DNA of 64,000 bases from positions 62,001 through 126,000 of the forward strand of contig CAMWFQ010000006.1 in assembly GCA_947173495.1 (NCBI GenBank). The letters are read 5' to 3'. A program made the translations under genes and the position numbers. A model generated the notes under the pieces. The model saw only the letters and a list, made by a program, of their open reading frames with translations, was not told the origin of the DNA and made no database searches. Origin of the DNA: an uncultured Lachnospiraceae bacterium (GTDB lineage Bacteria > Bacillota > Clostridia > Lachnospirales > Lachnospiraceae). This document shows, in pieces, positions 1-64,000 of the stretch (the stretch's first letter is position 1; every line of letters begins with the position of its first letter).

Positions 1-224
1 CCCCGTTTCCATGCCGATACAAGCCCTCCGTTTTCCTTATGAATCACCCGGACCCTTGTATCGCTTTGGGCAAATTCATCGCAGACACGTCCGCTCCCAT
101 CCACAGAGCCGTCATCCACAAGCAGAATTTCCAGAACCGGACAGGTCTGGCCGGTCAGGCTCTCCACACACCTTTTCAGATATTTTCTGGTATTATATAC
201 CGGCACAATCACACTGACATTCAT
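1..224 (-). CDS. Glycosyltransferase family 2, N-terminal fragment cut by window edge
   Basis: The first 74 or so residues of a GT2 enzyme are visible. The protein opens with MNVSVIVPVYNT, the usual first beta strand of the GT-A fold, and carries LLVDDGSVDGS, the nucleotide-sugar binding DDGS motif, followed by VIHKENGGL. The ATG directly follows the TAG stop of the upstream sugar transferase with no spacer, so the two are probably translationally coupled and belong to the same unit. The catalytic C-terminal half lies outside the window, so donor and acceptor cannot be guessed. The role in assembling the repeat unit is inferred from context. Confidence 0.9.
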   Translation of the reverse strand, partial: MNVSVIVPVYNTRKYLKRCVESLTGQTCPVLEILLVDDGSVDGSGRVCDEFAQSDTRVRVIHKENGGLVSAWKR

Positions 225-1637
225 CTACTTAGACCCCCGCCCGGCCGCCACCACCCAGATCGTCCTGAGTAAAATCTTAAAATCCAGTGTCAGCGACCAT
301 CCATCGATATATTTCAGGTCATACTTCACCACATCATCGAAATTCTCCACCTCGCTGCGGCCGCTGACCTGCCAGAGACCTGTCAGCCCCGGCGTCATAC
401 TGATGCGTCTTCTGTAGTACTGATTATATTTCTCAAATTCATCCTCTGTGGGCGGTCTGGTTCCCACCAGACTCATATCGCCCTTAACCACATTATAAAA
501 CTGAGGAAGCTCATCAATACTGGTTTTTCTGATAAATTTCCCCACCTTTGTGATACGGGGGTCATTCTCCATCTTAAACATGAGCCCCTGCATTTCGTTG
601 AGCTTTTCCAGCTCCTTTTTCTTCTCCTCCGCATCCATGTACATAGAGCGGAACTTATAAATTTTAAACCTTCTGCCGTTGCGTCCGATCCGGATCTGGG
701 AAAAAAGTACCGGTCCCGGAGAATCTATCCGGATTGCCAGCGCAATAAAGGGAAAAAGCACTGCCGTAATCGCCAGCCCTGTCAGGCCTCCGATGATATC
801 GATGACCCTCTTGATCAGAAGCCGTTTATAACTGCTCTGGAAACGGGTATAAGTAATCACAGAATACCCTCCAAAGCTGTCTATTTTGCTTCTTTCAGAA
901 TGAGCGCCGGGCAGTTCCATACAGTAGTGACAATCCACTCCCATCTCGTCAAACCCGTTCAGCATATTCTGAATCTGTTTCTGCTTCAGCTCCGGTGCAT
1001 AAATAAACACTTCATCCAGCGCCATCAACGTAACGTCTTCTATAAAATCATCCCCGACTCTCATCACGGGTATTCCGCTTATCTCTTTCTCTTCCTGTCT
1101 GTCTTCCGGACATGCCACACCCACAATCTGATAATTCAGGTCCAGGCGCTCCTTAAGATGTGCCAGTACCTCTGCAGCCATTGCTCTCTGCGTAATCACC
1201 AGAACCTTGATTCTTGAAATTTCTGACCGGGAATGCAGCAGCAGTCCCTTTTTGATCATCATGTGAACTGCCAGCGTGAGCACTACGTTAATAACTGCAA
1301 AATAAATGGTCACCAGACGGGCAAAAACATCCGCCCATTTCAGGAAATACATGATGATCTGTACCACTGCCATCATGATGGCATGGTATTTTAATATCTC
1401 ATAAAATTCCCTGCTCAGACTTCTTCTCAGGAAATTTCTGTTCCAGTCAATGAAAAATGTATAAATGGTACAGATCAGCAGGTAAACCAGACACACCTGA
1501 AAGTGTATCTCTTTATCTCCCATATCCCTGAAATTACCAAATCGAAGGTAGGTAGCAATGATAAAGGAAATCCCTATTACTACCAAATCTGCAAACCAGA
1601 GCCCGTAAACTTCAACAATCTTATTTTTTTGATTCAT
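225..1637 (-). CDS. Polyprenyl glycosylphosphotransferase (initiating sugar transferase)
   Basis: A 470-residue membrane enzyme expected to move a sugar-1-phosphate from a nucleotide sugar to undecaprenyl phosphate, the first committed step of a repeat unit. Four N-terminal membrane segments (about 13-33, 46-63, 86-101, 107-128) are followed by a soluble Rossmann-like region (about 143-260). A further hydrophobic helix (280-302) leads into the catalytic domain. That domain has KFRSM (328-332), SIDELPQF (373-380), GTRPP (392-396) and PGLTGLWQVSGRS (416-428), all hallmarks of the bacterial sugar transferase family. The architecture is WbaP/CpsE-like, not the short PglC type found at 31490-32128, so the locus has two possible initiators. 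Its 5' end overlaps the GT17 gene by 17 bases. Confidence 0.95.
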   Translation of the reverse strand: MNQKNKIVEVYGLWFADLVVIGISFIIATYLRFGNFRDMGDKEIHFQVCLVYLLICTIYTFFIDWNRNFLRRSLSREFYEILKYHAIMMAVVQIIMYFLKWADVFARLVTIYFAVINVVLTLAVHMMIKKGLLLHSRSEISRIKVLVITQRAMAAEVLAHLKERLDLNYQIVGVACPEDRQEEKEISGIPVMRVGDDFIEDVTLMALDEVFIYAPELKQKQIQNMLNGFDEMGVDCHYCMELPGAHSERSKIDSFGGYSVITYTRFQSSYKRLLIKRVIDIIGGLTGLAITAVLFPFIALAIRIDSPGPVLFSQIRIGRNGRRFKIYKFRSMYMDAEEKKKELEKLNEMQGLMFKMENDPRITKVGKFIRKTSIDELPQFYNVVKGDMSLVGTRPPTEDEFEKYNQYYRRRISMTPGLTGLWQVSGRSEVENFDDVVKYDLKYIDGWSLTLDFKILLRTIWVVAAGRGSK

Positions 1638-2562
1638 TTCGCATTATCTTCCTCAATGCTTTCCTGCAAAAACGTCTGATCTTCATGGTACGTCTGATAT
1701 AGATCTGCTTTCCTCTGCTTACCGGAGGCATTATGAGATGGCGATACTCTTCCAGATGCTCCAGAAGATATTCCGGATAGCTCTCATCCACTTCCACCCT
1801 CTCAAAACGGGCATCCCGGCCAAAAATATCCTGTCCGAGAATCAGCCTGTCCTTTGCTTCCGCAAGAGTATCCTGATTATTATATTCCTGATGGGCCGCA
1901 GCAGCCACCTTTATCCCAATCCGCCTGGATACATCCTGTTCCCTGTTACTGCCCATATATCCGAAATGCCATCCGCCATCTGCCACACGTACCGCATTCG
2001 GCGCCGTGACGGGAGACTCCCTCAGCTCGATCATTCCCTGGGAGGGGATGCTTTTTTTCCCGAACACCTTGGTTCCCAGCCACATTTTTCGCTCCACACC
2101 CGGGAACTCCCTGGTAATGGAAAGAAGCTTTCCTGAAACCTCTTCCATGTTAAGATAACAGTAAAACATTCTCTGGGCCAGGTGATAGATTTTATCAGGA
2201 TCAAACTCTGCAATAATCTCCTTCAGGACCCTGGGATTAGGGATTTCATCCACATCGCTTAAAAGGATCACATCTTTATCATCTGCATCCTCAAGTCCTC
2301 TGACCAGCGCATTTTTCTGGAACTTGTCCCTTAAATGCGTCGTGGTGTCCACAGGTGAATTATCCACCACAATGTATTCAATCTTTGGCAGAAATTCCCG
2401 GAACAGCTCCTTATTTTTTTCAAAACACAGTTCCTTGGGCTGACCGGAAAAAGTCACAGTGGCTTCCTCGATCACAAATTTATCCACCAGCGGATCCAGA
2501 ATATGAAGCCGCAGTTTCAAAATATCCAGTTCATTAAAAAAGGGAATACAGTCATATACCAT
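1621..2562 (-). CDS. Glycosyltransferase family 17
   Basis: A 313-residue protein resembling GT17, the family of animal beta-1,4-N-acetylglucosaminyltransferase III, which also occurs in bacterial glycan loci. The N-terminus MVYDCIPFFNELDIL and the later VDKFVIEEATVTFSG are typical, as is LLSDVDEIPNP, which supplies the acidic metal-binding motif. The basic C-terminal tail may sit on the membrane. A GAGG ribosome binding site stands 7 bases before the ATG. It overlaps the next gene by 17 bases and is 38 bases from the DUF5672 gene, so it is co-transcribed. The donor is probably an N-acetylhexosamine by family analogy only. Confidence 0.88.
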   Translation of the reverse strand: MVYDCIPFFNELDILKLRLHILDPLVDKFVIEEATVTFSGQPKELCFEKNKELFREFLPKIEYIVVDNSPVDTTTHLRDKFQKNALVRGLEDADDKDVILLSDVDEIPNPRVLKEIIAEFDPDKIYHLAQRMFYCYLNMEEVSGKLLSITREFPGVERKMWLGTKVFGKKSIPSQGMIELRESPVTAPNAVRVADGGWHFGYMGSNREQDVSRRIGIKVAAAAHQEYNNQDTLAEAKDRLILGQDIFGRDARFERVEVDESYPEYLLEHLEEYRHLIMPPVSRGKQIYIRRTMKIRRFCRKALRKIMRNESKK

Positions 2563-2600
2563 ATCATTGCCTCATTCTTCCATGACCTTCCGGGCGTCTC

Positions 2601-3401
2601 TTACCTGTGCGCCATCCGTCTCCAGAATAAAAAGGGACGCACCATATCCTTGCATTTCAGCCACCTTCTCGTCCAGGGATTTTCAAACACCGGGTACTGC
2701 TCATTCCGCCCCCACCATTTATGAAACACAAAGGGGGCATCCACATCCATAATCTCCGGCACCGGATGCTCGTGCCCGAAATATTTTGCCGCCTCCACCG
2801 GCGCGATCTTCATCCCGGCAGCCTCCAGATTGTGCTTATTCATACAGCACAGGAAAATATCTTCATTGTAAAAGCCGTCTTCGTCCTTTTCCCACACAAG
2901 ACCTGCCTGGGCGGGGAAATCCAGAAGTCTTTTACTCCGCAGAGATACGCTGTTGCCCACCCGGCAGAGATTTCCTTCTCTGTCATGATAGCAGTGCTTC
3001 TTACCCGGCTCCGGTATGGGCCAGGGGGAACCGATATAGTCATAGTCTAAGAACGCATCCTGCCACTTTTCCGGATGAACCACAAAGCCATCATAGTGGA
3101 TCAGAAGCACATAATCCGTGTGAATATAATTTCCCAGCTCATACACCATCTTATAATTAAAGCAGTCGATATCTGTGAGCTTTGAAGTGTGTCTGTAATG
3201 AATGGAATCCGGCAGCATAAACGGCTTTCTGTGGGTGATCAGCACCACTTCTCCAAAATCGATCCCCTGCATGCTGTATTCCAGCGCCTTTATCGTCTCA
3301 TATACCTTCACGCTCGCCATAGCCGCCAGGGTCACATTGGGAAGCTGCAGCTTTTTCTTCTCTCCTGATCCTTTTCTGTTCCTACTCATAGGCCGCTCCA
3401 T
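2601..3401 (-). CDS. DUF5672 family protein, probable glycosyltransferase
   Basis: A 266-residue protein I place in DUF5672 from the pattern of an N-terminal VTLAAMASVKVYETIKAL, the middle YVLLIHYDGFVVHPEKW, YDYIGSPWP, and RVGNSVSLRSKRLL. The family occurs in polysaccharide loci and looks like a GT-A type transferase, with the HYDGF segment a candidate for the acidic metal-binding site. Most relatives I recall have GNGGFSLRS where this one has GNSVSLRS, a small deviation in a glycine-rich loop. The start is supported by GGAGA four bases before the ATG. It overlaps the upstream GT11-like gene by 20 bases. Confidence 0.75.
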   Translation of the reverse strand: MERPMSRNRKGSGEKKKLQLPNVTLAAMASVKVYETIKALEYSMQGIDFGEVVLITHRKPFMLPDSIHYRHTSKLTDIDCFNYKMVYELGNYIHTDYVLLIHYDGFVVHPEKWQDAFLDYDYIGSPWPIPEPGKKHCYHDREGNLCRVGNSVSLRSKRLLDFPAQAGLVWEKDEDGFYNEDIFLCCMNKHNLEAAGMKIAPVEAAKYFGHEHPVPEIMDVDAPFVFHKWWGRNEQYPVFENPWTRRWLKCKDMVRPFLFWRRMAHR

Positions 3402-4428
3402 TTTGTCTCCTGATTCTCCGGAGGATGGCTCTCCTGACCTTTTTCTGGTAAAACCACCCGTAAACCAGTCTTCTCCGGATATTCTGGAAAAAATATCTCA
3501 CTTTTCCGGGCCTCCGGTTCCTTCTGGCATAAAGAGACGAACGCCTCTTGTATTCCTCCAGCTCCTGTCTGCACTGTTCGGCGGTAAACAGCCTGCCCTT
3601 CCTGTCCATATAATGAAACAGCGAGTAAATATTCTGCTCCGATGCCCAGTAACCGTTCGAAACATTGTGTCTCGCCCAATATTTGGGGGCAATGGCAAAC
3701 CGCAAGGTATCACTGGTATGAGCCGGAAGACAGGCAAAAGAAGAATTGGAAAGAAGTAAATAACAGGCGTTTTTTAACGTCACATAATCCTTGCCGATAT
3801 CAAAATGAAAGGCCGGAATTCCCGGCAGGACCTTTCCTGCTGCCTCCACATCATCTGTAATGATCATAAACTCCATATCCGGCCGGATTTTTTTCATTTG
3901 CCTGATGCCGTGTACCCAGTACTTTTTATCGATAAAGAGCTCCGGACTGCCGGTATACTCTCCTCCACGCATATTGATAATGCAGAGATTTTCCCTGCTG
4001 TATTCCTTCGAGTCATATTCCGGCTTCACCTTAAGCCAGGATTTTACCTGATCCAGATATCTGATAAAATAAGACTCATCCTGCATATTGCCGTAGATCA
4101 GCGTCTGATCCTCCACATGATGGATTCCTTCATCCGCCCCGGCCACATAACACCCGTGCTGCATATCATGCCTGGAATTGCCCAGGTATAAACGGGTCTC
4201 CGCGTCCTGATAAATTTTGAAATTCTTCTTCTCTTCCTCGGAAATAGCATGTCCCAGATCCACATCCATAAAGTACATACCCCGGTCACTGTGAATATTA
4301 ACAGCAAAACGCTCCTGTCCTGCTGTCCCGAATTCATACCCGTTTTCCTCTGCCACTGCTCTGGCCGTCACATAACAGAACAGCTGATTTCCCAGTCCCT
4401 GCCCGTTGATAAACTCTGTCCCTATCAT
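3382..4428 (-). CDS. GT11-like (alpha-1,2-fucosyltransferase-related) glycosyltransferase
   Basis: A 348-residue protein with the N-terminal GQGLGNQLFCYVTAR signature that resembles the GGLGNQMFQYA opening of GT11 fucosyltransferases. Where GT11 has the HxRRGD donor-binding motif, this protein has INMRGGEYTGS, and near the end of the fold LLSNSSFACLPAH replaces NSSFSWWGAW. It is therefore a divergent relative and not a certain fucosyltransferase. The C-terminal 60 residues are very basic (RRNRRPGKVRYF), probably membrane binding. The start overlaps the ABC transporter stop as ATGA with a GGAGG site 7 bases upstream, showing tight coupling. Confidence 0.72.
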   Translation of the reverse strand: MIGTEFINGQGLGNQLFCYVTARAVAEENGYEFGTAGQERFAVNIHSDRGMYFMDVDLGHAISEEEKKNFKIYQDAETRLYLGNSRHDMQHGCYVAGADEGIHHVEDQTLIYGNMQDESYFIRYLDQVKSWLKVKPEYDSKEYSRENLCIINMRGGEYTGSPELFIDKKYWVHGIRQMKKIRPDMEFMIITDDVEAAGKVLPGIPAFHFDIGKDYVTLKNACYLLLSNSSFACLPAHTSDTLRFAIAPKYWARHNVSNGYWASEQNIYSLFHYMDRKGRLFTAEQCRQELEEYKRRSSLYARRNRRPGKVRYFFQNIRRRLVYGWFYQKKVRRAILRRIRRQNGAAYE

Positions 4429-6200
4429 CTGCCATCCTCCAGTGTAGTCTCTACCAGCCTGGTATGTTCCACTTTATAAATAATATCACACTTTTCGATG
4501 GTGTTTAATCGGTGTGCGATAATGATCATGGTCTTTTTGCCGTGGAAGCTGTTCACCGCCTCCATGACCGCCGCCTCCGTATCATTATCCAATGCGGAGG
4601 TGGCCTCGTCAAACACCAGTATCTCCGGATCATTATACAGGGCTCTGGCTATCCCGATCCGCTGTCTCTGTCCGCCCGAAAGCCGTACCCCTCTGTCGCC
4701 TATGGTGGTGTCAAGGCCTTCCGGAAGTTCTTCTACGAATTCTTTCAGCTGCGCCTCCTCAAGAACCTCCCAGATCCTCTTATCATCAATTTTATCCTCA
4801 TCAATGCCAAAGGCAATATTATCCCGAATAGATTCGTCGATCAGATAGATCGCCTGCGGAATATATCCCACCTGCGCCAGCCAGGACTCGTAATTTCTGA
4901 AAATATTTACGCCATCGCAGGTGATCTCCCCTGTCTGTGCATGCAAAAGGCCCAGCAACACATCGACTATCGTAGATTTTCCCGCGCCGGAAGCTCCAAT
5001 GATCCCCACTGACTTTCCCTTAGGTACTACCATATGAGCATCCTGAAAAATATATTTGTCGGAATCCGGGTAGTGAAAGCTGATATGGTTCAGTTCTATT
5101 TTGTCTTCCAGCTTTAATTTCTCCACCTGGGAATTCGCTTTTCTCTCCGCCAGCATGGCGTCCGTCTTCATACCCTCCTGCAGATTTTCATAGACAAAAT
5201 CAAGACTGGGCTGGGTATATGCAATTTCTGTAATATAAGTATTAATTCTGTTTACGCTTGGGAGCACCCTGATAGCAGCCACCCCGAAGGCCGCTATGGT
5301 AGTCATAATCGCCTTCACATCACCGCCGCCTTTGATGTAAACGGCAATAAAGGAAAGCATGCTGACAATAAACACCGTTTCAATCAGGAGCCTTGGCGCA
5401 TTATTCAGCACCGCATAATTTCTTGCCACATCAGCGCCCTTTTTCCCTGTTTCAAAATAATTTCTTATAAAAAACTCTTCCCGGTTCAGCACTTTCACAT
5501 CTTTCAGTCCATAGGTCGCCTGAATCCGCCATTTGGCAATCCGCGACTGAATGGCCTGGTTTCTGGCACCGATCCTGTTCAGCCTGGGCTTAAGCACCTT
5601 GATGATCAACAGCGTCATAATTCCAAAAATTGCAATAATGAACAAGGTCATAACCACATTCTGCCACAACAGCACCATAAAGATTAAAAGGGATACCACC
5701 ACCTCGCTTGCAAGCTGCAGCATGGCCAGAATCAGGGAAAAGGTCTGGGGAATGTCACTGTCTGTGATCCGGAAAACCGTAGGAATGTCTGCACCCAGAT
5801 ATTTCTCATAGGGCCGGTTGAGAAATTCCGCCATAACACGGCTGATCATACGGTTTCTGTTCTGAGTGATAAAAGAATTCTGTTTGTAAGTCAGAAATAA
5901 AACATAAAGATTTTTGATCACATAAACTGCCATAAGCCCCAGAAGAAGCGACATTGTGAGTTCTCCGGCATCTTCAATGTGCAGAATACGGCAGATCTCT
6001 TTTAAAAAATCATACTTTTCAATAAACGCCTGCAGACTCTCCGGCATCAGAAGCGCATTCACCACAGGGATCATACCCCCTACTCCCAATGTCTCCAGAA
6101 GGCCCCCGATAAAAATCATAATCCCAAGGAAAAAAAGCTGGATCTTCTGCTTTCTGTCAAATATATAACTGATTTTCCCAAACAAACCTGTTTTCTTCAT
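4425..6200 (-). CDS. ABC transporter, PglK-like lipid-linked glycan flippase
   Basis: A 591-residue half-transporter with an N-terminal membrane domain (roughly 1-330, six segments) and a C-terminal nucleotide-binding domain. The latter has Walker A GASGAGKST near 400, signature LSGGQRQR near 508, Walker B ILVFDEATSALD near 532, and the switch histidine in IIIAHRL near 563. The overall length and sequence are of the MsbA/PglK type that flips lipid-linked oligosaccharides. It is the first gene after a clear promoter and heads a unit of glycosyltransferases. A close paralogue is encoded at 47541-49298, so two glycans or two export steps may be served. Substrate is inferred. Confidence 0.92.
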   Translation of the reverse strand: MKKTGLFGKISYIFDRKQKIQLFFLGIMIFIGGLLETLGVGGMIPVVNALLMPESLQAFIEKYDFLKEICRILHIEDAGELTMSLLLGLMAVYVIKNLYVLFLTYKQNSFITQNRNRMISRVMAEFLNRPYEKYLGADIPTVFRITDSDIPQTFSLILAMLQLASEVVVSLLIFMVLLWQNVVMTLFIIAIFGIMTLLIIKVLKPRLNRIGARNQAIQSRIAKWRIQATYGLKDVKVLNREEFFIRNYFETGKKGADVARNYAVLNNAPRLLIETVFIVSMLSFIAVYIKGGGDVKAIMTTIAAFGVAAIRVLPSVNRINTYITEIAYTQPSLDFVYENLQEGMKTDAMLAERKANSQVEKLKLEDKIELNHISFHYPDSDKYIFQDAHMVVPKGKSVGIIGASGAGKSTIVDVLLGLLHAQTGEITCDGVNIFRNYESWLAQVGYIPQAIYLIDESIRDNIAFGIDEDKIDDKRIWEVLEEAQLKEFVEELPEGLDTTIGDRGVRLSGGQRQRIGIARALYNDPEILVFDEATSALDNDTEAAVMEAVNSFHGKKTMIIIAHRLNTIEKCDIIYKVEHTRLVETTLEDGR

Positions 6201-6287
6201 ACAGCTCCTCTTATCGTCACTGTCTGCTTCCCGGCAGCGCTGCTTTGATGCTTTCCATGCGGCCTGGTTTCTGACATAATTTTCGAA

Positions 6288-6316
6288 ATTATATCACAGA
6301 TTAAGGCTCCGGGCAA
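6288..6316 (-). promoter_or_regulatory. Sigma-A promoter for the flippase/GT17/sugar-transferase unit
   Basis: On the minus strand TTGCCC (6311-6316) and TATAAT (6288-6293) are separated by exactly 17 bases. The -10 lies about 88 bases before the ATG of the ABC transporter at 6200. No gene lies between. It is the best promoter match in the 268-base gap. Confidence 0.7.
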
Positions 6317-6371
6317 GTTTGGCTCCTTTGCTTTCACAACTCGCGAAATCTCCCCTCACACCTGCATCATG

Positions 6372-6473
6372 TTCTCACGGAATGCGCAGCCTGTGCGCAT
6401 TCCTGAGCCGTGAAAAGTAGCTCGCATACAGAGCGATTTTACTCGCGGAATATCATAAGGCTGAACTGTTACC
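6372..6473 (-). repeat. Intergenic hairpin repeat B, copy 1
   Basis: Read on the minus strand the element begins GGTAACAGTTCAGCC, whose TAA is the stop codon of the GT2 gene, and ends with a perfect 10-bp hairpin (6379-6388 with 6394-6403, 5-base loop) followed by GTGAGAA. The same order of parts is seen at 38042-38089, and the TAACAGTTCAGC part again at 37973-37985. There is no T-run, so it is not a standard terminator. Confidence 0.7.
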
Positions 6474-7500
6474 GCAGCGGAACAATGCATTTATCATAAA
6501 GCTTAACAAGCCGGTAATACATTCCCGGCCAGGCAAGAGCCATCTTCATCCTCACTTTGTCGCCGGATGCCACGAACTCTCCCTGGTAAATCTGTCTGAT
6601 CTGTTCCTTTTCGTTTCTCAGCAGCCCCATCAGCTCCTTTGCGGAAGATTTCATCTTTCTGTCTCTGAAATCCACAAAATAGAACAGCATATTACGGTAA
6701 AACTGGTAGGACGCCTTCCGGGAAAGTTCCTCCATCCCCATATTTTTCAAATACTGCGCCTGTTCCTTCCAGAAGGGAATCTCATCCTGAAACCGCCGTT
6801 CATGCAGTCTGCTGTTCATGATACTGCCTTTTCTGTCCACCCGGTAATTATAATAGGGCGTATCAAGGAAAACGCATTTTTCTGCCCTGCAGAGTGCCTG
6901 CGTCGTATACATAATATCCTCTGATTTGCGCCCATGGGGAAAACGGATCTCTTCTATCACCTTTTTATCAAACAGCTTGCTCCACACAGAATGATAAATG
7001 TGATACCGGGGATGGCCGCTGATATACAGCTCCAGTGTTTCTTCCCGCGAGAGCACCAGCTGCTCTCCTGAAAAAGAGGGATTTTCCGTTCCCGCTCCCC
7101 TCTGACTGTAGGCGCATATGGCAATCTGCGCTCCTGTGTCTGTGCAGGCTGTCAGCATGTCTTCATACATCCCCGGCTCGATCCAGTCATCTCCATCCAC
7201 GTATCCGATATAATCTCCTCCCGCAATGGCAACTCCCGCATTCCTGGCTCCGGAAGGCCCCTGGTTCTGTTCATGGATCACCCGTATGGCTTCATGCTCT
7301 TTCGCATATCTTTCACATATTTCCGGCGTATGATCCGTGGAACCGTCATCTACCAGTATGATCTCCATCCTCGGATAAGTCTGCGCCAGAAGACTCTCCA
7401 CACACCTGGGCAGATAATCCTCAATGTTATATGCGGTCACTACTACCGATATCAGTATCTCTCCGGTTTTCATGTCAGATCCCGTTCTCCTTTTGCCCAT
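6469..7500 (-). CDS. Glycosyltransferase family 2
   Basis: A 343-residue GT2 enzyme. The GT-A half opens with ISVVVTAYNIEDYLPRCVESLL and carries ILVDDGSTDHT, GPSGARNAG and YVDGDDWIEP, the donor and metal-binding motifs. The C-terminal half is helical and unassigned. Two in-frame starts are possible: the ATG at 7500, preceded by a weak TAGGT site, and the ATG nine codons in, just before KTGEILISV; the longer form is given. The stop codon lies inside an intergenic repeat. It is last in a unit of two GT11, one GT4 and one acetyltransferase gene, so it probably adds one sugar of the same repeat unit. Confidence 0.9.
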   Translation of the reverse strand: MGKRRTGSDMKTGEILISVVVTAYNIEDYLPRCVESLLAQTYPRMEIILVDDGSTDHTPEICERYAKEHEAIRVIHEQNQGPSGARNAGVAIAGGDYIGYVDGDDWIEPGMYEDMLTACTDTGAQIAICAYSQRGAGTENPSFSGEQLVLSREETLELYISGHPRYHIYHSVWSKLFDKKVIEEIRFPHGRKSEDIMYTTQALCRAEKCVFLDTPYYNYRVDRKGSIMNSRLHERRFQDEIPFWKEQAQYLKNMGMEELSRKASYQFYRNMLFYFVDFRDRKMKSSAKELMGLLRNEKEQIRQIYQGEFVASGDKVRMKMALAWPGMYYRLVKLYDKCIVPLR

Positions 7501-7521
7501 AAATTACCTACTAATCAAATA

Positions 7522-7573
7522 GGGAAGATTTATCTTCCCCTACTCGCCGCGCCCCATACGCCGCTTTAGCGGC
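7522..7573. repeat. Two small inverted repeats between GT11 and GT2 genes
   Basis: The 84-base gap holds GGGAAGAT/ATCTTCCC (7522-7539, two-base centre) and GCCGC/GCGGC (7560-7573, four-base loop). On the minus strand the first is followed by TATTTGATT, too poor a T-run for a confident terminator. They may slow transcription or be repeat remnants. Confidence 0.4.
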
Positions 7574-7584
7574 ATACTTCCTCT

Positions 7585-8529
7585 TCATGGGGCTGCGCAT
7601 AAATCCTCTGCCGGCATCACTATGCCGGCAGGTGAAATACGGATCATTTCTTCCGTATAAATGTCTCTGCAGTCCTGGTTATTAAACCACTTGGAAGGAG
7701 CCACCACAATTTTATCCGGGGAAGGATTCAGCCATGCTCCCCACCAGCTAAAGCTGGAATTTGCCAGAATATGATGCCTGCATCTGCTCATCAGCAGCAT
7801 ATCCATATATCCTTCCTCCTCCGCATTTCCCTCCACCACAACGAATCTCTCCGGTGAAAGCGCAAGCTTCCTGCTAAAGTCCGGGAGCCAGTCACGCACC
7901 CATTCCTTATCGTTGCTGAGGACAAAAAATACAGACCCGGGAACGCTCTTCAGCATCCTCCGGACAGCTCCCTCGTAATATTCCTGCGTGCAGATCCCTC
8001 CATACACTTCACTGGTGGTAAGATAGTCTCCTCTGCGCACATGCAGAGATACCGAGTTGCATCCCTGAATCCGTTCCAGATAGTCCCTCATCCGTCTTTC
8101 TGTTTCCGTGTTCAAAGCGTCCCAGAGTCTGTCCGAAAAGGTAAAAGCCCTGCGCACCTCTTCTTTTATATCCTGAAAATATTTTTCGCTCTGAAAATAA
8201 CCCGTCAGATAAGCACTCTCCTTCTCCAGCACGACTCTGTCAAAATTACAGTCTCTTTCATGGTATTCCCTGGATTTTCTCCCGAACAGCTTTCTCCTTA
8301 TTCTGTGAGACCATTTCAAAAATCCGTCTGTAATCTCGTTGATCTCGTCTTTCGACGCCTTTGGATATTCAATCCCGAATACCCACAGCATGATGGGCCT
8401 GGCGTTTTCAAGCTCATATTCCGTGATATCGTCCATTTTTACATATTTGCCCTGGGCGCAGAGCTTCAAATACAGAGCGTACTGAAACATCTGATTTCCC
8501 AGACCGCCTGTCATTCTGATGATATTCAT
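7585..8529 (-). CDS. Alpha-1,2-fucosyltransferase, GT11
   Basis: A 314-residue GT11 enzyme that would transfer fucose from GDP-fucose in alpha-1,2 linkage. It has the full family pattern: GGLGNQMFQYALYLKL at the N-terminus, HVRRGDYLT in the middle (the donor-binding HxRRGD motif) and NSSFSWWGAWLN near the C-terminus. Length matches the family. It overlaps the acetyltransferase gene by four bases. A paralogue at 10219-11178 has the same ends but has lost part of the middle motif. GDP-fucose synthesis genes are not in the window, so the precursor must be made elsewhere. Confidence 0.94.
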   Translation of the reverse strand: MNIIRMTGGLGNQMFQYALYLKLCAQGKYVKMDDITEYELENARPIMLWVFGIEYPKASKDEINEITDGFLKWSHRIRRKLFGRKSREYHERDCNFDRVVLEKESAYLTGYFQSEKYFQDIKEEVRRAFTFSDRLWDALNTETERRMRDYLERIQGCNSVSLHVRRGDYLTTSEVYGGICTQEYYEGAVRRMLKSVPGSVFFVLSNDKEWVRDWLPDFSRKLALSPERFVVVEGNAEEEGYMDMLLMSRCRHHILANSSFSWWGAWLNPSPDKIVVAPSKWFNNQDCRDIYTEEMIRISPAGIVMPAEDLCAAP

Positions 8530-9080
8530 ATGATTATCGGTTCCCGCCTTTCATAATAAATACTGCCTGGCGGAACATCCTTTCTTACCACACTTCCGGC
8601 TCCTATCACAGCATGATCGCCAATGGTGACCCCCTTTAAGATCACACAGCCGGCTCCCACCCATACGTGATCGCCAATCCTGATCTCTTTTGCCGGAAAT
8701 TCCTCTCCGGAAGAGCTGGCATGCTTACTTTCCGTTTCCTGTCTCTCAGATCTGAAATCATGGTCGTGATCCACGATCACCAGATTGTTTCCGAATTTAC
8801 AGTACTCGCCTATAGTGATCTTTTTCATACAGGTTATGGAGCTGTTACTGTTAAAAAAGCAGTGCGCGCCTATTTCCAGGCTGCCCCTTTGTCCACAGCC
8901 CAGGTAAAGCCCGCCCCGGTTCTGCACCTTTTTGCCTAATCTGATACGGGCAGCTCTGTCTTTTTCGATCCGGACCTTTTCAAGCGCCTGCGGAAACGGG
9001 ATCTCCACTCCGCCGCCATATTTCAGTTTCCACAGTATGATACAAAATGTGCTCTTCAGCGCTTTCATCATCAATCCCAT
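8526..9080 (-). CDS. Hexapeptide-repeat acyltransferase (serine acetyl/maltose acetyl type)
   Basis: A 184-residue protein with left-handed beta-helix repeats such as IGDHVWVGAGCVILKG and IGDHAVIGAGSVVRKDVPPG, typical of CoA-dependent O-acetyltransferases acting on sugars. The catalytic histidine candidate is in IVDHDHDF. The first 50 residues resemble WcaF/colanic acid type enzymes. It sits between a GT4 and a GT11 gene and overlaps the latter by four bases, so it probably O-acetylates the growing unit. It does not look like PglD, the 4-amino-sugar acetyltransferase, whose N-terminal Rossmann domain is absent. Confidence 0.88.
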   Translation of the reverse strand: MGLMMKALKSTFCIILWKLKYGGGVEIPFPQALEKVRIEKDRAARIRLGKKVQNRGGLYLGCGQRGSLEIGAHCFFNSNSSITCMKKITIGEYCKFGNNLVIVDHDHDFRSERQETESKHASSSGEEFPAKEIRIGDHVWVGAGCVILKGVTIGDHAVIGAGSVVRKDVPPGSIYYERREPIII

Positions 9081-9167
9081 AGTGTCATCTTTCCTCTGCT
9101 TTCATATTCCAGATAAACCCCCATCATGCTCAGCCTGCCGCTTTTGCAGGCCGCATGGCCATCCATG

Positions 9168-10214
9168 CTATGAAAGCACCCTCCGGTACAGCGACAGGAG
9201 TCTGTCCATGTGGCCCTCCATGCCATAGCGCTCGACCGCCCGCTGCCGCGCCCTGCTTCCCGCCTGTCTTCTCCGTTCTTTATCGCGGATAAATTCTGCG
9301 AGCATCCCTGAGAGCTGCTCCACATTGCCCGGCTCCCCAAGATGACCGCTGATTCCATCTTCGATCAGACGGGGCAGTCCCCCCGCATTTGTGGTCACAA
9401 TAGCCATTTCATAAGCCATAGCCTCCAGCACCGCCATGGACATCCCTTCATAATAAGATGGGAACAAAAAGATGCTGCTTTCTCTGAGCAGCCGCTCCTT
9501 TTCCGCTCCCCTGACCCAGCCTGGAAAGGATACCTCCTGCAATAATCCCTTTTCTGCAAAGAGCCCTCTCACTTCTTCCACAGCGCCGTCTCCCGCCATG
9601 ATCAGCGGAATTTTTTCCGATTCCTCCACTGCTCTTCGATAGATTTCCGGCAGATCAAAGCAGCCTTTTCTCTTACCGATCTCTCCCAGAAACAGAATCT
9701 GGTCTTTCTTCTCAATTTCCCGGAGATCAGGGATTTTACAGTAATTTTCAATCACACAGATCCTCTCCGGCTCCACGATCTGCTCCAGATTCTCTCTCCA
9801 CTCCTCTGAGAGCGCGATCAGGACACTGCACTTGCGATAAACCTTCTTTACCAGCTTTTGCTTCCCGGAAGAAGCTTTCGCATAAAACGGGGCGAATTCC
9901 GCTCCGTGAATATGATTGACCACCGGAATATTCTTTCTGCACGCCATAAAAATAAAAGGCATTTTCCTGTAAAAGCTGGGGCCAAAGGAGGAATGAACAT
10001 GCACGATATCCGGCCTGTTTCTGCGCAGCTCCTTCCAAAAGGCTCCGTATCCCTTCAATGCTTTTAACAACTTCTTCCATTTATTTCCGTCACAATAGGA
10101 TTCTATATAGGAAAGCTTGCACCGGTCTCCAAAATCATATTCTCTGTAGCCGTTTACCACCGATGCAATACCGCCCCTGACCTGACGCTCAGGCACCACC
10201 ATACACACCTTCAT
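9168..10214 (-). CDS. Glycosyltransferase family 4
   Basis: A 348-residue GT-B retaining transferase. The N-terminus MKVCMVVPERQVRGGIASV supplies the glycine-rich acceptor-side loop, HVHSSFG is the usual middle histidine segment, and PSYYEGMSMAVLEAMAYE contains the E-x7-E donor motif. The gene starts just after the stop of the GT11 gene upstream and is followed by 87 bases without an obvious gene before the acetyltransferase. The sugar transferred cannot be told from sequence. Confidence 0.93.
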   Translation of the reverse strand: MKVCMVVPERQVRGGIASVVNGYREYDFGDRCKLSYIESYCDGNKWKKLLKALKGYGAFWKELRRNRPDIVHVHSSFGPSFYRKMPFIFMACRKNIPVVNHIHGAEFAPFYAKASSGKQKLVKKVYRKCSVLIALSEEWRENLEQIVEPERICVIENYCKIPDLREIEKKDQILFLGEIGKRKGCFDLPEIYRRAVEESEKIPLIMAGDGAVEEVRGLFAEKGLLQEVSFPGWVRGAEKERLLRESSIFLFPSYYEGMSMAVLEAMAYEMAIVTTNAGGLPRLIEDGISGHLGEPGNVEQLSGMLAEFIRDKERRRQAGSRARQRAVERYGMEGHMDRLLSLYRRVLS

Positions 10215-10218
10215 ATTC

Positions 10219-11178
10219 TCATTTAACCGTCCTGCTTACTCTGCCCTTGGAATTGATCAATACCATACCCTTTGTATAAACATCCTCGCAGTCTTTTTCA
10301 TTCACCCATTTATCCGGCGCCACTACCATCTTGTCCGGATTGTCATTGAGCCATGCAGCCCACCAGCTGAAGCTGGAATTGGAAATAATATTATGTCTGC
10401 ATTTGCTCATCAGCATCATATCCAGATACCCTGTATATTCCGTATTTGCCTCCACCATAATAAAATGAGCTTTCAGGTCTTCTATCTCCTGACGGTTCAT
10501 TCCCTCTTTGAGCTGGCTTGCTATCAACTGCTCCGCCCAGTTTTTCACCCATTTGGGTTCATTGCTGAAAATATAAAAATAAGCATCCGGACACCGTTCC
10601 TGAATAAACCGCACCGCCCCTTCATAGTATCTCTCCGTACAGATTCCTTCATACAGTTCCTCGTCCAGCCGGGAATCACTGCGGTACATATGAATTCCCA
10701 CTGCCTCTGTACTCTCGATGGCATCCAGGCATACTCTTGTACTTTGATGCAGTTTTTCGGGCAGATGCATCTCCTCCAGCTCCGGGAAACGATAAGTCTC
10801 TCTTACCTGATCTCTGATATCCTCAAAATACTTCTCGCTCTTAAACTCCCCTCGCAGGTACATGGAGTCAAAGCTCAGAACCCGGGGATCATAAAACCCT
10901 TTTTCATAGTATTCCACAGCCCGCCGGCCAAAGATCTTTCTTCGGATTCTCTTGAGCGGCTCCATGGAACCATCTGTAAACGCTGTGATCTCCTCCCAGT
11001 CAGCTCTGGGATAATCGATACCGAACAGTGCCAGCATAATCGGACGCGTGCTCTCGCTCCGGTATTCATTGATATCATCAAACTTTACCTCTTTTCCCAT
11101 GGAACGGAGCTTCAAATACAGCGCATACTGAAACATCTGATTCGCCAGCCCACCGGACATTCTGATTATATTCATCAT
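10219..11178 (-). CDS. GT11 fucosyltransferase paralogue with altered donor motif
   Basis: A 319-residue GT11 relative and clear paralogue of the gene at 7585. It keeps GGLANQMFQYALYLKL at the start (one G to A change) and NSSFSWWAAWLND near the end. The central HVRRGDY motif of GT11 is replaced by HMYRSDSRL, losing the double arginine that contacts GDP in studied members. It may be weak, of changed donor specificity or inactive. Two ATGs open the frame; the second at 11175 matches the start of its paralogue and has better spacing to GGGAG. It is the first gene behind the minus promoter at 11224. Confidence 0.85.
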   Translation of the reverse strand: MMNIIRMSGGLANQMFQYALYLKLRSMGKEVKFDDINEYRSESTRPIMLALFGIDYPRADWEEITAFTDGSMEPLKRIRRKIFGRRAVEYYEKGFYDPRVLSFDSMYLRGEFKSEKYFEDIRDQVRETYRFPELEEMHLPEKLHQSTRVCLDAIESTEAVGIHMYRSDSRLDEELYEGICTERYYEGAVRFIQERCPDAYFYIFSNEPKWVKNWAEQLIASQLKEGMNRQEIEDLKAHFIMVEANTEYTGYLDMMLMSKCRHNIISNSSFSWWAAWLNDNPDKMVVAPDKWVNEKDCEDVYTKGMVLINSKGRVSRTVK

Positions 11179-11223
11179 AATCTCCCATACTTCCGACAGC
11201 TCTCATTAGCTAAATATTTAATC

Positions 11224-11252
11224 ATTTTATCATATTTGCCCCCTGTTCACAA
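11224..11252 (-). promoter_or_regulatory. Candidate sigma-A promoter for the GT11/GT4 unit
   Basis: Minus-strand TTGTGA (11247-11252) and TAAAAT (11224-11229) are 17 bases apart, about 46 bases before the GT11 start. An alternative -10 TATGAT overlaps. It faces away from the plus promoter at 11284. Confidence 0.55.
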
Positions 11253-11283
11253 GGCGTCCGCATGGTTTTATCATCTCACGCAA

Positions 11284-11312
11284 TTGACGCTGGAGACGAC
11301 CTCGTTTATAAT
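11284..11312 (+). promoter_or_regulatory. Strong sigma-A promoter for the plus-strand GT4/MBOAT unit
   Basis: TTGACG (11284-11289) and a perfect TATAAT (11307-11312) have a 17-base spacer. Transcription would begin about 80 bases before the ATG at 11398, which has GAGGAG 7 bases upstream. Confidence 0.75.
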
Positions 11313-11397
11313 AAAAAAAATACGTTTCAGAGATACTGATAACAGGTTCCGGAAAGCCAGACAGGTTCCTGCCGGAAATCAGGCGAGGAGATTACCC

Positions 11398-12495
11398 ATG
11401 AAAAATACCGCTCTTTTCTATATGTACTATACCGCTCCCTATCCGGGAAATTTTCTGGCATCCATGATTATGCTTGCCGGCCGGCTGAAAGAAAGAGGCA
11501 TTACTTCACACTTTATTTTCCCCGAACAGGCTGAAGGCTGCTACTGGCGACAGATGCTGGCCGATGCGGAGATCGCCGTCTCTTTCCTTCCTGAATCTCC
11601 CGCCCGGCAGCTTTCCTTCTGGCGGATGCTGCTCAGACAGAAAAATATTCTGTTCCTCCATTTGCATTTCACAGACAATATGTCGGAACGACTGATGATG
11701 AAAGCCGCCATGGTTCTCTGTCATAATAAAATTCCCCTGGTGGTGCACTACCACAATCATTATTCTTCTCATGCCAGGGGACTGAAGCTTGTCCTCAAAA
11801 AGCTCATCATACACGGAGATCATCTGCTGGGCTGCAGTGCCGGGGTGGTGGACAGCCTGAAAAGCAGCGGATTACACAACGACATTGATTTCATAGAAAA
11901 TGCTATTGCCTTTGACCGCCTGAAAAGTGTCCGCACCGGATATGAGCAGCACAATTTTCTGCAGTTCGGCTTTGATTATGAGCGGAAGGGCGTGGATCTT
12001 TCGCTGGAGGCATTTTGCCTGCTGCGGAAAAAGTACCCTGACCTTTCCCTGAGCATCTCTCTCTCCTCCAACAGGGAGGCGGTGGAGAAAAAGATCACCG
12101 AAAAATTCGGCAAAATACCCGGATGGATCCGGCTTCTTCCGCCCACAGAAGATATCTATCGTTATTATGATCAGGCCTGCGCTTTTCTTTCTCCCAGCCG
12201 GGAAGAAGGCTTCTGCTACAGCGTCGTGGAGGCTGCCTACTGCAAATGCCCTGTCATAGCTTCCGATATATCAGGGCAGAATGGAATCAGTATTCCGGAG
12301 ATCATCTGGTGTAAAAGTGAAAATCCTTCCGACCTGGCGGAAAAAATCGACGCCTTTCTCTGTATGCCCGGAGAAGAAAAACGGAAGTTGGGAGAAAGCC
12401 TGAAGAGTTCCGCAATCCGTTGCTATGATGTAAAGCGATGGGCAGCGCAAATGACTGCCTACTATGAAAAAAGGGGACTCCTTATTGCTAAATAG
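11398..12495 (+). CDS. Glycosyltransferase family 4
   Basis: A 365-residue GT-B transferase beginning MKNTALFYMYYTAPYPGNF. The open frame runs 1 kb further upstream only because it shadows the GT11 gene on the other strand; the ATG at 11398, behind a good promoter and a GCGAGGAG site, is the real start. YHNHYSSHARG may hold the acceptor-side histidine and SPSREEGFCYSVVEAAYCK contains the E-x7-E donor motif. FLQFGFDYERKGVDL is the usual start of the C-terminal donor domain. It heads a plus-strand unit with a membrane protein, an MBOAT and an SGNH-like protein. Confidence 0.9.
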   Translation: MKNTALFYMYYTAPYPGNFLASMIMLAGRLKERGITSHFIFPEQAEGCYWRQMLADAEIAVSFLPESPARQLSFWRMLLRQKNILFLHLHFTDNMSERLMMKAAMVLCHNKIPLVVHYHNHYSSHARGLKLVLKKLIIHGDHLLGCSAGVVDSLKSSGLHNDIDFIENAIAFDRLKSVRTGYEQHNFLQFGFDYERKGVDLSLEAFCLLRKKYPDLSLSISLSSNREAVEKKITEKFGKIPGWIRLLPPTEDIYRYYDQACAFLSPSREEGFCYSVVEAAYCKCPVIASDISGQNGISIPEIIWCKSENPSDLAEKIDAFLCMPGEEKRKLGESLKSSAIRCYDVKRWAAQMTAYYEKRGLLIAK

Positions 12496-12513
12496 CAGGA
12501 GCTGCCTTATAAT
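12485..12513 (+). promoter_or_regulatory. Candidate internal promoter before the membrane-protein/MBOAT genes
   Basis: TTGCTA (12485-12490) and TATAAT (12508-12513) with a 17-base spacer lie across the end of the GT4 gene, 43 bases before the next ATG. It could give the acylation genes separate expression. Confidence 0.45.
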
Positions 12514-12555
12514 AGCACTGAATTCACTATTGACCTTATTATCCAGGGAGAGAAA

Positions 12556-13956
12556 ATGATTTTTAATGATATAAAACAGAAAATAAACGAAAAGGATAAC
12601 CGTTTTTTTTATCTGCTTCTGCTTATGGCCAGTCTGGCCTTTTATCTTTTTTTTGCTTTTTTTGACGGCGCTGTGATCTGTGTTGACTCCCCCGGGTATA
12701 TCGGGATGCATCTTTCAAGAGAGCCCCTGTATCCCATGTTTCTCGCACTGTTCCGCTTCCTTTTTGCAGGCGCCGGCGCTGACTTTTACCTGGATGTGGC
12801 GGCACTGGCCCAAAGTCTTCTGGCCGCTGTCTCCTCCTGGTCTCTGATCGCATACCTTTCAAAAAATCTGCGGCTGGGGAGAGCGATTTCTTTTTTTCTG
12901 CTCTGCATTCCCTTTGCGGTTTCCCTTTTATGCCGCTTTGCCGCCAGAAGAGGCTCCATGTATTCCAACAGTATCTTAACAGAAGGGATTGCTATCTCCT
13001 GTTATCTTCTTTTTTTTCGTTTTCTTTTTGAGTATGCGCTCAGTCAGAGCCGCAAAAGCCTGTTCTTAAGCTGCCTGCTTTCCTTTCTTCTGATCTCTAC
13101 AAGAAAACAGATGATTTTCTCTCTGGTTCTTGTAGTACTTTGCATTCTGTTTGTATTTTTCAGAAAAAAGGCTCTGATCAGGGGATTGGCCGCCGCAGGT
13201 ATTTCCGCTGTATGTATTCTCCTTGCCACCGCTTTTCTGGATCTGGGGTATAATTATGTTCTCAGGGGCGAAATGGTACGCCATTCCGGCGATACCCGCT
13301 TCGTCACCACGATGGCTTTCTACACTGCTGACAGAAGCGACTCTGACTATCTTCAGGATGAGGAAATCAGAAATTTGTTCCTGGAAATCTATGATATCTG
13401 CGACGAAAAAGAATATCTGAAGCATTCCGCCGGCCGGGGATGGCTGAGCCGTGTCTCACATTTCGGAGATTATTACGACTGTATTCAGATTGACACCATG
13501 TATCCCATGATCAGTCAGTATGCCATGGAAAAGTATGGAGATGATATCGTTGACTTGAATACCCGTACGGATCAGATCATGGATATCATCAATGCCTCCG
13601 TCATTCCTCATAATATTCCGGCCATACTGGGAACCTTTCTGGATAATATCCTGTCCGGACTGATCACCACAGTTGCCCAGCGCAACTCTCTGCTGATCTG
13701 GTACAGCCTTTTGATCTATGTTTTTTACCTTGTGCTGCTGATCTGGCATATCCGGCACGGAAAAAACAGGAAAATTCTTTTATTTTCTGTCCTGACCCTG
13801 ATTTCTGTTCTACTGAATGTAGGACTGGTATCTCTGGTGATTTTCTGTCAGACCCGATATACCATTTATAATATGGCGCTGTTTTATATCAGCCTGATAT
13901 TGATGATTTCCGAACCGCTTTCCGGTATTCTGAAAGGACGTACTCATGCTGTTTAA
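12556..13956 (+). CDS. Multi-pass membrane protein, possible GT-C glycosyltransferase
   Basis: A 466-residue protein with about nine or ten membrane helices. After the first helix it has ICVDSPGYIGMHLSREPLYP, an acidic loop followed by a charged repeat like the first extracytoplasmic loop of GT-C enzymes that use polyprenyl-phosphate sugars. A soluble stretch of about 100 residues (roughly 225-335) lies between helices. I do not recognise a named family. The start has AGGGAG five bases upstream. The stop overlaps the MBOAT start by 11 bases, so the two are coupled. Confidence 0.8.
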   Translation: MIFNDIKQKINEKDNRFFYLLLLMASLAFYLFFAFFDGAVICVDSPGYIGMHLSREPLYPMFLALFRFLFAGAGADFYLDVAALAQSLLAAVSSWSLIAYLSKNLRLGRAISFFLLCIPFAVSLLCRFAARRGSMYSNSILTEGIAISCYLLFFRFLFEYALSQSRKSLFLSCLLSFLLISTRKQMIFSLVLVVLCILFVFFRKKALIRGLAAAGISAVCILLATAFLDLGYNYVLRGEMVRHSGDTRFVTTMAFYTADRSDSDYLQDEEIRNLFLEIYDICDEKEYLKHSAGRGWLSRVSHFGDYYDCIQIDTMYPMISQYAMEKYGDDIVDLNTRTDQIMDIINASVIPHNIPAILGTFLDNILSGLITTVAQRNSLLIWYSLLIYVFYLVLLIWHIRHGKNRKILLFSVLTLISVLLNVGLVSLVIFCQTRYTIYNMALFYISLILMISEPLSGILKGRTHAV

Positions 13957-15406
13957 TTCCTATTTCTTTATCCTGCTGTTTCTTCCGCTGACACTGGTCG
14001 GATACTATGGCCTGAATCATGCCGGTATGCGCAGACCCGCCCTGGCTTTTCTCACGGGAATGTCTCTGTGGTTTTGCGCAGGCAGCGGCATTTACAATCT
14101 GATCCTTTTATTGGTCAGCGCCACAGTCAGTTATGGGATCGCTGTCTTTATCACCAGAGCCGGGAATCGCTCTCAAAAACTGCTGGGACTATGGACCGGC
14201 ATTCTGTTTCATGTGGGCGCCCTGTTTTTATTCAAATATTACAATTTTGTTATTGGTAATGTAAACAATATATTTCACACGAATTTGCCTTTTCTGGAAC
14301 TGCTTCTGCCTCTGGGCATCAGCTTTTATACCTTTCAGCAGATCTCATTTTTGGTGGATTCCTTTCAGGGCGAATGTGGAAAATGCAGCTTCGGAACCTA
14401 TCTGTTGTATGTGTCTTTTTTCCCCAAGTTTACCCAGGGCCCCATTACTCACCACAGCAGGCTGATCCCCCAGCTGCAGGATCCGGGCCGCGGCAGAGTC
14501 AGCTTTGAAAATCTCTCCAGAGGGATTTATGCTTTTGCCCTGGGTCTCGCCAAGAAAGTGCTGATCGCAGATGTTCTGGCCAAAATCGTAACCATCGGAT
14601 ATGGCAGTATCGGTGATCTCAACTCCATAAGCGCCTTTGTTGTGATGCTTTCTTACTCTCTGCAGATTTATTTTGATTTCAGCGGCTACTGTGATATGGC
14701 ATATGGGATCGGTTATATGCTGAACATCAGACTTCCTCTGAATTTTAATTCCCCTTATAAAGCGGTATCTATCTCAGATTTCTGGGACAGATGGCACATC
14801 ACTTTAACGGATTTTTTTACCCGCTATCTTTACTTCCCTTTAGGCGGAAGCCGCCGGGGCAGGGCAAGAACCTGTCTCAATATTATGATCGTTTTTCTTG
14901 TCAGCGGACTCTGGCATGGCGCCAACTGGACCTTTATTCTGTGGGGCATGATGCACGGTGTCGCCAAGGTCCTGGAGAGGATTTTCAAAAATGTGTTCTT
15001 AAAAGTCCCAAAACCGGTTAAAATCTCTGTTACTTTTTTATTTGTCACATTTGCCTGGAGTCTGTTCCGGGCGGCGTCCGTAAAGGATGCTCTCCTTTTG
15101 TGGACCCGACTTTTTGAGGGAGGCCCCGGCCCCTTATATCCTCCCATGATCGAAAAACTGCAGGATCTGGCAGAGATCCGATTTCTTCATATGATTCCCG
15201 GCAGTCTGCTGACAGACCATGCCTGGGTCCTGCCTGCAGGTTTTATTTCCTTAAGCCTTCTTTCCTGCTTTACCATGAAAAACACGCAGGAAAAAACAGA
15301 ACATTTAATACTGAACAACCGTACGCTTCTGGTAACAGCGATACTTCTGTTCTGGAGTATCCTCTCATTATCCGAAATAAGTGAATTTCTGTATTTTTAT
15401 TTCTGA
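13946..15406 (+). CDS. MBOAT family O-acyltransferase (AlgI/DltB type)
   Basis: A 486-residue polytopic enzyme that would take an acyl group from a cytoplasmic donor and pass it across the membrane for O-acylation of a glycan. It has the AlgI-type core ISDFWDRWHITL and LVSGLWHGANWTFILWG, where the histidine of LWHGA is the expected catalytic residue. NFNSPYKA and YLYFPLGG are also standard. AAAGGA stands seven bases before the ATG. The next gene encodes an SGNH-like partner, which matches the usual AlgI-AlgJ or PatA-PatB pairing. Confidence 0.94.
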   Translation: MLFNSYFFILLFLPLTLVGYYGLNHAGMRRPALAFLTGMSLWFCAGSGIYNLILLLVSATVSYGIAVFITRAGNRSQKLLGLWTGILFHVGALFLFKYYNFVIGNVNNIFHTNLPFLELLLPLGISFYTFQQISFLVDSFQGECGKCSFGTYLLYVSFFPKFTQGPITHHSRLIPQLQDPGRGRVSFENLSRGIYAFALGLAKKVLIADVLAKIVTIGYGSIGDLNSISAFVVMLSYSLQIYFDFSGYCDMAYGIGYMLNIRLPLNFNSPYKAVSISDFWDRWHITLTDFFTRYLYFPLGGSRRGRARTCLNIMIVFLVSGLWHGANWTFILWGMMHGVAKVLERIFKNVFLKVPKPVKISVTFLFVTFAWSLFRAASVKDALLLWTRLFEGGPGPLYPPMIEKLQDLAEIRFLHMIPGSLLTDHAWVLPAGFISLSLLSCFTMKNTQEKTEHLILNNRTLLVTAILLFWSILSLSEISEFLYFYF

Positions 15407-15455
15407 TGTTCCATACTGTCGCTCCTGCTTAAGACCCCTGCCAGGAAGGAGGCAA

Positions 15456-15479
15456 GATTGAAAATTAAAATTTTCAATC
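15456..15479. repeat. AT-rich palindrome, copy 1
   Basis: A perfect 11-bp inverted repeat, GATTGAAAATT paired with AATTTTCAATC around a two-base centre. A near-identical copy is at 56915-56937, where it forms the 3' end of pseG. It leads straight into repeat A. Confidence 0.7.
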
Positions 15480-15482
15480 GCG

Positions 15483-15565
15483 AGATTTGTGTCTGCGCGT
15501 TGCTTGCCACAAACTCGTTAATCCATATTATGGATTTGTGCAACAAAGCAGCGCAGAAATGGAGG
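15483..15565 (+). repeat. Intergenic repeat A, copy 1, ending in a ribosome binding site
   Basis: The element has a first hairpin with TTTGTG (15486-15491) and CACAAA (15508-15513), then a second hairpin ATCCAT/ATGGAT (15521-15535), then CAACAAAGCAGCGCAGAAAT and GGAGG. The same parts occur in the same order on the minus strand at 37795-37887. The closing GGAGG is placed to serve the next gene. TTGCCA and TATTAT inside it are 16 bases apart and may also act as a promoter. Confidence 0.7.
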
Positions 15566-15570
15566 AAAAA

Positions 15571-16647
15571 TTGAAAAAGCAAACTCCCGAAAAATGGTTT
15601 TTTAAATGCATACTGACACTGATGATCCTTCTGATCCTTACCGCCTTTATGACGATTCTGGTGGATCCCTTTTTTCATTATCATAGGCCTCTTCCCTTCC
15701 TGACCTACCGGTTGTATGAAGAGCGCTACACCAATGACGGAATCTCCAGGCACTTTGATTTTGATGCGCTGATCACCGGCACCTCCATGGCGCAGAATTT
15801 TAAGCCAAGCGAGATGGACGCTCTCTTTGACACCCATTCCGTAAAGGAAACTTTTTCAGGCGCCGGATACCGGGAGCTGGCTGAAAATCTTGACCGGGCT
15901 CTTTCCAGAAACCGGGAGCTGAAATCCGTCCTGTGGACGCTGGACTACAACGGACTGCTGCGGAGCGCCGACTGGGCGCAGTATGAGGAGTATCCCACTT
16001 ATCTCTATGATGATAATCCCTTCAATGATGCTCCTTACCTGTTTAATAAATCAATTTTTTATCATGGAGTACTTCACAATCTGATCATGACCCTTTCCGG
16101 AGCTCCCTCCACCACCATGGATGAGTATTCCGCCTGGGAGAGAGAGACAGGGATCGACCGGGTCCTCTCCTCCTATGACCGGAGTGAGCTGAAAAGAGAG
16201 TCCGGAGAATTCCGGCAGCAGGATCTGGAGACGGTGACGGAGACGATTACTTCCAATATCATCCGGATCGTAAACAAATACCCGGATACCACCTTTTATA
16301 TCTTTTATACCCCCCTCAGCATCTGCTACTGGGATTCCTACCATTTCAGCAATACACTGGAGCGGCAAATCTGCGCCGAGCAGACTGCCACAGAGCTTCT
16401 TCTGGCCTGTCCCAATGTGAAGCTCTACAATTTTTTCGACCAATATGATGTTATCTGCGATCTGGATTACTACAGCGATGGCGGCCACTACTCCGCCGAG
16501 ATCAATTCCAGGATCCTGCAGTGGATCTCTGAGGATACCGGGCTGGTTACAGAAGAAAACTATCTTGAGCGTCTGGCGCAGGAAAGAGCGTTTTATCAAA
16601 ATTATGATTATGAAAGCCTGCACAGCTTATCGCGCGAGCAGGGATGA
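15571..16647 (+). CDS. SGNH-like (AlgJ/DltD-type) partner of the MBOAT
   Basis: About 358 residues: a short basic N-terminus, one membrane anchor (ILTLMILLILTAFMTILV), then an extracytoplasmic domain. ITGTSMAQNF supplies a candidate nucleophile serine in the first SGNH block, and YYSDGGHYSAEIN supplies the Asp and His of the last block. Such proteins complete MBOAT-driven O-acetylation outside the cell. The TTG at 15571 has GGAGG five bases upstream and is preferred; an in-frame ATG lies at 15559 but overlaps that site, and the frame upstream of it is repeat DNA. The stop codon falls in the loop of a strong hairpin. Confidence 0.85.
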   Translation: MKKQTPEKWFFKCILTLMILLILTAFMTILVDPFFHYHRPLPFLTYRLYEERYTNDGISRHFDFDALITGTSMAQNFKPSEMDALFDTHSVKETFSGAGYRELAENLDRALSRNRELKSVLWTLDYNGLLRSADWAQYEEYPTYLYDDNPFNDAPYLFNKSIFYHGVLHNLIMTLSGAPSTTMDEYSAWERETGIDRVLSSYDRSELKRESGEFRQQDLETVTETITSNIIRIVNKYPDTTFYIFYTPLSICYWDSYHFSNTLERQICAEQTATELLLACPNVKLYNFFDQYDVICDLDYYSDGGHYSAEINSRILQWISEDTGLVTEENYLERLAQERAFYQNYDYESLHSLSREQG

Positions 16648-16665
16648 CTTTTCCCTGCTTGCGCG
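16631..16665. repeat. GC-rich hairpin between convergent genes
   Basis: CGCGCGAGCAGGGA (16631-16644) pairs with TCCCTGCTTGCGCG (16652-16665) with one G-T wobble and a seven-base loop holding the TGA stop of the SGNH-like gene. The asnB gene ends 21 bases away on the other strand. It may stop transcription from both sides, although no T-run follows. Confidence 0.6.
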
Positions 16666-16685
16666 GAGGGTGCGTGTTGTGTGCA

Positions 16686-18596
16686 TCAGCAATTTCCCTT
16701 GCCTCCCTGCGTGCGCCCCTCGTTTTTCATCCATTCCTGAAACATCAGAATATACCAGATCTGAATCCTCCACTGCCCTTCGCAGATGAAGTCTTTCCAT
16801 ATTTTTCTGACCACCTGGGGATTTAAAATTCCCTGCTCCTTCAGGGTCTGTTCCTTTAAAAGTTCCTCCGCCCACTGTCTGAGCTCTTCTTCACGAAGCC
16901 ATTTCTCCACGGGGATGCTGAAGCCCTTTTTGGGACGTTCCATCAGCTCCCTGGGCACATACCGGTAAAGCACATCCCGCAGCACCTTCTTTCTGCAGGA
17001 ATCATCTCTTTTTAACGCCACCGGAAGGCTCCAGGCAAATTCCACCACATCCCTGTCCAGCATGGGCACTCTGGTCTCCAGGGAGACGGCCATGGCCGTC
17101 CTGTCCACCTTCACTAAAATATCATCCGGATGATACATCAGCATATCCATCAGCATGATATTGTGATTGACTTCCTTCAGAAAGCCCGGCTCATATTCAC
17201 TGTATGGATAGCTGCATTCCTTCTGCTGCAGGCTGATCTGTCTGGCCAGAGGCTCCGCTTCAAAGGATGCAATATACAGATCTGAAGGCCCCTTTGCACC
17301 CAGGAGCTTTCCCTTGACACCATAGGGCTGCCTGTCTTTCAGAGGGCTGTGAAGGATCAGCTCGCTGCAGGGCTTTCGGATAAAATAAGGAACATTTTTC
17401 ATTTTATTCCAGATCCGTTCCACAGATGCATAAGTGGTATATCCGCAGAACAGCTCATCCCCTCCATCTCCGCTCAGAGATACCGTCACATGCTCTCTGG
17501 TCATTTTGCTGACCAGATAGGTGGGGATCTGAGAAGAATCTGCAAAGGGCTCTCCGAACATTCCGGAGAGCTTCGGGATTACACTTTTAGCATCCTTCTC
17601 CGTAATATACAACTCCGTATGCTCCGTTCCCAGATGGGCTGCAATCTCCTTTGCATAGACTGCCTCGTCAAATCGTTTGTCCTCCATCCCTATGGTAAAG
17701 CTCTTCACCTTTCCTCTGTTTAAGGACTGCATCAGGGCCACCACCGTACTGGAGTCTATTCCTGCAGAAAGAAATGCTCCCACCGGCACATCCGCTTCCA
17801 TCTGATCGGAGATTGCCTCCTTCAGAAGATGCTCAAGGGTATCTGCGGCCTCCTTTGCCGAACCCCTGAAAGGATTCTCCTGTCCCTTTCTTGCAGTTTC
17901 CTTTAAGGACCAGTACTTCTCCGTCCGAACGCTGTCCAGCCCCCGGAAAGGAAGTCCGACCTTCAGGATCGTCCCCGGCTCCAGCTTGTAAATATTCTCA
18001 TAGACAGAATACGGCGCCGGAATATAGCCGTGGACAAAATACAGCCCCAGCACGTCCCGGTTTACGGGATTATGAAATCCATCCAGAACTGCCAGAGAGC
18101 CCAGATCTGAGGCAAATACAAAGCTCTCCCCCACCTGTCCATAATACAGGGGCTTTTCCCCGATCCGGTCTCTGAGCAGGTAGAGGATCCGTTCCTTCTT
18201 ATCATACAGTGCAATGGCAAACATTCCCTTACACAGAGAGATGGCTTCCTTTATCCCATAGGCCTCAAATGCCTCCAGCAGAACCTCCGTATCAGAGCTG
18301 CCCCGGAAAGCGCTGACCTTTTTTTCCTTCAGGAGTTTTTCGGCAATTTTTCTGTAATTGTAAATCTCCCCATTATAAGAGATCACAAACCGGCCGCTTC
18401 GGGATGTCATGGGTTGCGCGCCGGCCTCGGACAGATCCACAATAGAAAGCCGTCTGTGTCCCAGCGCCACCTGAAGATCCTCAGAAAGGTAGGTTCCTCC
18501 TGCATCCGGGCCTCTGTGAACCATCCGCCTCTTCATTCGTTCTATATTTTCCTGCACGTTTCCCTTAAAATTACAAAATCCGGCTATTCCGCACAT
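16686..18596 (-). CDS. asnB: Glutamine-dependent asparagine synthase-like amidotransferase
   Basis: A 636-residue class II glutamine amidotransferase. MCGIAGF gives the N-terminal nucleophile cysteine; the glutaminase domain covers about 1-210. The synthetase domain has the pyrophosphate loop FLSAGIDSST near 270 and LSGDGGDELFCGY. In glycan loci such enzymes, for example WbpS, amidate uronic acids, which fits the GalNAcA genes at 26079-28434. A paralogue is at 20949. The last 12 residues (NEGRTQGGKGNC) read into repeat-like DNA before the stop. GGAGG six bases before ATG supports the start. A hairpin with CCTGCC/GGCAGG stands in the 68-base gap upstream. Confidence 0.93.
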   Translation of the reverse strand: MCGIAGFCNFKGNVQENIERMKRRMVHRGPDAGGTYLSEDLQVALGHRRLSIVDLSEAGAQPMTSRSGRFVISYNGEIYNYRKIAEKLLKEKKVSAFRGSSDTEVLLEAFEAYGIKEAISLCKGMFAIALYDKKERILYLLRDRIGEKPLYYGQVGESFVFASDLGSLAVLDGFHNPVNRDVLGLYFVHGYIPAPYSVYENIYKLEPGTILKVGLPFRGLDSVRTEKYWSLKETARKGQENPFRGSAKEAADTLEHLLKEAISDQMEADVPVGAFLSAGIDSSTVVALMQSLNRGKVKSFTIGMEDKRFDEAVYAKEIAAHLGTEHTELYITEKDAKSVIPKLSGMFGEPFADSSQIPTYLVSKMTREHVTVSLSGDGGDELFCGYTTYASVERIWNKMKNVPYFIRKPCSELILHSPLKDRQPYGVKGKLLGAKGPSDLYIASFEAEPLARQISLQQKECSYPYSEYEPGFLKEVNHNIMLMDMLMYHPDDILVKVDRTAMAVSLETRVPMLDRDVVEFAWSLPVALKRDDSCRKKVLRDVLYRYVPRELMERPKKGFSIPVEKWLREEELRQWAEELLKEQTLKEQGILNPQVVRKIWKDFICEGQWRIQIWYILMFQEWMKNEGRTQGGKGNC

Positions 18597-18664
18597 CGTT
18601 ATCCTCCATTCCTGCCCGGGCCGCGAACCGGGACACAGGCAGGATATTCACACCCTCTTCTCTG

Positions 18665-19777
18665 TCAGATTCCTCTCTTCATCACACGCTCCAGGAAATT
18701 TCTCCAGCTCTCATACACAATATCCGTCCTGTAGTCCTTCTGCAGACCGGCCGCCCGGATCCCTATCTCGTCCGCCATCCTCTGGTCTTTTAACACCCTT
18801 CTTAAACATTCCTTCAGCTTTTCCACATCGCCTACCGGCGTCAGCAGACCGTTTACTCCATCCTCAATCAGCTCAGCCGGACCGCCGCAGGGACAGTCCG
18901 TGGCGATCACTGTAAGCCCCAGAAGCATCGCCTCGATCAGGGTATTGGGCATCCCCTCTGTGTTGGATGGTTGCACAAAAACCCGGGCCTTATAGATCAG
19001 CTCTGCTATTCCGGACCCATTTCCCGGCAATGAAATTCTCTCCTTCAGTCCCAGCTGATCCGGGAGCTTTAAAAGCGCTCCGCGCTTATCGCCGTCTCCA
19101 TAGATGATCAGCCTGTATTCGGGGAACTCCTCCGCAATCCCGGCAAATGCCCGTATCAGCAGCTCATGATTTTTGTTTTCATCCACCCGTCCAACTGCAA
19201 CTATGGTCTTTTCCCGCTCTCCTTCATACCGCTTCCGGAAGAATACCTGCTGAACAGGATTCTTCAGCACCACTGCCTTCTTCCGTACTCTCTCCGGGAA
19301 AAAGGCAGCGCTTCTTCTTGTCTGCAGTACCATGCCCGCCGCAAAACCAAACAAATGCCTGGCCATAAATCGCATCCACCAGTTATAGTATTCCTCTGTG
19401 GGCTCTCCTCTCACCGATACCACTACCGGAATCTTAAGTCCCATGGACGTGAGGATAGCCATCAGATTACATTTTCCGATAAAGGAGAGGATCACATCCG
19501 GCTTCTCCTGCTTCCAGATCTCCTTAAGCCGGCCGAAACGAGCCGCAAAATTGGCGGCTCTTCCGCCCTTCAGCCGGTCCGGGGACGGTTCGGCGATCCG
19601 CCTGACCACCCCCTGCGCCACTTCGTATTCTTCCTCCTCTTTATTCGCCGTAACCAGAACCACCCGGTAGCCCTGACTGCAAAAATATCCGGCAAGATTC
19701 GCAACCACCCTCTCGGCACCGCCCTTTTTCAGACTGCCAATATACAATGCAATGGTCTTACCCCCGGTCTCTGCCAT
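18665..19777 (-). CDS. Glycosyltransferase family 4
   Basis: A 370-residue GT-B transferase. LYIGSLKKGGAERVVANLA is the N-terminal glycine-rich loop, VAVGRVDENKNHELLI opens the donor domain, and QPSNTEGMPNTLIEAMLLGL holds E-x7-E. ATDCPCGGPAELI is nearly identical to the same segment in the neighbour at 19758, so the two may be an old tandem duplication. The start overlaps the upstream gene by 20 bases. Confidence 0.93.
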   Translation of the reverse strand: MAETGGKTIALYIGSLKKGGAERVVANLAGYFCSQGYRVVLVTANKEEEEYEVAQGVVRRIAEPSPDRLKGGRAANFAARFGRLKEIWKQEKPDVILSFIGKCNLMAILTSMGLKIPVVVSVRGEPTEEYYNWWMRFMARHLFGFAAGMVLQTRRSAAFFPERVRKKAVVLKNPVQQVFFRKRYEGEREKTIVAVGRVDENKNHELLIRAFAGIAEEFPEYRLIIYGDGDKRGALLKLPDQLGLKERISLPGNGSGIAELIYKARVFVQPSNTEGMPNTLIEAMLLGLTVIATDCPCGGPAELIEDGVNGLLTPVGDVEKLKECLRRVLKDQRMADEIGIRAAGLQKDYRTDIVYESWRNFLERVMKRGI

Positions 19778-20948
19778 TGATCAGCTCCTCCACATATGCC
19801 TTCCACTCTTCATATACTTTGAGGGGACTTACCTTCTCTGCAATCTCTCCTGCCTTCTTTCCCATGGACATTGCCAGATCCCGGTCTGAGAGCAGTCTCC
19901 CCATTGCCTCCATCAGGGCATTTTCATCTCCTACCGGAACCAGCAGGCCGGATATCCCATCCGCAATCATCATGGCACAGCCTCCGCAGGGACAGTCCGT
20001 GGCAATCACAGGCAGTCCCATCACCATTGCCTCCATCAGAGCATTGGACATTCCTTCATAGTTGGAAGGAAGAACAAACAACTCCGCCCCTGGCAGTTCC
20101 TTCTCAAGGGTATTGCTGGGTCCCATGAACATCACTCTTTCCTCCATATGATTTTCACGGCTGTAAGCGGCAAGCTCCTGCTTTACCTTATGATCGATCT
20201 CCTCCCCGTAGATCTGCACACAGGTGTCCGGGAACCGATCCTTCAGACCGGCAAACGCTTTCAGGAGCATCAACTGATTCTTTTCCCCGGAAATTCTTCC
20301 TACGGTAACGATCCGCCGTCTTTTTTCCCTCTGGGCTCCCTGTTCTTTCTGCGTATCCCTCTGCACGATGGACTCCTGCGCCACGCACTCCTTCGGCGTA
20401 CACTCCTTCGGAGTGGGGATATTCAAATATTTTTCATCTACCGGATTCCAGATAATGCGGGATTTCTCCTGAAGCCTTTTTCCGAAAAAGGCTCTTGCGT
20501 CCTCCGTCTGAAACACGCAGCCTGCCGCCTTTCTCTCCATCCGGCCGGTATCTCTTTTATAGGGTGTATAGTGAACCTTCGGATCGCTTCGTACAGAGAT
20601 CATAAGGGGCGTTTTCATCCCAAACATGCTGTAAGCGCTTCTGAAATTGGCTTTCATACAGAAAGAAAGCACAATATCCGGCTTTTCCTTTCGGATAATC
20701 CTGCGCAGATCCGTAAATCTCCTGATGGCAAGCACCAGCCTGCCGCCCCGGGCATTTTCCGTCAGATCCCCAAGATTTACCCTTTTTACTTTGTCGGAAA
20801 GGACGTATTCTTCTCCGGCCCTCCACAGAGTCACAATGACCACATCATAACCATCCTCTGCAAAATACCGGGAGAGCACGCTGACCACCTTCTCTGCTCC
20901 GCCCTTTCCGATGCTGTTAATATGAAATAGAATCTTTCTTTTTTTCAT
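19758..20948 (-). CDS. Glycosyltransferase family 4 with a repeat-containing linker
   Basis: A 396-residue GT-B transferase with HINSIGKGGAEKVVSVLS at the N-terminus, TVGRISGEKNQLMLLKAF opening the donor domain, and LPSNYEGMSNALMEAMVM with E-x7-E. Between the two domains an extra stretch of about 28 polar residues contains TPKECTPKECVAQES and QREKRR, absent from the sister enzyme at 18665. The start ATG follows the stop of the AsnB gene with no gap. Confidence 0.92.
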   Translation of the reverse strand: MKKRKILFHINSIGKGGAEKVVSVLSRYFAEDGYDVVIVTLWRAGEEYVLSDKVKRVNLGDLTENARGGRLVLAIRRFTDLRRIIRKEKPDIVLSFCMKANFRSAYSMFGMKTPLMISVRSDPKVHYTPYKRDTGRMERKAAGCVFQTEDARAFFGKRLQEKSRIIWNPVDEKYLNIPTPKECTPKECVAQESIVQRDTQKEQGAQREKRRRIVTVGRISGEKNQLMLLKAFAGLKDRFPDTCVQIYGEEIDHKVKQELAAYSRENHMEERVMFMGPSNTLEKELPGAELFVLPSNYEGMSNALMEAMVMGLPVIATDCPCGGCAMMIADGISGLLVPVGDENALMEAMGRLLSDRDLAMSMGKKAGEIAEKVSPLKVYEEWKAYVEELINGRDRG

Positions 20949-22826
20949 TTATCCGCCATACCTCTCATACCACTTCTGGAACATCAGAAACGCCCATATG
21001 ATCCTGGAGTAATTCTTCCCGCTGCCTGCCCCCTCATCACCCTTTTTCATATAGTCTGAAAGGAAAGGGCCGATAAACTCAGGATCAAATATTCCCTGAC
21101 GCATCAGAAATTCCTTATCGCTGAAGGATAAAATCTGCTCCTTTAATGGGCCCCTCAGCCATTTGTCCAGAGGAACTGCAAAGCCTCTCTTAGGGCGCTC
21201 CAGCAGCTCTCCGGGTATCAGCTCACAGGCAATATCCTTCAGGATCCTCTTTTTATTCCCTTTTTCATATTTAAAGCGATGAGGCAGACGGAAAGCATAT
21301 TCCACCACCCGCTGATCCAGAATCGGACACCTTGCCTCCAGGGAATACTTCATGGATGAACGGTCTACCTTGCAGAGAATGTCTCCCGGCAGATAGGTAT
21401 CGATATCCAGCAGCATCCGTCTCTCCTGCCAGTTTTGCTCCTCATAGCTGCTTTCAAAATCGTAGGTACAGGAAAGGGCTTCCTCCATCCCTTCTGTCCT
21501 TACCATGGCCTGCGCGATCTTCAGATAATTCCCCGCCGGAAACTGGGTTTTGGTTTCCCTGTTCCGGTTCTGTGCAATCACTCTGATCTTAAAAGGATAA
21601 CGTTCTGTGATATGAAGCAGGTCCCCCGCCATACCCGCCAGCGTACCTATTCCATCCAGAAGCTGCGCCTGCCGCACCTTATCATATACATTGTAGCCGC
21701 AAAACAGCTCATCCCCTCCGTCCCCGGAAAGGGCCACCGTCACCTTCTTCCTGGCAAGCTCTGAGACCAGCATGGTGGGAATCTGAGAGCTGTCTGCAAA
21801 GGGCTCGTCATAATAGGATGGAATCTCTTCCACCAGAGAAAACATCTCCTTTTCCCCGATATACATCTCCGTATGGTCGCATCCCAGAAAAGAAGCAATC
21901 TCCCTGGCATACCCTGCTTCGTTATACCGCTCTTCATGAAACCCTATGGAAAAAGTCTTCACCGGCGTATCGCTTACAGACTGCGCCAGCGCCGTTACCA
22001 GAGAGGAGTCATATCCGCCGCTCAAAAACGTTCCTATCGGAACATCCGCCGCCAGCCGCTCTCTCACCGCATCTGTCAGGATTTCTTTCAGCTCCTGTTT
22101 TGCCTGATCATAGTTCTCTACAGGATCCTGCTTTTTTTCATGATATACCTGCTTTAAATCCCAGTATTTCCACCTCTTCACTTCCCCTGCATGAAACCGG
22201 AGAACCTCTCCCGGGCGCAGCTTCCTGACATTTCTGAAAATGGTATCCGGCCCGCACAGATACTGATGATACAAAAACCGGGGAATTACCTCTCTGCGGA
22301 TCTCCGGTGAGAATCCGGGCGATGCCATGATAGGTTTTAATTCCGAGGCAAACAGAAGATTTCCATTCTCCAGCAGGTAATAGAGCGGTTTTTTCCCCAT
22401 CCGGTCCCTGACCAAATAGAGCTCCTGCGTACGCCTGTCAAAGATGGCCATGGCAAACATGCCTCTCAGCCGCTCCATACATCCGATTCCCCATTTCAGA
22501 TAGGCGGCCAGAATCACCTCTGTGTCACATTCCGACACAAAGGGATAGTCTGAGAGTTCCTTCTTCAGACTGCGGAAGTTGTAGATTTCCCCGTTGAAAA
22601 CAATGCTCACCTTTTCCCCTGCAGAATGCATGGGCTGATGGCCCATAGGCGAGAGATCAAAAATAGACAGCCGTCTCTGGGCCAGCCCCACTGCATAGCC
22701 CTTCTCCGCCGGGCACAGGAACGTTCCCGCATCATCCGGTCCCCGGTGATACATGGTATTATTCATCTCCGCCAGCTGCTCTTCTGTTATCCGGTTTTTA
22801 CTGTAAAATCCGCATATACCACACAT
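20949..22826 (-). CDS. asnB: Glutamine-dependent asparagine synthase-like amidotransferase, second copy
   Basis: A 625-residue paralogue of the gene at 16686, with MCGICGF at the N-terminus (nucleophile Cys2), MYHRGPDDAGTF, and the synthetase loop FLSGGYDSSLVTALAQ near 265 followed by LSGDGGDELFCGYN. Both halves look complete. It probably also amidates a sugar carboxyl or a precursor. Two such enzymes in a single unit suggest two different carboxyl acceptors. It is 12 bases after the GT4 gene at 22839. Confidence 0.93.
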   Translation of the reverse strand: MCGICGFYSKNRITEEQLAEMNNTMYHRGPDDAGTFLCPAEKGYAVGLAQRRLSIFDLSPMGHQPMHSAGEKVSIVFNGEIYNFRSLKKELSDYPFVSECDTEVILAAYLKWGIGCMERLRGMFAMAIFDRRTQELYLVRDRMGKKPLYYLLENGNLLFASELKPIMASPGFSPEIRREVIPRFLYHQYLCGPDTIFRNVRKLRPGEVLRFHAGEVKRWKYWDLKQVYHEKKQDPVENYDQAKQELKEILTDAVRERLAADVPIGTFLSGGYDSSLVTALAQSVSDTPVKTFSIGFHEERYNEAGYAREIASFLGCDHTEMYIGEKEMFSLVEEIPSYYDEPFADSSQIPTMLVSELARKKVTVALSGDGGDELFCGYNVYDKVRQAQLLDGIGTLAGMAGDLLHITERYPFKIRVIAQNRNRETKTQFPAGNYLKIAQAMVRTEGMEEALSCTYDFESSYEEQNWQERRMLLDIDTYLPGDILCKVDRSSMKYSLEARCPILDQRVVEYAFRLPHRFKYEKGNKKRILKDIACELIPGELLERPKRGFAVPLDKWLRGPLKEQILSFSDKEFLMRQGIFDPEFIGPFLSDYMKKGDEGAGSGKNYSRIIWAFLMFQKWYERYGG

Positions 22827-22838
22827 AAGCTTCTCCTG

Positions 22839-24032
22839 CTACTTGAAAGCCCTGTCCAGGCCTTCCATGTATTGCTCCGCCGAAAAGTCCCCTGCCCGCA
22901 GAACCGCTCTCTGCTGATAGTGTCTGTACAGATCCTCATCCCGCAAAAGAGACAACACCGCCTCCGCAAATGCCTCCTCCGACTCCTCCAGCCTGATTTT
23001 TGTTTCGTCTGCCCCTTCCTCCCAGCATACCTCAAAATTTGCTTCCGGGCTTAAGGCCGGCGCCAGAATCCCATAATCCCCCTGAAAAACTCCTGTCTGC
23101 CTCTCCGCTTCTTTAAAATCCCCATGGAGAATCTCCGCAGGCCCGGAAAGGCAGTTGGCAGACACGATGGGAAGAGATAAAGCCAGCGCCTCCACCAGCG
23201 CATTGGGCAGTCCTTCGCTCAGGGAGGTCAGAAGATAAATATCGCTCTCTTTCAAATAGGGAAAGGGATTCTTTTTCAGTCCGGTAAAAAGCACCTTCTC
23301 CTTCAATCCCAACTCTTCGGCAAGCCTTTTATATTCGGTAAAATCTCCCTCCCCTATAATAGCCAGACGGATATCTTTTTCCTCTTCGAAAACTCTTCTG
23401 AATATTTTAATCAGATGCCAGAAACCCTTTACCTCATCTTCTCTTCCCATAGAAACCAGCACCCTCTCCTCTGTGGTAAAAAAGGCAAGATCGGCATCCG
23501 CCGGCTGCCTGCTCTGCTTCAGAATACCTTTGATATCGCAGGGATTCCAGAGAGGCTCCGTATTGGAAAAGCCGTACCTCTCCTTTACCAGATCCGCCAT
23601 CTTCTCGGAGCAGCACAGGATTTTGTGGCCGCGGCGGCTGATCAGTTTCATATAAGTCCCGTTTTTAATCTCCTCAAAGGAATGGCATGCCAGAATTTTC
23701 CGTCCCGGCCCAAAGCTCAGAGCATTTGCAATATTGGCTGTCATACCAAAACTGTAGGAGATATCAGCTCCCATCCTTTTCTGAAGCCGGCTCAGCCTTC
23801 TTCCTCTCCGGAGCAGGTTGATGATCTTTCCCGGCCTGCCTCTTCTGGCCTTCAGGTTCAAATCTGCAATCTGAAGTCCCTCAATGTCAAACGCAATGTC
23901 CTCCATGGAAAATACCGCGATCACAACCTCCCAGTTCTCCTTCAGGAGCCGGGCCGTCATAACGCATATTCTCTCAAATCCTCCCTGATGAAGCATTGGT
24001 GTGATCAGCAAGATCTTTTTCTTCATTCCCAT
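22839..24032 (-). CDS. Glycosyltransferase family 4
   Basis: A 397-residue GT-B transferase beginning MKKKILLITPMLHQGGFERI. LVSMGREDEVKGFWHLIKIF opens the donor domain and LTSLSEGLPNALVEALALSL has the E-x7-E motif. An additional segment around 320-345, rich in acid residues, is unusual compared with its neighbours. Its start overlaps the upstream GT4 gene by ten bases. Confidence 0.92.
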   Translation of the reverse strand: MGMKKKILLITPMLHQGGFERICVMTARLLKENWEVVIAVFSMEDIAFDIEGLQIADLNLKARRGRPGKIINLLRRGRRLSRLQKRMGADISYSFGMTANIANALSFGPGRKILACHSFEEIKNGTYMKLISRRGHKILCCSEKMADLVKERYGFSNTEPLWNPCDIKGILKQSRQPADADLAFFTTEERVLVSMGREDEVKGFWHLIKIFRRVFEEEKDIRLAIIGEGDFTEYKRLAEELGLKEKVLFTGLKKNPFPYLKESDIYLLTSLSEGLPNALVEALALSLPIVSANCLSGPAEILHGDFKEAERQTGVFQGDYGILAPALSPEANFEVCWEEGADETKIRLEESEEAFAEAVLSLLRDEDLYRHYQQRAVLRAGDFSAEQYMEGLDRAFK

Positions 24033-25192
24033 TTCCCTGTCTCGTAAAATCTCATCATGGTCTCCGCCTGATCTTTCACATCGAATCCGGCCCGGGCCAT
24101 TTCCCTTCTGTGTGTCCGTCGTTCATACCTCTTAGTCTCCAGAATATATTCCGCCCACCGGGCAGGATCCTGGCCGATACTCATTTTGTGCACCAGCTCC
24201 GTAACCGCCACTTCCTCGCAGATGCTGTCCGAAATCAGACACCGCAGACCCGAAACCTGCGCCTCCACCACAGTTCCCGGCAGTCCCTCAAAACGGGAAG
24301 GATAGACAAAATAATCCATAGCCTGATAATAGTCACAGACATTTCTCTGATTGCCTGCAAAAATCACCTTATCCAGGATTTGCAGGCTCTTCGCCTGTTC
24401 TCTGACAGACTCCATCCTCTCCCCTTCCCCCAGAAGCAGGAGCACATAATCCGCCTGATTCTCTGATTTTTTTTCGTCTTCCTGATCCGCCGGATCCGGC
24501 GCTTTGCTCCCTGCCTTTACAAGGGCTGCAAAAACCTCCAGCAGGTATTCATGATTCTTGGCATAGTGGAATCGTCCCACATGGCCGATCACATATTGAT
24601 CGGTAATCTGCAGCTCCTCCCGCATCTTTTGCCTTTTCTCTTCGTTATAGTCGAAGGCGCTGCAGTCAATGGCATTGGGAATAAACACGGTTCTTTTTTC
24701 CCTCACCGCCTTTTCACCGAATACGGAAATCCCTGCAATCCCGGAACAGGTAAACATCATATCGGTTCTGCGGGAAAGATTCCTCCTGAGAAGCCGGGTC
24801 AGCGCACCCTTCGCTCCCTGATCCACACCGGCACTTCTGGCATGGGCAATGGTCACCGGGACGCCGCTTTTTTTTGCTATGGGAAGATAGATCCCTGCCG
24901 TACTGGTGATATGCCCCTGCACCATCCGGAATTCATGATGCTCTTTAAAAAAATCCTTCACGGCTTTTCGGTATGATACATAATTGTACATTCTGAAACG
25001 GGGGATACGAAAAATGCGGCCTCCCATCCTCAGAATCTCCTCGTCGAAATAACCCGACCTGTCCGTATGCACCAGAAAATCAAACTGCACTCTGTCTCTG
25101 TCAATATGACGGTACAGATCCATGATCCGGCTCTCCGCACCTCCCAGCTGAGTAGTTCCCAGCACATGAAGCACGCGAATTGGTTCTTCCAT
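24023..25192 (-). CDS. Glycosyltransferase family 4
   Basis: A 389-residue GT-B transferase. RVLHVLGTTQLGGAESRIMD is close to the EpsF/CapM type of capsule GT4 enzymes, VIGHVGRFHYAKNHEYLLEV opens the donor domain, and YPSRFEGLPGTVVEAQVSGL has E-x7-E. A linker of about 20 charged residues (near 235-255) interrupts the donor domain. AGGAGG seven bases before the ATG fixes the start. Confidence 0.93.
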   Translation of the reverse strand: MEEPIRVLHVLGTTQLGGAESRIMDLYRHIDRDRVQFDFLVHTDRSGYFDEEILRMGGRIFRIPRFRMYNYVSYRKAVKDFFKEHHEFRMVQGHITSTAGIYLPIAKKSGVPVTIAHARSAGVDQGAKGALTRLLRRNLSRRTDMMFTCSGIAGISVFGEKAVREKRTVFIPNAIDCSAFDYNEEKRQKMREELQITDQYVIGHVGRFHYAKNHEYLLEVFAALVKAGSKAPDPADQEDEKKSENQADYVLLLLGEGERMESVREQAKSLQILDKVIFAGNQRNVCDYYQAMDYFVYPSRFEGLPGTVVEAQVSGLRCLISDSICEEVAVTELVHKMSIGQDPARWAEYILETKRYERRTHRREMARAGFDVKDQAETMMRFYETGKWE

Positions 25193-25235
25193 GGTCTTTC
25201 CTCCTGTTCCGTCGGCGCATCGCTTTCATACGCTC

Positions 25236-25997
25236 TTAAACCTGCCACCGTTTCCGGTTCCGTATCTTTCCTATCAGATATTTTCCTTTTGCCATACAAT
25301 ACTCATTCCACCTTCCAACGGTGGTTCTTCTTTTTTTCGGCTGCCTTACATATTCCCGAAAGGAAATCCACTGGGTATCTGCTGTCTGAAAGTATCCTTC
25401 ATACCGCTTCAGATCCTCCCGGGAAACCGTATCCGTATGGATGACCATGGAGGAGTATCCCTTTTTCTTTTTCAGCGTTTTGCTGAGCTTAAAAGAAATC
25501 GGATAGAAATCAAGCCCCTTCCAGTGATAAGGCGCCCATCCAAATCCATCCGTCAGCGCTTTGAATCCGGTTTCCCGAAGGGCCTTTAAAGTATACTTGT
25601 CATAAGAATGTGCAGGCGCCATAAACAGATCCGTTTTAATCCCCTTTTCCTCAAGGAGCCTTTTTCCCTCCCTGAGAAGCTTCTTCTGCTCTTCAAAAGG
25701 AAGTCCGGCAAATTCGGAAAAATCATTCAGCGGAAACAGACCTCCTCTGTCCGTGGTATAAATATGATAACAGCCGTGCATGGCGATCATCCATCCATCC
25801 TGCTCCAGCTGCTTTATATAACTCCAGAAGTCAACGGGGATCCTGCTTCCGTTTGTTTTCAGGTTTTCATCTCTGTTATAGGGAACTACCCCTATAAGCG
25901 GCTTCACCTGATACCGGTCCAGAAGAGCCTTAAAATCCAAAAAGCGCTCCCAGTCCATATCAGGTGTTATATCATCCAGTCTTACTGCTGCTTTCAT
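25236..25997 (-). CDS. DUF2334 polysaccharide deacetylase-like protein
   Basis: A 253-residue carbohydrate deacetylase-fold protein. AVRLDDITPDMDWERF holds the metal-binding aspartate pair, VKPLIGVVP is the second strand and AMHGCYHIYTTDRGG holds the metal-binding histidine; FMAPAHSYD is the later conserved block. Members of this family are thought to remove N- or O-acetyl groups from sugars. A TTG-initiated longer form exists but runs into an intergenic inverted repeat; the ATG at 25997 has GAGGAA just upstream and is chosen. In this setting it could de-N-acetylate an amino sugar of the glycan. Confidence 0.85.
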   Translation of the reverse strand: MKAAVRLDDITPDMDWERFLDFKALLDRYQVKPLIGVVPYNRDENLKTNGSRIPVDFWSYIKQLEQDGWMIAMHGCYHIYTTDRGGLFPLNDFSEFAGLPFEEQKKLLREGKRLLEEKGIKTDLFMAPAHSYDKYTLKALRETGFKALTDGFGWAPYHWKGLDFYPISFKLSKTLKKKKGYSSMVIHTDTVSREDLKRYEGYFQTADTQWISFREYVRQPKKRRTTVGRWNEYCMAKGKYLIGKIRNRKRWQV

Positions 25998-26009
25998 GTG
26001 TTCCTCACC

Positions 26010-26069
26010 AGAGTGTGTTAAAAAAATGTTTTCCGGAAAATGATGGAAATAAATTTTCAAACACGCTCT
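26010..26069. repeat. Inverted repeat between wbpP and the deacetylase gene
   Basis: AGAGTGTGTT (26010-26019) faces AACACGCTCT (26060-26069), ten positions with one mismatch, and a perfect 12-bp palindrome TTTTCCGGAAAA (26029-26040) sits inside. The stop codon of wbpP is 9 bases away. Probably another intergenic repeat; a role in transcript stability or attenuation is possible. Confidence 0.5.
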
Positions 26070-26078
26070 AAGCTGCTG

Positions 26079-27053
26079 TTATAAGTTTTCTTTGTACCAG
26101 TCAATCGCCAGATGAATCCCTCTGGCAAAATCATATTCAGGGTCATATCCCAGCAGCTTTCTGGCCTTACTGATGTCTGCATTGGAATCCCTGATATCTC
26201 CTGCACGGACCGGCCCGTACTTTGGCTCCACATCCCTGCCCAGTTCTCTGCACAGATCACGGTACACATCGATCAGATACTCTCTTCCTCCTGCCCCGAT
26301 GTTAAAAGCCTCTCCCGCCGCATCTGAGGATGCCTGACAGGCCTTTAAATTAGCCTCGATTACATTATCGATATAAGTAAAGTCCCTGGACTGTCTGCCA
26401 TCGCCATTGATCACAGGCACTTCCCCTCTCATCAGCTGACGGATAAACCTGGGGATCACTGCCGCGTACGCTCCCTCCGGATCCTGCCGTCTGCCAAACA
26501 CATTGAAGTACCGCATCCCGTAAGTATCCAGCCCATACAGCACCTTATAGAGTCTTCCGTATTCCTCATCCACTCTCTTGGTAAGTGCATAGGGCGAAAG
26601 GAGTTTACCCTCCTGTCCTTCCGTTTTGGGCAGAACCGGATGATCGCCGTAGACGGACGAACTGGAGGCATAGACAAACTTCTTTACCCCATTCTGGCGG
26701 GATGCCTCCATCATATTCAATGTTCCCCGTATATTAATCTCCTCATACAAAAGAGGCATCTCTATACTTCTGGGAACGCTTCCCCATGCCGCCTGATTCA
26801 GGACATAATTGACACCCTCCGTGGCCTTCCTGCACACATCCAGCTCTCTGATATCCCCTTTGATAAATGTAAACCGGGGATTTTCCAGAAAGGGCTCGAT
26901 ATTTTCATACTTCCCTGTGGAGAGATTGTCCAGACATCTTACCGTGTATCCCATCTCCAGAATCGCTTCGCACAGATTAGAACCGATAAACCCTGCCCCT
27001 CCTGTCACCAGAAACACTGCGTTTTCTTCAAATTTTAACTCTTTATATCCCAT
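26079..27053 (-). CDS. wbpP: UDP-N-acetylglucosamine/UDP-GlcNAcA 4-epimerase, WbpP/TviC type
   Basis: A 324-residue short-chain epimerase. VTGGAGFIGSNL (16-27) is the NAD-binding loop, ASSSSVYGDHP gives the catalytic serine and YALTK (155-159) the Tyr-Lys pair. QAAWGSVPRSIEMP, with GSVPRS, is a mark of the WbpP/TviC subgroup acting on N-acetylated UDP-hexosamines and not plain UDP-glucose. Next to the WbpO-type dehydrogenase it would give UDP-GalNAcA. GGAGAG stands six bases before ATG. Confidence 0.9.
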   Translation of the reverse strand: MGYKELKFEENAVFLVTGGAGFIGSNLCEAILEMGYTVRCLDNLSTGKYENIEPFLENPRFTFIKGDIRELDVCRKATEGVNYVLNQAAWGSVPRSIEMPLLYEEINIRGTLNMMEASRQNGVKKFVYASSSSVYGDHPVLPKTEGQEGKLLSPYALTKRVDEEYGRLYKVLYGLDTYGMRYFNVFGRRQDPEGAYAAVIPRFIRQLMRGEVPVINGDGRQSRDFTYIDNVIEANLKACQASSDAAGEAFNIGAGGREYLIDVYRDLCRELGRDVEPKYGPVRAGDIRDSNADISKARKLLGYDPEYDFARGIHLAIDWYKENL

Positions 27054-27117
27054 AGCCCGCTCTCCGTCCTGCGCTTAACATCCTGCCGGTCAAAGTCTCC
27101 TTAAACCTGCACTCTTT

Positions 27118-28434
27118 TTACAATCTCCAGTAAATATAATCCTCTGTCAGATATTCATTTCTGTCAAACAGCCCCTTCAGATCCATAAGCACCTTCCTGG
27201 CATGACCAGGATTATAAAAGCTGTCTATTTTCTTTCTGTCAAATGCCAGGAACTGTGTATGGGCCACAGCCACAATCACTGCGTCCATATCCCTGACCGC
27301 ATCCATGGTCTCAAAGGTAATCCCGTAGAGATGCTTTGCCTCCTCAGCATCCGCCGCCGGATCCACTACCACCGGCCTGATGCCGTATTCTCCCAGTTCC
27401 CGGTAAATGTCGATCACCTTGGTATTTCTGGTATCCGGGCAGTTCTCCTTAAAAGTAAAACCGAGAATCGCCACTCTTGCTCTTTTAACCGGAATATCCG
27501 CCTTAATCAGATTCTTGACCATGGACTCCGCCACATATTTGCCCATGTCATCATTGATCCGACGCCCTGACAGAATGATTTGGGAATGATACCCCATCTC
27601 TTCTGCCTTATAGGTCAGATAGTAGGGATCCACTCCGATGCAGTGACCGCCCACCAGACCGGGATAAAAGCGCAGGAAATTCCATTTTGTCCCTGCAGCT
27701 TCCAGTACCGATTTTGTATCGATTCCCATTTTATTGAAAATAATGGAAAGCTCGTTCATGAAAGCAATATTGATGTCACGCTGGCTGTTTTCAATGACCT
27801 TGGCCGCCTCCGCCACTTTGATGGACTGTGCCCGGTAAACTCCTGCTTCCACCACAATCTCATATACCCTGGCCACCGTTTCCAGTGTTTCCTCATCCAT
27901 ACCGGATACAATTTTTACAATGGTTTCCAGACGGTGCACCTTGTCTCCGGGATTGATTCTCTCCGGCGAGTAGCCGATCTTAAAATCCACCCCGCATTTC
28001 AGTCCCGATTCCTTTTCCAGAATGGGCACACAGATGTCCTCCGTCACGCCGGGATACACCGTGGATTCAAAGACCACCACACTTCCTTTCGTCAGATTCT
28101 GTCCCAGGATCCGGCTGGCTCCTTCCACCGGACTCAAATCCGGCGTATGATCATCATTCACCGGTGTAGGAACCGCAACAATATGAAATTTTGCTTCCCG
28201 CAGCCTTTCCGGATCCGCCGTAAATTCTACTGTTGTGTTTCTGATCACCTCATTCCCCGCCTCATTGGTGGGATCGATTCCCTCCCGGTACAGCTGAATC
28301 TTCTTTTCGTTCAGATCAAAGCCTACCACCTTAATCTTACGGGCAAAGGCCACGGCAATGGGCATTCCCACATAACCCAGGCCTACCAGCGACAGTTTTT
28401 CTTCCCCCTTTAAAAGCTTTTCATATAAGTCCAT
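27118..28434 (-). CDS. wbpO: UDP-N-acetylhexosamine 6-dehydrogenase, WbpO/TviB type
   Basis: A 438-residue UDP-sugar dehydrogenase. LVGLGYVGMPIAVAFA is the NAD loop, VFESTVYPGVTEDICVPI is conserved, and the catalytic cysteine is in GLVGGHCIGVDPYYL near 265. Sequence details such as KVAEAAKVIENSQRDINIAF match the WbpO/TviB branch, which oxidises UDP-GlcNAc or UDP-GalNAc to the uronic acid, in contrast to UDP-glucose dehydrogenases. With WbpP it supplies UDP-GalNAcA, a likely substrate for the AsnB-type amidotransferases downstream. Confidence 0.92.
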   Translation of the reverse strand: MDLYEKLLKGEEKLSLVGLGYVGMPIAVAFARKIKVVGFDLNEKKIQLYREGIDPTNEAGNEVIRNTTVEFTADPERLREAKFHIVAVPTPVNDDHTPDLSPVEGASRILGQNLTKGSVVVFESTVYPGVTEDICVPILEKESGLKCGVDFKIGYSPERINPGDKVHRLETIVKIVSGMDEETLETVARVYEIVVEAGVYRAQSIKVAEAAKVIENSQRDINIAFMNELSIIFNKMGIDTKSVLEAAGTKWNFLRFYPGLVGGHCIGVDPYYLTYKAEEMGYHSQIILSGRRINDDMGKYVAESMVKNLIKADIPVKRARVAILGFTFKENCPDTRNTKVIDIYRELGEYGIRPVVVDPAADAEEAKHLYGITFETMDAVRDMDAVIVAVAHTQFLAFDRKKIDSFYNPGHARKVLMDLKGLFDRNEYLTEDYIYWRL

Positions 28435-28446
28435 TTTCTCTTCCTC

Positions 28447-29529
28447 CTATATGTTCAATTTCCTGATTTCCTCAAGATAATCACCAACTACCTGCTCTCT
28501 GTCAAATTCCCTCTCCATCTTTTCTCTGGCTTTTCGCCCCATCTCTTCCCTCTCCTCCCGGGACAGCGCCAGAAACTTTTCAAGCGCCTGTATCAGAGAT
28601 TCACTGCTTTTGGGCTCACACCCAAAGCCGGTGACCCCATCCTCAAAAATTTCCCGACATCCACTGATCCTGGTGGCGATCACCGGCCTTCCCACGGCGG
28701 AGGCTTCCATAAGCACATTACTCATCCCCTCATGATAGGTAGGCAGTACCAGGGCGGAACAGTTTTTTATATAGGGGTGTACATCCGGGTCAAAGCCTAG
28801 TTGCCTGATGATTCCTTCTTTTTCACATTGATCCAGCCTGTCCTGATAATCCTCATCACAGTAGCCCAGAAGTTCAAATACCACTTCCGGTCCGTGCAGA
28901 GCTTTTGCCGCCTCCAAAAGCTCCTCTATTCCCTTTTCCTTCATCATACGCCCCACGAAAAGAAATCGAACTTTTATCTCTTCCGGATAGTCCTCAAATC
29001 CATGACGCTTTAAATTTACCCCTGATCCCTTTACCAGCCTGCTGCTTTTTCCCCGGATCCTGTACTTTTCAAAGGTTCTCTGATTCTCTTCGTTCTGAAA
29101 AACCACGCAGGATGCCTTCTTAAGACCTGCACGGTACATGACAGTGATCATGGTAAGGAGCATTCCCTTTTTCTGGAAGGTACTTCCCAGCCCCGTTACT
29201 GTGGCAATATAGGGAACCCCGGCCAGACGACAGCAAAAACCGCCGTAAATATTGGGCTTGATAGTGTAGGTTAATACCAGATCCGGTTTTTCCTGCCGCA
29301 GCAGCTCTCTGTATTTTTTCAGAAGCTTTAAGTCCTCTGCGGGATTCATCCCTCTCCGGTTGACAGGCGTCATGATCACCCTGCAGCCTTCTTCGGTAAG
29401 CTCCCGGCTTCTCACTTCATCCGGCAGACTTGCGCACACCTGATATTCTTCCAGAAGCTTTTCCACCAGTTCGTTCCGGAAATCATATAATCCCCCTGAT
29501 GAATTTGCTAAGATCAAAATTTTTTTCAT
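28447..29529 (-). CDS. Glycosyltransferase family 4, PglA-like
   Basis: A 360-residue GT4 enzyme of the PglA/CapM type. MKKILILANSSGGLYDFRNE, VTGLGSTFQKKG, LFVGRMMKEKGIEELLEA and PTYHEGMSNVLMEASAVGR (E-x7-E) are all in place. In Campylobacter PglA adds GalNAc to undecaprenyl-diphosphate-bacillosamine made by PglC. The gene order here, with pglF, pglE and pglC homologues upstream on the same strand, supports a similar second-sugar step; the donor could be UDP-GalNAc or UDP-GalNAcA from the wbpO/wbpP pair. It lies 16 bases downstream of the ATP-grasp gene. Confidence 0.88.
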   Translation of the reverse strand: MKKILILANSSGGLYDFRNELVEKLLEEYQVCASLPDEVRSRELTEEGCRVIMTPVNRRGMNPAEDLKLLKKYRELLRQEKPDLVLTYTIKPNIYGGFCCRLAGVPYIATVTGLGSTFQKKGMLLTMITVMYRAGLKKASCVVFQNEENQRTFEKYRIRGKSSRLVKGSGVNLKRHGFEDYPEEIKVRFLFVGRMMKEKGIEELLEAAKALHGPEVVFELLGYCDEDYQDRLDQCEKEGIIRQLGFDPDVHPYIKNCSALVLPTYHEGMSNVLMEASAVGRPVIATRISGCREIFEDGVTGFGCEPKSSESLIQALEKFLALSREEREEMGRKAREKMEREFDREQVVGDYLEEIRKLNI

Positions 29530-29545
29530 TTTATTGAGCGATCCT

Positions 29546-30526
29546 TTATTCTACAATTTCTTCCCCGGAAAAATCTCTGACAGCAATTTCATTGTACTTC
29601 ATCATACACACATTCTCTCTGTAGGCTCCGATGGACACCGGATTTTCCTGCCCGGAAAGATTCCGGATCACCGCTTCAGGCAGATTGACGCCACAGGCAT
29701 AGGCGTGTGGATAGCCGCCTCCGAAACGGGGATTTACCTCCGAAATATAAAAAGTTCCGTTTATCTCAAATAAATCAATATCTATCATACCACAAAAACC
29801 GCATTTTTCCACGAATTTTTGTATCATTTCAAAAACCGCCGGTTTTTTTACAGAAACAGACTTATCGGTTTCTCCCGCACGCATTTTGATTTTCTTTTTC
29901 AGGAAAATGGAAGTACACCTGCCGGACAGCATATCGATATAGACATCAGCGCCATATTCCTGTCCATCCATAAATTCCTGAATCATCAGATCCTCATACA
30001 GATCAAACAGAAGATCCACCTCAGCATCGGACGCCGCCTTATTAATATTGATGCTGGCACTCCCCTTCACAGGCTTTACGAACACTGGATAGGAAATCTT
30101 TCCCGCCTGTTTGTCCTGATAAAATGCTTCCCTGTCCACATAGCACCGGCCGGTTGGAATCTTCATTTCTGTCAGCAGCTGAAACATCCGGTATTTATCA
30201 AAGCAGGTTTCCACCAGCTCATAAGGAGAAACCAGAGGCGTTGTACCCACAGCAAGAAATCTCTCTTTCTCTTTTGCCAGAAGGCTTAACTCCGGATCAA
30301 TCAGAGAAAACACCCCATCTGCCTTTTCCCGTGCACAAATCTCCAATATCCTCTCTATATATCCCGGTGCTGTGATCCTGGGTACCAGATAAAAAGCATC
30401 CGCATCATATACTGCCGGAGCCAGATTGGAGCAGTCCGTGGCAATGATTTTCCCTTCTCCGATATTTTCCTTAAAATACTGCACTACCTTATTTCGTGTA
30501 CCTGCACTTAATATTAAAATATTCAT
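29546..30526 (-). CDS. ATP-grasp ligase embedded in the bacillosamine-like operon
   Basis: A 326-residue CarB-like ATP-grasp protein. The N-terminus MNILILSAGTRNKVV is a pre-ATP-grasp Rossmann domain; YPVFVKPVKGSASININKA supplies the ATP-binding lysines and EVNPRFGGGYPHAYACG the metal-binding block. These enzymes join a carboxylate to an amine or thiol through an acyl phosphate. It sits between a PLP enzyme (2 bases upstream) and the PglA-like transferase. No PglD-type N-acetyltransferase is found, so a reasonable guess is that it acylates the free 4-amino group made by PglE. Some Bacillus UDP-4-amino-sugar pathways are reported to use an ATP-dependent ligase in this way. Substrate unproven. 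Confidence 0.85.
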   Translation of the reverse strand: MNILILSAGTRNKVVQYFKENIGEGKIIATDCSNLAPAVYDADAFYLVPRITAPGYIERILEICAREKADGVFSLIDPELSLLAKEKERFLAVGTTPLVSPYELVETCFDKYRMFQLLTEMKIPTGRCYVDREAFYQDKQAGKISYPVFVKPVKGSASININKAASDAEVDLLFDLYEDLMIQEFMDGQEYGADVYIDMLSGRCTSIFLKKKIKMRAGETDKSVSVKKPAVFEMIQKFVEKCGFCGMIDIDLFEINGTFYISEVNPRFGGGYPHAYACGVNLPEAVIRNLSGQENPVSIGAYRENVCMMKYNEIAVRDFSGEEIVE

Positions 30527-30528
30527 TT

Positions 30529-31512
30529 CTATACCCCCGCATCCAGAAAGTCAAAAAACAGCGGCGTGCCTCCGGTATGAATAAAGAGAATGTTTTTGTC
30601 CCTGATTCCTTTTTCTTCCAGATACCGGCACATTCCCCAGAACGCTTTTCCTACATAGGTGCCGTCCATTGGTATCCCATCGCTTTTCATCACCCGGCAG
30701 ATGGTTTCCCGGATTTCCTGCCCATACCGTCCATAACCTCCCATCCGGTAAGCATCTGTAAATACCAGGTCTCCTTCCTGATAAAGCCGGTCAAAATCCT
30801 CTCCCAGATACTCATGGATGCTCTCCTTTACCACCTGCCGGCCTCTTGTCTCTTCTCTGGCAATGCTGATCCCCACAATCTTTCTCTTCTCATCTCCGGC
30901 AAGCAGCTTTCCACAGACCAGCCCCGCCTGGGTAGTTCCTGTTCCCGATGCGTGAAAGAGATAGTCAAAGTAAATTCCGTTCTCCTTCTCGTAATCCAAA
31001 ATCTCTCTGAAGACCTTCACATAGCTTTCGGTCCCGGGATTACCGTGTCCTCCGCCCATGATAAAGAAAGGATTTCTTCCCTCAGCCCGAAAACTCTCCT
31101 TCCTGTGCTCGATGGTTTCGGCAACCCGGCTTACCGGACAGGTTTCTCTCTGCGCCCCCATCAGCGCTGCCAAAGAGGTATTATATAACACCTTTTCCTT
31201 CTTCCGGTCAGCCCCTTCTCCCGAATCCTCCTCCGGTGAAATGATATGACAGTCAAGGCCCATGGCTGCTGCCATATTCGCCACGATCCGGCAGTGATTA
31301 GAGCCGAAGCTCCCGTATGTCATCACCACATCCGCACCGCTTTTCTTTATTTCCTTATAAAATTCCGCCGCCTTGCGCGCCTTGTTTCCTCCAAAACTGA
31401 AGGGCACCATATCATCCCTTTTAATGAAAAAATGGTTGGGTCCGTATTTTCCCGACACACGCACTACAGGCGTCCTGCCGATCCCCTCTTCAAACAGCGC
31501 TATCTGCTTCAT
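30529..31512 (-). CDS. PLP-dependent D-cysteine desulfhydrase/ACC deaminase family enzyme
   Basis: A 327-residue fold-type II PLP enzyme. FIKRDDMVPFSFGGNKARKA contains the PLP lysine (GGNKARK), TYGSFGSNHCRIVANMAA the phosphate-side asparagine, and HASGTGTTQAGLVCG the glycine loop. Relatives deaminate or racemise small amino acids such as D-cysteine, D-serine or aminocyclopropane carboxylate. The start at 31512 sits in the 3' end of pglC (23-base overlap) behind GGAGG; a longer form starting at 31587 is entirely within pglC and is not preferred. Placed next to an ATP-grasp ligase it may provide or shape the amino acid to be attached. Confidence 0.85.
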   Translation of the reverse strand: MKQIALFEEGIGRTPVVRVSGKYGPNHFFIKRDDMVPFSFGGNKARKAAEFYKEIKKSGADVVMTYGSFGSNHCRIVANMAAAMGLDCHIISPEEDSGEGADRKKEKVLYNTSLAALMGAQRETCPVSRVAETIEHRKESFRAEGRNPFFIMGGGHGNPGTESYVKVFREILDYEKENGIYFDYLFHASGTGTTQAGLVCGKLLAGDEKRKIVGISIAREETRGRQVVKESIHEYLGEDFDRLYQEGDLVFTDAYRMGGYGRYGQEIRETICRVMKSDGIPMDGTYVGKAFWGMCRYLEEKGIRDKNILFIHTGGTPLFFDFLDAGV

Positions 31513-32128
31513 TCCCTCCGCCTTTCCTGTATACGTCAAAATCTGCCACCGTCTGGTCTGCTCCCGAAAGTGTCCCTGAGCGGGCAAACACCTTTCCCAC
31601 CGTCATCAGAAGGATCTTTACATCCATGACGAAGGTAAGATGCCCCACATACTCCAGATCAAAGGCAAAACGATCCTCCCAGCCCAGGGCATTGCGTCCG
31701 TTTACCTGGGCAAGTCCCGTAAGCCCCGGCCTCACATCATGCCTGTGTCTCTCTTTTTCCGTATAGTAGGGAAGATATCTCACCAGAAGGGGCCGGGGCC
31801 CAATCAGACTCATATCCCCCTTCAGGATATTAAACAGCTCCGGCAGCTCGTCCAGGCTGGTGGATCGCAGAAGCTTTCCAAAGGAGGTGAGCCTCACCTC
31901 ATCCGGCAGCAGCTCACCCTTTTCGTCTCTCGCATCCGTCATGGAGCGGAACTTATAAAGTCTGAAGATCCTTTCATTTTTTCCTGGCCTTTCCTGGGTA
32001 AACAGAGCCGGCCTTCCCAGCTTTGCTCTCACCAGAATCCACAAAACCAGAAGAATCGGAGACAGTACAATAATCCCTGCCAAAGATATTATAATATCCA
32101 ACGCGCGCTTAACAAATCTGCGGTACAT
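31490..32128 (-). CDS. pglC: Small phosphoglycosyl transferase, PglC type
   Basis: A 212-residue monotopic phosphoglycosyl transferase. A re-entrant hydrophobic helix (about 10-33) is followed by YKFRSM, TSLDELPELFNILKGDMSLIGPRPLL and RPGLTGLAQVNGRN. The text follows PglC of Campylobacter closely, including LTSFGKLLRS and LLVRYLPYY. It would move a diamino-trideoxy sugar phosphate onto undecaprenyl phosphate to start a repeat unit. It lies four bases after the aminotransferase gene. The last residues overlap the start of the PLP enzyme gene. Confidence 0.93.
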   Translation of the reverse strand: MYRRFVKRALDIIISLAGIIVLSPILLVLWILVRAKLGRPALFTQERPGKNERIFRLYKFRSMTDARDEKGELLPDEVRLTSFGKLLRSTSLDELPELFNILKGDMSLIGPRPLLVRYLPYYTEKERHRHDVRPGLTGLAQVNGRNALGWEDRFAFDLEYVGHLTFVMDVKILLMTVGKVFARSGTLSGADQTVADFDVYRKGGGNEADSAV

Positions 32129-32132
32129 TCCT

Positions 32133-33287
32133 TTACCCCCTGAAGCATTTCCTCACGGTATGAACGATCAATTCCATATCCTCTTTCGTATTCTTAATAT
32201 CGCTGGGCAGACACAATCCCCGTGCAAAAATGTCCCCGGCCACACTGGTGTCCTCTTCTGCAGCAAACCGCGCTTCCTCCTGCGCCATAATAAAATCATA
32301 TTCTGCAAACACAGGCTGCAAATGCATAGGCTTCCAGATGGGCCTTGTTTCCACATTCTGTTCCGCCAAGGCATCCATTACCTGATTTGGTGTAACACTG
32401 CTACTCCTGTCAATGGTCATACATGTCAGCCAGCAGTTGGCATCTCCATCCTGGTTCAGCGGATTTAAACTGATTTCCGCAATATCTGCAAAAGCTTCCC
32501 TGTATTGCTGATAGATCTCTTTTTTCCTTGCCTTGTGCTCCTCCAGATGCAGAAGCTGTCCTCTGCCGATCCCGGCTGTGATGTTGCTCATTCTGTAATT
32601 ATAGCCGATCTGAGAGTGCTGATAGTACCGGGCCGGGTCTCTGGCCTGCGTTGCCAGAAACGTTGCCTTTTCCGTAATCTCTCCTTCTTCCGCTACCAGC
32701 ATACCGCCTCCCGAAGTGGTGATGATCTTGTTTCCGTTAAAGGAGTAAATCCCGATCTTACCAAAGGTTCCCGTATGCCTCCCCTTATAGGTACTGCTTA
32801 AGGACTCCGCTGCGTCTTCGATCAGAGGAGTATGATGATTCCGGCAGATCTCCATGATCTCATCCAGCTTTGCCGGCGTGCCATAGAGGTGAACCACGAT
32901 CACCGCTTTGGGATTCGGATATTTTTCAAACGCTTTCTCGAGAGCTTCTGGATCCATGTTCCAGGTATCCCTCTCGGAATCGACAAAGACAGGGGCAGCC
33001 TTCTCATACACAATGGGGTTGCAGGTTGCACTGAAAGTCAGAGACGGAGCAAAGACCACATCCCCCTCCCCCACCCCCAGAATTTTAAGCGCAAGATGAA
33101 TGGCCGCTGTTCCTGCGCTTAAAGCGGATGCATGGGCAATTCCCACATAGTCCGCCATCTCTTTCTCGAAGGCATTTACATTCGGTCCCAGAGGCGCCAC
33201 CCAGTTGGTGTCAAATGCCTCCTTAATAAATTCCTGTTCCTCCCCATGCATGGTGGGCGAGGAGAGATAAATCTTTTTATCTGCCAT
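32133..33287 (-). CDS. pglE: UDP-4-keto-sugar aminotransferase, PglE type
   Basis: A 384-residue DegT/DnrJ/EryC1 aminotransferase. IEDAAESLSSTYKGR and YSFNGNKIITTSGGG place the PLP lysine at residue 187; ALSAGTAAIHLAL binds the cofactor phosphate. IYLSSPTMHGEEQEFI is very close to PglE, which aminates the 4-keto product of PglF to UDP-4-amino-2-acetamido-trideoxyhexose. The ATG at 33287 has AAGGAG seven bases upstream; a TTG start 18 codons earlier has no such site. The 25-base gap to pglF shows a shared transcript. Confidence 0.92.
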   Translation of the reverse strand: MADKKIYLSSPTMHGEEQEFIKEAFDTNWVAPLGPNVNAFEKEMADYVGIAHASALSAGTAAIHLALKILGVGEGDVVFAPSLTFSATCNPIVYEKAAPVFVDSERDTWNMDPEALEKAFEKYPNPKAVIVVHLYGTPAKLDEIMEICRNHHTPLIEDAAESLSSTYKGRHTGTFGKIGIYSFNGNKIITTSGGGMLVAEEGEITEKATFLATQARDPARYYQHSQIGYNYRMSNITAGIGRGQLLHLEEHKARKKEIYQQYREAFADIAEISLNPLNQDGDANCWLTCMTIDRSSSVTPNQVMDALAEQNVETRPIWKPMHLQPVFAEYDFIMAQEEARFAAEEDTSVAGDIFARGLCLPSDIKNTKEDMELIVHTVRKCFRG

Positions 33288-33312
33288 TGTTTTTCTCCTT
33301 CTGTTCCTGATT

Positions 33313-35196
33313 TTATTCCTGATAATGATAAGTAGGCACAATCTCCCGGATCAGCGGCCTGATATCACTGCTCTCGTTCTTAGCGGCTTCTTTTAAGTTT
33401 TTCAACTGTACAAAAAATCTGGTTTCATCTATCTCAATAGGTTTCCCAATATGAATCAGTTTATTTGCAGTTTCCGTCATTCCTTCTTCCGCCATCAAAA
33501 GCTCTTCATACAGTTTTTCACCGGGCCGCAGTCCGGAAAATTCAATCTGAATATCTTCTCCTACACGGTAGCCGGACAGACGGATCAGATTTTTGGCCAG
33601 GTCCAGAATTTTCACCGGTTTCCCCATATCCAGCACAAAGATTTCGCCTCCCTTTGCATAAGCGCCTGCCTGAAGCACCAGAGAAACCGCCTCCGGAATG
33701 GTCATAAAATACCGAATGATATCGGGATGTGTGACCGTTACCGGCCCCCCTGCCAGGATCTGTTTTTTAAACAGCGGAATCACACTGCCGTTGCTTCCCA
33801 GCACATTGCCAAAGCGTACCGCCACAAACTCCGTATCATAATGCTTGTTGAAGGTCTGAATGATCATCTCGCAAATCCGTTTGCTGGCTCCCATAATATT
33901 GGTGGGATTCACCGCCTTATCCGTGGAGATCATCACAAACCGTTTGACGTCGTTCATCGCCGCCGCCTGAGCAGTTTTCCAGGTTCCGAACACATTATTC
34001 TTCACGGCTTCATTCGGGCTTTCTTCCATCAGCGGCACATGCTTATGGGCCGCCGCATGATATACAATGTCCGGCTTATAGGTCTCAAAGATCCAGTTCA
34101 CCCGGTTGGTGTTGCGCACCGATCCGATCAGCACCACCATGGACAGATCCGGATATTTAATCTGAAGCTCCTGCTGGATATCATACACACTGTTTTCGTA
34201 TATATCCAGAAGGATCAGCTGGGATGGCTGATGGGATGCAATCTGCCGGCAAAGCTCGCTTCCAATGGAACCGCCTCCCCCCGTCACCAGCACTTTTTTT
34301 CCTTTCACATACCCCAGAATAGAATTGAGATCTACCTCGATGGGATCCCTCCCCAGAAGATCCTCCACCTCCACATCCCGCAGCTTACTGACACTGACTT
34401 CCCCATTCACCAGCTGATACATACCGGGAAGAGACCGAAGCTTACAGCTGGTCTCCTTGCAGATATCCAGAATCGCGGACATTTCCGCCCGGGAGATGGA
34501 TGGCATCGCAACAATAATCTCGTCAATCCCGTAAATATCGGCACATTCAATGATCTTGTCCCTTCCGCCCGCCACTTTGATTCCCTGTATGAATCTTCCC
34601 CACTTTCCGGAATCATCATCAATGATGCAGCGGATCACCATGGTGGAAAAATTACTGTTTACAATTTCCTTGATAATCAGATTGGCCGCTTCGCCGGCGC
34701 CAATTACCATAACCGAGACACTGTTGTTTTTATTCTGCTGCCTGTGCTTCAGGCTCCGGAAAAAACGATAGGAAAAACGGCTGACGAAAATAAAACTGAT
34801 CAGTAGAAACACGTAGAGAAAATAATAACTGCTGGGAACGGCCTGCTGCCCTTCCGCTCTGAAGAACTGAATTCCCAGGCTGTAACTGACTGCCGAAATA
34901 ATACTGGATATCACCAGATTCTGCAGCTCTGTCTCCCCGGCAAAGGCCCACAGGCTGTGGTACATTCTGAACAGATACAATATAAACAACGTAATCAGGA
35001 TATTAAGCGGCAGAAATCTGTTGATAGGCGTGATAAAGTATCCCGGTATCGCCGATACGTCAAAACTGTAACGCATCAGGAGCGCCAGATAGCTTGCGCC
35101 GACCACACTGATCACATCGTAGATGATCAGACAGGTTCTTCTGTAAAATAGTTTTGCATTAAAAGGCTTTCTTTCTCTCTTTCTTTCTTCACTCAT
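33313..35196 (-). CDS. pglF: UDP-GlcNAc 4,6-dehydratase, PglF/CapD type
   Basis: A 627-residue membrane enzyme. Four N-terminal helices (about 20-140) and a CoA-binding-like Rossmann domain (about 155-265) precede the catalytic SDR domain with TGGGGSIGSELCRQI near 305, AAAHKHVPLMEESP and ISTDKAVNPTNIMGASKR. The long form with DKA instead of YxxxK catalytic pattern is typical of PglF/CapD/FlaA1-like retaining dehydratases. It makes UDP-2-acetamido-2,6-dideoxy-4-ketoglucose. It is not the inverting PseB needed for pseudaminic acid. Three bases separate it from the polymerase gene. Confidence 0.95.
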   Translation of the reverse strand: MSEERKRERKPFNAKLFYRRTCLIIYDVISVVGASYLALLMRYSFDVSAIPGYFITPINRFLPLNILITLFILYLFRMYHSLWAFAGETELQNLVISSIISAVSYSLGIQFFRAEGQQAVPSSYYFLYVFLLISFIFVSRFSYRFFRSLKHRQQNKNNSVSVMVIGAGEAANLIIKEIVNSNFSTMVIRCIIDDDSGKWGRFIQGIKVAGGRDKIIECADIYGIDEIIVAMPSISRAEMSAILDICKETSCKLRSLPGMYQLVNGEVSVSKLRDVEVEDLLGRDPIEVDLNSILGYVKGKKVLVTGGGGSIGSELCRQIASHQPSQLILLDIYENSVYDIQQELQIKYPDLSMVVLIGSVRNTNRVNWIFETYKPDIVYHAAAHKHVPLMEESPNEAVKNNVFGTWKTAQAAAMNDVKRFVMISTDKAVNPTNIMGASKRICEMIIQTFNKHYDTEFVAVRFGNVLGSNGSVIPLFKKQILAGGPVTVTHPDIIRYFMTIPEAVSLVLQAGAYAKGGEIFVLDMGKPVKILDLAKNLIRLSGYRVGEDIQIEFSGLRPGEKLYEELLMAEEGMTETANKLIHIGKPIEIDETRFFVQLKNLKEAAKNESSDIRPLIREIVPTYHYQE

Positions 35197-35199
35197 GAT

Positions 35200-37785
35200 T
35201 TAACCTTCATTTTTAAATACAAGGGGCGTAATCACCAGCATCAGCAAAAATCCGCAGGGATTACTTAAGTGGAACACCCATTCCACCATGCCTGCTACGC
35301 CTACCGCTACCGTCACCACCGCCGGCAATGCCGCATAAGTTATTTTATCCTTCTTCTTCGAATAATACAGACAGGATATCGCAAAAGTTGCAATTCCTAC
35401 CATCACAAACACGATCCCCACTCCGATCCCGTGGTCATAGGCTACCTGCAGATAAATATTATGCGCATGAGTGGCGATCTCGCCGTTTGCCAGCAGCGCC
35501 CCCATTTCCTCATGCCCTGTCAGGTTGAGCTGTTCTATATATGAACGGAATATATCCAGACGGCCATTGGTGTAATCCTTTTCCTTTTCAGCAGCCTCCA
35601 GCGCCTCCTGAGGGATATAATCCGCAGATGCCACAAGAAGAGAGCTGTCTGCTATACCGGGAATCTTTCTCTCCTGTGTATCCTGATCCCGCTGCAGTTC
35701 CCGGTCATAAGGCTCCGCCCGGGCATCCCCCTCCCATTCCAGATCGCCGTACAGTTCCTGATACAGTGCCAGTTCCCCGTACACATCAAAGGTTCCTTCC
35801 GGGAGCCCGAATATCTTTTCTGCAAACACATCAATGAAACGGCCGACTCTCATATAATTGATGGTATCCAGCCGCCTTCCTCTCATTACATCCTCCGGAC
35901 AGTACAGGGAATATTCAATTTCATAAAGAAACGGCTCGCTCACCAGCGCAGGTATATTTCTCTGAGCTGTAAAGGTTACTGGAAAGCACACCAGTACCGC
36001 CAGGATCAGCAGCCCCAGGTTCCTGCCAAAGCAGGCCAGTTTCTCCTTTCCCTTCCCCGCCGCTGTAAAAATAAGGGCAAACAAAACTGCTACCCCCACT
36101 GAGAAAAATGCCGTTCTTGCCATTGTAAAGAGCATGTAGGATGATACCACTCCGAAAAGTGTCAGTTCCTTCCAGCAGGCCCCGATCAGGCTGCCCTTCT
36201 TCAGGGAGCCGTTCTTTTGCTGCATACGGCTCTTTTGCAGTTTGCTCAGCAAAATGACCACTGCCGCACACTCCACCATAGTCAGATAAGCGGCCGTTAT
36301 GGTCACTGTATGAAAAATATGCGTATACCTTGCGTTCCGGTAACTCACATAAGGCCGATGAAGCAATGCATAACCCGTAGACCAGACAAACTGGAGGATC
36401 ACCCCTCTGGCAATATTCACCAGAATCCTGTCTTTATGTTCCCACATCCCGTAATTCAGGTAAAACAGGGTGAAAGCCGCTGCCATCGCCACTCCCCACC
36501 ATCTGCCGTTCCTGAAAAGAATAATGAGCGCAAAAAACACACCCAGCAACGCCGCATACCAGGCAGGCTTTGCCAGCCTTCTGCGAAACAGCCCCGCCAG
36601 TGTGCGTAGCACAATAAAGCCAAGAAGAATGGCCAGCCCTGTCAGATATTTAAGCGCTTCCATTTCCAGATCATCCACATCTCCATCCATGACCGGAAGA
36701 TGCGTCTGGTAATAGCGCCACCCGGCAATCCCTGCCAGTGCAAAATACCCCAGTGTGTACAGGTTCAGAATCTCCTTCCACTTAAACATGGCAATAATTG
36801 CAATGGCGAACCAGAACATTTCCTTGCGCTCCGCCACCGTATGATGAATATCATACAGTCCGGAAACATACTCGCAGCATCCGGCAATGGCTCCGGCAAT
36901 GGCCGCCGACTGGAGGAGATCACCTGCATGTTCCCTGAGATATCCCGGTGTGAGAATCGGTTCCATCCCGTCTCTGCTGTGATTAATCCCATAAAACAAA
37001 ATCAATCCCAATAAAAGAATGCTGACAAAATATACTGTATTGTCAAGCGTAAACCGTCCCCACAGCCCCAGGACCACCGTGATCAACCCGACAAGCACCC
37101 CCACTGCCACAATGGGATTAGCCACAGACCGAAACGCCCTCTCCACTGTAATCAGCTTATCCTCTTTCTTTTTATACCAGAGAGTGACTGCCGTGTACAA
37201 AATCACTGCCGCCGCCAGGATCAGAATTCCAAAAAGAGCAACCTTTGTTTTACGCAGGGGTACGCTGTAATGATAGTCCGCCGCCAGGCTGGCTCCATCT
37301 ACCGTAGAATCCGCATAGTACATGGTTCCCAGATAAGGCATGTCCGTCATGGACACCATTTCATATCCTGCAAAGATCTCAGATGCATCTCCCTGAAGGA
37401 TCACATAATACATCTTCCCTACTTCCATATCAATATCGATCATGGCATCCTGAAAGCCCGGCAGCTTTTCGGGGTTGATTTTTACCTTCTCCTCACACAC
37501 CTGCTGCCACTGTTCATCCAGAATGCGGAGGTAAAAGGACTCTCCCCTGCTTTCTTCCCCCAGATAAACAGAAATGGTATCCATATGGTCATACTGGGCT
37601 ACAATCCCCTGCAGAAGCGTCTTTTCTTCATTGATCACCTCCGTCACAGTACCTGTCTGCAGCCCTACAGAAGAAGTCACCTTCTCATGCCAGATTCGAA
37701 GCGGCCAGAGCGAGACCAGAAGGCAAAGCGCTGTTATTATGATGACTGCCTGAATTGCACGGCTTTTATATACGATCTTTTTCAT
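35200..37785 (-). CDS. O-antigen ligase/Wzy-type polymerase
   Basis: About 861 residues with an N-terminal anchor, a beta-rich extracytoplasmic segment (about 50-175) and ten or more membrane helices. Near the C-terminus a large loop ends in ATHAHNIYLQVAYDHGIGVG, the HNxYL pattern of the Wzy_C family, where the histidine is functionally important in ligases and polymerases. This would join repeat units on the outer face of the membrane. It is unusually long for the family because of the extra N-terminal domain. The ATG at 37785 is preferred to the one at 37797, which belongs to repeat A. It is the first gene behind the promoter at 37922. Confidence 0.88.
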   Translation of the reverse strand: MKKIVYKSRAIQAVIIITALCLLVSLWPLRIWHEKVTSSVGLQTGTVTEVINEEKTLLQGIVAQYDHMDTISVYLGEESRGESFYLRILDEQWQQVCEEKVKINPEKLPGFQDAMIDIDMEVGKMYYVILQGDASEIFAGYEMVSMTDMPYLGTMYYADSTVDGASLAADYHYSVPLRKTKVALFGILILAAAVILYTAVTLWYKKKEDKLITVERAFRSVANPIVAVGVLVGLITVVLGLWGRFTLDNTVYFVSILLLGLILFYGINHSRDGMEPILTPGYLREHAGDLLQSAAIAGAIAGCCEYVSGLYDIHHTVAERKEMFWFAIAIIAMFKWKEILNLYTLGYFALAGIAGWRYYQTHLPVMDGDVDDLEMEALKYLTGLAILLGFIVLRTLAGLFRRRLAKPAWYAALLGVFFALIILFRNGRWWGVAMAAAFTLFYLNYGMWEHKDRILVNIARGVILQFVWSTGYALLHRPYVSYRNARYTHIFHTVTITAAYLTMVECAAVVILLSKLQKSRMQQKNGSLKKGSLIGACWKELTLFGVVSSYMLFTMARTAFFSVGVAVLFALIFTAAGKGKEKLACFGRNLGLLILAVLVCFPVTFTAQRNIPALVSEPFLYEIEYSLYCPEDVMRGRRLDTINYMRVGRFIDVFAEKIFGLPEGTFDVYGELALYQELYGDLEWEGDARAEPYDRELQRDQDTQERKIPGIADSSLLVASADYIPQEALEAAEKEKDYTNGRLDIFRSYIEQLNLTGHEEMGALLANGEIATHAHNIYLQVAYDHGIGVGIVFVMVGIATFAISCLYYSKKKDKITYAALPAVVTVAVGVAGMVEWVFHLSNPCGFLLMLVITPLVFKNEG

Positions 37786-37794
37786 ATTTAACCC

Positions 37795-37887
37795 CATTTC
37801 TGCGCTGTTTTGTTGCGCAAAGCCATTATATGGCTAAAGCATATAAAACGCTTAACAAGTTTGTGGATGCGCTGCATACACAAACTT
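37795..37887 (-). repeat. Intergenic repeat A, copy 2
   Basis: On the minus strand a nine-bp hairpin AAGTTTGTG/CACAAACTT (arms 37857-37865 and 37879-37887) is followed by AGCCAT/ATGGCT (37821-37835) and then CAACAAAACAGCGCAGAAAT and GGGG just before the polymerase start. Compared with copy 1 at 15483-15565 the second hairpin has a paired T-A to G-C change that keeps the stem. Confidence 0.7.
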
Positions 37888-37921
37888 TCTCTCATTTCTA
37901 CACAGAGTTTGCGCAATTGGT

Positions 37922-37950
37922 AGTATATCACAAGTGGGATGGATTATCAA
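37922..37950 (-). promoter_or_regulatory. Sigma-A promoter for the polymerase/bacillosamine/GT4 unit
   Basis: Minus-strand TTGATA (37945-37950) and TATACT (37922-37927) have a 17-base spacer. It lies about 137 bases before the polymerase ATG, leaving a long leader that holds repeat A with its two hairpins. A run of 16 closely spaced genes follows. Confidence 0.7.
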
Positions 37951-37972
37951 ATTTTACCGGTATTTTCCACAC

Positions 37973-38034
37973 GCTGAACTGTTACATGCAAAATCCATTA
38001 AATTCGCCTTCGGCGATGGGCTTTTGCACTCTTG
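37973..38034. repeat. Intergenic repeat fragments between two glycan units
   Basis: This part of the 287-base gap has a third copy of the TAACAGTTCAGC motif (minus, 37973-37985) and a nested inverted repeat in which TGCAAAA/TTTTGCA (from about 37987 to 38027) encloses CCAT/ATGG and GCC/GGC. No coding sequence is evident in the gap. Confidence 0.5.
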
Positions 38035-38041
38035 TATCACT

Positions 38042-38089
38042 TTCTCACGGTCTGTGCAGTTAATGCACAGACCTGGCTGAATAGTTACC
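38042..38089 (-). repeat. Intergenic hairpin repeat B, copy 2
   Basis: On the minus strand it reads GGTAACTATTCAGCC, whose TAA is the stop codon of the DUF6020 gene, then a perfect 10-bp hairpin (38049-38058 with 38064-38073, five-base loop) and GTGAGAA. The stem sequence differs from copy 1 at three pairs, all compensated. The 58-base middle of copy 1 is missing. Confidence 0.7.
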
Positions 38090-39923
38090 ACTGACCGGCA
38101 GTCTGTGCGAAAAAGCACTCCCATACCAGCAGCGGTACTGCCACCCACAAAAACACCACATATCTCACCAGATAAGTCGGCCCCAGAATGACCGTACACC
38201 AGACCAGCAGCGGCAATACATATGGCAGCGCCTTTATCCAGTATCCCTGATCGCACAGAAAACCCAGCAGAAACAGAAATACCCAGAACAAAAAGCCCGG
38301 AGAAAAAAACATGGATATCACCGGCAGCTTCTGCTGGCTGATCTCAAGAGACATTCTGCGGTACAGCTCATTCAACCAGGGGATCCTGCTCTCTCTGATC
38401 CCAGGCTCCTCCACCTCATAACCAAAGTAAGAGCTGTCGCCGTAAGTATAAGTAAACACGGTATTGCCGCGGTAAACATCGATGACCGTGTCCGGATACC
38501 AGAAGCCATAAGACGTCATAAACCAGGCATTCAGATAAATGAAGGGATGTTCTCTCCCCCATTTAAGCCAGAGCTTTAAAAACCCGGACTTATCCGCCTC
38601 ATAGGCAGCGTTGTTGAATCCTATTTTTACTCCGTCAGTGACCTTGGGCGTATAGCGGAGAAGGGCTTCCTCCGGAAGGTATCTGCAGAGCAGATCCCTC
38701 TCATCGGGAGGAAGACTTTCCTTTTCATTTACATACACTCTTGCCATCTGTGATATGGGAACAGTCAGAATCTCCTGATGCTCGCCGGCATCCGCATGGA
38801 AGATACCGGTAAGGGCAAAGCTGACTGCCAGATAGCCCAAAAGAATCCCGGAAAAACATAAAAGCACCCTTTTCCGATATTTTTTCAGGAACAAAAGGCT
38901 TATGGCCGCAAATACCAGAAAGGCATAAAAACCATTATGGCGAAGAAGCATCATAAGCGTGGATGATACTGCCAGAAACAGCACTTTTCTCTTTTTCTGA
39001 AAAAAGCAGGCGGGCAGACCGTATAAATCCTGCAAAAGAAGAAGGGTTATCAAAAGCGCCCCTGTAAAGAGCCCGTCCTTGGCAGAGCACAGGGAAAACA
39101 TTACCAGTACAGGGCACATCCCAAAATACAGGGTGAGAAGAATTCCTCCCCTCCGCTTCATCCCTCTTTCTCTCATCCGCTCCACACACCATGCAAAAAT
39201 AAATGACATCCCCGTCATTTGCAAGACTGTATAGCAGGCAATCCCTGCGTTGACAGAGCCTGTCAGCTTAAAAAACAGCTGGATGATCCCACCCAAAAGC
39301 AGCACATGCATCAGCGGATGGTGGGTTGAGAAATTACGGGTCACCACCTGCAAGTATTCCTCCTGTGCATCATACACAAAAAAGCCCGGATACACCGCAA
39401 GAAATACGGGAAGGTAACAGACAAAAATCACTGCTGCCGTGCGCAGGAAGCGATAGCAGTCCCATTTTTTTATCGGCTCATTCCAGGACCTTTTTTCTTC
39501 TTCGCCTATCTCTTTCGGTTCCGGTCCCTGCTCCCATCTCTTCTGGAGTCTCACCGCCAGTATCTCCCAGCCATATCTCACCAGAAGCGTAAACAGAATC
39601 GCTGATATCAGAATCGCCGCCCACATACTGCCCCTCTGAAAGGGAACACTCCCTTCTGCGTCCAGCTGTGCCCCGAAGACCATGCAAACGGCAAAAAGGG
39701 TTCCGCAGACACCCGGCAAAAACCATCTGCGGCTCTTTCCTGAAGACAGCGCAGGAAGCGCCCTGCCTGTCAGCCAGAGCAGAAAGCAAAACAAAAAGAC
39801 AGCCCAGATACTGTTGGTATACCAGAGTCTGCTCCCCTCTCTGCCCAGCATCCAGGGAAAAGAACAGACGCCCCCGTAGGAGAGCACAAGCGCAGGAAAT
39901 AACTTCAAAACTTTCTTTTTCAT
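38085..39923 (-). CDS. DUF6020 family membrane protein, possible GT-C enzyme
   Basis: A 612-residue protein with about twelve membrane helices. After the fifth helix FLAVYPGFFVYDAQEEYLQV and NFSTHHPLMHVLLLG form a loop with acidic and histidine residues, a pattern of DUF6020 and compatible with a GT-C active site. An outer loop (about 390-500) is soluble. The gene is 22 bases downstream of a GtrB-like transferase, the enzyme that makes polyprenyl-phosphate sugars, which supports a role as the partner transferase. That pairing is inference. Its stop lies in repeat B. Confidence 0.8.
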   Translation of the reverse strand: MKKKVLKLFPALVLSYGGVCSFPWMLGREGSRLWYTNSIWAVFLFCFLLWLTGRALPALSSGKSRRWFLPGVCGTLFAVCMVFGAQLDAEGSVPFQRGSMWAAILISAILFTLLVRYGWEILAVRLQKRWEQGPEPKEIGEEEKRSWNEPIKKWDCYRFLRTAAVIFVCYLPVFLAVYPGFFVYDAQEEYLQVVTRNFSTHHPLMHVLLLGGIIQLFFKLTGSVNAGIACYTVLQMTGMSFIFAWCVERMRERGMKRRGGILLTLYFGMCPVLVMFSLCSAKDGLFTGALLITLLLLQDLYGLPACFFQKKRKVLFLAVSSTLMMLLRHNGFYAFLVFAAISLLFLKKYRKRVLLCFSGILLGYLAVSFALTGIFHADAGEHQEILTVPISQMARVYVNEKESLPPDERDLLCRYLPEEALLRYTPKVTDGVKIGFNNAAYEADKSGFLKLWLKWGREHPFIYLNAWFMTSYGFWYPDTVIDVYRGNTVFTYTYGDSSYFGYEVEEPGIRESRIPWLNELYRRMSLEISQQKLPVISMFFSPGFLFWVFLFLLGFLCDQGYWIKALPYVLPLLVWCTVILGPTYLVRYVVFLWVAVPLLVWECFFAQTAGQW

Positions 39924-39945
39924 AGCTGGCCATCCCTTTCTTCTG

Positions 39946-40896
39946 TCAGCGTTCTTCCGATATTTCGCCGGCGATCTCTCTTATCACATACTGAGGGGAA
40001 TTATTCATGGAAATGTACATCCTGCCCATATACTCTCCTACCAGTCCCAGCATCAGCATCAGCATGCCTCCCATAAATACCAGCATCGACATCAGCGCAC
40101 TGAAGCCTGTCACCAGCCCCGGCGGGTTAATAAATATTTTTTTGATAATGGTATAAATTCCATAGGCAAATCCCAGAACGGCACACCCGGCCCCCATCAC
40201 CGTGGCAACTCGCAGAGGCTTGACACTGAAAGCGGTAAAACCGTTGAACCACAGATGAAGGAGCTTTCCAATGGTATAACCGGAGACACCCGCCTGCCTG
40301 TCTCTGTGCTCCACATCCACATTGATAATCTTCTTTGTGGTGCGCAGAACCAGTCCGATCACATAGGGGTAAGCATATTCATACCGGATCACCTCGTCGA
40401 TTACAAACCTTCTGGCCGCAAAATAACTGGAAAGGAACAGATCCCTGGGCTTATCCAGCATTACCCTGGTCATAAGATCATTGACACGGCTTCCCCAGTT
40501 CCGAAAACCAGAATGATGCTTCTGTCTGTATCTGGCATACACCACATCCGCCCCCTGATGGATTCCCTCCAGCAGTCTGTCCACCTGGTCGGCAGGCGTC
40601 TGTCCATCGTCATCCAGGCAGACAACTATCTCACCCTTCACGTAATGAAAGCCTGCCATAAGCGCACTGTGCTGCCCGAAATTTCTCGCAAGATCAATTC
40701 CTGTAACATTGTCATTTTCACGACATAGTCGTTTAATAACAGAAAAAGTGTTATCAGGCGAGCAGTCGTTGACCAGTACCACTTCATATGCATAATTTTC
40801 CTGTTTTTCCATTGTCCGGCGGATTTCCTCTATCACTCCCGGAAGTGTTTCCTCCGAGCGGTAGCAGGGAATCACAAAACTGATCATCGTTTTCAA
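39946..40896 (-). CDS. GtrB/ArnC-like polyprenyl-phosphate glycosyltransferase (GT2)
   Basis: A GT2 enzyme of about 316 residues with two C-terminal membrane helices. VIPCYRSEETLPGVI, VLVNDCSPDNT, LARNFGQHSALMAG and VCLDDDGQTPADQ are typical of the DPM1/GtrB/ArnC group, which charges undecaprenyl phosphate with a sugar. The C-terminal ends in GEYMGRMYI, also a group mark. The TTG at 40896 has AAGGAGG five bases upstream and is the likely start; an ATG at 40920 lacks a site and an ATG at 40887 is too far from it. Its product would feed membrane GT-C enzymes such as the DUF6020 neighbour. Confidence 0.92.
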   Translation of the reverse strand: MKTMISFVIPCYRSEETLPGVIEEIRRTMEKQENYAYEVVLVNDCSPDNTFSVIKRLCRENDNVTGIDLARNFGQHSALMAGFHYVKGEIVVCLDDDGQTPADQVDRLLEGIHQGADVVYARYRQKHHSGFRNWGSRVNDLMTRVMLDKPRDLFLSSYFAARRFVIDEVIRYEYAYPYVIGLVLRTTKKIINVDVEHRDRQAGVSGYTIGKLLHLWFNGFTAFSVKPLRVATVMGAGCAVLGFAYGIYTIIKKIFINPPGLVTGFSALMSMLVFMGGMLMLMLGLVGEYMGRMYISMNNSPQYVIREIAGEISEER

Positions 40897-40913
40897 AGCA
40901 GCCTCCTTATTTT

Positions 40914-41456
40914 TCAGCATCCATTGATTATTGCCATATAGATCACATCCTGATATCTTCCCTCCAGAAAGACCTCGTCCCTTAAATAAGCTTCCTTCAC
41001 AAACCCCGCCTTTTCGTAGCTCCTTATGGCCTGCCTGTTTTCCGCCAGCACCCTGAGCATCAGCTTGTGAAGCTTTTCCTCCTCAAACGCATATCGAATC
41101 ATCAGTCTGGCGGCCCGGGTGCCATAGCCCTTTCTCTGAGCATTCTCTTCTCCTATGAAAATACCATATTCCGCCTTGTGATGAACTCTGTCAATATCCC
41201 GGAGATAGACACTTCCCACCGCCCTTTCCGATTCCCTGATACAGATAATAAACTGAACTGCCCTGCCGGTATCGATCATGGTTTTGATCCAGTTTTCGTG
41301 TCCCTGCCTGGTAAAGGGTTCCCGGTAAATAAATCTGCTCCTTACAAACTCTTGATTCCGCCAGCCTATAATCCGGTCCGTATCCTCCTGCGTCATAAGA
41401 CGCAGAAAAACCTCTTCATCCCCGCTCCACTGCGTATCCCTGTTCTCTTTCATCAT
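40914..41456 (-). CDS. GNAT family N-acetyltransferase, RimJ/PseH/WecD-like
   Basis: A 180-residue GNAT protein. VFLRLMTQEDTDRIIGWRN opens the fold, NAQRKGYGTRAARLMIRYAF is the acetyl-CoA pyrophosphate loop (Q/RxxGxG/A) and SYEKAGFVKEAYLRDEVF ends it. Related enzymes acetylate the 4-amino group of nucleotide sugars: PseH in pseudaminic acid synthesis and WecD for dTDP-Fuc4N. Both substrates are possible here, since an RffA-type aminotransferase is two genes upstream and pse genes are 12 kb away. It could also act on a protein. The preceding gap holds a pentanucleotide repeat. Confidence 0.85.
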   Translation of the reverse strand: MMKENRDTQWSGDEEVFLRLMTQEDTDRIIGWRNQEFVRSRFIYREPFTRQGHENWIKTMIDTGRAVQFIICIRESERAVGSVYLRDIDRVHHKAEYGIFIGEENAQRKGYGTRAARLMIRYAFEEEKLHKLMLRVLAENRQAIRSYEKAGFVKEAYLRDEVFLEGRYQDVIYMAIINGC

Positions 41457-41484
41457 TTTGCTGATCTCCGCTGCTTCTCTTAAA

Positions 41485-41534
41485 GCTTTGCTATGCTACG
41501 CTATGCTATGCTTTGCTATGCTACGCTTTGCTTT
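41485..41534. repeat. Imperfect pentanucleotide tandem repeat, ten units
   Basis: Ten consecutive units of the form GCT(A/T)(T/C) on the plus strand: GCTTT, GCTAT and GCTAC in mixed order. Echoes such as CTATGCTATAC continue towards 41585. It fills the leader between the membrane-protein stop and the GNAT start (28 bases from it) and encodes TAG stops in the minus direction. Confidence 0.85.
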
Positions 41535-41577
41535 TCTTTGTTATGCATGCTATCCAAGCCTTGCTCCACTATCTATG

Positions 41578-43377
41578 CTATACTCCGCTTATGGCTGATA
41601 TCTGATATAGTTCAAACACATCCGCCACCGTTTCGATCTTTATCAGTTCCACCTGTATTCCGTGCCCCAGATAATATTCCGCCAGCCACTCCATATCCTC
41701 CCCGGCCTTCCTGACAAAATATACATTGTCCCTGGCAAGAAGGGCCTGCTCCATAGTCTCAATTCCAAAAAGGGCAAATTTTTTCTTCTGAAGAGGACTT
41801 TTACATGCCCATCCGCCCATAATATCATAATTGTCCAGAGAATTGTCTACCTGTTCAAACATTTTTTCCGAGTAGGAAACAGAGGAATACACATCGATCA
41901 AATAAAAGTTTTCCTTATTTTCCTCCCCGGAAAGATGGCTGTATAGTTCCCTGTAAGGCTGATTCACCATATCCCTCTGCGTCTGATTTACAAGAGCCTC
42001 TCTTATGCTCCCCGGAAGGATCAAAACCGCCAGTATCCCAAACCCTGCCAGAACCGTGAAAGAACAGATCTGCTTTGTCCTGCCCTTTCCGATCTTCTGC
42101 CATTGAGCCAGAATCATGGCTGCCAGAATGCAAAGCTCCATCAGATACAGGGAATGAGTGATACGCGCCGGATCCCGGCCACGCATCAGAATATACATCC
42201 ACAATCCGGTACGGACGCCAAAAAGAATCAGAAGTTTCCAGCCGGTACCCAAAAGCTTTCTTACCGTTTCCTTTTTCCCTCTGCCAGCACCACAAAGGGC
42301 CGTGAAAATCACCAGAAGGTATCCCAATATCACACTGTAATTCCACGGATAATCGCTCCCTGTATCCCCCGGCCCGTGCGTCAGCCGGTAAATATAAAAT
42401 CTGAGTTTCCGTGGCAGCTGCCGGGAAAAAGGTTCCTGGACGCTCTTATTTTCTCCCGCGTACGCTGCAATAGCCCCTATCAGTTGTTCGTCTATCTCTT
42501 CATCCATACCAAAATTGTAATTATCCAAAAGGATCTTTTCGCTTTCCGTAAGACCGATGCTCTGATAAAACGCTCTGTTCTCTTCATAGCCGGGCGGCTC
42601 CTGAAAATCGTAAAGCTCCGTCCTGTTATTAAAAAACTCCATAAAGGCGCGCCACTGCGCGGAGCCATAGGCCAGCATATGCACAGCCTGTCCCAGCAAA
42701 ATACCGGACAGGATCAAACCAATCACGGACAAATACTTGACTGCATTTTCTTTCGTAAAGATTCTCTCTTCACTCCCCCATTTGGCCACGCCCGCCGCAC
42801 AGATCATAGGCAAAACCAGAAGGAGCATCTCCGAGCGGATCAGATAAGCTACTGTCACCAGCAAAACGGCAGGTATATTCCTTTTGATAAATTCCCCGGA
42901 TTTTACCCTCTCATTTGTGGTGTAAAACAAAAACGCCGCTGTGGCCGCAAGAAGGGTACATGTCACCGTATACTGGGCATACACCAGATGCTCCAGAAAC
43001 AAACCTGTGAAAAGCAGCCCCTCTGTCAGAGCCAGGATCAGTTTTCCCCGGTATGTTTTACAAATTTCCATACTCCTTTTTTCGATCAGAAAAAAACAGC
43101 CAAAATGACAGAAACACAAAAACAGCCCATACCAGGGAAGCGGCCTGACCAGTCTGTAAAGCAGACTGATCAGAGCGCTGATGGGCCAGTGCATCTGTAT
43201 ATTACGGCTCTCCGGTTCTCCGGTATAAACCCCTGCAAGTATATCCTTCATCAGCACATCGTCGTTCAGATCATAGTAATAATCAAAAACGCACCCTGTA
43301 AAGACCGCCAGAAGAACTACTGCCAGAAAGGCTGTGATCCCGTTTTCATTTTTTTTAAGCTGTTCCTTAAGCTTCAT
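41578..43377 (-). CDS. Large multi-pass membrane protein of unknown family, possible GT-C
   Basis: A 599-residue protein with about eleven membrane helices and a soluble C-terminal domain of about 110 residues. The first outer loop has YYYDLNDDVLMKDILAGVYTG, an acidic DD pair close to the first helix as in GT-C transferases. I do not recognise a named family. Its start overlaps the RffA-type aminotransferase by 11 bases with AAGGA five bases upstream, so it belongs to that unit. A role in sugar transfer from a polyprenyl donor is inferred from topology and context only. Confidence 0.8.
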   Translation of the reverse strand: MKLKEQLKKNENGITAFLAVVLLAVFTGCVFDYYYDLNDDVLMKDILAGVYTGEPESRNIQMHWPISALISLLYRLVRPLPWYGLFLCFCHFGCFFLIEKRSMEICKTYRGKLILALTEGLLFTGLFLEHLVYAQYTVTCTLLAATAAFLFYTTNERVKSGEFIKRNIPAVLLVTVAYLIRSEMLLLVLPMICAAGVAKWGSEERIFTKENAVKYLSVIGLILSGILLGQAVHMLAYGSAQWRAFMEFFNNRTELYDFQEPPGYEENRAFYQSIGLTESEKILLDNYNFGMDEEIDEQLIGAIAAYAGENKSVQEPFSRQLPRKLRFYIYRLTHGPGDTGSDYPWNYSVILGYLLVIFTALCGAGRGKKETVRKLLGTGWKLLILFGVRTGLWMYILMRGRDPARITHSLYLMELCILAAMILAQWQKIGKGRTKQICSFTVLAGFGILAVLILPGSIREALVNQTQRDMVNQPYRELYSHLSGEENKENFYLIDVYSSVSYSEKMFEQVDNSLDNYDIMGGWACKSPLQKKKFALFGIETMEQALLARDNVYFVRKAGEDMEWLAEYYLGHGIQVELIKIETVADVFELYQISAISGV

Positions 43378-44497
43378 AAAATTCCTTTACTTTTCCCGCA
43401 ATATATTCCGTCTGCTCCGCTGTCAGCTGATAGAACATGGGCAGCCGCAGTAATCTTTCACTTTCTCTGGTCGTATACTTATCCTCCCCGCAAAACCGTC
43501 CAAATCCCATTCCTGCCGGCGCTGAATGAAGGGGCACATAGTGGAACACCGTTAAGATATCGTTTTTCTTCATAAAATCAATCAGCCTGGTTCTCTCCTG
43601 CATATCCTTTGTCTTAATATAGAACATATGACCGTTGTGCACACATCCTTCCGGTATCACCGGCAGCTCGATCCTGCCTGTCTCCTTAAGGGGCTTTAAG
43701 AGTTCATAATACTGATTCCATCTTGCAAGGCGGGCGGCATTGATCTCCTCTGCCATCTCAAACTGCGTATAAAGATACGCAGCATTCATATCGCTGGGAA
43801 GATAAGAGGACCCGAAATTCATCCAGCGGTACTTGTCCACCTGTCCTCTGTAAAACTTACTCCTGTCTGTTCCCTTCTCTCTCAGAATCTCAGCCTTTTC
43901 AATGTCATCCGGATTCCGGATCAGAAGCGCGCCTCCCTCCCCCATACTGAAATTCTTGGTTTCATGAAAGCTGTAGCATCCGTAATTCCCTATGGTTCCC
44001 AGAGCTTTTCCCTTATAACTGCACATAATAGCCTGAGCTGCATCCTCCACCACCATAAGATGATGCCGTCTGGCAATCTCCATAATGGAATCCATCTCAC
44101 AGGCAACTCCCGCATAATGAACCAGAAAAATCGCTCTGGTCTTTTCTGTGACAGCCTCCTCGATCAGCGTTTCATCGATGTTCATGGTATCGGGCCGGAT
44201 ATCCACAAACACCGCCTTTGCCCCCCGGAGTACGAAGGCATTTGCAGTAGACACAAAGGTATAGGAAGGCAGAATCACCTCATCCCCTTCCCTGAGATTA
44301 CAGAGCAGCGCCGCCATCTCCAGCGCATGGGTGCAGGAAGTGGTGAGAAGGCACCTGGCCGTTCCTGTAATCCTTTCCAGATACTCACTGCATTTTCGAG
44401 TGAACTCCCCGTCACCGCAGATATGCATATTTTCAATTGCTTGCTGTACATTTTCCATTTCCTTTCCCGTATAGGGCGGTACATTAAATCGTATCAT
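43367..44497 (-). CDS. rffA: dTDP-4-amino-4,6-dideoxygalactose transaminase, RffA/WecE type
   Basis: A 376-residue DegT-family aminotransferase. IRFNVPPYTGKEMENVQQAI and CLLTTSCTHALEMAALL are close to RffA/WecE, and YSFHETKNFSMGEGG places the PLP lysine at residue 181. RffA aminates dTDP-4-keto-6-deoxyglucose to dTDP-Fuc4N. The dTDP-glucose genes rmlA and rmlB are not in the window. The ATG at 44497 has GAGGA five bases upstream and is chosen over the ATG 15 codons earlier, which lies in the tail of the preceding gene. The GNAT at 40914 could finish dTDP-Fuc4NAc. Confidence 0.92.
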   Translation of the reverse strand: MIRFNVPPYTGKEMENVQQAIENMHICGDGEFTRKCSEYLERITGTARCLLTTSCTHALEMAALLCNLREGDEVILPSYTFVSTANAFVLRGAKAVFVDIRPDTMNIDETLIEEAVTEKTRAIFLVHYAGVACEMDSIMEIARRHHLMVVEDAAQAIMCSYKGKALGTIGNYGCYSFHETKNFSMGEGGALLIRNPDDIEKAEILREKGTDRSKFYRGQVDKYRWMNFGSSYLPSDMNAAYLYTQFEMAEEINAARLARWNQYYELLKPLKETGRIELPVIPEGCVHNGHMFYIKTKDMQERTRLIDFMKKNDILTVFHYVPLHSAPAGMGFGRFCGEDKYTTRESERLLRLPMFYQLTAEQTEYIAGKVKEFYEA

Positions 44498-44534
44498 TTT
44501 CGTCCTCATTCTCTCATTTCTGTTTGGCTCTGTC

Positions 44535-46367
44535 TTATTCATATACTACAAAAGCTTCATTGGCAAATACCTGCTCATAATCATTCGTTTCCATAAAGTC
44601 CTGTATCGCGCCAAGCTTGTCGTCAGTCCTGCACTTTTCCGTATCCGTTCCCCACCAGCTTATAGCTTCCTGATCTCCCGCAAGGAAAGCGGCAAGCGGC
44701 GGCGTCAGAATCACCAGCGGCTTCTCCTGCTCCTCTGCACCAAGCCGCAACGTAAGCTCCTCCAGATCTTCCTTCAGCTGCAGAAGAGAATTGGTATCCA
44801 GATCTGCCCAGGTGGTATAAATGGCCGGCGCTTTATCCAGATAGTAAGATAAACCGGGAATATTTCCATAAAGGACCAGCTTTTTCTCTGCATACTCCTC
44901 TTTATGCTCCAGCATAAAATAGGAAATCTCCTCCAGTGTTTCCGCGTTCATTTCTCCTGTATACATTCCATGGAGCACAGGGTTGGCGGCAACCTTGTAG
45001 ATCCTCTCTTCTCCTCCTTCCCCATCCAGAAAAACATAGAAAAGCCCGACTCCCACAGCCTGAATGAAGAATGCAATCAATATCCCTGAAAGCATGGCCT
45101 TGGCTGAAAACAGAGGCACCTTTCTTGTCGTATCCAGATAGGTTCTCCCCCACCTTGCAAACCGATAGACCATCCAGAATACCACCGGCGCAATAAAGAA
45201 CAGATGATTCAGTACCGGCCAGATATGATTGTTGCTTCCCAGCGGTGTAATCAGAATCATTAAAAGAGCGATACAGCCGATCAGCCGCCACTCATCGTCC
45301 AGCATTCTGGTAAAAAGCATCCACAACGTTACCCCCACTGCAACCAGAAGAAATACTGCGCCCCATTGAAGCGCCGCTTCCTTCTGATAATATCTGAAAT
45401 TATACATCCCCCATTTTCCAAGTACAAAAAACAGCAGAGGAATGCACACACAATAAACTATTTTCCTGAGATTCAAAAACCGCTCCTGCCGGATCACCAG
45501 AAAAGGAATTCCCGGTAAAATACACAGGATCATATACAGCATCCACTGCAGGCCATGAAAATACGCATCCAGTATGGCCAGCAGCATCTCTCCAAAGGTA
45601 TAATCCGAAGCTCCCTGGGTCATTCCGAAGACTCCCTGGATCATTCTGCCGAACGCATCCATACCATAGACCGCCGAGATTACCGCAATTCCGGTCAGAA
45701 AAGCAGCCAGATATCCTGCTGCGCACAGCCCCGTCTCCTTTGCCATCTGCAAAGCTGGCTTTTTCTTCAGGATCCCATAATACCACAGTGCAAGAATCAG
45801 TCCCGCCTCCAATACATTGCCGGGGAAACGCACCAACGCATTGATTCCCAACAGCACACCGGCCAGCACCAGAGCCCCTTTCCGACCTCCGGCCAGCCCC
45901 CGGAACAGAAGAATACCGCCCAGCAGAAACAGCAAATAAGTAAGGTAATTGTACAGGATCACTGTCGGACACCAGCACAGACCAATTGCCGCAATCTCTC
46001 CCGCAAAAGCCAGCCAGGCAGGCATCTTTGTCCTGAAAAAACGATAACCCAGAAGAGCTGTCATACTCACGAGCAGCGAGGTATAAAGCTTCATTCCCAG
46101 CATAGTATCCCCCATAGGAAGCTTTGTCAACCCATATCCAGCTACATTAGACCAGAAAGTAAGAAGCGTCCACAGGCTGTTTCCTTCCCCAAAAAACCGA
46201 TAATTTCCCAGACTGTAGCCTGTATCTGTCAGATCAATCCCTTCTGCTGCCTTAATAAGGGGGAATAAAAACAACACCAGCGGAAACAGCATATTCTGCA
46301 GATACCGCCATCCCTGCTGCCACTTTTTTTCATCTGTCATACCGGTAAAATCCCTTCCAACCTTCAT
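44535..46367 (-). CDS. Large multi-pass membrane protein of unknown family, possible GT-C
   Basis: A 610-residue protein with about twelve membrane helices and a soluble C-terminal domain of about 150 residues. The first outer loop has KAAEGIDLTDTGYSLGNYRF, placing acidic residues just after helix 1 as in GT-C transferases. NALVRFPGNVLEAG and NHIWPVLNHLFFIAP are other marked segments. I do not recognise a family. ATGA overlap with the acyltransferase gene and AAGGAG eight bases upstream show coupling. It differs in sequence from the membrane protein at 41578 but shares its layout. Confidence 0.8.
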   Translation of the reverse strand: MKVGRDFTGMTDEKKWQQGWRYLQNMLFPLVLFLFPLIKAAEGIDLTDTGYSLGNYRFFGEGNSLWTLLTFWSNVAGYGLTKLPMGDTMLGMKLYTSLLVSMTALLGYRFFRTKMPAWLAFAGEIAAIGLCWCPTVILYNYLTYLLFLLGGILLFRGLAGGRKGALVLAGVLLGINALVRFPGNVLEAGLILALWYYGILKKKPALQMAKETGLCAAGYLAAFLTGIAVISAVYGMDAFGRMIQGVFGMTQGASDYTFGEMLLAILDAYFHGLQWMLYMILCILPGIPFLVIRQERFLNLRKIVYCVCIPLLFFVLGKWGMYNFRYYQKEAALQWGAVFLLVAVGVTLWMLFTRMLDDEWRLIGCIALLMILITPLGSNNHIWPVLNHLFFIAPVVFWMVYRFARWGRTYLDTTRKVPLFSAKAMLSGILIAFFIQAVGVGLFYVFLDGEGGEERIYKVAANPVLHGMYTGEMNAETLEEISYFMLEHKEEYAEKKLVLYGNIPGLSYYLDKAPAIYTTWADLDTNSLLQLKEDLEELTLRLGAEEQEKPLVILTPPLAAFLAGDQEAISWWGTDTEKCRTDDKLGAIQDFMETNDYEQVFANEAFVVYE

Positions 46368-47530
46368 CTGTCATTCTCCTTATCGAATGCAAAATATCCA
46401 TCCAGTTTCCTTAATTTTAGAGAAAGCCCCGTTTTTCCCAAAAAGGCTCCGGTCCGCTCAAACAGAATACTTCTGATCCAGTCTATGAAAATACCTCCTG
46501 CAAAAAGAATCAGCGTACAGAAAAATAATTCCCACAGGAAAAACAGGACCCCTTCTTCTTTTTGGGGATTAATCCACGCACAGATCCAGTCATACCACCT
46601 GCCGCGCAGATCAATATGTTCATGAAACAGATAGACCCCGAAGCTAAGAGTTCCCAACCTGCGGATCAGCCGGGCCAGATACCCCTCTTTTATAGAGAGT
46701 CCTGAAAAACCATAAAGCAATCCCACTGCCCCTGCAAGGCACAAAATAAAGTTATAATGGTAGGGAACTGTAAAATAATATTCAAAAAGGCCGGACCTAC
46801 GGCAAAGAACATACATCCCTGCATTGATTCCAAAGCCCGCAAGACAGCTTCCCGTATAAATGTACCATCCTCTTTTTTCAAACAATTCCGATCCATGCAG
46901 GCTGAGATATGCTGCCGTCAGATAAACACAGATAAACCAGGGCAGATCATAGCCATAATTGTCGAAGGCAAACGCCACCGGACTGAAGCTCTTAATTCCA
47001 CTGAATAAAATAAGCAGACCGCCCAGCACAATCTGAAACTGTCTTTTTGACATGCTTCCGGCTGCCGCATTCAGTACCGGTGTCAGCAGATAAAGCATAA
47101 AGTACGAAGTGGCAAACCAGTAATGCTCTGTCTCAATGGGAAAAAAATACTGAATCAGTCCATAAACACCTTTTTCTGACATCTCTGTCGTTATTTCCCA
47201 TGCAGGAAACAGACCGGACGCCTTCATTGCCGAAAGCACCAGTGGAATCAGCAACGCATAAAACCAGATCCGGCACAGCAGTCCAACCGCCTTTGACGGC
47301 TTGAAGCTACTCCTGACTCCGAAATATCCGCTGAGCAGCACATAGACATTCACTGCCACCAGGCAAAAGGCTTCCAACAGGCTTCCGGCTATTTTTACCT
47401 TGTCAGCGGATTCGCCGGGCGATAGAAGTCTTCCTGAATGGCTCAGGAAATGCATGATAACCACCATGATCATTGCCAGTATTCTCAACAATTCGAAATT
47501 TGCCCTGCGCCCTTTTCCTGCTTCTGCCAT
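46364..47530 (-). CDS. Acyltransferase family 3 protein
   Basis: A 388-residue protein with ten membrane helices. RRANFELLRILAMIMVVIMHFLSHSG carries the helix-1 pattern with the histidine of the acyltransferase 3 (OafA/NodX) family, and FGVRSSFKPSKAVGLLCRIWFY the basic loop after helix 2. Such enzymes move acetyl or succinyl groups onto sugars. No SGNH domain is attached. It sits between the second ABC flippase and an unassigned membrane protein. Together with the MBOAT pair and the hexapeptide enzyme it gives the locus a third possible O-acylation route. Confidence 0.9.
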   Translation of the reverse strand: MAEAGKGRRANFELLRILAMIMVVIMHFLSHSGRLLSPGESADKVKIAGSLLEAFCLVAVNVYVLLSGYFGVRSSFKPSKAVGLLCRIWFYALLIPLVLSAMKASGLFPAWEITTEMSEKGVYGLIQYFFPIETEHYWFATSYFMLYLLTPVLNAAAGSMSKRQFQIVLGGLLILFSGIKSFSPVAFAFDNYGYDLPWFICVYLTAAYLSLHGSELFEKRGWYIYTGSCLAGFGINAGMYVLCRRSGLFEYYFTVPYHYNFILCLAGAVGLLYGFSGLSIKEGYLARLIRRLGTLSFGVYLFHEHIDLRGRWYDWICAWINPQKEEGVLFFLWELFFCTLILFAGGIFIDWIRSILFERTGAFLGKTGLSLKLRKLDGYFAFDKENDR

Positions 47531-47540
47531 CTAAGTTCCT

Positions 47541-49298
47541 TTACCTCTCTCTGACCGCTTTTCCATGTTCTACCCGGTACACCATATCACACTTCTCTAT
47601 GGTCTGAAGCCTGTGGGCGATAATAATCAGTGTCTTTCTGCCATGAAGCCTGTTAATGGAGTCCATGATCGCTGCCTCTGTCTCATTATCCAGCGCCGAA
47701 GTCGCTTCATCCAGCACCAGCACCTCGGGATCCTCAAACAGCGCTCTGGCAATACCGATCCGCTGTCTCTGTCCTCCGGAAATCCGGATTCCTCTCTCTC
47801 CGATACTGCTCTCAAGCCCCTCCGGAAGGCCCTTTACAAATTCATCCAGCTGAGCCTCCTCAAGAGCACGCCACACCTTTTCATCATCAATCTCATCGTC
47901 CGCACAGCCAAATGCCACGTTCTTCCGAATCGTGGAATCTATCATGAAAATGGTCTGAGGAATATATCCGATATTCTTAAGCCATGAATGGTAATGGCTG
48001 CGCACCTCTGTTCCATCTGCTAAAATCTCTCCGCTCTGCAGCTTTAAAAGTCCAAGCAGAATATCCACGATGGTAGTTTTACCTGCCCCTGACGTCCCCA
48101 CAATCCCTACCGATTTTCCCACAGGGATCTCCATATCCGCATGGTCAAAGATCAGGACATCACTGTTGGGATATTTATAGACAATGTCCTTCAGCTCAAT
48201 CTTATTCCGGATCTCAAGCTTCTCAATTTCCGCTCTCGTCTGGTAAGCACTTTCATCATAATTAATGGACTCATCCCGGATCTCGTCCTGAAGGTTATCG
48301 CTGACCCCCATAAAAAAGGGCTCAAAATAGGAGATGGATGTGAGGTAATTATTAATTCTGTTCGCTGAGGGGATCAGCCGCATAGCCATCACGCCAAGCG
48401 CCACTACCTGCGGCATAATATCTTCCACTCTGGTTCCGGCAAGAATCTGGAACATCATATAAAAAATCAAAACTGCAATTGCCACCGTCTCGATCAGAAG
48501 ACGGGGCGTTGCGTTATAAAGGTTGTATCTCTGTACTGCATTCACATATCCCGCACCGCATTTGGCATATTCATTGATAAAGTAGTTTTCTTTACATGCA
48601 ATCTTGATCTCTTTGATCCCCATTACGGACTGATCGATCCACTTGTACAGGCCGCTGTAATAATCCTGATTTTCTTCCCCGGCCTTTTTCATAACAGGCT
48701 TCAGAATATACTTGATCACTGCCAGCACCAGCACCAGCACAACTGTCACAGTGACAGACATCCACACATCGGCTACCAGGCTCACACCCACCAGGCTGAC
48801 AAACACCACCATCTCGCTGCACAGCTGCAACAGGGAAAGTATCAGTCCATACATATTATTAACGTCAGAGGTAATACTCCTTTGAATGACAGAAGTGTCG
48901 GCATTTAAATAATACTCATATGGCCGCTCCATAAAGTTGATCATCATTCTTCTGGAGGTTGCAAATTGATTGGTATAGACGAATTTAAGCTGTGCCTTCT
49001 GCTGAAAAAAAAGGAAAATATTTTTAAGCACAAACATCAGCATCAGTCCTGACATCGTAATAGCGGCCAGATGTCTGCTGTCATCATAGGCAATATGAAA
49101 AATCTCGCAGACCACCTGAAGATAACGGTTCTTAGCCACTGCGTCCTTGTCCATGACCACATTCATAACCGGATATACCATGGAAACCCCCGCCGTTTCC
49201 AGCAATGCTCCTATAAGCATCAGAAAGACCAGGAGCACCATGATTTTTTTCTGCCGCTTATCCAGCAGCACCAGCAATTTTTTGATTATCTTTTTCAT
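47541..49298 (-). CDS. ABC transporter, PglK-like lipid-linked glycan flippase, second copy
   Basis: A 585-residue half-transporter and paralogue of the gene at 4425. The membrane domain covers about 1-330; the ATPase domain has GTSGAGKTT near 404, ISGGQRQR near 506, VLVLDEATSALD and IIIAHRL. Shared phrases such as YLNADT/YLGADI before helix 4 and NRINNYLTSISY/NRINTYITEIAY show common ancestry. A longer GTG-initiated frame would start upstream of the transcription start expected from the promoter at 49334, so the ATG at 49298 is chosen. It heads the unit with the GT-C candidates. Confidence 0.92.
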   Translation of the reverse strand: MKKIIKKLLVLLDKRQKKIMVLLVFLMLIGALLETAGVSMVYPVMNVVMDKDAVAKNRYLQVVCEIFHIAYDDSRHLAAITMSGLMLMFVLKNIFLFFQQKAQLKFVYTNQFATSRRMMINFMERPYEYYLNADTSVIQRSITSDVNNMYGLILSLLQLCSEMVVFVSLVGVSLVADVWMSVTVTVVLVLVLAVIKYILKPVMKKAGEENQDYYSGLYKWIDQSVMGIKEIKIACKENYFINEYAKCGAGYVNAVQRYNLYNATPRLLIETVAIAVLIFYMMFQILAGTRVEDIMPQVVALGVMAMRLIPSANRINNYLTSISYFEPFFMGVSDNLQDEIRDESINYDESAYQTRAEIEKLEIRNKIELKDIVYKYPNSDVLIFDHADMEIPVGKSVGIVGTSGAGKTTIVDILLGLLKLQSGEILADGTEVRSHYHSWLKNIGYIPQTIFMIDSTIRKNVAFGCADDEIDDEKVWRALEEAQLDEFVKGLPEGLESSIGERGIRISGGQRQRIGIARALFEDPEVLVLDEATSALDNETEAAIMDSINRLHGRKTLIIIAHRLQTIEKCDMVYRVEHGKAVRER

Positions 49299-49333
49299 AT
49301 AAGATTCTTCCGGATTTCTAAAATTTTTACCAT

Positions 49334-49362
49334 ATTCTAACACACTTGGATGTACAAGTCAA
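49334..49362 (-). promoter_or_regulatory. Sigma-A promoter for the second flippase unit
   Basis: Minus-strand TTGACT (49357-49362) and TAGAAT (49334-49339) have a 17-base spacer and lie between the CotH gene and the ABC transporter. The predicted start of transcription near 49327 rules out the upstream GTG start of the transporter frame. Confidence 0.72.
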
Positions 49363-49381
49363 AAAGGCGCCCTTCTCCATC

Positions 49382-51484
49382 TCAGCCTGTCCCGCCGGCA
49401 TCAGAATCCCTGTTTTCTGCCGGCAGTTCCTGCCATGCCGCATGAAAAACCATGTCCTCATAAACGGGCTTATATCGGTCATAAGGAACTCCCTGTTCCG
49501 TATTCCACCCCATAAATAAAGAGGGGGTACTATATCTGACCGGAACCGGCTCTGTCTCCGGCAGTTCCCCATCCTCTACATGAACAATCTGCCAGATCTC
49601 CTCATCTACCATAAACGTCACATCATGAATGACCTTTTCCTCCAGCCATACTTTATTCAGATACTCCTTTCTCCTGGCAATAAAATATTTCAGGTAGCGG
49701 ATATCATTGTCATATTTTTCATAGTACTGATAGCGGTTCTCCAGCTCCTCCCACCTGATACTGTCCATAGCGGCGGAGGCCCTGCTTTCCTGCACCATCT
49801 GATCAATTCCCTCTTCAAGCAGACTGTCCAGATACGGCAGAACTTTTTCCTGATACATCCCTCTCATCCGGTCATAGAACGCTTCCTTTTCATATAGTCT
49901 GGCAAACAGCTCTGTACCATATACATGATTGTTGAGCTTTGTAATGCCTTCCGGGTCACTGGCAACCCAGTCCAGATTACAGTTTCCGAACGCTACATCA
50001 TAATCCCAGACCGGGCCCGCAAAAATTTTACTGCTCACAGAGTCCTGAGGCTTATAGAAAAAGCTGCTCGTGACACCTCCGTCATAATTCTTGGAGACTT
50101 CCTCTATCAGATACTTCTGGATAAAGGAAGTCACATCAATATATTCCGAATAGTGCTTTCCGCTGACAGGGTGGATTCCGTCTTTTTCCTCCACCGCATC
50201 CTGAAATTCCTGCATCAGGTCCGCAATATAATTCACCTGTTTTTCCGAAGCATAAAGCGGACTCTGAATGGCGTAACAGTCTCCCTGCCTTACCATAAAC
50301 CCGCTTATTTCCTCTTCATACCTGCTCAAAAGCTCTCTCTCAAAGAGATAACCTCCCGTCAGATCCTCTTCTTCATACTCCGTCTCCACCCACTTACGTG
50401 TCTTTTCCTCATTCTGAGATCTTACCAGTCTTTCTTTCTCCTCCGGTCTGTAAGCGGCGTCCAGCAGCTTCTCCATGTCCCGGATGGCAACCCCCTCCTC
50501 ATCTACCCGCACTTTCTCCGTCAGATAATAGTTTCCATAGTAGATGTCATTGATATACAGATCCAGCATCTGGTGTCCGGGTACATACGCCATATCAAGT
50601 TCTTCCGCCAGTCCCAATATAATCCGGTTGCGAAGCCGGGTCTCATCATACCCGTTTGCTAAAAGATTAAAAGAACGGGCCTCCCCGAATCCAAAGAAAT
50701 CCGCCTTTTTTTTCAGTTTAAACTGATATGGCTTTTTGGACAGACCCCATGTGGAATTCCCACGTCCTCTGATACTCTCCACGTCTCCTGCATACAGCTG
50801 TTCCCCATTCCTGTCAAAAAGGACAACATGTCCCTGCTCTGCATTTTCCTTATCCGCATCAATCAGTACCATGTCCCCGGAAGCAGTAGATAAGGAAAGC
50901 ACCGGCAGCTCCGACGAATACAGAAAATGTACCTCTCCCTTCCAGATCATATTCTCATCCTTATCAGCTACCGTAAGCTGACAGGTCTCCTCCTCCGAAA
51001 TGTCCTTCAGCAGATCTCCTTCATAAATCTCTGTATTTTCCATCAGGATACTGCCGCCTTCCACACTTTCAAGGATCATTCCTCTCCCTCTGGCAAATCC
51101 CGGCAGAAAAAAGTATCCTTCTCCTTCCCTGTTCCGCCACAGGGAAACCTTCAAATCCTCCTGTCCTTCTATTGCCAGCAGGATCTGCGGCAGTTCCTCC
51201 CGGTCTGTTTCTCCCTTTTCCGGAGAGGTTTCTGTACCCTCTGTCACGCCTGCTTTCCTTTTTCCGCCTTCTCCGGCCGGAGATCCGGCTTTTGTTTCCT
51301 CTGAGCCTTTTACTCCGCCTCCCGTTTCCTCTCCTCCGGCAGTGCTCTGCAACTCCGAAAGGGAGACCTCTTTCATTCTCCCTCCATGGATCCGGTCCTT
51401 TACCACCGGATAAGCCGCTATAAAACCGACTGCCAGTACCCCTGCTGCAGCCAGACATCTCAGCCATCTTTTGTTATTTTCCAT
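49382..51484 (-). CDS. CotH kinase family protein, membrane anchored
   Basis: A 700-residue protein. One membrane anchor (about 8-26) is followed by a low-complexity acidic/glycine region (about 40-95), a beta-rich domain, and the CotH domain. Seen are SIRGRGNSTWGLSKKPYQFKL, LLANGYDETRLRNRI, YYGNYYLTEKVRVD and FAGPVWDYDVAFGN, the last with the metal-binding aspartates. CotH of Bacillus is an atypical kinase that phosphorylates a spore-coat protein. A C-terminal repeat domain of about 50 residues (FMVDEEIWQIVHVEDGE) resembles wall-binding or List-Bact repeats. Here it is probably displayed outside the cell; its substrate is unknown. It follows the sialyltransferase-like gene by 36 bases. Confidence 0.88.
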   Translation of the reverse strand: MENNKRWLRCLAAAGVLAVGFIAAYPVVKDRIHGGRMKEVSLSELQSTAGGEETGGGVKGSEETKAGSPAGEGGKRKAGVTEGTETSPEKGETDREELPQILLAIEGQEDLKVSLWRNREGEGYFFLPGFARGRGMILESVEGGSILMENTEIYEGDLLKDISEEETCQLTVADKDENMIWKGEVHFLYSSELPVLSLSTASGDMVLIDADKENAEQGHVVLFDRNGEQLYAGDVESIRGRGNSTWGLSKKPYQFKLKKKADFFGFGEARSFNLLANGYDETRLRNRIILGLAEELDMAYVPGHQMLDLYINDIYYGNYYLTEKVRVDEEGVAIRDMEKLLDAAYRPEEKERLVRSQNEEKTRKWVETEYEEEDLTGGYLFERELLSRYEEEISGFMVRQGDCYAIQSPLYASEKQVNYIADLMQEFQDAVEEKDGIHPVSGKHYSEYIDVTSFIQKYLIEEVSKNYDGGVTSSFFYKPQDSVSSKIFAGPVWDYDVAFGNCNLDWVASDPEGITKLNNHVYGTELFARLYEKEAFYDRMRGMYQEKVLPYLDSLLEEGIDQMVQESRASAAMDSIRWEELENRYQYYEKYDNDIRYLKYFIARRKEYLNKVWLEEKVIHDVTFMVDEEIWQIVHVEDGELPETEPVPVRYSTPSLFMGWNTEQGVPYDRYKPVYEDMVFHAAWQELPAENRDSDAGGTG

Positions 51485-51520
51485 TTATCTCTCCCGCTAT
51501 TTATCCGCCGCTCCTTTTAC

Positions 51521-52633
51521 CTAAAAAATCTGCTCATTCTGCCTGTGAATCTCAGGTGCTTCGTACTGATCCATAAAATCTTCTCCCAGAAATATTTTTT
51601 CTCCGGCAAAGCGGATCGCGGAAGGAACTGTAAATACTGTGACAACTCTGTCAAAATACAGTCCCCTGATGTAATTCAGAATCTCCATGGGGAATTTTCC
51701 ATCCAGCACGATATGCTCCGGAAACAGCTCTCTGTAATCCAGCACGTCCCTGGGATGCGGCTTAATCATGATCTGCGCTTTTTGTCCGTTTATACTGCCG
51801 TACTGATCGATAATGTCTCTGAAGATCTGCTTTCTTGTTTCCAGATCACACAGCGGTTCCGAAAGCACCAGCACCTTATGCCTGTGTCCCCTGCCGGACG
51901 CCAGCATATTCTCCAGTTCTTCCATCTCAGGTACAAAAATTGACACAAGCGTCTTTTTTTCTTCTTCCCCAAGCTTTTCTGTCAGCTCTCTCCGGGGCTT
52001 TTCAATATATTTTTTACAGGGATATTCCAGCACAGAAATATCGTTCACTTCCATATCCAGACAATACTTTGCATAGCCGTTCTGAATAAAAATCAGATTC
52101 CTGGCCGCCATCCATGCTTTCAGTCCAAAATGTCCCCGGTTATCAAAGCGGGCTGTATCATAATAACGGATACAGTCCAGCCCGTCCTCCAGAGCATGAT
52201 AATAGATTTTGTGGGTATTCAGATAATAGCCGATCGGGTCTGAATCACAGAATACATAGATGTCTTCATAGGCTTTTAAATCCACCGGTACAAAAGGCGC
52301 CTGGAGTTTTCCCAGCAGCCTGGTATATTTCATTCTTGCAAGCATATTGAGCAGAATATTTCCTCTGTCCTGATGATAACGGGACAGTTCCGGAAAAAAA
52401 CTCTCTCCCTTCTCATCATAGGAGATTACTTCCTGAAACAGCCCTGAGCGCTGAGCACGTTTCTTTAAAGAACCAAAGTCGTTTGACAGAGAGCTGAGCA
52501 TGAGACTGGCCTGTCCTCTTGCCGCTCCGCTTTCTCCTTCCGGCAGATTCAGCTCCTTCAGACAGGCAATGTATACATGGTAGTAGGTATGGCAGATATA
52601 AATACGCTGCCTGGATTTCGCAGTTTTTCTCAT
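51521..52633 (-). CDS. Sialyltransferase-like enzyme (GT52/polysialyltransferase group), probable nonulosonic acid transferase
   Basis: A 370-residue GT-B protein with the two motifs that define bacterial sialyltransferases: the D/E-D/E-G motif as LEDG (148-151) and the HP motif as KPHPRD (291-296), plus a later VPSAI (336-340) that matches the serine motif. IYICHTYYHVYIA at the N-terminus also fits GT52. It is divergent to pseF with promoters that overlap, so its donor is most likely CMP-pseudaminic acid made next door, not CMP-Neu5Ac. That donor is inferred. GAGGAG six bases before ATG supports the start. Confidence 0.82.
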   Translation of the reverse strand: MRKTAKSRQRIYICHTYYHVYIACLKELNLPEGESGAARGQASLMLSSLSNDFGSLKKRAQRSGLFQEVISYDEKGESFFPELSRYHQDRGNILLNMLARMKYTRLLGKLQAPFVPVDLKAYEDIYVFCDSDPIGYYLNTHKIYYHALEDGLDCIRYYDTARFDNRGHFGLKAWMAARNLIFIQNGYAKYCLDMEVNDISVLEYPCKKYIEKPRRELTEKLGEEEKKTLVSIFVPEMEELENMLASGRGHRHKVLVLSEPLCDLETRKQIFRDIIDQYGSINGQKAQIMIKPHPRDVLDYRELFPEHIVLDGKFPMEILNYIRGLYFDRVVTVFTVPSAIRFAGEKIFLGEDFMDQYEAPEIHRQNEQIF

Positions 52634-52714
52634 TTTTTACTCCTCTTTATAATCACTTCTGCTGTCTGAACCTTCGTCCGGCAGGCAAAAATTATCCGGA
52701 GACAATTCGAAATT

Positions 52715-52744
52715 ATTTTATCATAGTTTTTTGTTTGATTGCAA
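52715..52744 (-). promoter_or_regulatory. Candidate promoter for the sialyltransferase-like/CotH unit
   Basis: Minus-strand TTGCAA (52739-52744) and TAAAAT (52715-52720) with an 18-base spacer, about 82 bases before the ATG at 52633. Its -35 shares bases with the plus promoter for pseF. Confidence 0.5.
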
Positions 52745-52764
52745 TGTATATTCTATGATAGAAT
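52735..52764 (+). promoter_or_regulatory. Candidate promoter for the pseF-pseI-pseG unit
   Basis: TTGATT (52735-52740) and TAGAAT (52759-52764) with an 18-base spacer; an overlapping choice is TTGTTT (52731-52736) with TATGAT (52754-52759), 17 bases apart. A third weak option is TTGACA at 52779. The ribosome binding site before pseF (AGAGG) is weaker than those of its neighbours. Confidence 0.5.
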
Positions 52765-52824
52765 AGGAGATAAAGATTTTGACAGCTTTTAAACAGAATT
52801 GTAAGAAAGAGGCAATATACGAAA

Positions 52825-53529
52825 ATGAACGGTCAGAAGCTTGCCATCATTACCGCCCGGGGAGGCAGCAAACGGATTCCCCGGAAAAATATCAGAGAAT
52901 TCTGCGGAAAACCGATTCTTTATTATTCCATTGAAGCCGCCAGAGGCGCCGGCATTTTTGATGAGATCATGGTATCCACAGATGACAGCGAAATTGCCCT
53001 GGCGGCCCGACAGGCCGGGGCCAGTGTTCCTTTTTTTCGCTCCGCAGCAAATGCAGGGGACTATGCATCCACTGATGACGTCATTATGGAAGTCCTGACG
53101 GCCTACAGACAGACGGGGCGGGAATTTGAATCTTTCTGCTGTATCTATCCCACTGCCCCCTTTATCAGCGGCAAGCGGCTTCGCACCGCCATGGAGCTTT
53201 TGTCGGAGGCGGACAGTGTTTTGCCTGTGGTTCCCTTCTCTTACCCTCCGCAGCGTGGGCTGATCATCAGCGAAGAAGGGTATGTTAAGCGACAGTTTCC
53301 TGAATACGCCTCTGCCCGCAGCCAGGATCTTCCCAAAATCTATCACGACTGCGGACAGTTTTACGCATGCCGCACCAAAGCCTTTTTCGATGCCGGAACC
53401 ACGGATGTCAGACGTCTTCTCCCCCTTGTACTGACAGAACTTGAGGTCCAGGACATTGACACTTTGGAGGACTGGGAAATGGCGGAAATCAAATACCGGC
53501 TCCTGCACCAGCCAGACGGACAGGATTAA
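52825..53529 (+). CDS. pseF: Pseudaminic acid cytidylyltransferase
   Basis: A 234-residue CMP-sugar synthetase that activates pseudaminic acid with CTP. ITARGGSKRIPRKNIREFCGKP (from residue 9) is the nucleotide-binding loop; ASTDDVIMEVL, CCIYPTAPF and SYPPQRGL follow PseF more closely than NeuA. RSQDLPKIYHDCGQFY is a PseF mark. It is first in the plus-strand pse unit, 27 bases before the PLP decarboxylase-like gene. Confidence 0.92.
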   Translation: MNGQKLAIITARGGSKRIPRKNIREFCGKPILYYSIEAARGAGIFDEIMVSTDDSEIALAARQAGASVPFFRSAANAGDYASTDDVIMEVLTAYRQTGREFESFCCIYPTAPFISGKRLRTAMELLSEADSVLPVVPFSYPPQRGLIISEEGYVKRQFPEYASARSQDLPKIYHDCGQFYACRTKAFFDAGTTDVRRLLPLVLTELEVQDIDTLEDWEMAEIKYRLLHQPDGQD

Positions 53530-53556
53530 GTAATCGTTTTTTAAAAGGAGATTTTT

Positions 53557-54756
53557 ATGAATCAGATACAGACTCCTTTCTTCCGGATAAAGGAAAAGGA
53601 TTTATTATATGATATCTCTCTGTTAAGGGAAGCCCTCAGTCTGAACTGGGGAAATTATGTCATGGGTTATTCTGTCAAGACCAATTCCCTGCCCTGGCTC
53701 CTTGTATACCTGAAACAGCAGGGTTTTTATGCGGAAGTCGTATCCAGAACAGAATTTGACCTGGCTATCCGGCTGGGCTTTCCGGCACAGCATATTATTT
53801 ATAATGGTCCAATCAAAGACAAAAAAGTATTTGAGAGGGTTCTGCTCTCCCATGGGTATGTCAATCTTGATTCCAGTTACGAGCTGGACTGGATGGAGGA
53901 GCTGAGCGCTCTTTACCCCAACAATGAATTCCGGATTGGGCTGCGCGTCAACTGTGATCTTGCCGCCCTGTGCCCGGAAGAAGAGCTTGCAGCGCAGGAA
54001 GGTGGAAGATTTGGCTACTGTTATGAGAACGGTATACTGGCAGCCGCCATATCCAATCTCTCCAGACTGCCCAATGTGAGGATTGCAGGACTTCATTTAC
54101 ATTCTTCCACCCAGTCCCGCACTGTACAGGTCTTTGCCTCTCTCGCCCGCATGGCTGTCCGGATTGCCCGAGAGTACTCATTGACCCTGTCTTATGTGGA
54201 TATGGGGGGCGGCTACTTTGGCGGCCGGGATGACAAACCGGATTATCGGGATTATTTCAGGGAAATAGGGAGGGAATTATCTGCTTTTTTTGATCCCGCT
54301 CAGACTGTGCTCATTGCAGAGCCCGGCGTTTCTCTGATCTCAAGAGCCACCACCTTTGAGACCTCCGTGATTGATATCAAGGACATCAGAGGCACAAAAT
54401 TTGTGGTGACAGATGGAAGCCGGACCAATTTAAATCCGCTGGTAACAAGACATGTGTACCCTCATCATATCAAATATATTTCTGATGCATCTGTCAGAAA
54501 TAAGACAGCCAGCCAGTGGGTCTGCGGAGCCACATGTATGGAATATGACCGGCTGTTTGAGATTGTAAACGGTCCCTCTCTCCTGCCCGGTGACAGAATC
54601 ATCTATGATACGGCAGGCGGATATACCATGTGCCTAAACCCTCTGTTTATTAATTATTTTCCTGCCGTTTACGCAGAACATGAAGACGGTTCTCTTTTCA
54701 CGGCCAGGCAGGCATGGACCAATGAAGAGTTTTTGCAGAAAAACTATATGGAATAG
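53557..54756 (+). CDS. LysA-like PLP-dependent decarboxylase inside the pse operon
   Basis: A 399-residue fold-type III enzyme (alanine racemase-like barrel plus beta domain). YSVKTN gives the PLP lysine at 41, HLHSSTQ and DMGGGYFGG bind cofactor phosphate, and WVCGATCMEYDRL holds the cysteine block of diaminopimelate and ornithine decarboxylases. In those enzymes EPGR supplies a substrate-binding arginine; here it is AEPGVSL, so the substrate is probably not diaminopimelate. Such a gene is not a standard part of pseudaminic acid synthesis. With the ATP-grasp gene at 56947 it may make an amine or amino acid to be joined to the sugar. AAGGAG precedes the ATG. Confidence 0.88.
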   Translation: MNQIQTPFFRIKEKDLLYDISLLREALSLNWGNYVMGYSVKTNSLPWLLVYLKQQGFYAEVVSRTEFDLAIRLGFPAQHIIYNGPIKDKKVFERVLLSHGYVNLDSSYELDWMEELSALYPNNEFRIGLRVNCDLAALCPEEELAAQEGGRFGYCYENGILAAAISNLSRLPNVRIAGLHLHSSTQSRTVQVFASLARMAVRIAREYSLTLSYVDMGGGYFGGRDDKPDYRDYFREIGRELSAFFDPAQTVLIAEPGVSLISRATTFETSVIDIKDIRGTKFVVTDGSRTNLNPLVTRHVYPHHIKYISDASVRNKTASQWVCGATCMEYDRLFEIVNGPSLLPGDRIIYDTAGGYTMCLNPLFINYFPAVYAEHEDGSLFTARQAWTNEEFLQKNYME

Positions 54757-54783
54757 ACCATTATCACCTCAGGAGAAAAAAAT

Positions 54784-55836
54784 ATGAAGGACGAAATCAG
54801 AATTGGCAGCCGGGTCATCAGCAGCGAGTCTCCCGTCTTTGTAGTCGCGGAGCTTTCTGCCAATCATAATCAGGATTACAGCCGGGCTCTGGAAATTCTC
54901 CACGCTGCAAAAGAGGCCGGAGCAGACGCAGTAAAGCTGCAGACCTATACGGCGGATACCATCACGATTGACTGTGATGATCCTTGCTTTCAGATCAACG
55001 AAGGAACGATCTGGGACGGCACTACTCTATATAAGCTGTACCGTCAGGCTTATACTCCCTGGGAATGGCAGCCAAAGCTGAAAGAGGAAGCAAACCGTCT
55101 GGGTATGGAATGCTTTTCTTCCCCTTTTGACTTTACCTCTGTGGATTTTCTGGAAAGCATGGATGTTCCCGCCTACAAAATAGCCTCCTATGAGATCAAT
55201 GACATCCCGTTGATTCGAAAGATCGCCCGCCTCCATAAACCTGTCATTTTTGCCACTGGAATTGCTTATCCGGAGGATATTAAGCGGGCGCTCAGCATCT
55301 GTCGTGAAGAAGGAAATGAGGATATCATTCTGCTTAAGTGCGTCTCCTCCTATCCCACCCCCTATGAGGACGTAAACCTGAATGTCATTCCCACTCTGGC
55401 AGCCACCTACGGCTGCCTGGTAGGGATTTCCGATCACACTATGGGAAGCATTATTTCTGCCGCCTCTGTAGCCCTCGGCGTAAAAATGGTAGAAAAGCAT
55501 CTCACCCTGCGTCGCTCAGATGGCGGGCCTGATGGCGCCTTTTCTATGGAGCCGGAAGAGTTTGCCCGAATGGTGGCAGACATCCGGATCATGGAAAAAG
55601 CCCTGGGCAGCAGCTGCTACCGGCTCACCGATACCCAGAAGCTGGAGCATGGCGGTTCGCGCTCCCTTTTTGTGGTAAAAGATATTGCGGCAGGAGAAAA
55701 ACTGACCCCTGAAAATATTCGTTCTATCCGCCCGGGCAACGGTCTCCATACCATGTATTATGAGCAGGTCCTGGGAAGATGCGCTAAAATCCCTCTTAAG
55801 AAAGGAACGCCTCTTCAATGGGAACTGATCGATTAA
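54784..55836 (+). CDS. pseI: Pseudaminic acid synthase
   Basis: A 350-residue NeuB-family enzyme that condenses the six-carbon diacetamido sugar with phosphoenolpyruvate to give pseudaminic acid. FVVAELSANHNQDYSRALEI, AVKLQTYTADTITIDCDD, TPWEWQPKL and YKIASYEINDIPLI match PseI. ISDHTMGS and EKHLTLRRSDGGPD complete the barrel. The C-terminal antifreeze-like SAF domain (about 290-350) is present. It overlaps pseG by 19 bases and follows the PLP gene by 27 with AGGAG before the ATG. Confidence 0.95.
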   Translation: MKDEIRIGSRVISSESPVFVVAELSANHNQDYSRALEILHAAKEAGADAVKLQTYTADTITIDCDDPCFQINEGTIWDGTTLYKLYRQAYTPWEWQPKLKEEANRLGMECFSSPFDFTSVDFLESMDVPAYKIASYEINDIPLIRKIARLHKPVIFATGIAYPEDIKRALSICREEGNEDIILLKCVSSYPTPYEDVNLNVIPTLAATYGCLVGISDHTMGSIISAASVALGVKMVEKHLTLRRSDGGPDGAFSMEPEEFARMVADIRIMEKALGSSCYRLTDTQKLEHGGSRSLFVVKDIAAGEKLTPENIRSIRPGNGLHTMYYEQVLGRCAKIPLKKGTPLQWELID

Positions 55837-56927
55837 TCTATATCCGGACCGACGGAAATCCTCATATTGCTTCCGGGCACCTTATGCGGTGCTTCTCTAT
55901 CGCACAGCAATGTCAGCGATTTGGGATGACTGTCTGTTTTCTTGTTTCTGACAAAGAGAGCCTGAGCCTTCTGGAAGGAATTCCGAATTCTGATACCTTC
56001 TCTGTCCTTCAGCTGCAGACCGCTCTCTATCATGATCTGGACCGCGAACTGCCGGAAGTAAAGATGTTACTTTCTTCCCAACATGACACATCTGTCACAA
56101 ACAGAGAAATATTGTATATGATTGATTCTTATTATGTGACCGAGCATTATCTGCGTTCCTTAAGTTCTCTGGTCAGGACCGTTTATCTGGACGATCTCCG
56201 GCTCTTTGATTATCCGGTAGATCTGCTGATCAATTATGATGTTATCCCGGACAGACAGATGCCCCTTTACAGGGCCGCCTACCGCAATGCCTCTCATCTT
56301 CTTCTGGGCGCTTCCTATGCCCCTCTGCGCCGCCAGTTCCAGAACCGGGAGATCCCTGTAGCTGAAACGGTAAGCAACATTCTGATCACTACCGGAGGAA
56401 GCGATCCTTACCACTTTTGTCTGGATTTTATTCATAAAATCAGAACATCCAATTACACGGATCTGTTCGGAAACGGTGAAATCTTCTTTCATATTGTCAT
56501 TGGAAGCCTGAACGCGGACCGGGATCTTCTTTTTTCCCTGGGAGAAAAACTGCCTTTTTTACGGCTTCATGAAAATGTAAGCGATATGGCATCCCTGATG
56601 GCGCGCTGTGATCTGGCCATATCCGCTGCCGGAACCACATTATATGAGCTGTGCGCTCTGGGAATTCCCGCTCTCAGCTTTACCATGGCGGACAATCAGC
56701 TGGCTGCCGCAAAAGCCTTTCATGAGGCAGGCGCTATTGTCTGCGCGGGAGATCTGCGTAAGGAGCCGGCGGATGTACTGCAGAAATCCATTCTATTTAT
56801 AAAGGAAAGTTCTCTCTCAAACAGGCAGGCAGCCCATGCCATTATGCGGCAGCTTGTGGATGGCAGCGGCGCTTGCCGTATTGCTCAGGCCCTGGATAAA
56901 CTGCAGCGTCATAAGATTGAAAATTAA
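55818..56927 (+). CDS. pseG: UDP-2,4-diacetamido-2,4,6-trideoxy-beta-L-altropyranose hydrolase
   Basis: A 369-residue GT-B fold hydrolase that removes UDP before the PseI step. IYIRTDGNPHIASGHLMRC carries the histidine of the GHxxR motif (residue 21), ILITTGGSDPYHF opens the second domain and SAAGTTLYELCALGIPALSF is the UDP-binding block. YLDDLRLFDYPVDLLINYD is also typical. The start lies inside pseI. The last codons and the stop (KIEN then TAA) come from a palindromic repeat shared with 15456-15479. Confidence 0.93.
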   Translation: MGTDRLIYIRTDGNPHIASGHLMRCFSIAQQCQRFGMTVCFLVSDKESLSLLEGIPNSDTFSVLQLQTALYHDLDRELPEVKMLLSSQHDTSVTNREILYMIDSYYVTEHYLRSLSSLVRTVYLDDLRLFDYPVDLLINYDVIPDRQMPLYRAAYRNASHLLLGASYAPLRRQFQNREIPVAETVSNILITTGGSDPYHFCLDFIHKIRTSNYTDLFGNGEIFFHIVIGSLNADRDLLFSLGEKLPFLRLHENVSDMASLMARCDLAISAAGTTLYELCALGIPALSFTMADNQLAAAKAFHEAGAIVCAGDLRKEPADVLQKSILFIKESSLSNRQAAHAIMRQLVDGSGACRIAQALDKLQRHKIEN

Positions 56928-56937
56928 ATTTTTAATC
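56915..56937. repeat. AT-rich palindrome, copy 2, at the end of pseG
   Basis: GATTGAAAATT pairs with the following ATTTTTAATC apart from one position. It provides the last residues and stop codon of pseG and lies between that gene and the convergent ATP-grasp gene. It may form a weak bidirectional hairpin. Confidence 0.6.
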
Positions 56938-56946
56938 GTGTCCGAT

Positions 56947-58137
56947 CTATGTCATAAACAGTGTCCTGATCGCCGTCGCCTGAGCCTCCAGCATCGCCTG
57001 ATCTTCCCCTTCCAGCACAAAATATCCTCTCTCCATCAGAGAATGTCCATCTGAGACCGTTCTCAGCTCATCCTCCTCTCTGAGAGTGCACTCCCACGCG
57101 GCCAGAGAAGCACCGACCGCCCTCTCCGCCTGTCCTCGGTCCGGCACACATCTCACTTTTCCCTGCATATCAAAATAATGAATCAGCATAGATCTGGTAT
57201 AACGGGGGACAAAATTTCCGCCAATTCTCATCTGGTATTTAATATACTCCTCCGCCATATCCACGCCAGTGCACAGAGGGGTGAACAGATTGTGCAGATT
57301 ATGCCCGGAAGGTCTCGCTGAGAGTTCTATCACAAAGGGCCCTTTCGCCCCCTTTATAATATCCGCATGGAGCAGGCATTCCTTCAGTCCCAGGCTGCTG
57401 ATAATATCTGCCATATACTGTTGCACCTGTAACCGGAATTCATCAGCCGAAAGAACCGAAAAATATCCTACTGCCTGTCTGGCCGGCGGCGGCGTATTAA
57501 TCTTTTTGCGAAGAAGGATCATCTGGAATCCATCTTCTGTCACTGCCCCATCCACCCCATACTCTTCCCCGGCAATACATTCTTCCAGCACATAGGCTTC
57601 ACCAGCGGTCAGCGGCAGAAACTTCCTAAGCTGTTCTCTGTTGTCTGCCATATAGATTCCCCGGCTGCCGGATCCATATCTCGGCTTTAAAATCGCCGGA
57701 AACAGAAATTCCCGCATATCGATTTTCGCATCTGCCCCATCTGCTGTCCCGGCTTTTTCCACACCATAATTGACCGCAGTACAATGGCACTCCCGCAGCC
57801 CGTCTCTGCTCAGCTTTTGATGAAATAGGTATTTATCCGTACACAAAACCGCCATTTCTCTGCTGATCCCCGGCAATCCCAGCGCATCGTTTACAGCTCC
57901 TGTGGTAGTCAGATATCTTCCGATTGGCACCGGCAAAACAAAATCAGGCTTTTCCTTTTTTAATGTTTCTATCACTGCATTCTCGTCCGAAATATCTACC
58001 ACCATTGAATAGTCGGCTGTCTTCAGGCCCTCCGCCCGGGGATTCCCGTCCAGAGCCAGGACTCTGATCCCATGCTCCCGAGCTTTTTTGATGGTATGCT
58101 CCGCCTCGCGGCTGGCACCTATGACTGCTGCTTTCAT
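56947..58137 (-). CDS. ATP-grasp ligase next to the pse genes
   Basis: A 396-residue ATP-grasp protein. MKAAVIGASREAEHTIKKA and VLALDGNPRAEGL are the N-terminal Rossmann domain, FPAILKPRYGSGSRGIYMA the ATP lysine and loop, EEYGVDGAV the hinge block and FVIELSARPSGHNLHNL the metal site. It is convergent with pseG and 100 bases downstream of a GT2/pseC unit. Such ligases form amides between a carboxylate and an amine. A role in attaching an amino acid to a pseudaminic acid derivative is my inference, based on place and on the adjoining decarboxylase-like gene; synthesis of an unrelated dipeptide is the alternative. Confidence 0.85.
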   Translation of the reverse strand: MKAAVIGASREAEHTIKKAREHGIRVLALDGNPRAEGLKTADYSMVVDISDENAVIETLKKEKPDFVLPVPIGRYLTTTGAVNDALGLPGISREMAVLCTDKYLFHQKLSRDGLRECHCTAVNYGVEKAGTADGADAKIDMREFLFPAILKPRYGSGSRGIYMADNREQLRKFLPLTAGEAYVLEECIAGEEYGVDGAVTEDGFQMILLRKKINTPPPARQAVGYFSVLSADEFRLQVQQYMADIISSLGLKECLLHADIIKGAKGPFVIELSARPSGHNLHNLFTPLCTGVDMAEEYIKYQMRIGGNFVPRYTRSMLIHYFDMQGKVRCVPDRGQAERAVGASLAAWECTLREEDELRTVSDGHSLMERGYFVLEGEDQAMLEAQATAIRTLFMT

Positions 58138-58211
58138 TTCGCCCTCGCTTCTGTCTGCTCTGTACAGAGACTGCTTTATTCAGCGCCATCTCTTATTTAC
58201 CGGAATCCTTA

Positions 58212-58241
58212 TGTATAGCAGACATTTAAAAAAAATTTCAA
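58212..58241 (-). promoter_or_regulatory. Candidate promoter for the ATP-grasp gene
   Basis: Minus-strand TTGAAA (58236-58241) and TATACA (58212-58217) with an 18-base spacer. The -35 lies inside the terminator hairpin of the upstream gene, a compact stop-and-restart layout. Confidence 0.4.
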
Positions 58242-58259
58242 ATCCTTTTTCTGAAATTT
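58228..58259 (-). terminator. Rho-independent terminator at the end of the GT2 gene
   Basis: On the minus strand AAATTTCA (58252-58259) and TGAAATTT (58233-58240) form an eight-bp stem with an 11-base loop, running into eight T residues (58235-58228). The stem is AT-rich. The TGA stop of the GT2 gene is part of the descending arm. Confidence 0.55.
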
Positions 58260-59260
58260 CTGTACCCCCAAAGCGCTTTGTAGTACAGCATAAAATATAA
58301 AGTTGATTTCATATGCATCCTGATCAGCTTTCTCTCTTCTTCATGGACCCTTTCCTGATAATAAGGATTCTCCATAAAACCGGGAAATGTCTCCTTCATC
58401 TCCCGTCCAAGAGCCTTCACAAATCCATACTCTGTCTTTCTTACCCCCGCCATATAAGAAAACAGTGTATTTACGTAAAACAGCGTAGTAAAGCTACTTT
58501 CAATTTCAGGATAATATTCTTCCAGATAGCCAAACTGGTCTGCCTCCTTCACCATGACTCTTGCCGCCTCCATTCGGTCTTCACAGCGCTTCTTTGTGAT
58601 GGTGTGGACCGTGGACGCGTCATGTTGATAATAGTAATAAAGAGGCTCCTCCAGATATTCAAAGCGTCTGGCCCGGAGCATCCAGGAATTACTGATGGCA
58701 TTATCCTCGTAAAATATATTTTCGGGAAAACGATTGGGAAAATCCAGAATGATATGGCGCCTGTAGATTTTCACCACCAGGCTTCCACTGTCAAGGATCA
58801 GAGATCTGTATTTTTCTTTGGTGAGAATGCCTGTCTGAGATTTCTTGTTATTGTGTACAATCTGTCCGATTTTCATGCTGTGCTCACCGGTCAGATGATA
58901 ATCACATCCTACAATGTCCGCCTCTGTCTCTTCCCCGCGTCTTATCAGCTTTTCATAAAAATCATGGGTCACCCAGTCATCACTGTCAATAAATCCGATC
59001 CATTCTCCTCTGGCAGCTGCGAGTCCAAGATTCTTAGCTCCTCCCTGCTTTTTGTTGACGGGCGAAACAATCACCTGAATTTTTCCGGGGTATTTCTTTT
59101 CATACTCCCGGAGAATTGCAAGGGAACCGTCTGTAGAACAGTCGTCTACTGCTATGATCTCGTAATCCGACAGGGTCTGATTCACCAAAGACTCCAGGCA
59201 CCAGGACAGCTTGTCCTGCGCCGCCATATTGTAAACAGGTACGATCACACTCAGCTTCAT
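58238..59260 (-). CDS. Glycosyltransferase family 2
   Basis: A 340-residue GT2 enzyme with LSVIVPVYNMAAQDKLSWCLESL, IAVDDCSTDGSL, KKQGGAKNLGLAAA and FIDSDDWVTHDF. The C-terminal half is helical. Its start overlaps the pseC stop as ATGA, so the two are translated together. Members of this group often act on teichoic acid or capsule sugars. It may add the sugar that carries, or is next to, pseudaminic acid. Confidence 0.9.
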   Translation of the reverse strand: MKLSVIVPVYNMAAQDKLSWCLESLVNQTLSDYEIIAVDDCSTDGSLAILREYEKKYPGKIQVIVSPVNKKQGGAKNLGLAAARGEWIGFIDSDDWVTHDFYEKLIRRGEETEADIVGCDYHLTGEHSMKIGQIVHNNKKSQTGILTKEKYRSLILDSGSLVVKIYRRHIILDFPNRFPENIFYEDNAISNSWMLRARRFEYLEEPLYYYYQHDASTVHTITKKRCEDRMEAARVMVKEADQFGYLEEYYPEIESSFTTLFYVNTLFSYMAGVRKTEYGFVKALGREMKETFPGFMENPYYQERVHEEERKLIRMHMKSTLYFMLYYKALWGYRNFRKRI

Positions 59261-60462
59261 TCTGATAAATCCCTTTTAAAATACTCTGCTATCTTCGTCA
59301 CCGCACGGATCACATCCTGCACGTCCCGATCCGTCATGGCATAGTACAGCGGCAGACTGATAATTTCCTCATATAATTTCTCTGCTTTCGGGCACAGTCC
59401 TCTCCTATAGCCCAGTTTCTCATAATAAGGAAAATAATAAGTGGGAATATAATGTACATTGCAGCATATGTTCTCCGCCTCAAGAGCCTCAAAAAATTGC
59501 TTTCTGTTGACAGTAAGTCTCTTAAGGTTCAGCCGCAGAATATACAGATGCCTGGTAGTGTCTGACTCCGGTATTTCCTTTTGAAGAATAATCTGAGGAA
59601 GTTTTCCAAACGCTTCATTGTAAGTTTTTACAATTTCTTTCCGTCTTTTTGAAAAAGCCGGCAGCTTATCCAGCTGACTGATCAGAAGCGCTGCCTGCAT
59701 ATCTGTCATTCTGTAATTCATTCCCAGGGCTATCTGTTCATAATACCAGGGGCCATCAGGATCATGTTCCATCAGAGCAGGATCTTTTGTTATCCCATGG
59801 GTTCGATACAGCAGCAGCTTTTTGTAATATTCTTCATTATTCGTAAGCACCGCTCCGCCTTCCCCGCAGGTAACAGTCTTCACAGGATGAAAGCTTAATG
59901 TCGTCATATCTGCAATGGAACCATTGTATCTGCCTTTATACCGGGTTCCAATGACATGGGCGCCATCCTCGATCAGCACCAGCTTCCTGGACCGGCAGTG
60001 CGCAAGAAGCTCCGAAAGCTCCACCGACTGACCTGTATAATCCACGGCCACTACCGCTTTTGTTTTTGCACTGGTCACGGCTGCCACCTGCTCCGGATCA
60101 ATATTAAAGGTTTCCTCATTAATATCTGCAAACACAGGCGTTGCTCCACAGTACAGGGCACAATTGGCAGATGCCGCAAAAGTAACAGGCGTTGTGATCA
60201 CCTCATCGCCTTCTCCCACGCCTGCCGCCTGACATGCCATATGCAGCGCCGCTGTCCCGTTCGAGCATACTACCGCATATTTTGCTCCCGTAATCCGGCA
60301 CAGCTTTTCCTCCAGTTCTGCGATCTTCGGACCACACGTAAGATAATCGCTCCTTAAGACTTCCGTCACCGCCTGTATATCCGCTTCATCAATATACTGA
60401 TGACCATAATATATTTTCGTATCCCGGACGGGATTTCCTCCGCATACTGCAGGCTTGTCCAT
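59257..60462 (-). CDS. pseC: UDP-4-amino-4,6-dideoxy-N-acetyl-beta-L-altrosamine transaminase
   Basis: A 401-residue aminotransferase. IYYGHQYIDEADIQAV, YLTCGPKIAELEE, NGTAALHMACQA, VDYTGQSVELSELL and LSFHPVKTVTCGEGG (PLP lysine at 195) match PseC, the second step of pseudaminic acid synthesis. The ATG at 60462 has AGGAGG six bases upstream; an ATG nine codons earlier has none. It is 23 bases after the Spo0A-C gene, which suggests a shared transcript. The enzyme before it in the pathway, PseB, is not in the window. Confidence 0.94.
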   Translation of the reverse strand: MDKPAVCGGNPVRDTKIYYGHQYIDEADIQAVTEVLRSDYLTCGPKIAELEEKLCRITGAKYAVVCSNGTAALHMACQAAGVGEGDEVITTPVTFAASANCALYCGATPVFADINEETFNIDPEQVAAVTSAKTKAVVAVDYTGQSVELSELLAHCRSRKLVLIEDGAHVIGTRYKGRYNGSIADMTTLSFHPVKTVTCGEGGAVLTNNEEYYKKLLLYRTHGITKDPALMEHDPDGPWYYEQIALGMNYRMTDMQAALLISQLDKLPAFSKRRKEIVKTYNEAFGKLPQIILQKEIPESDTTRHLYILRLNLKRLTVNRKQFFEALEAENICCNVHYIPTYYFPYYEKLGYRRGLCPKAEKLYEEIISLPLYYAMTDRDVQDVIRAVTKIAEYFKRDLSE

Positions 60463-60485
60463 AGCTTTCCTCCTGTTAATGTTCC

Positions 60486-60920
60486 TCATATAGTTCCGGC
60501 TGTTTCTTCCTGTTCAAAATTCCGGTCAGATGTCAGTATTTCCGCTCGTTCCTGTGCGCCAACCTGTATTCTTACTTTATCGGCAATTGCCGCTATGTAC
60601 TCACTGTTGGTCGGTCTTCCCTGTCCGCTTTCGGCACAGTATCCAAACAGATTCTCAAAGGTCTTCCTGTTTCCTCTCTCCCATGAGATCTCTATCGCAT
60701 TGCGAATCGCCCGTTCAACCTTGCCGTCTGTCGTACTGTAACGTTTTGCAATTTCCGGATAAAGCAGCTTCGTTACACTGCCTACCACCTTCATGTCTTT
60801 CTCTGCCATGAGAATGGCCGTACGCACATATCTGTAACCTTTTAGATGCGCCGGGACGCCCATATCCAGCATCATGTGCGAAATCATCTGTTCTATTTTC
60901 TTTTCCATTTCCTTTTGCAT
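60486..60920 (-). CDS. Standalone Spo0A C-terminal DNA-binding domain protein
   Basis: A 144-residue protein made almost only of the Spo0A effector domain. MGVPAHLKGYRYVRTAILMA, LLYPEIAKRYSTTDGKVERA, IRNAIEISWERGN and NLFGYCAESGQGRPTNSEYI match the C-terminal half of Spo0A, including the recognition helix region that follows TTDGKVERAIR. There is no receiver domain and no phosphorylated aspartate, so it should not answer to the sporulation phosphorelay directly. It probably binds Spo0A-like boxes or pairs with another factor. The ATG at 60920 has AAAGGA eight bases upstream; a TTG at 60926 is too close to it. The last 25 residues are acidic. Confidence 0.9.
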   Translation of the reverse strand: MQKEMEKKIEQMISHMMLDMGVPAHLKGYRYVRTAILMAEKDMKVVGSVTKLLYPEIAKRYSTTDGKVERAIRNAIEISWERGNRKTFENLFGYCAESGQGRPTNSEYIAAIADKVRIQVGAQERAEILTSDRNFEQEETAGTI

Positions 60921-60963
60921 TACCAAAATCCTTTCACTTTACAATGACCTGTTCATTACAGTA

Positions 60964-60999
60964 TAAATTACGTCAATTTCCGTGAAAAGCTGTAATTTA
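60964..60999. repeat. Inverted repeat before the Spo0A-C gene
   Basis: TAAATTAC (60964-60971) faces GTAATTTA (60992-60999), a perfect eight-bp pair 20 bases apart. One arm includes the stop codon of the NTP pyrophosphatase gene. The 76-base gap to the Spo0A-C start has no strong promoter; the repeat could be an operator or a weak terminator. Confidence 0.4.
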
Positions 61000-61647
61000 T
61001 CGCGTTCCTGAAAAATCTCCTCCCAATCCGTGTTCTTCAAGGAACCGGCGGAAAAATTCCCTGAATCCCCGTTCCTCATCCGATGCAAGTCTGTCCTGCG
61101 CATCATTCTCCATATCAAAATAGTATTTTCCTGTCCGGAGATCCAGCGAAATACTGTCAAGCGGAAATCCCTCCACCCGTCTGGCATGGGGAATATCCGT
61201 CAGGAGAAAAGACTCCCCGCCCAGGCTCTCATCCATGCTTTCCGCCCTGATCTTCTCATTCCAGATCAGACAGATAGCATTCAGATATCTGGCGCGTATC
61301 TGCCCGTATTTTCTTACCAGACCGATATAATGAGAGAGCAGCTCCGCATCGCTGAGCCTTTTTCTACCTCTTCCCCGTACATGCACGCCCGGCTGCTCTT
61401 CATCCGGCAGCGGTGCTCCGGTTGCATGATTCCAGAGATACAGGCCGCTGTCGCAGGAAAAAACCGGACGTCTGAAAAAGCGGTAATAGCTCTCCGCCTT
61501 CTGCCTTGCATTTTCAAGAGGAGACGATCCATTCTCATCCACATCTATCATCTGATCCGAACCAATGATTTCTACCGGGAGTCCTGCCAGCGCTCTCTTC
61601 ATATATGCAATCTTGGCTCTGTTTCCCGTTCCGTAAATAATTTCCAT
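60997..61647 (-). CDS. HAM1/RdgB-type non-canonical purine NTP pyrophosphatase
   Basis: A 216-residue protein. IIYGTGNRAKIAYMKRAL is the N-terminal substrate loop of the family (T/SxNxxK), SCDSGLYLW the catalytic aspartate region and YLNAICLIWNEKI the central strand. These enzymes clean the nucleotide pool of ITP and XTP. The text between differs from RdgB proper, with RGRGRKRLSDAELLSHY in place of the usual lid, so the exact substrate is open. It is a housekeeping gene and marks the right edge of the glycan locus. Confidence 0.85.
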   Translation of the reverse strand: MEIIYGTGNRAKIAYMKRALAGLPVEIIGSDQMIDVDENGSSPLENARQKAESYYRFFRRPVFSCDSGLYLWNHATGAPLPDEEQPGVHVRGRGRKRLSDAELLSHYIGLVRKYGQIRARYLNAICLIWNEKIRAESMDESLGGESFLLTDIPHARRVEGFPLDSISLDLRTGKYYFDMENDAQDRLASDEERGFREFFRRFLEEHGLGGDFSGTR

Positions 61648-61653
61648 ACCCTC

Positions 61654-62217
61654 TCACCTTGCCGCTTTATAGCACCCATCCTCAACTATGAAGCGCCATA
61701 GAATCTCTCTGTATTTTTCTGTGGCATAATCAATCCCTACCCGCTTGGCCCTGATGTATTCAGGCCGGCATCCATCGTCCTCCAGCCACAGCCTGCGGGA
61801 TGTGACCATATCTTCCTCATTCAGAGCTCTGTCAATCTCCATCGCCCGCGTCAGCTTTCCCGGCCCGTTGTACCCGCAGACTCCGCGGATCAGCACTGCC
61901 TCCGGATGTCCCTCCCGTCCGCTTACCACATTAAAAAGAGCATGGATTCCATAGCAGAGATATACATAAGCAGTTCCCCCCTTCTCATAGAGAACCCGGG
62001 TCCGATCTGTCTTCCCTTTGCTGGCATGGCAGGCAGTATCTTCCTCTCCGAGATAGTATTCTGTCTCCATTATTCTGTACTTCAGAACTCCGGCCTCTGT
62101 CCGCCTGCACAAAAGCTTACCCAGAAGCTGGGGCGCGAGCTGATCGGCCGGCTGGCTCAGAGTCTTTCTTCCCAGACGCTTTGACCTGTTTTTTATAGGT
62201 TTCTCCTGCCCTTCCAT
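61654..62217 (-). CDS. DNA-3-methyladenine glycosylase, AAG/MPG family
   Basis: A 187-residue base-excision repair enzyme that removes alkylated purines. LAPQLLGKLLCRR, METEYYLGEEDTACHASKGKT (with the catalytic glutamate), GGTAYVYLCYGIHALFNVV, EGHPEAVLIRGV and GPGKLTRAMEIDRALN are all family blocks. The N-terminal 25 residues are basic. AGGAG precedes the ATG. The gene is six bases before the NTP pyrophosphatase, and both protect against damaged purines. Confidence 0.93.
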   Translation of the reverse strand: MEGQEKPIKNRSKRLGRKTLSQPADQLAPQLLGKLLCRRTEAGVLKYRIMETEYYLGEEDTACHASKGKTDRTRVLYEKGGTAYVYLCYGIHALFNVVSGREGHPEAVLIRGVCGYNGPGKLTRAMEIDRALNEEDMVTSRRLWLEDDGCRPEYIRAKRVGIDYATEKYREILWRFIVEDGCYKAAR

Positions 62218-62281
62218 CTGACAAATCTCCTGTTCTGCCGGTTGCTTTTAAGATACCCGCCGGCATTATCATCATCGCCGA

Positions 62282-62383
62282 TCAGTCTCTCAAATATTCC
62301 ACATAATCCTCCTCACTGGCAAAAAGCATATATTTTCCATCCACCATTCCCATATAACCATTGCTCACAAAATATCCTTTCAT
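62282..62383 (-). CDS. 33-residue small protein
   Basis: A short frame MKGYFVSNGYMGMVDGKYML then FASEEDYVEYLRD, with AGGAGG seven bases before the ATG, one of the best ribosome binding sites in the window. The protein is acidic and rich in tyrosine and glycine, without membrane segment or signal. I believe similar short frames occur in related clostridia but cannot check. It is the only coding candidate in the 251-base gap between the glycosylase and the transporter. Function unknown. Confidence 0.7.
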   Translation of the reverse strand: MKGYFVSNGYMGMVDGKYMLFASEEDYVEYLRD

Positions 62384-62468
62384 GAAACCGCCTCCTGTTC
62401 TTCTGATCGTTTGTTATCATCAGCATAACATTATGGCTGTCCCATAAAACGGACTTATATGTATCTTT

Positions 62469-64000
62469 CTACGGCAGTTGATAGCTCTCTCGCAGTCTCT
62501 CTACCTGAGCTGTAAATTCTTCCTTCTCCTGTCCCAGAAGAGAATCCTGGTATCCGTGTGTCCCAAAATCCTCCTCTCCCAGCTGAAGCAGGCAGAGCGC
62601 TATATTGGAACAGTGATCCGCCACCCTCTCATAATTAGTGGAGATATCCGACAGGATAAAGCCCATTTCAATGGTACATTTTCCCTTACGCAGCCTTTTG
62701 ATATGGCGTTTTTTCACCTCCGAATTAAGATGATCGATCAGCTCCTCCAGAGGCTCTACCTTATATGCCAGCTCCAGATCTTCTTCCCGGAATACCTGGC
62801 AGGAAGTATTTACAATATCCTGCACCGCCCTGGTAAAAATGGTCAGCTCCTCCTGCGCTTTCCTGGAAAAATAAATCTTTTTCTCATGCATTTCCTGCGC
62901 CGACTCCATGATATTGATCGCGTGGTCTGAAATTCTCTCAAAGTCGCCAATACAATGAAGAAGGATCGTAAGCTCCTGACTGTCCTTCGCCCTCAGATGT
63001 TTACTGCTTAATTTTACCAGATAGGATCCCAGCTCATCTTCATAATGATCCACCAGCTCCTCCAGTTCAATCACTTTTGCAGCCGTCTTCTTATCAAACT
63101 TTTCCAAAAGGCCAATGGCCAGAAACAGACCTTCTCTTGCAAGGTCCGCCATTGTAACAGCCGCATTTCTGCATTGCTCCAGAGCCAGACCGGGCGTACT
63201 TAAAAATCTGGGATCCAGAAGCTGTATCTCCTGTCGCGCCGGCTCTTTTTTCAACGGTTCTTCCACTCCTTCCGGAATCGTAAGATATGCCAGCTTTTCC
63301 AGCACCCAGGTAAAAGGATAGATCAGGATCACTGACGCCACGTTAAAAGCTGTGTGCAGCACCGCTACTCCAAGAGCGCTGGCCGGCTTTCCCAGAAACG
63401 AAAAATGAACAAACGCGTTTATCGTATAAAAAATCAGCATAAAAACCGCCGCCTTGATCATTTTGTAGTAGAGATTGATCAGCGCCGCCCGTCTTGCCGG
63501 TTTACCTGCGCCTGCGCCGGATATCAGCGCCGCCACACAGTCTCCCACATTCTGTCCCATGATGATAGGGATCGCCGTCGAATAGCTGACTGCCCCGGAT
63601 ACGCACATGGCCTGCAGGATACCTATGGATGCAGAGGAGGACTGCATGATTGCCGTCAGTACCAGACCTACCAGCATTCCAAGCACAGGATTTGAAAACG
63701 CAAGCAGAATATTGGTAAATTCAGGAATCTGCGCCAGAGGCTTGACCGCATTCGACATTGTGTCCATTCCTGTCATCAGTACTGCAAATCCCACCATAAT
63801 TGTGGCGGCATTTTTGTCTCTTTCCTTTCTGCACATACTTAACATTGCAACACCCACGATCGCAAGAATGGGGGAAAATGAAGATGGTTTTAAAAGCTGC
63901 AGGAAAAGGCTCGAGCCTTCCACTCCTGTCAGACTCAGAAGCCACGCCGTGACTGTGGTGCCGACATTGGCGCCCAGGATCACTCCTACGGCCTGGGACA
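62469..64000 (-). CDS. Na/phosphate cotransporter family protein, N-terminus outside window
   Basis: About 510 residues are visible. The frame is open to the window edge, starting SQAVGVILGANVGTTVTAW, the first QSSS-type repeat region of NptA/PNaS transporters; the second, LTAIMQSSSASIGILQAM, and GQNVGDCVAALISG are complete. Eight or so helices are followed by a PhoU-like helical domain (about residues 285-500 of the visible part) with HCIGDFERISDHAINIMES and YERVADHCSNIAL. A GTG at 63983 could be mistaken for the start. It imports phosphate with sodium or regulates it. Confidence 0.93.
   Translation of the reverse strand, partial: SQAVGVILGANVGTTVTAWLLSLTGVEGSSLFLQLLKPSSFSPILAIVGVAMLSMCRKERDKNAATIMVGFAVLMTGMDTMSNAVKPLAQIPEFTNILLAFSNPVLGMLVGLVLTAIMQSSSASIGILQAMCVSGAVSYSTAIPIIMGQNVGDCVAALISGAGAGKPARRAALINLYYKMIKAAVFMLIFYTINAFVHFSFLGKPASALGVAVLHTAFNVASVILIYPFTWVLEKLAYLTIPEGVEEPLKKEPARQEIQLLDPRFLSTPGLALEQCRNAAVTMADLAREGLFLAIGLLEKFDKKTAAKVIELEELVDHYEDELGSYLVKLSSKHLRAKDSQELTILLHCIGDFERISDHAINIMESAQEMHEKKIYFSRKAQEELTIFTRAVQDIVNTSCQVFREEDLELAYKVEPLEELIDHLNSEVKKRHIKRLRKGKCTIEMGFILSDISTNYERVADHCSNIALCLLQLGEEDFGTHGYQDSLLGQEKEEFTAQVERLRESYQLP

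Follow-up and report, generated by a model that had tools for sequence, protein, structure and literature searches.

Nonulosonic acids are normally acidic, and some are bound by sialic-acid-binding proteins. Among described enzyme pairs, the butirosin pathway offers a close parallel to the locus reported here, as its ATP-grasp enzyme BtrJ is the partner of BtrK. BtrK is a fold-III decarboxylase that converts carrier-bound glutamate to 4-aminobutyrate, and its substrate, like those of FigC, SbnH, AcsE and MccE, is an amino acid already conjugated to another group (PMC7857480). ATP-grasp genes also occur in sugar loci. In Shewanella, the gene of the ATP-grasp protein SO_3265 (SfmE) shares an operon with that of a PseI-like protein, and loss of SfmE shifts flagellin mass (PMC3765264), while the C. 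difficile mutant in an ATP-grasp gene of type B flagellin is devoid of the aminoacyl sugar (PMC5207246). The Shewanella precedent is loose because clear PseG, PseI and PseF, in addition to clear PseH, are missing there (PMC3765264).

Our analysis concerns a pseudaminic acid block in which a putative FslC-like fold-III PLP decarboxylase (DCx) and a putative ATP-grasp carboxylate-amine ligase (ATPg) accompany the pse genes. The pair resembles BtrJ/BtrK in combining a fold-III decarboxylase with an ATP-grasp enzyme, whereas the butirosin pair uses a carrier protein, of which no gene was noticed among those of the block. As with SfmE and the C. difficile enzyme, a ligase of the ATP-grasp type lies in a sugar locus, in those two cases one for the nonulosonic acid or amino sugar of flagellin, although the available parts of those two reports mention no decarboxylase. 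The initial annotation saw amino-acid decoration here as a new pathway branch, but such decoration is not new as such, because earlier work describes a glutamyl nonulosonic acid of Clostridium botulinum, Leg5GluNMe7Ac, and pseudaminic acid bearing ester-linked amino acids (PMC5207245). The C. botulinum sugar differs from the product proposed below in being legionaminic, in carrying its group at N-5 and in retaining a glutamyl that is not decarboxylated. Searches of the open-licence literature on nonulosonic acids and related enzymes yielded no account of a DCx/ATPg pair in pseudaminic acid loci. In some gut bacteria, the enzyme that acetylates pseudaminic acid, a sugar akin to sialic acid, seems to have given way to a decarboxylase paired with an amino-acid ligase, which together probably add an amine-bearing group.

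Gene content and layout of the locus

Features of the block within the window, the whole 64,000-nucleotide stretch of DNA that was analysed, are collected in Table 1. In likeness to the canonical PseB-C-H-G-I-F pathway, PseF, PseI, PseG and PseC all exceed their NCBIfam equivalog cut-offs, in line with the initial annotation of pseF, pseI and pseG as standard, and PseB passes its cut-off elsewhere in the genome. The departure from that pathway, which the initial annotation did not remark on, is that no canonical PseH lies beside PseI; DCx and ATPg are found there instead.

Table 1. Features of the pseudaminic acid block, with positions in the window.
Feature	Product	Position	Strand	Profile evidence
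GT52	GT52-family glycosyltransferase, candidate pseudaminyl transferase (inferred)	51521..52633	-	PF07922 50.1 vs 26.1
pseF	CMP-pseudaminic acid synthetase	52825..53529	+	TIGR03584 266.6 bits, cut-off 205.7
DCx	FslC-like fold-III PLP decarboxylase (putative)	53557..54756	+	
pseI	pseudaminic acid synthase	54784..55836	+	TIGR03586 472.1 bits, cut-off 340.25
pseG	UDP-sugar hydrolase	55818..56927	+	TIGR03590 172.2 bits, cut-off 153.55
ATPg	ATP-grasp carboxylate-amine ligase (putative)	56947..58137	-	PF13535 51.5 vs 27 bits
GT2	GT2 glycosyltransferase	58238..59260	-	PF00535
pseC	UDP-4-amino-sugar transaminase	59257..60489	-	TIGR03588 459.7 bits, cut-off 423.5

The gene set and the tightly spaced order pseF, DCx, pseI, pseG were likewise read correctly at the outset: 27 bases separate pseF from DCx and DCx from pseI, pseI and pseG overlap by 19 bases, and a GGAG stretch resembling a ribosome site, seen by eye, stands 5' of both DCx and pseI. 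On the minus strand, pseC, GT2 and ATPg follow one another, with ATPg coming last. The end of ATPg, which had been noted as close to pseG, is 19 bases away, with the two genes convergent on opposite strands. Among the 80 fetched loci (the best 80 of 204 relatives), greedy ORF calls place a GT2 neighbour in at least 49 and a GT52 neighbour in at least 57. A scan for regulatory sites returned 21 promoter-like sites against 12.9 expected and eight terminator-like sites against 9.5 expected.

Features of the decarboxylase-like protein and its partner ligase

DCx has both domains, the predicted fold and the catalytic Lys, Glu and Cys of alanine-racemase-fold PLP decarboxylases, and its Lys41, Glu255 and Cys327 are unchanged across 26 alignment rows. 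The solved structures closest to it by profile are FslC/FigC (187.2 bits) and LysA (129.5), followed by BtrK (116.7); the structure comparison covered the chains ranked highest by Foldseek. DCx shares the AR fold and the C-M-x-x-D loop with FigC, its nearest relative by profile, yet reaches only 127.5 bits against the cut-off of 500 for the FslC/FigC N-citrylornithine decarboxylase profile (NF041039), and its partner is an ATP-grasp enzyme rather than a siderophore synthetase. In the pairwise alignment, Leu360 of DCx stands in place of the FigC citrate-binding Arg387, whose role comes from a docking model, and Val258 in place of Arg290 (residue roles from PMC7857480). We rejected the assignment of DCx as the housekeeping LysA: it scores 126.6 bits with the LysA profile TIGR01048, below the cut-off of 297.9, and a stronger LysA candidate in the genome scores 283.9 bits, slightly below that cut-off as well.

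DCx carries EPGV (within AEPGVSL) in place of the LysA EPGR motif, as first noticed, and across the tree none of the 23 pse-type and 14 sister rows keeps the arginine, the residue there being V, I, T, M, N, S or A. The argument built on this change, that DCx lacks the expected substrate arginine, is weak because the EPGR arginine chiefly contacts the cofactor phosphate: the motif is placed at the PLP phosphate (PMC12599289), and Arg290 of FigC contacts that phosphate. The substrate role survives in part, as the docking model also draws Arg290 into a water-mediated network with the substrate (PMC7857480). Loss of the phosphate arginine could alter the reaction of DCx; a conceivable, conjectural substitute for it is the invariant Arg188.

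The partner, ATPg, has both the PF13535 domain and the predicted ATP-grasp carboxylate-amine ligase fold, and is similar to L-amino acid ligases. Its proposed role is aminoacylation of the sugar amine in the stead of PseH.

Conservation of the pairing and distribution of PseH

In the window and the best 80 of 204 relatives, DCx and ATPg are conserved members of the pse block. These 81 loci are related to one another rather than independent. The distance from DCx to PseI is under 300 bases in 68 of them, contrary to an occurrence mostly away from pse genes, and 21 have a DCx-PseF fusion. ATPg is within the locus in 66 and elsewhere in the genome for 13 of the remaining 15; the two left over are L241, which carries another ATP-grasp (ATPg2), and L236, from a 1.8 Mb genome, which carries none. 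The arrangement goes beyond chance because it recurs in the fetched relatives. More distant DCx genes are mostly outside pse loci. Six-frame profile searches supplied the main counts given here, as greedy ORF calling concealed some genes behind antisense ORFs.

A strong ATPg match (at least 250 bits) is present in 3/59 DCx-free PseI loci of the family; counted by genus, ATPg is found in 7/7 DCx vs 3/59 DCx-free (p 1.5e-7). A point against the module proposed below is that strong relatives of ATPg do exist where DCx is absent, in L094 and L149 beside a class-III aminotransferase and in L126 together with PseH. The family comparison excludes L032-L038, which mostly recur among the best 80 of 204 relatives, and the genus-level count excludes L032, which belongs to the window's genus. 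The DCx-free set leaves out L124 (a PseI on a separate contig of the DCx genome G037), and the PseI comparison leaves out the second PseI place of G276 and sub-cut-off, NeuB-like PseI matches.

A six-frame profile search for canonical PseH (at least 50 bits) in the 6 kb around PseI gave a match in 0/77 DCx loci, likewise related to one another (the 81 loci less four without PseI in view), and in 25/59 DCx-free loci of the family, where detection is favoured because the profile was built from 15 of those 59. By genus the counts are 0/7 DCx vs 25/59 DCx-free (p 0.03). The 59 DCx-free loci divide into 24 with PseH only, 16 with ATP-grasp only, one with both and 18 with neither (p 2e-4). Absence of PseH from the entire genome was considered and rejected, since PseH-model matches are present, located in the WecE cassette. 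In the window genome this match (97.5 vs a cut-off of 93.1 bits; 40914-41456, 11.4 kb from pseF) exceeds the cut-off, so acetylation may still take place there. In 8/8 stretches checked, a WecE-linked GNAT profile fits the PseH-model match better than the canonical one.

A proposed pathway, its alternatives and sister loci

The best reading of the DCx and ATPg genes is an aminoacyl or amine-bearing nonulosonic acid. We propose, tentatively and at a little short of an even chance, that DCx and ATPg act together in place of PseH as an N-acylation module of two enzymes that gives an omega-aminoacyl pseudaminic acid. The computation bears out the gene set, the conserved pairing, the lack of a canonical PseH match nearby, the predicted folds and the kept catalytic residues, whereas we infer the amino acid, the N-7 site, the sequence of steps and the resulting sugar. 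PseB and PseC would yield UDP-4-amino-4,6-dideoxy-L-AltNAc; ATPg would activate the side-chain carboxylate of Asp or Glu and join it to the free sugar amine, leaving the alpha-amino and alpha-carboxyl groups free. After UDP removal by PseG and formation of the nine-carbon acid by PseI, DCx, encoded between or fused to PseF/PseI, would remove the alpha-carboxyl, and PseF would charge the zwitterionic sugar with CMP for the GT52/GT2 transferases. The outcome would be an omega-aminoacyl derivative, probably 5-N-acetyl-7-N-(beta-alanyl or 4-aminobutyryl) pseudaminic acid, which would be zwitterionic.

The same product would arise if the order were reversed, with DCx making a free omega-amino acid (beta-alanine from Asp, 4-aminobutyrate from Glu) whose carboxylate ATPg then ligates. 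Two supplies of one omega-amino acid would fit L094 and L149, where related ATP-grasp genes adjoin a class-III aminotransferase rather than DCx. We consider this order unlikely, though a serious contender, given that DCx is nearest to FslC/FigC, which uses a conjugated amino acid (PMC7857480), and that its fusions join it to PseF, a late enzyme. Quite unlikely, in our judgement, is that the distant GNAT supplies the PseH function, the sugar being Pse5Ac7Ac and DCx/ATPg adding a group elsewhere in the glycan. A PseH-model match (E <=1e-12) does occur in 7/8 DCx genomes of the family sample, scoring above the cut-off for the window genome and for G264, but these matches belong to a WecE cassette, with WecE no more than three genes away in 5/7 genomes, and L127 has such a GNAT plus canonical PseH.

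It is improbable that ATPg amidates a sugar carboxylate, such as nonulosonic C-1, with a diamino acid that DCx decarboxylates to an aminoalkyl amide. A free carboxylate is normally needed for CMP activation and later transfer, and bacillosamine-type sugars have no carboxylate. Amidation would agree with L039, in which a single gene separates DCx from an upstream diaminobutyrate transaminase, EctB (569.9 vs 552.2 bits), but EctB occurs in just 1/14 sister loci; amidation would also agree with the similar conjugate on which FigC works (PMC7857480). That DCx is no longer a decarboxylase, serving for example as a racemase or structural PseF partner, is very improbable: the EPGR arginine is indeed replaced in every pse-type and sister row, but the catalytic residues are invariant and both domains are retained.

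If the proposed N-acylation by ATPg and DCx is correct, a free amine on the N-7 group would make these nonulosonic acids zwitterionic and give the surface sugar a positive charge, so that hosts and phages would meet an altered surface on widespread gut genera (Eisenbergiella, Parablautia, Butyrivibrio and their relatives). DCx with the ATP-grasp gene would then be a genetic marker predicting non-acetyl nonulosonic acids, and the enzyme pair could be used to make modified amino sugars.

More distant, sister DCx genes extend the pattern to other amino-sugar clusters. They adjoin a different ATP-grasp in 11/14 loci, and their contexts include a legionaminic-type cluster (L260) and bacillosamine-type clusters. 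The tree suggests that the ATP-grasp partner may have been swapped while the ligase-decarboxylase pairing persisted, and DCx with an ATP-grasp looks like a transferable N-acylation module that substitutes for an acetyltransferase on a 4-amino sugar. We regard it as possible but somewhat doubtful that a portable module of this kind has taken over from the N-acetyltransferase in three or more 4-amino-sugar pathways of Clostridia (pseudaminic, legionaminic-type and bacillosamine-type), where it would install omega-aminoacyl groups and yield zwitterionic nonulosonic acids and linkage sugars, and that its ATP-grasp partner has changed in the course of time. In L258, the sister DCx pair lies directly 3' of PseC. 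A PglD-like ORF at 12964-13710 of L257 was seen by eye, having been missed by the regular expression for hexapeptide acetyltransferases.

Decarboxylase and ligase in pseudaminic acid loci

The five genes of the block (pseF, pseI, pseG, the FslC-like fold-III PLP decarboxylase gene DCx and the ATP-grasp carboxylate-amine ligase gene ATPg) lie where the initial annotation placed them. PseC likewise scores above its NCBIfam equivalog cut-off, and PseB, also above its cut-off, lies ~44 kb beyond the window, which falls inside one contig of this 4.58-Mb genome. DCx scores level against FslC (127.5 bits) and LysA (126.6 bits). We rejected membership of FslC, whose curated cut-off is missed, and identity with LysA; the LysA of this genome is probably its second fold-III enzyme, at 283.9 bits against a cut-off of 297.9. 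Directly upstream of pseC is a stand-alone Spo0A C-terminal DNA-binding domain (146 aa; 132.4 bits versus 25).

Features of the window and of other PseI loci (L-numbers)
Feature	Sequence	Position	Strand	Remark
pseF	window	52825-53529	+	over NCBIfam equivalog cut-off
DCx	window	53557-54756	+	over no NCBIfam equivalog cut-off
pseI	window	54784-55836	+	over NCBIfam equivalog cut-off
pseG	window	55818-56927	+	over NCBIfam equivalog cut-off
ATPg	window	56947-58137	-	convergent with pseG; final gene of minus-strand run pseC, GT2, ATPg
Spo0A C-terminal domain	window	60486-60926	-	
WecE cassette	window	38085-44542	-	
Second amino-sugar cluster	window	29546-35196	-	
PRK12767 ATP-grasp of that cluster	window	29546-30526		489.8 versus 271 bits
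Fold-II PLP enzyme of that cluster	window	30529-31587		
Cytidylyltransferase-like protein	L106	10408-12393		fused to ATP-grasp domain
Cytidylyltransferase-like protein	L108	8343-9089		
ATP-grasp and class-III aminotransferase	L094	5750-8204		
ATP-grasp and class-III aminotransferase	L149	10425-12851		

Of 204 DCx relatives confirmed by scanning genome contigs, the best 80 plus the window gave 81 loci. That both genes belong to the pse block, as initially suggested, is borne out across this set: in 68 of the 81, no more than 300 bases separate DCx from PseI, and ATPg is present within the locus in 66. DCx is fused to PseF or at most 300 bases from it in 65; the fusion itself occurs in 21, 17 of them titled Butyrivibrio. 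In fused loci such as L220, ATPg, PseF-DCx, PseI and PseG follow one another in this order on one strand, so the pair is co-directional there, though convergent in the window. Among the 15 DCx loci without a local ATPg, 13 have it elsewhere in the genome, L241 carries a different ATP-grasp (ATPg2) instead, and a profile search of L236 found none in locus or genome.

In a sample of 299 Lachnospiraceae genomes, with genera nearly all different, 65 match at 1e-10 and 8 carry the DCx type of pse loci, by a line (E below 1e-120) that we set ourselves. A wider DCx profile at 1e-60 matches 17 of 392 genomes of the order and 6 of 398 phylum-wide, four of the latter outside the family.

Alternation with PseH

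The 299 genomes hold 68 PseI places above the family cut-off, 7 of them DCx loci already fetched. The second place of G276 was left out, 60 were fetched and one from a DCx genome was dropped, leaving 59 DCx-free loci. Canonical PseH, the pseudaminic acid N-acetyltransferase, lies within 6 kb of PseI in 25 of these 59 versus 0 of the 77 DCx loci having PseI in view (p = 2e-11, the 77 being related) and versus 0 of 7 when one DCx locus per genus is kept (p = 0.03), with the caveat that 15 of the same 59 loci went into building the PseH profile. By these profiles, PseH without an ATP-grasp occurs in 24 of the DCx-free loci, an ATP-grasp of any kind without PseH in 16, both in 1 and neither in 18 (p = 2e-4); among those with 6 kb on both sides the counts are 18, 11, 1 and 13, respectively (p = 0.003). 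Thus, in this family, ATP-grasp ligases at large, beyond ATPg alone, tend to sit where PseH is absent.

NCBIfam TIGR03585, a partly independent check on 67 genomes whose threshold misses some canonical PseH, matched in 7 of the 8 DCx family genomes, with no match inside a fetched pse block. All 8 matching stretches checked (seven genomes, two stretches for G000) fit a WecE-linked GNAT profile better than canonical PseH, and WecE lies at most three genes from the GNAT in 5 of the 7 genomes; in the window it is two genes away (620 bits; cut-off 375). The PseH model may over-call at this GNAT. The window cassette (two large unnamed ORFs, an ArnC/PgfS-like glycosyltransferase, the GNAT, above the PseH cut-off, and WecE) recurs in other DCx genomes. 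Separately, L106 and L108 encode a different cytidylyltransferase-like protein where the usual PseF scores low.

Sister pairs and a proposed ligase exchange

ATPg2, of PRK12767 type (518 bits in L041; cut-off 271), directly adjoins the more distant sister DCx genes in 11 of 14 loci scoring above 300 bits on the DCx profile. It was not found directly beside DCx in L043, L045 or L261, the last having another ATP-grasp separated from DCx by two genes. Among six sister loci below 200 bits, one (L263) has an ATP-grasp, and none was found in L047, L048, L049, L262 or L264. Many sister loci include a LegC-family or DegT aminotransferase and a PglC-like sugar transferase, named mostly by eye, and by such names L260 reads as a legionaminic-type cluster. 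An aminotransferase that forms a 4-amino sugar is the gene type recurring across these settings, and it suggests that this 4-amine is the acceptor of acylation.

In a DCx tree, for which we chose L049 as the root, the neighbours of the pse-type clade are L241 and L258 (gene order PseC-DCx-ATPg2), which both combine ATPg2 with pse genes; the split of this group from other sisters has support of 1.00. This is most simply explained if the pair started out with ATPg2 and later exchanged its ligase.

The second amino-sugar cluster of the window (PglF-like dehydratase, LegC-family aminotransferase, sugar-phosphate transferase, fold-II PLP enzyme and ATP-grasp) shares the layout of several sister DCx clusters, but its ligase neighbours another PLP enzyme, whose closest models, D-cysteate sulfo-lyase and D-cysteine desulfhydrase, score below their cut-offs.

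Proposed acylation and its product

We regard it as probable that DCx and ATPg jointly produce an N-acyl group that replaces the acetyl of PseH. More tentatively, at slightly under an even chance, ATPg would ligate Asp or Glu to the PseC-made 4-amine and DCx would later remove the alpha-carboxyl, yielding beta-alanyl or 4-aminobutyryl pseudaminic acid. Genomic context supports a sugar amine as the likely acceptor, fold and catalytic residues suggest alpha-decarboxylation by DCx, and the choice of Asp or Glu is a guess from BtrK chemistry. Amide bond formation by ATPg would agree with its fold and with precedent in Shewanella and C. difficile. The Shewanella precedent is SO_3265/SfmE, an ATP-grasp in a species without clear PseH, although clear PseG, PseI and PseF are likewise missing there (PMC3765264). 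In C. difficile an ATP-grasp mutant lacks the peptidylamido sugar, though according to the authors the exact function of the gene is yet to be established (PMC5207246; PMC5207245). The strongest alternative reverses the order, with DCx first making a free omega-amino acid that ATPg then ligates to the sugar amine, for the same product; the aminotransferases adjoining the ATP-grasp in L094 and L149 are consistent with this order.

Nonulosonic acids bearing amino acids are already known, and the product of the block is at most a candidate for a new sugar. As far as topical searches of open-licence literature show, three things are new: the decarboxylase, the way it pairs with an ATP-grasp ligase, and an alternation with PseH. 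Flagellins occur in 7 of 7 DCx genomes examined (G137 left out). The GT52 and GT2 transferases of the block, however, adjoin polysaccharide genes, which makes a surface polysaccharide no less likely than flagellin as the target.

In the PseI loci L094 and L149, where neither DCx nor canonical PseH was found, a related ATP-grasp adjoins the class-III aminotransferase, possibly a second acyl-donor route.
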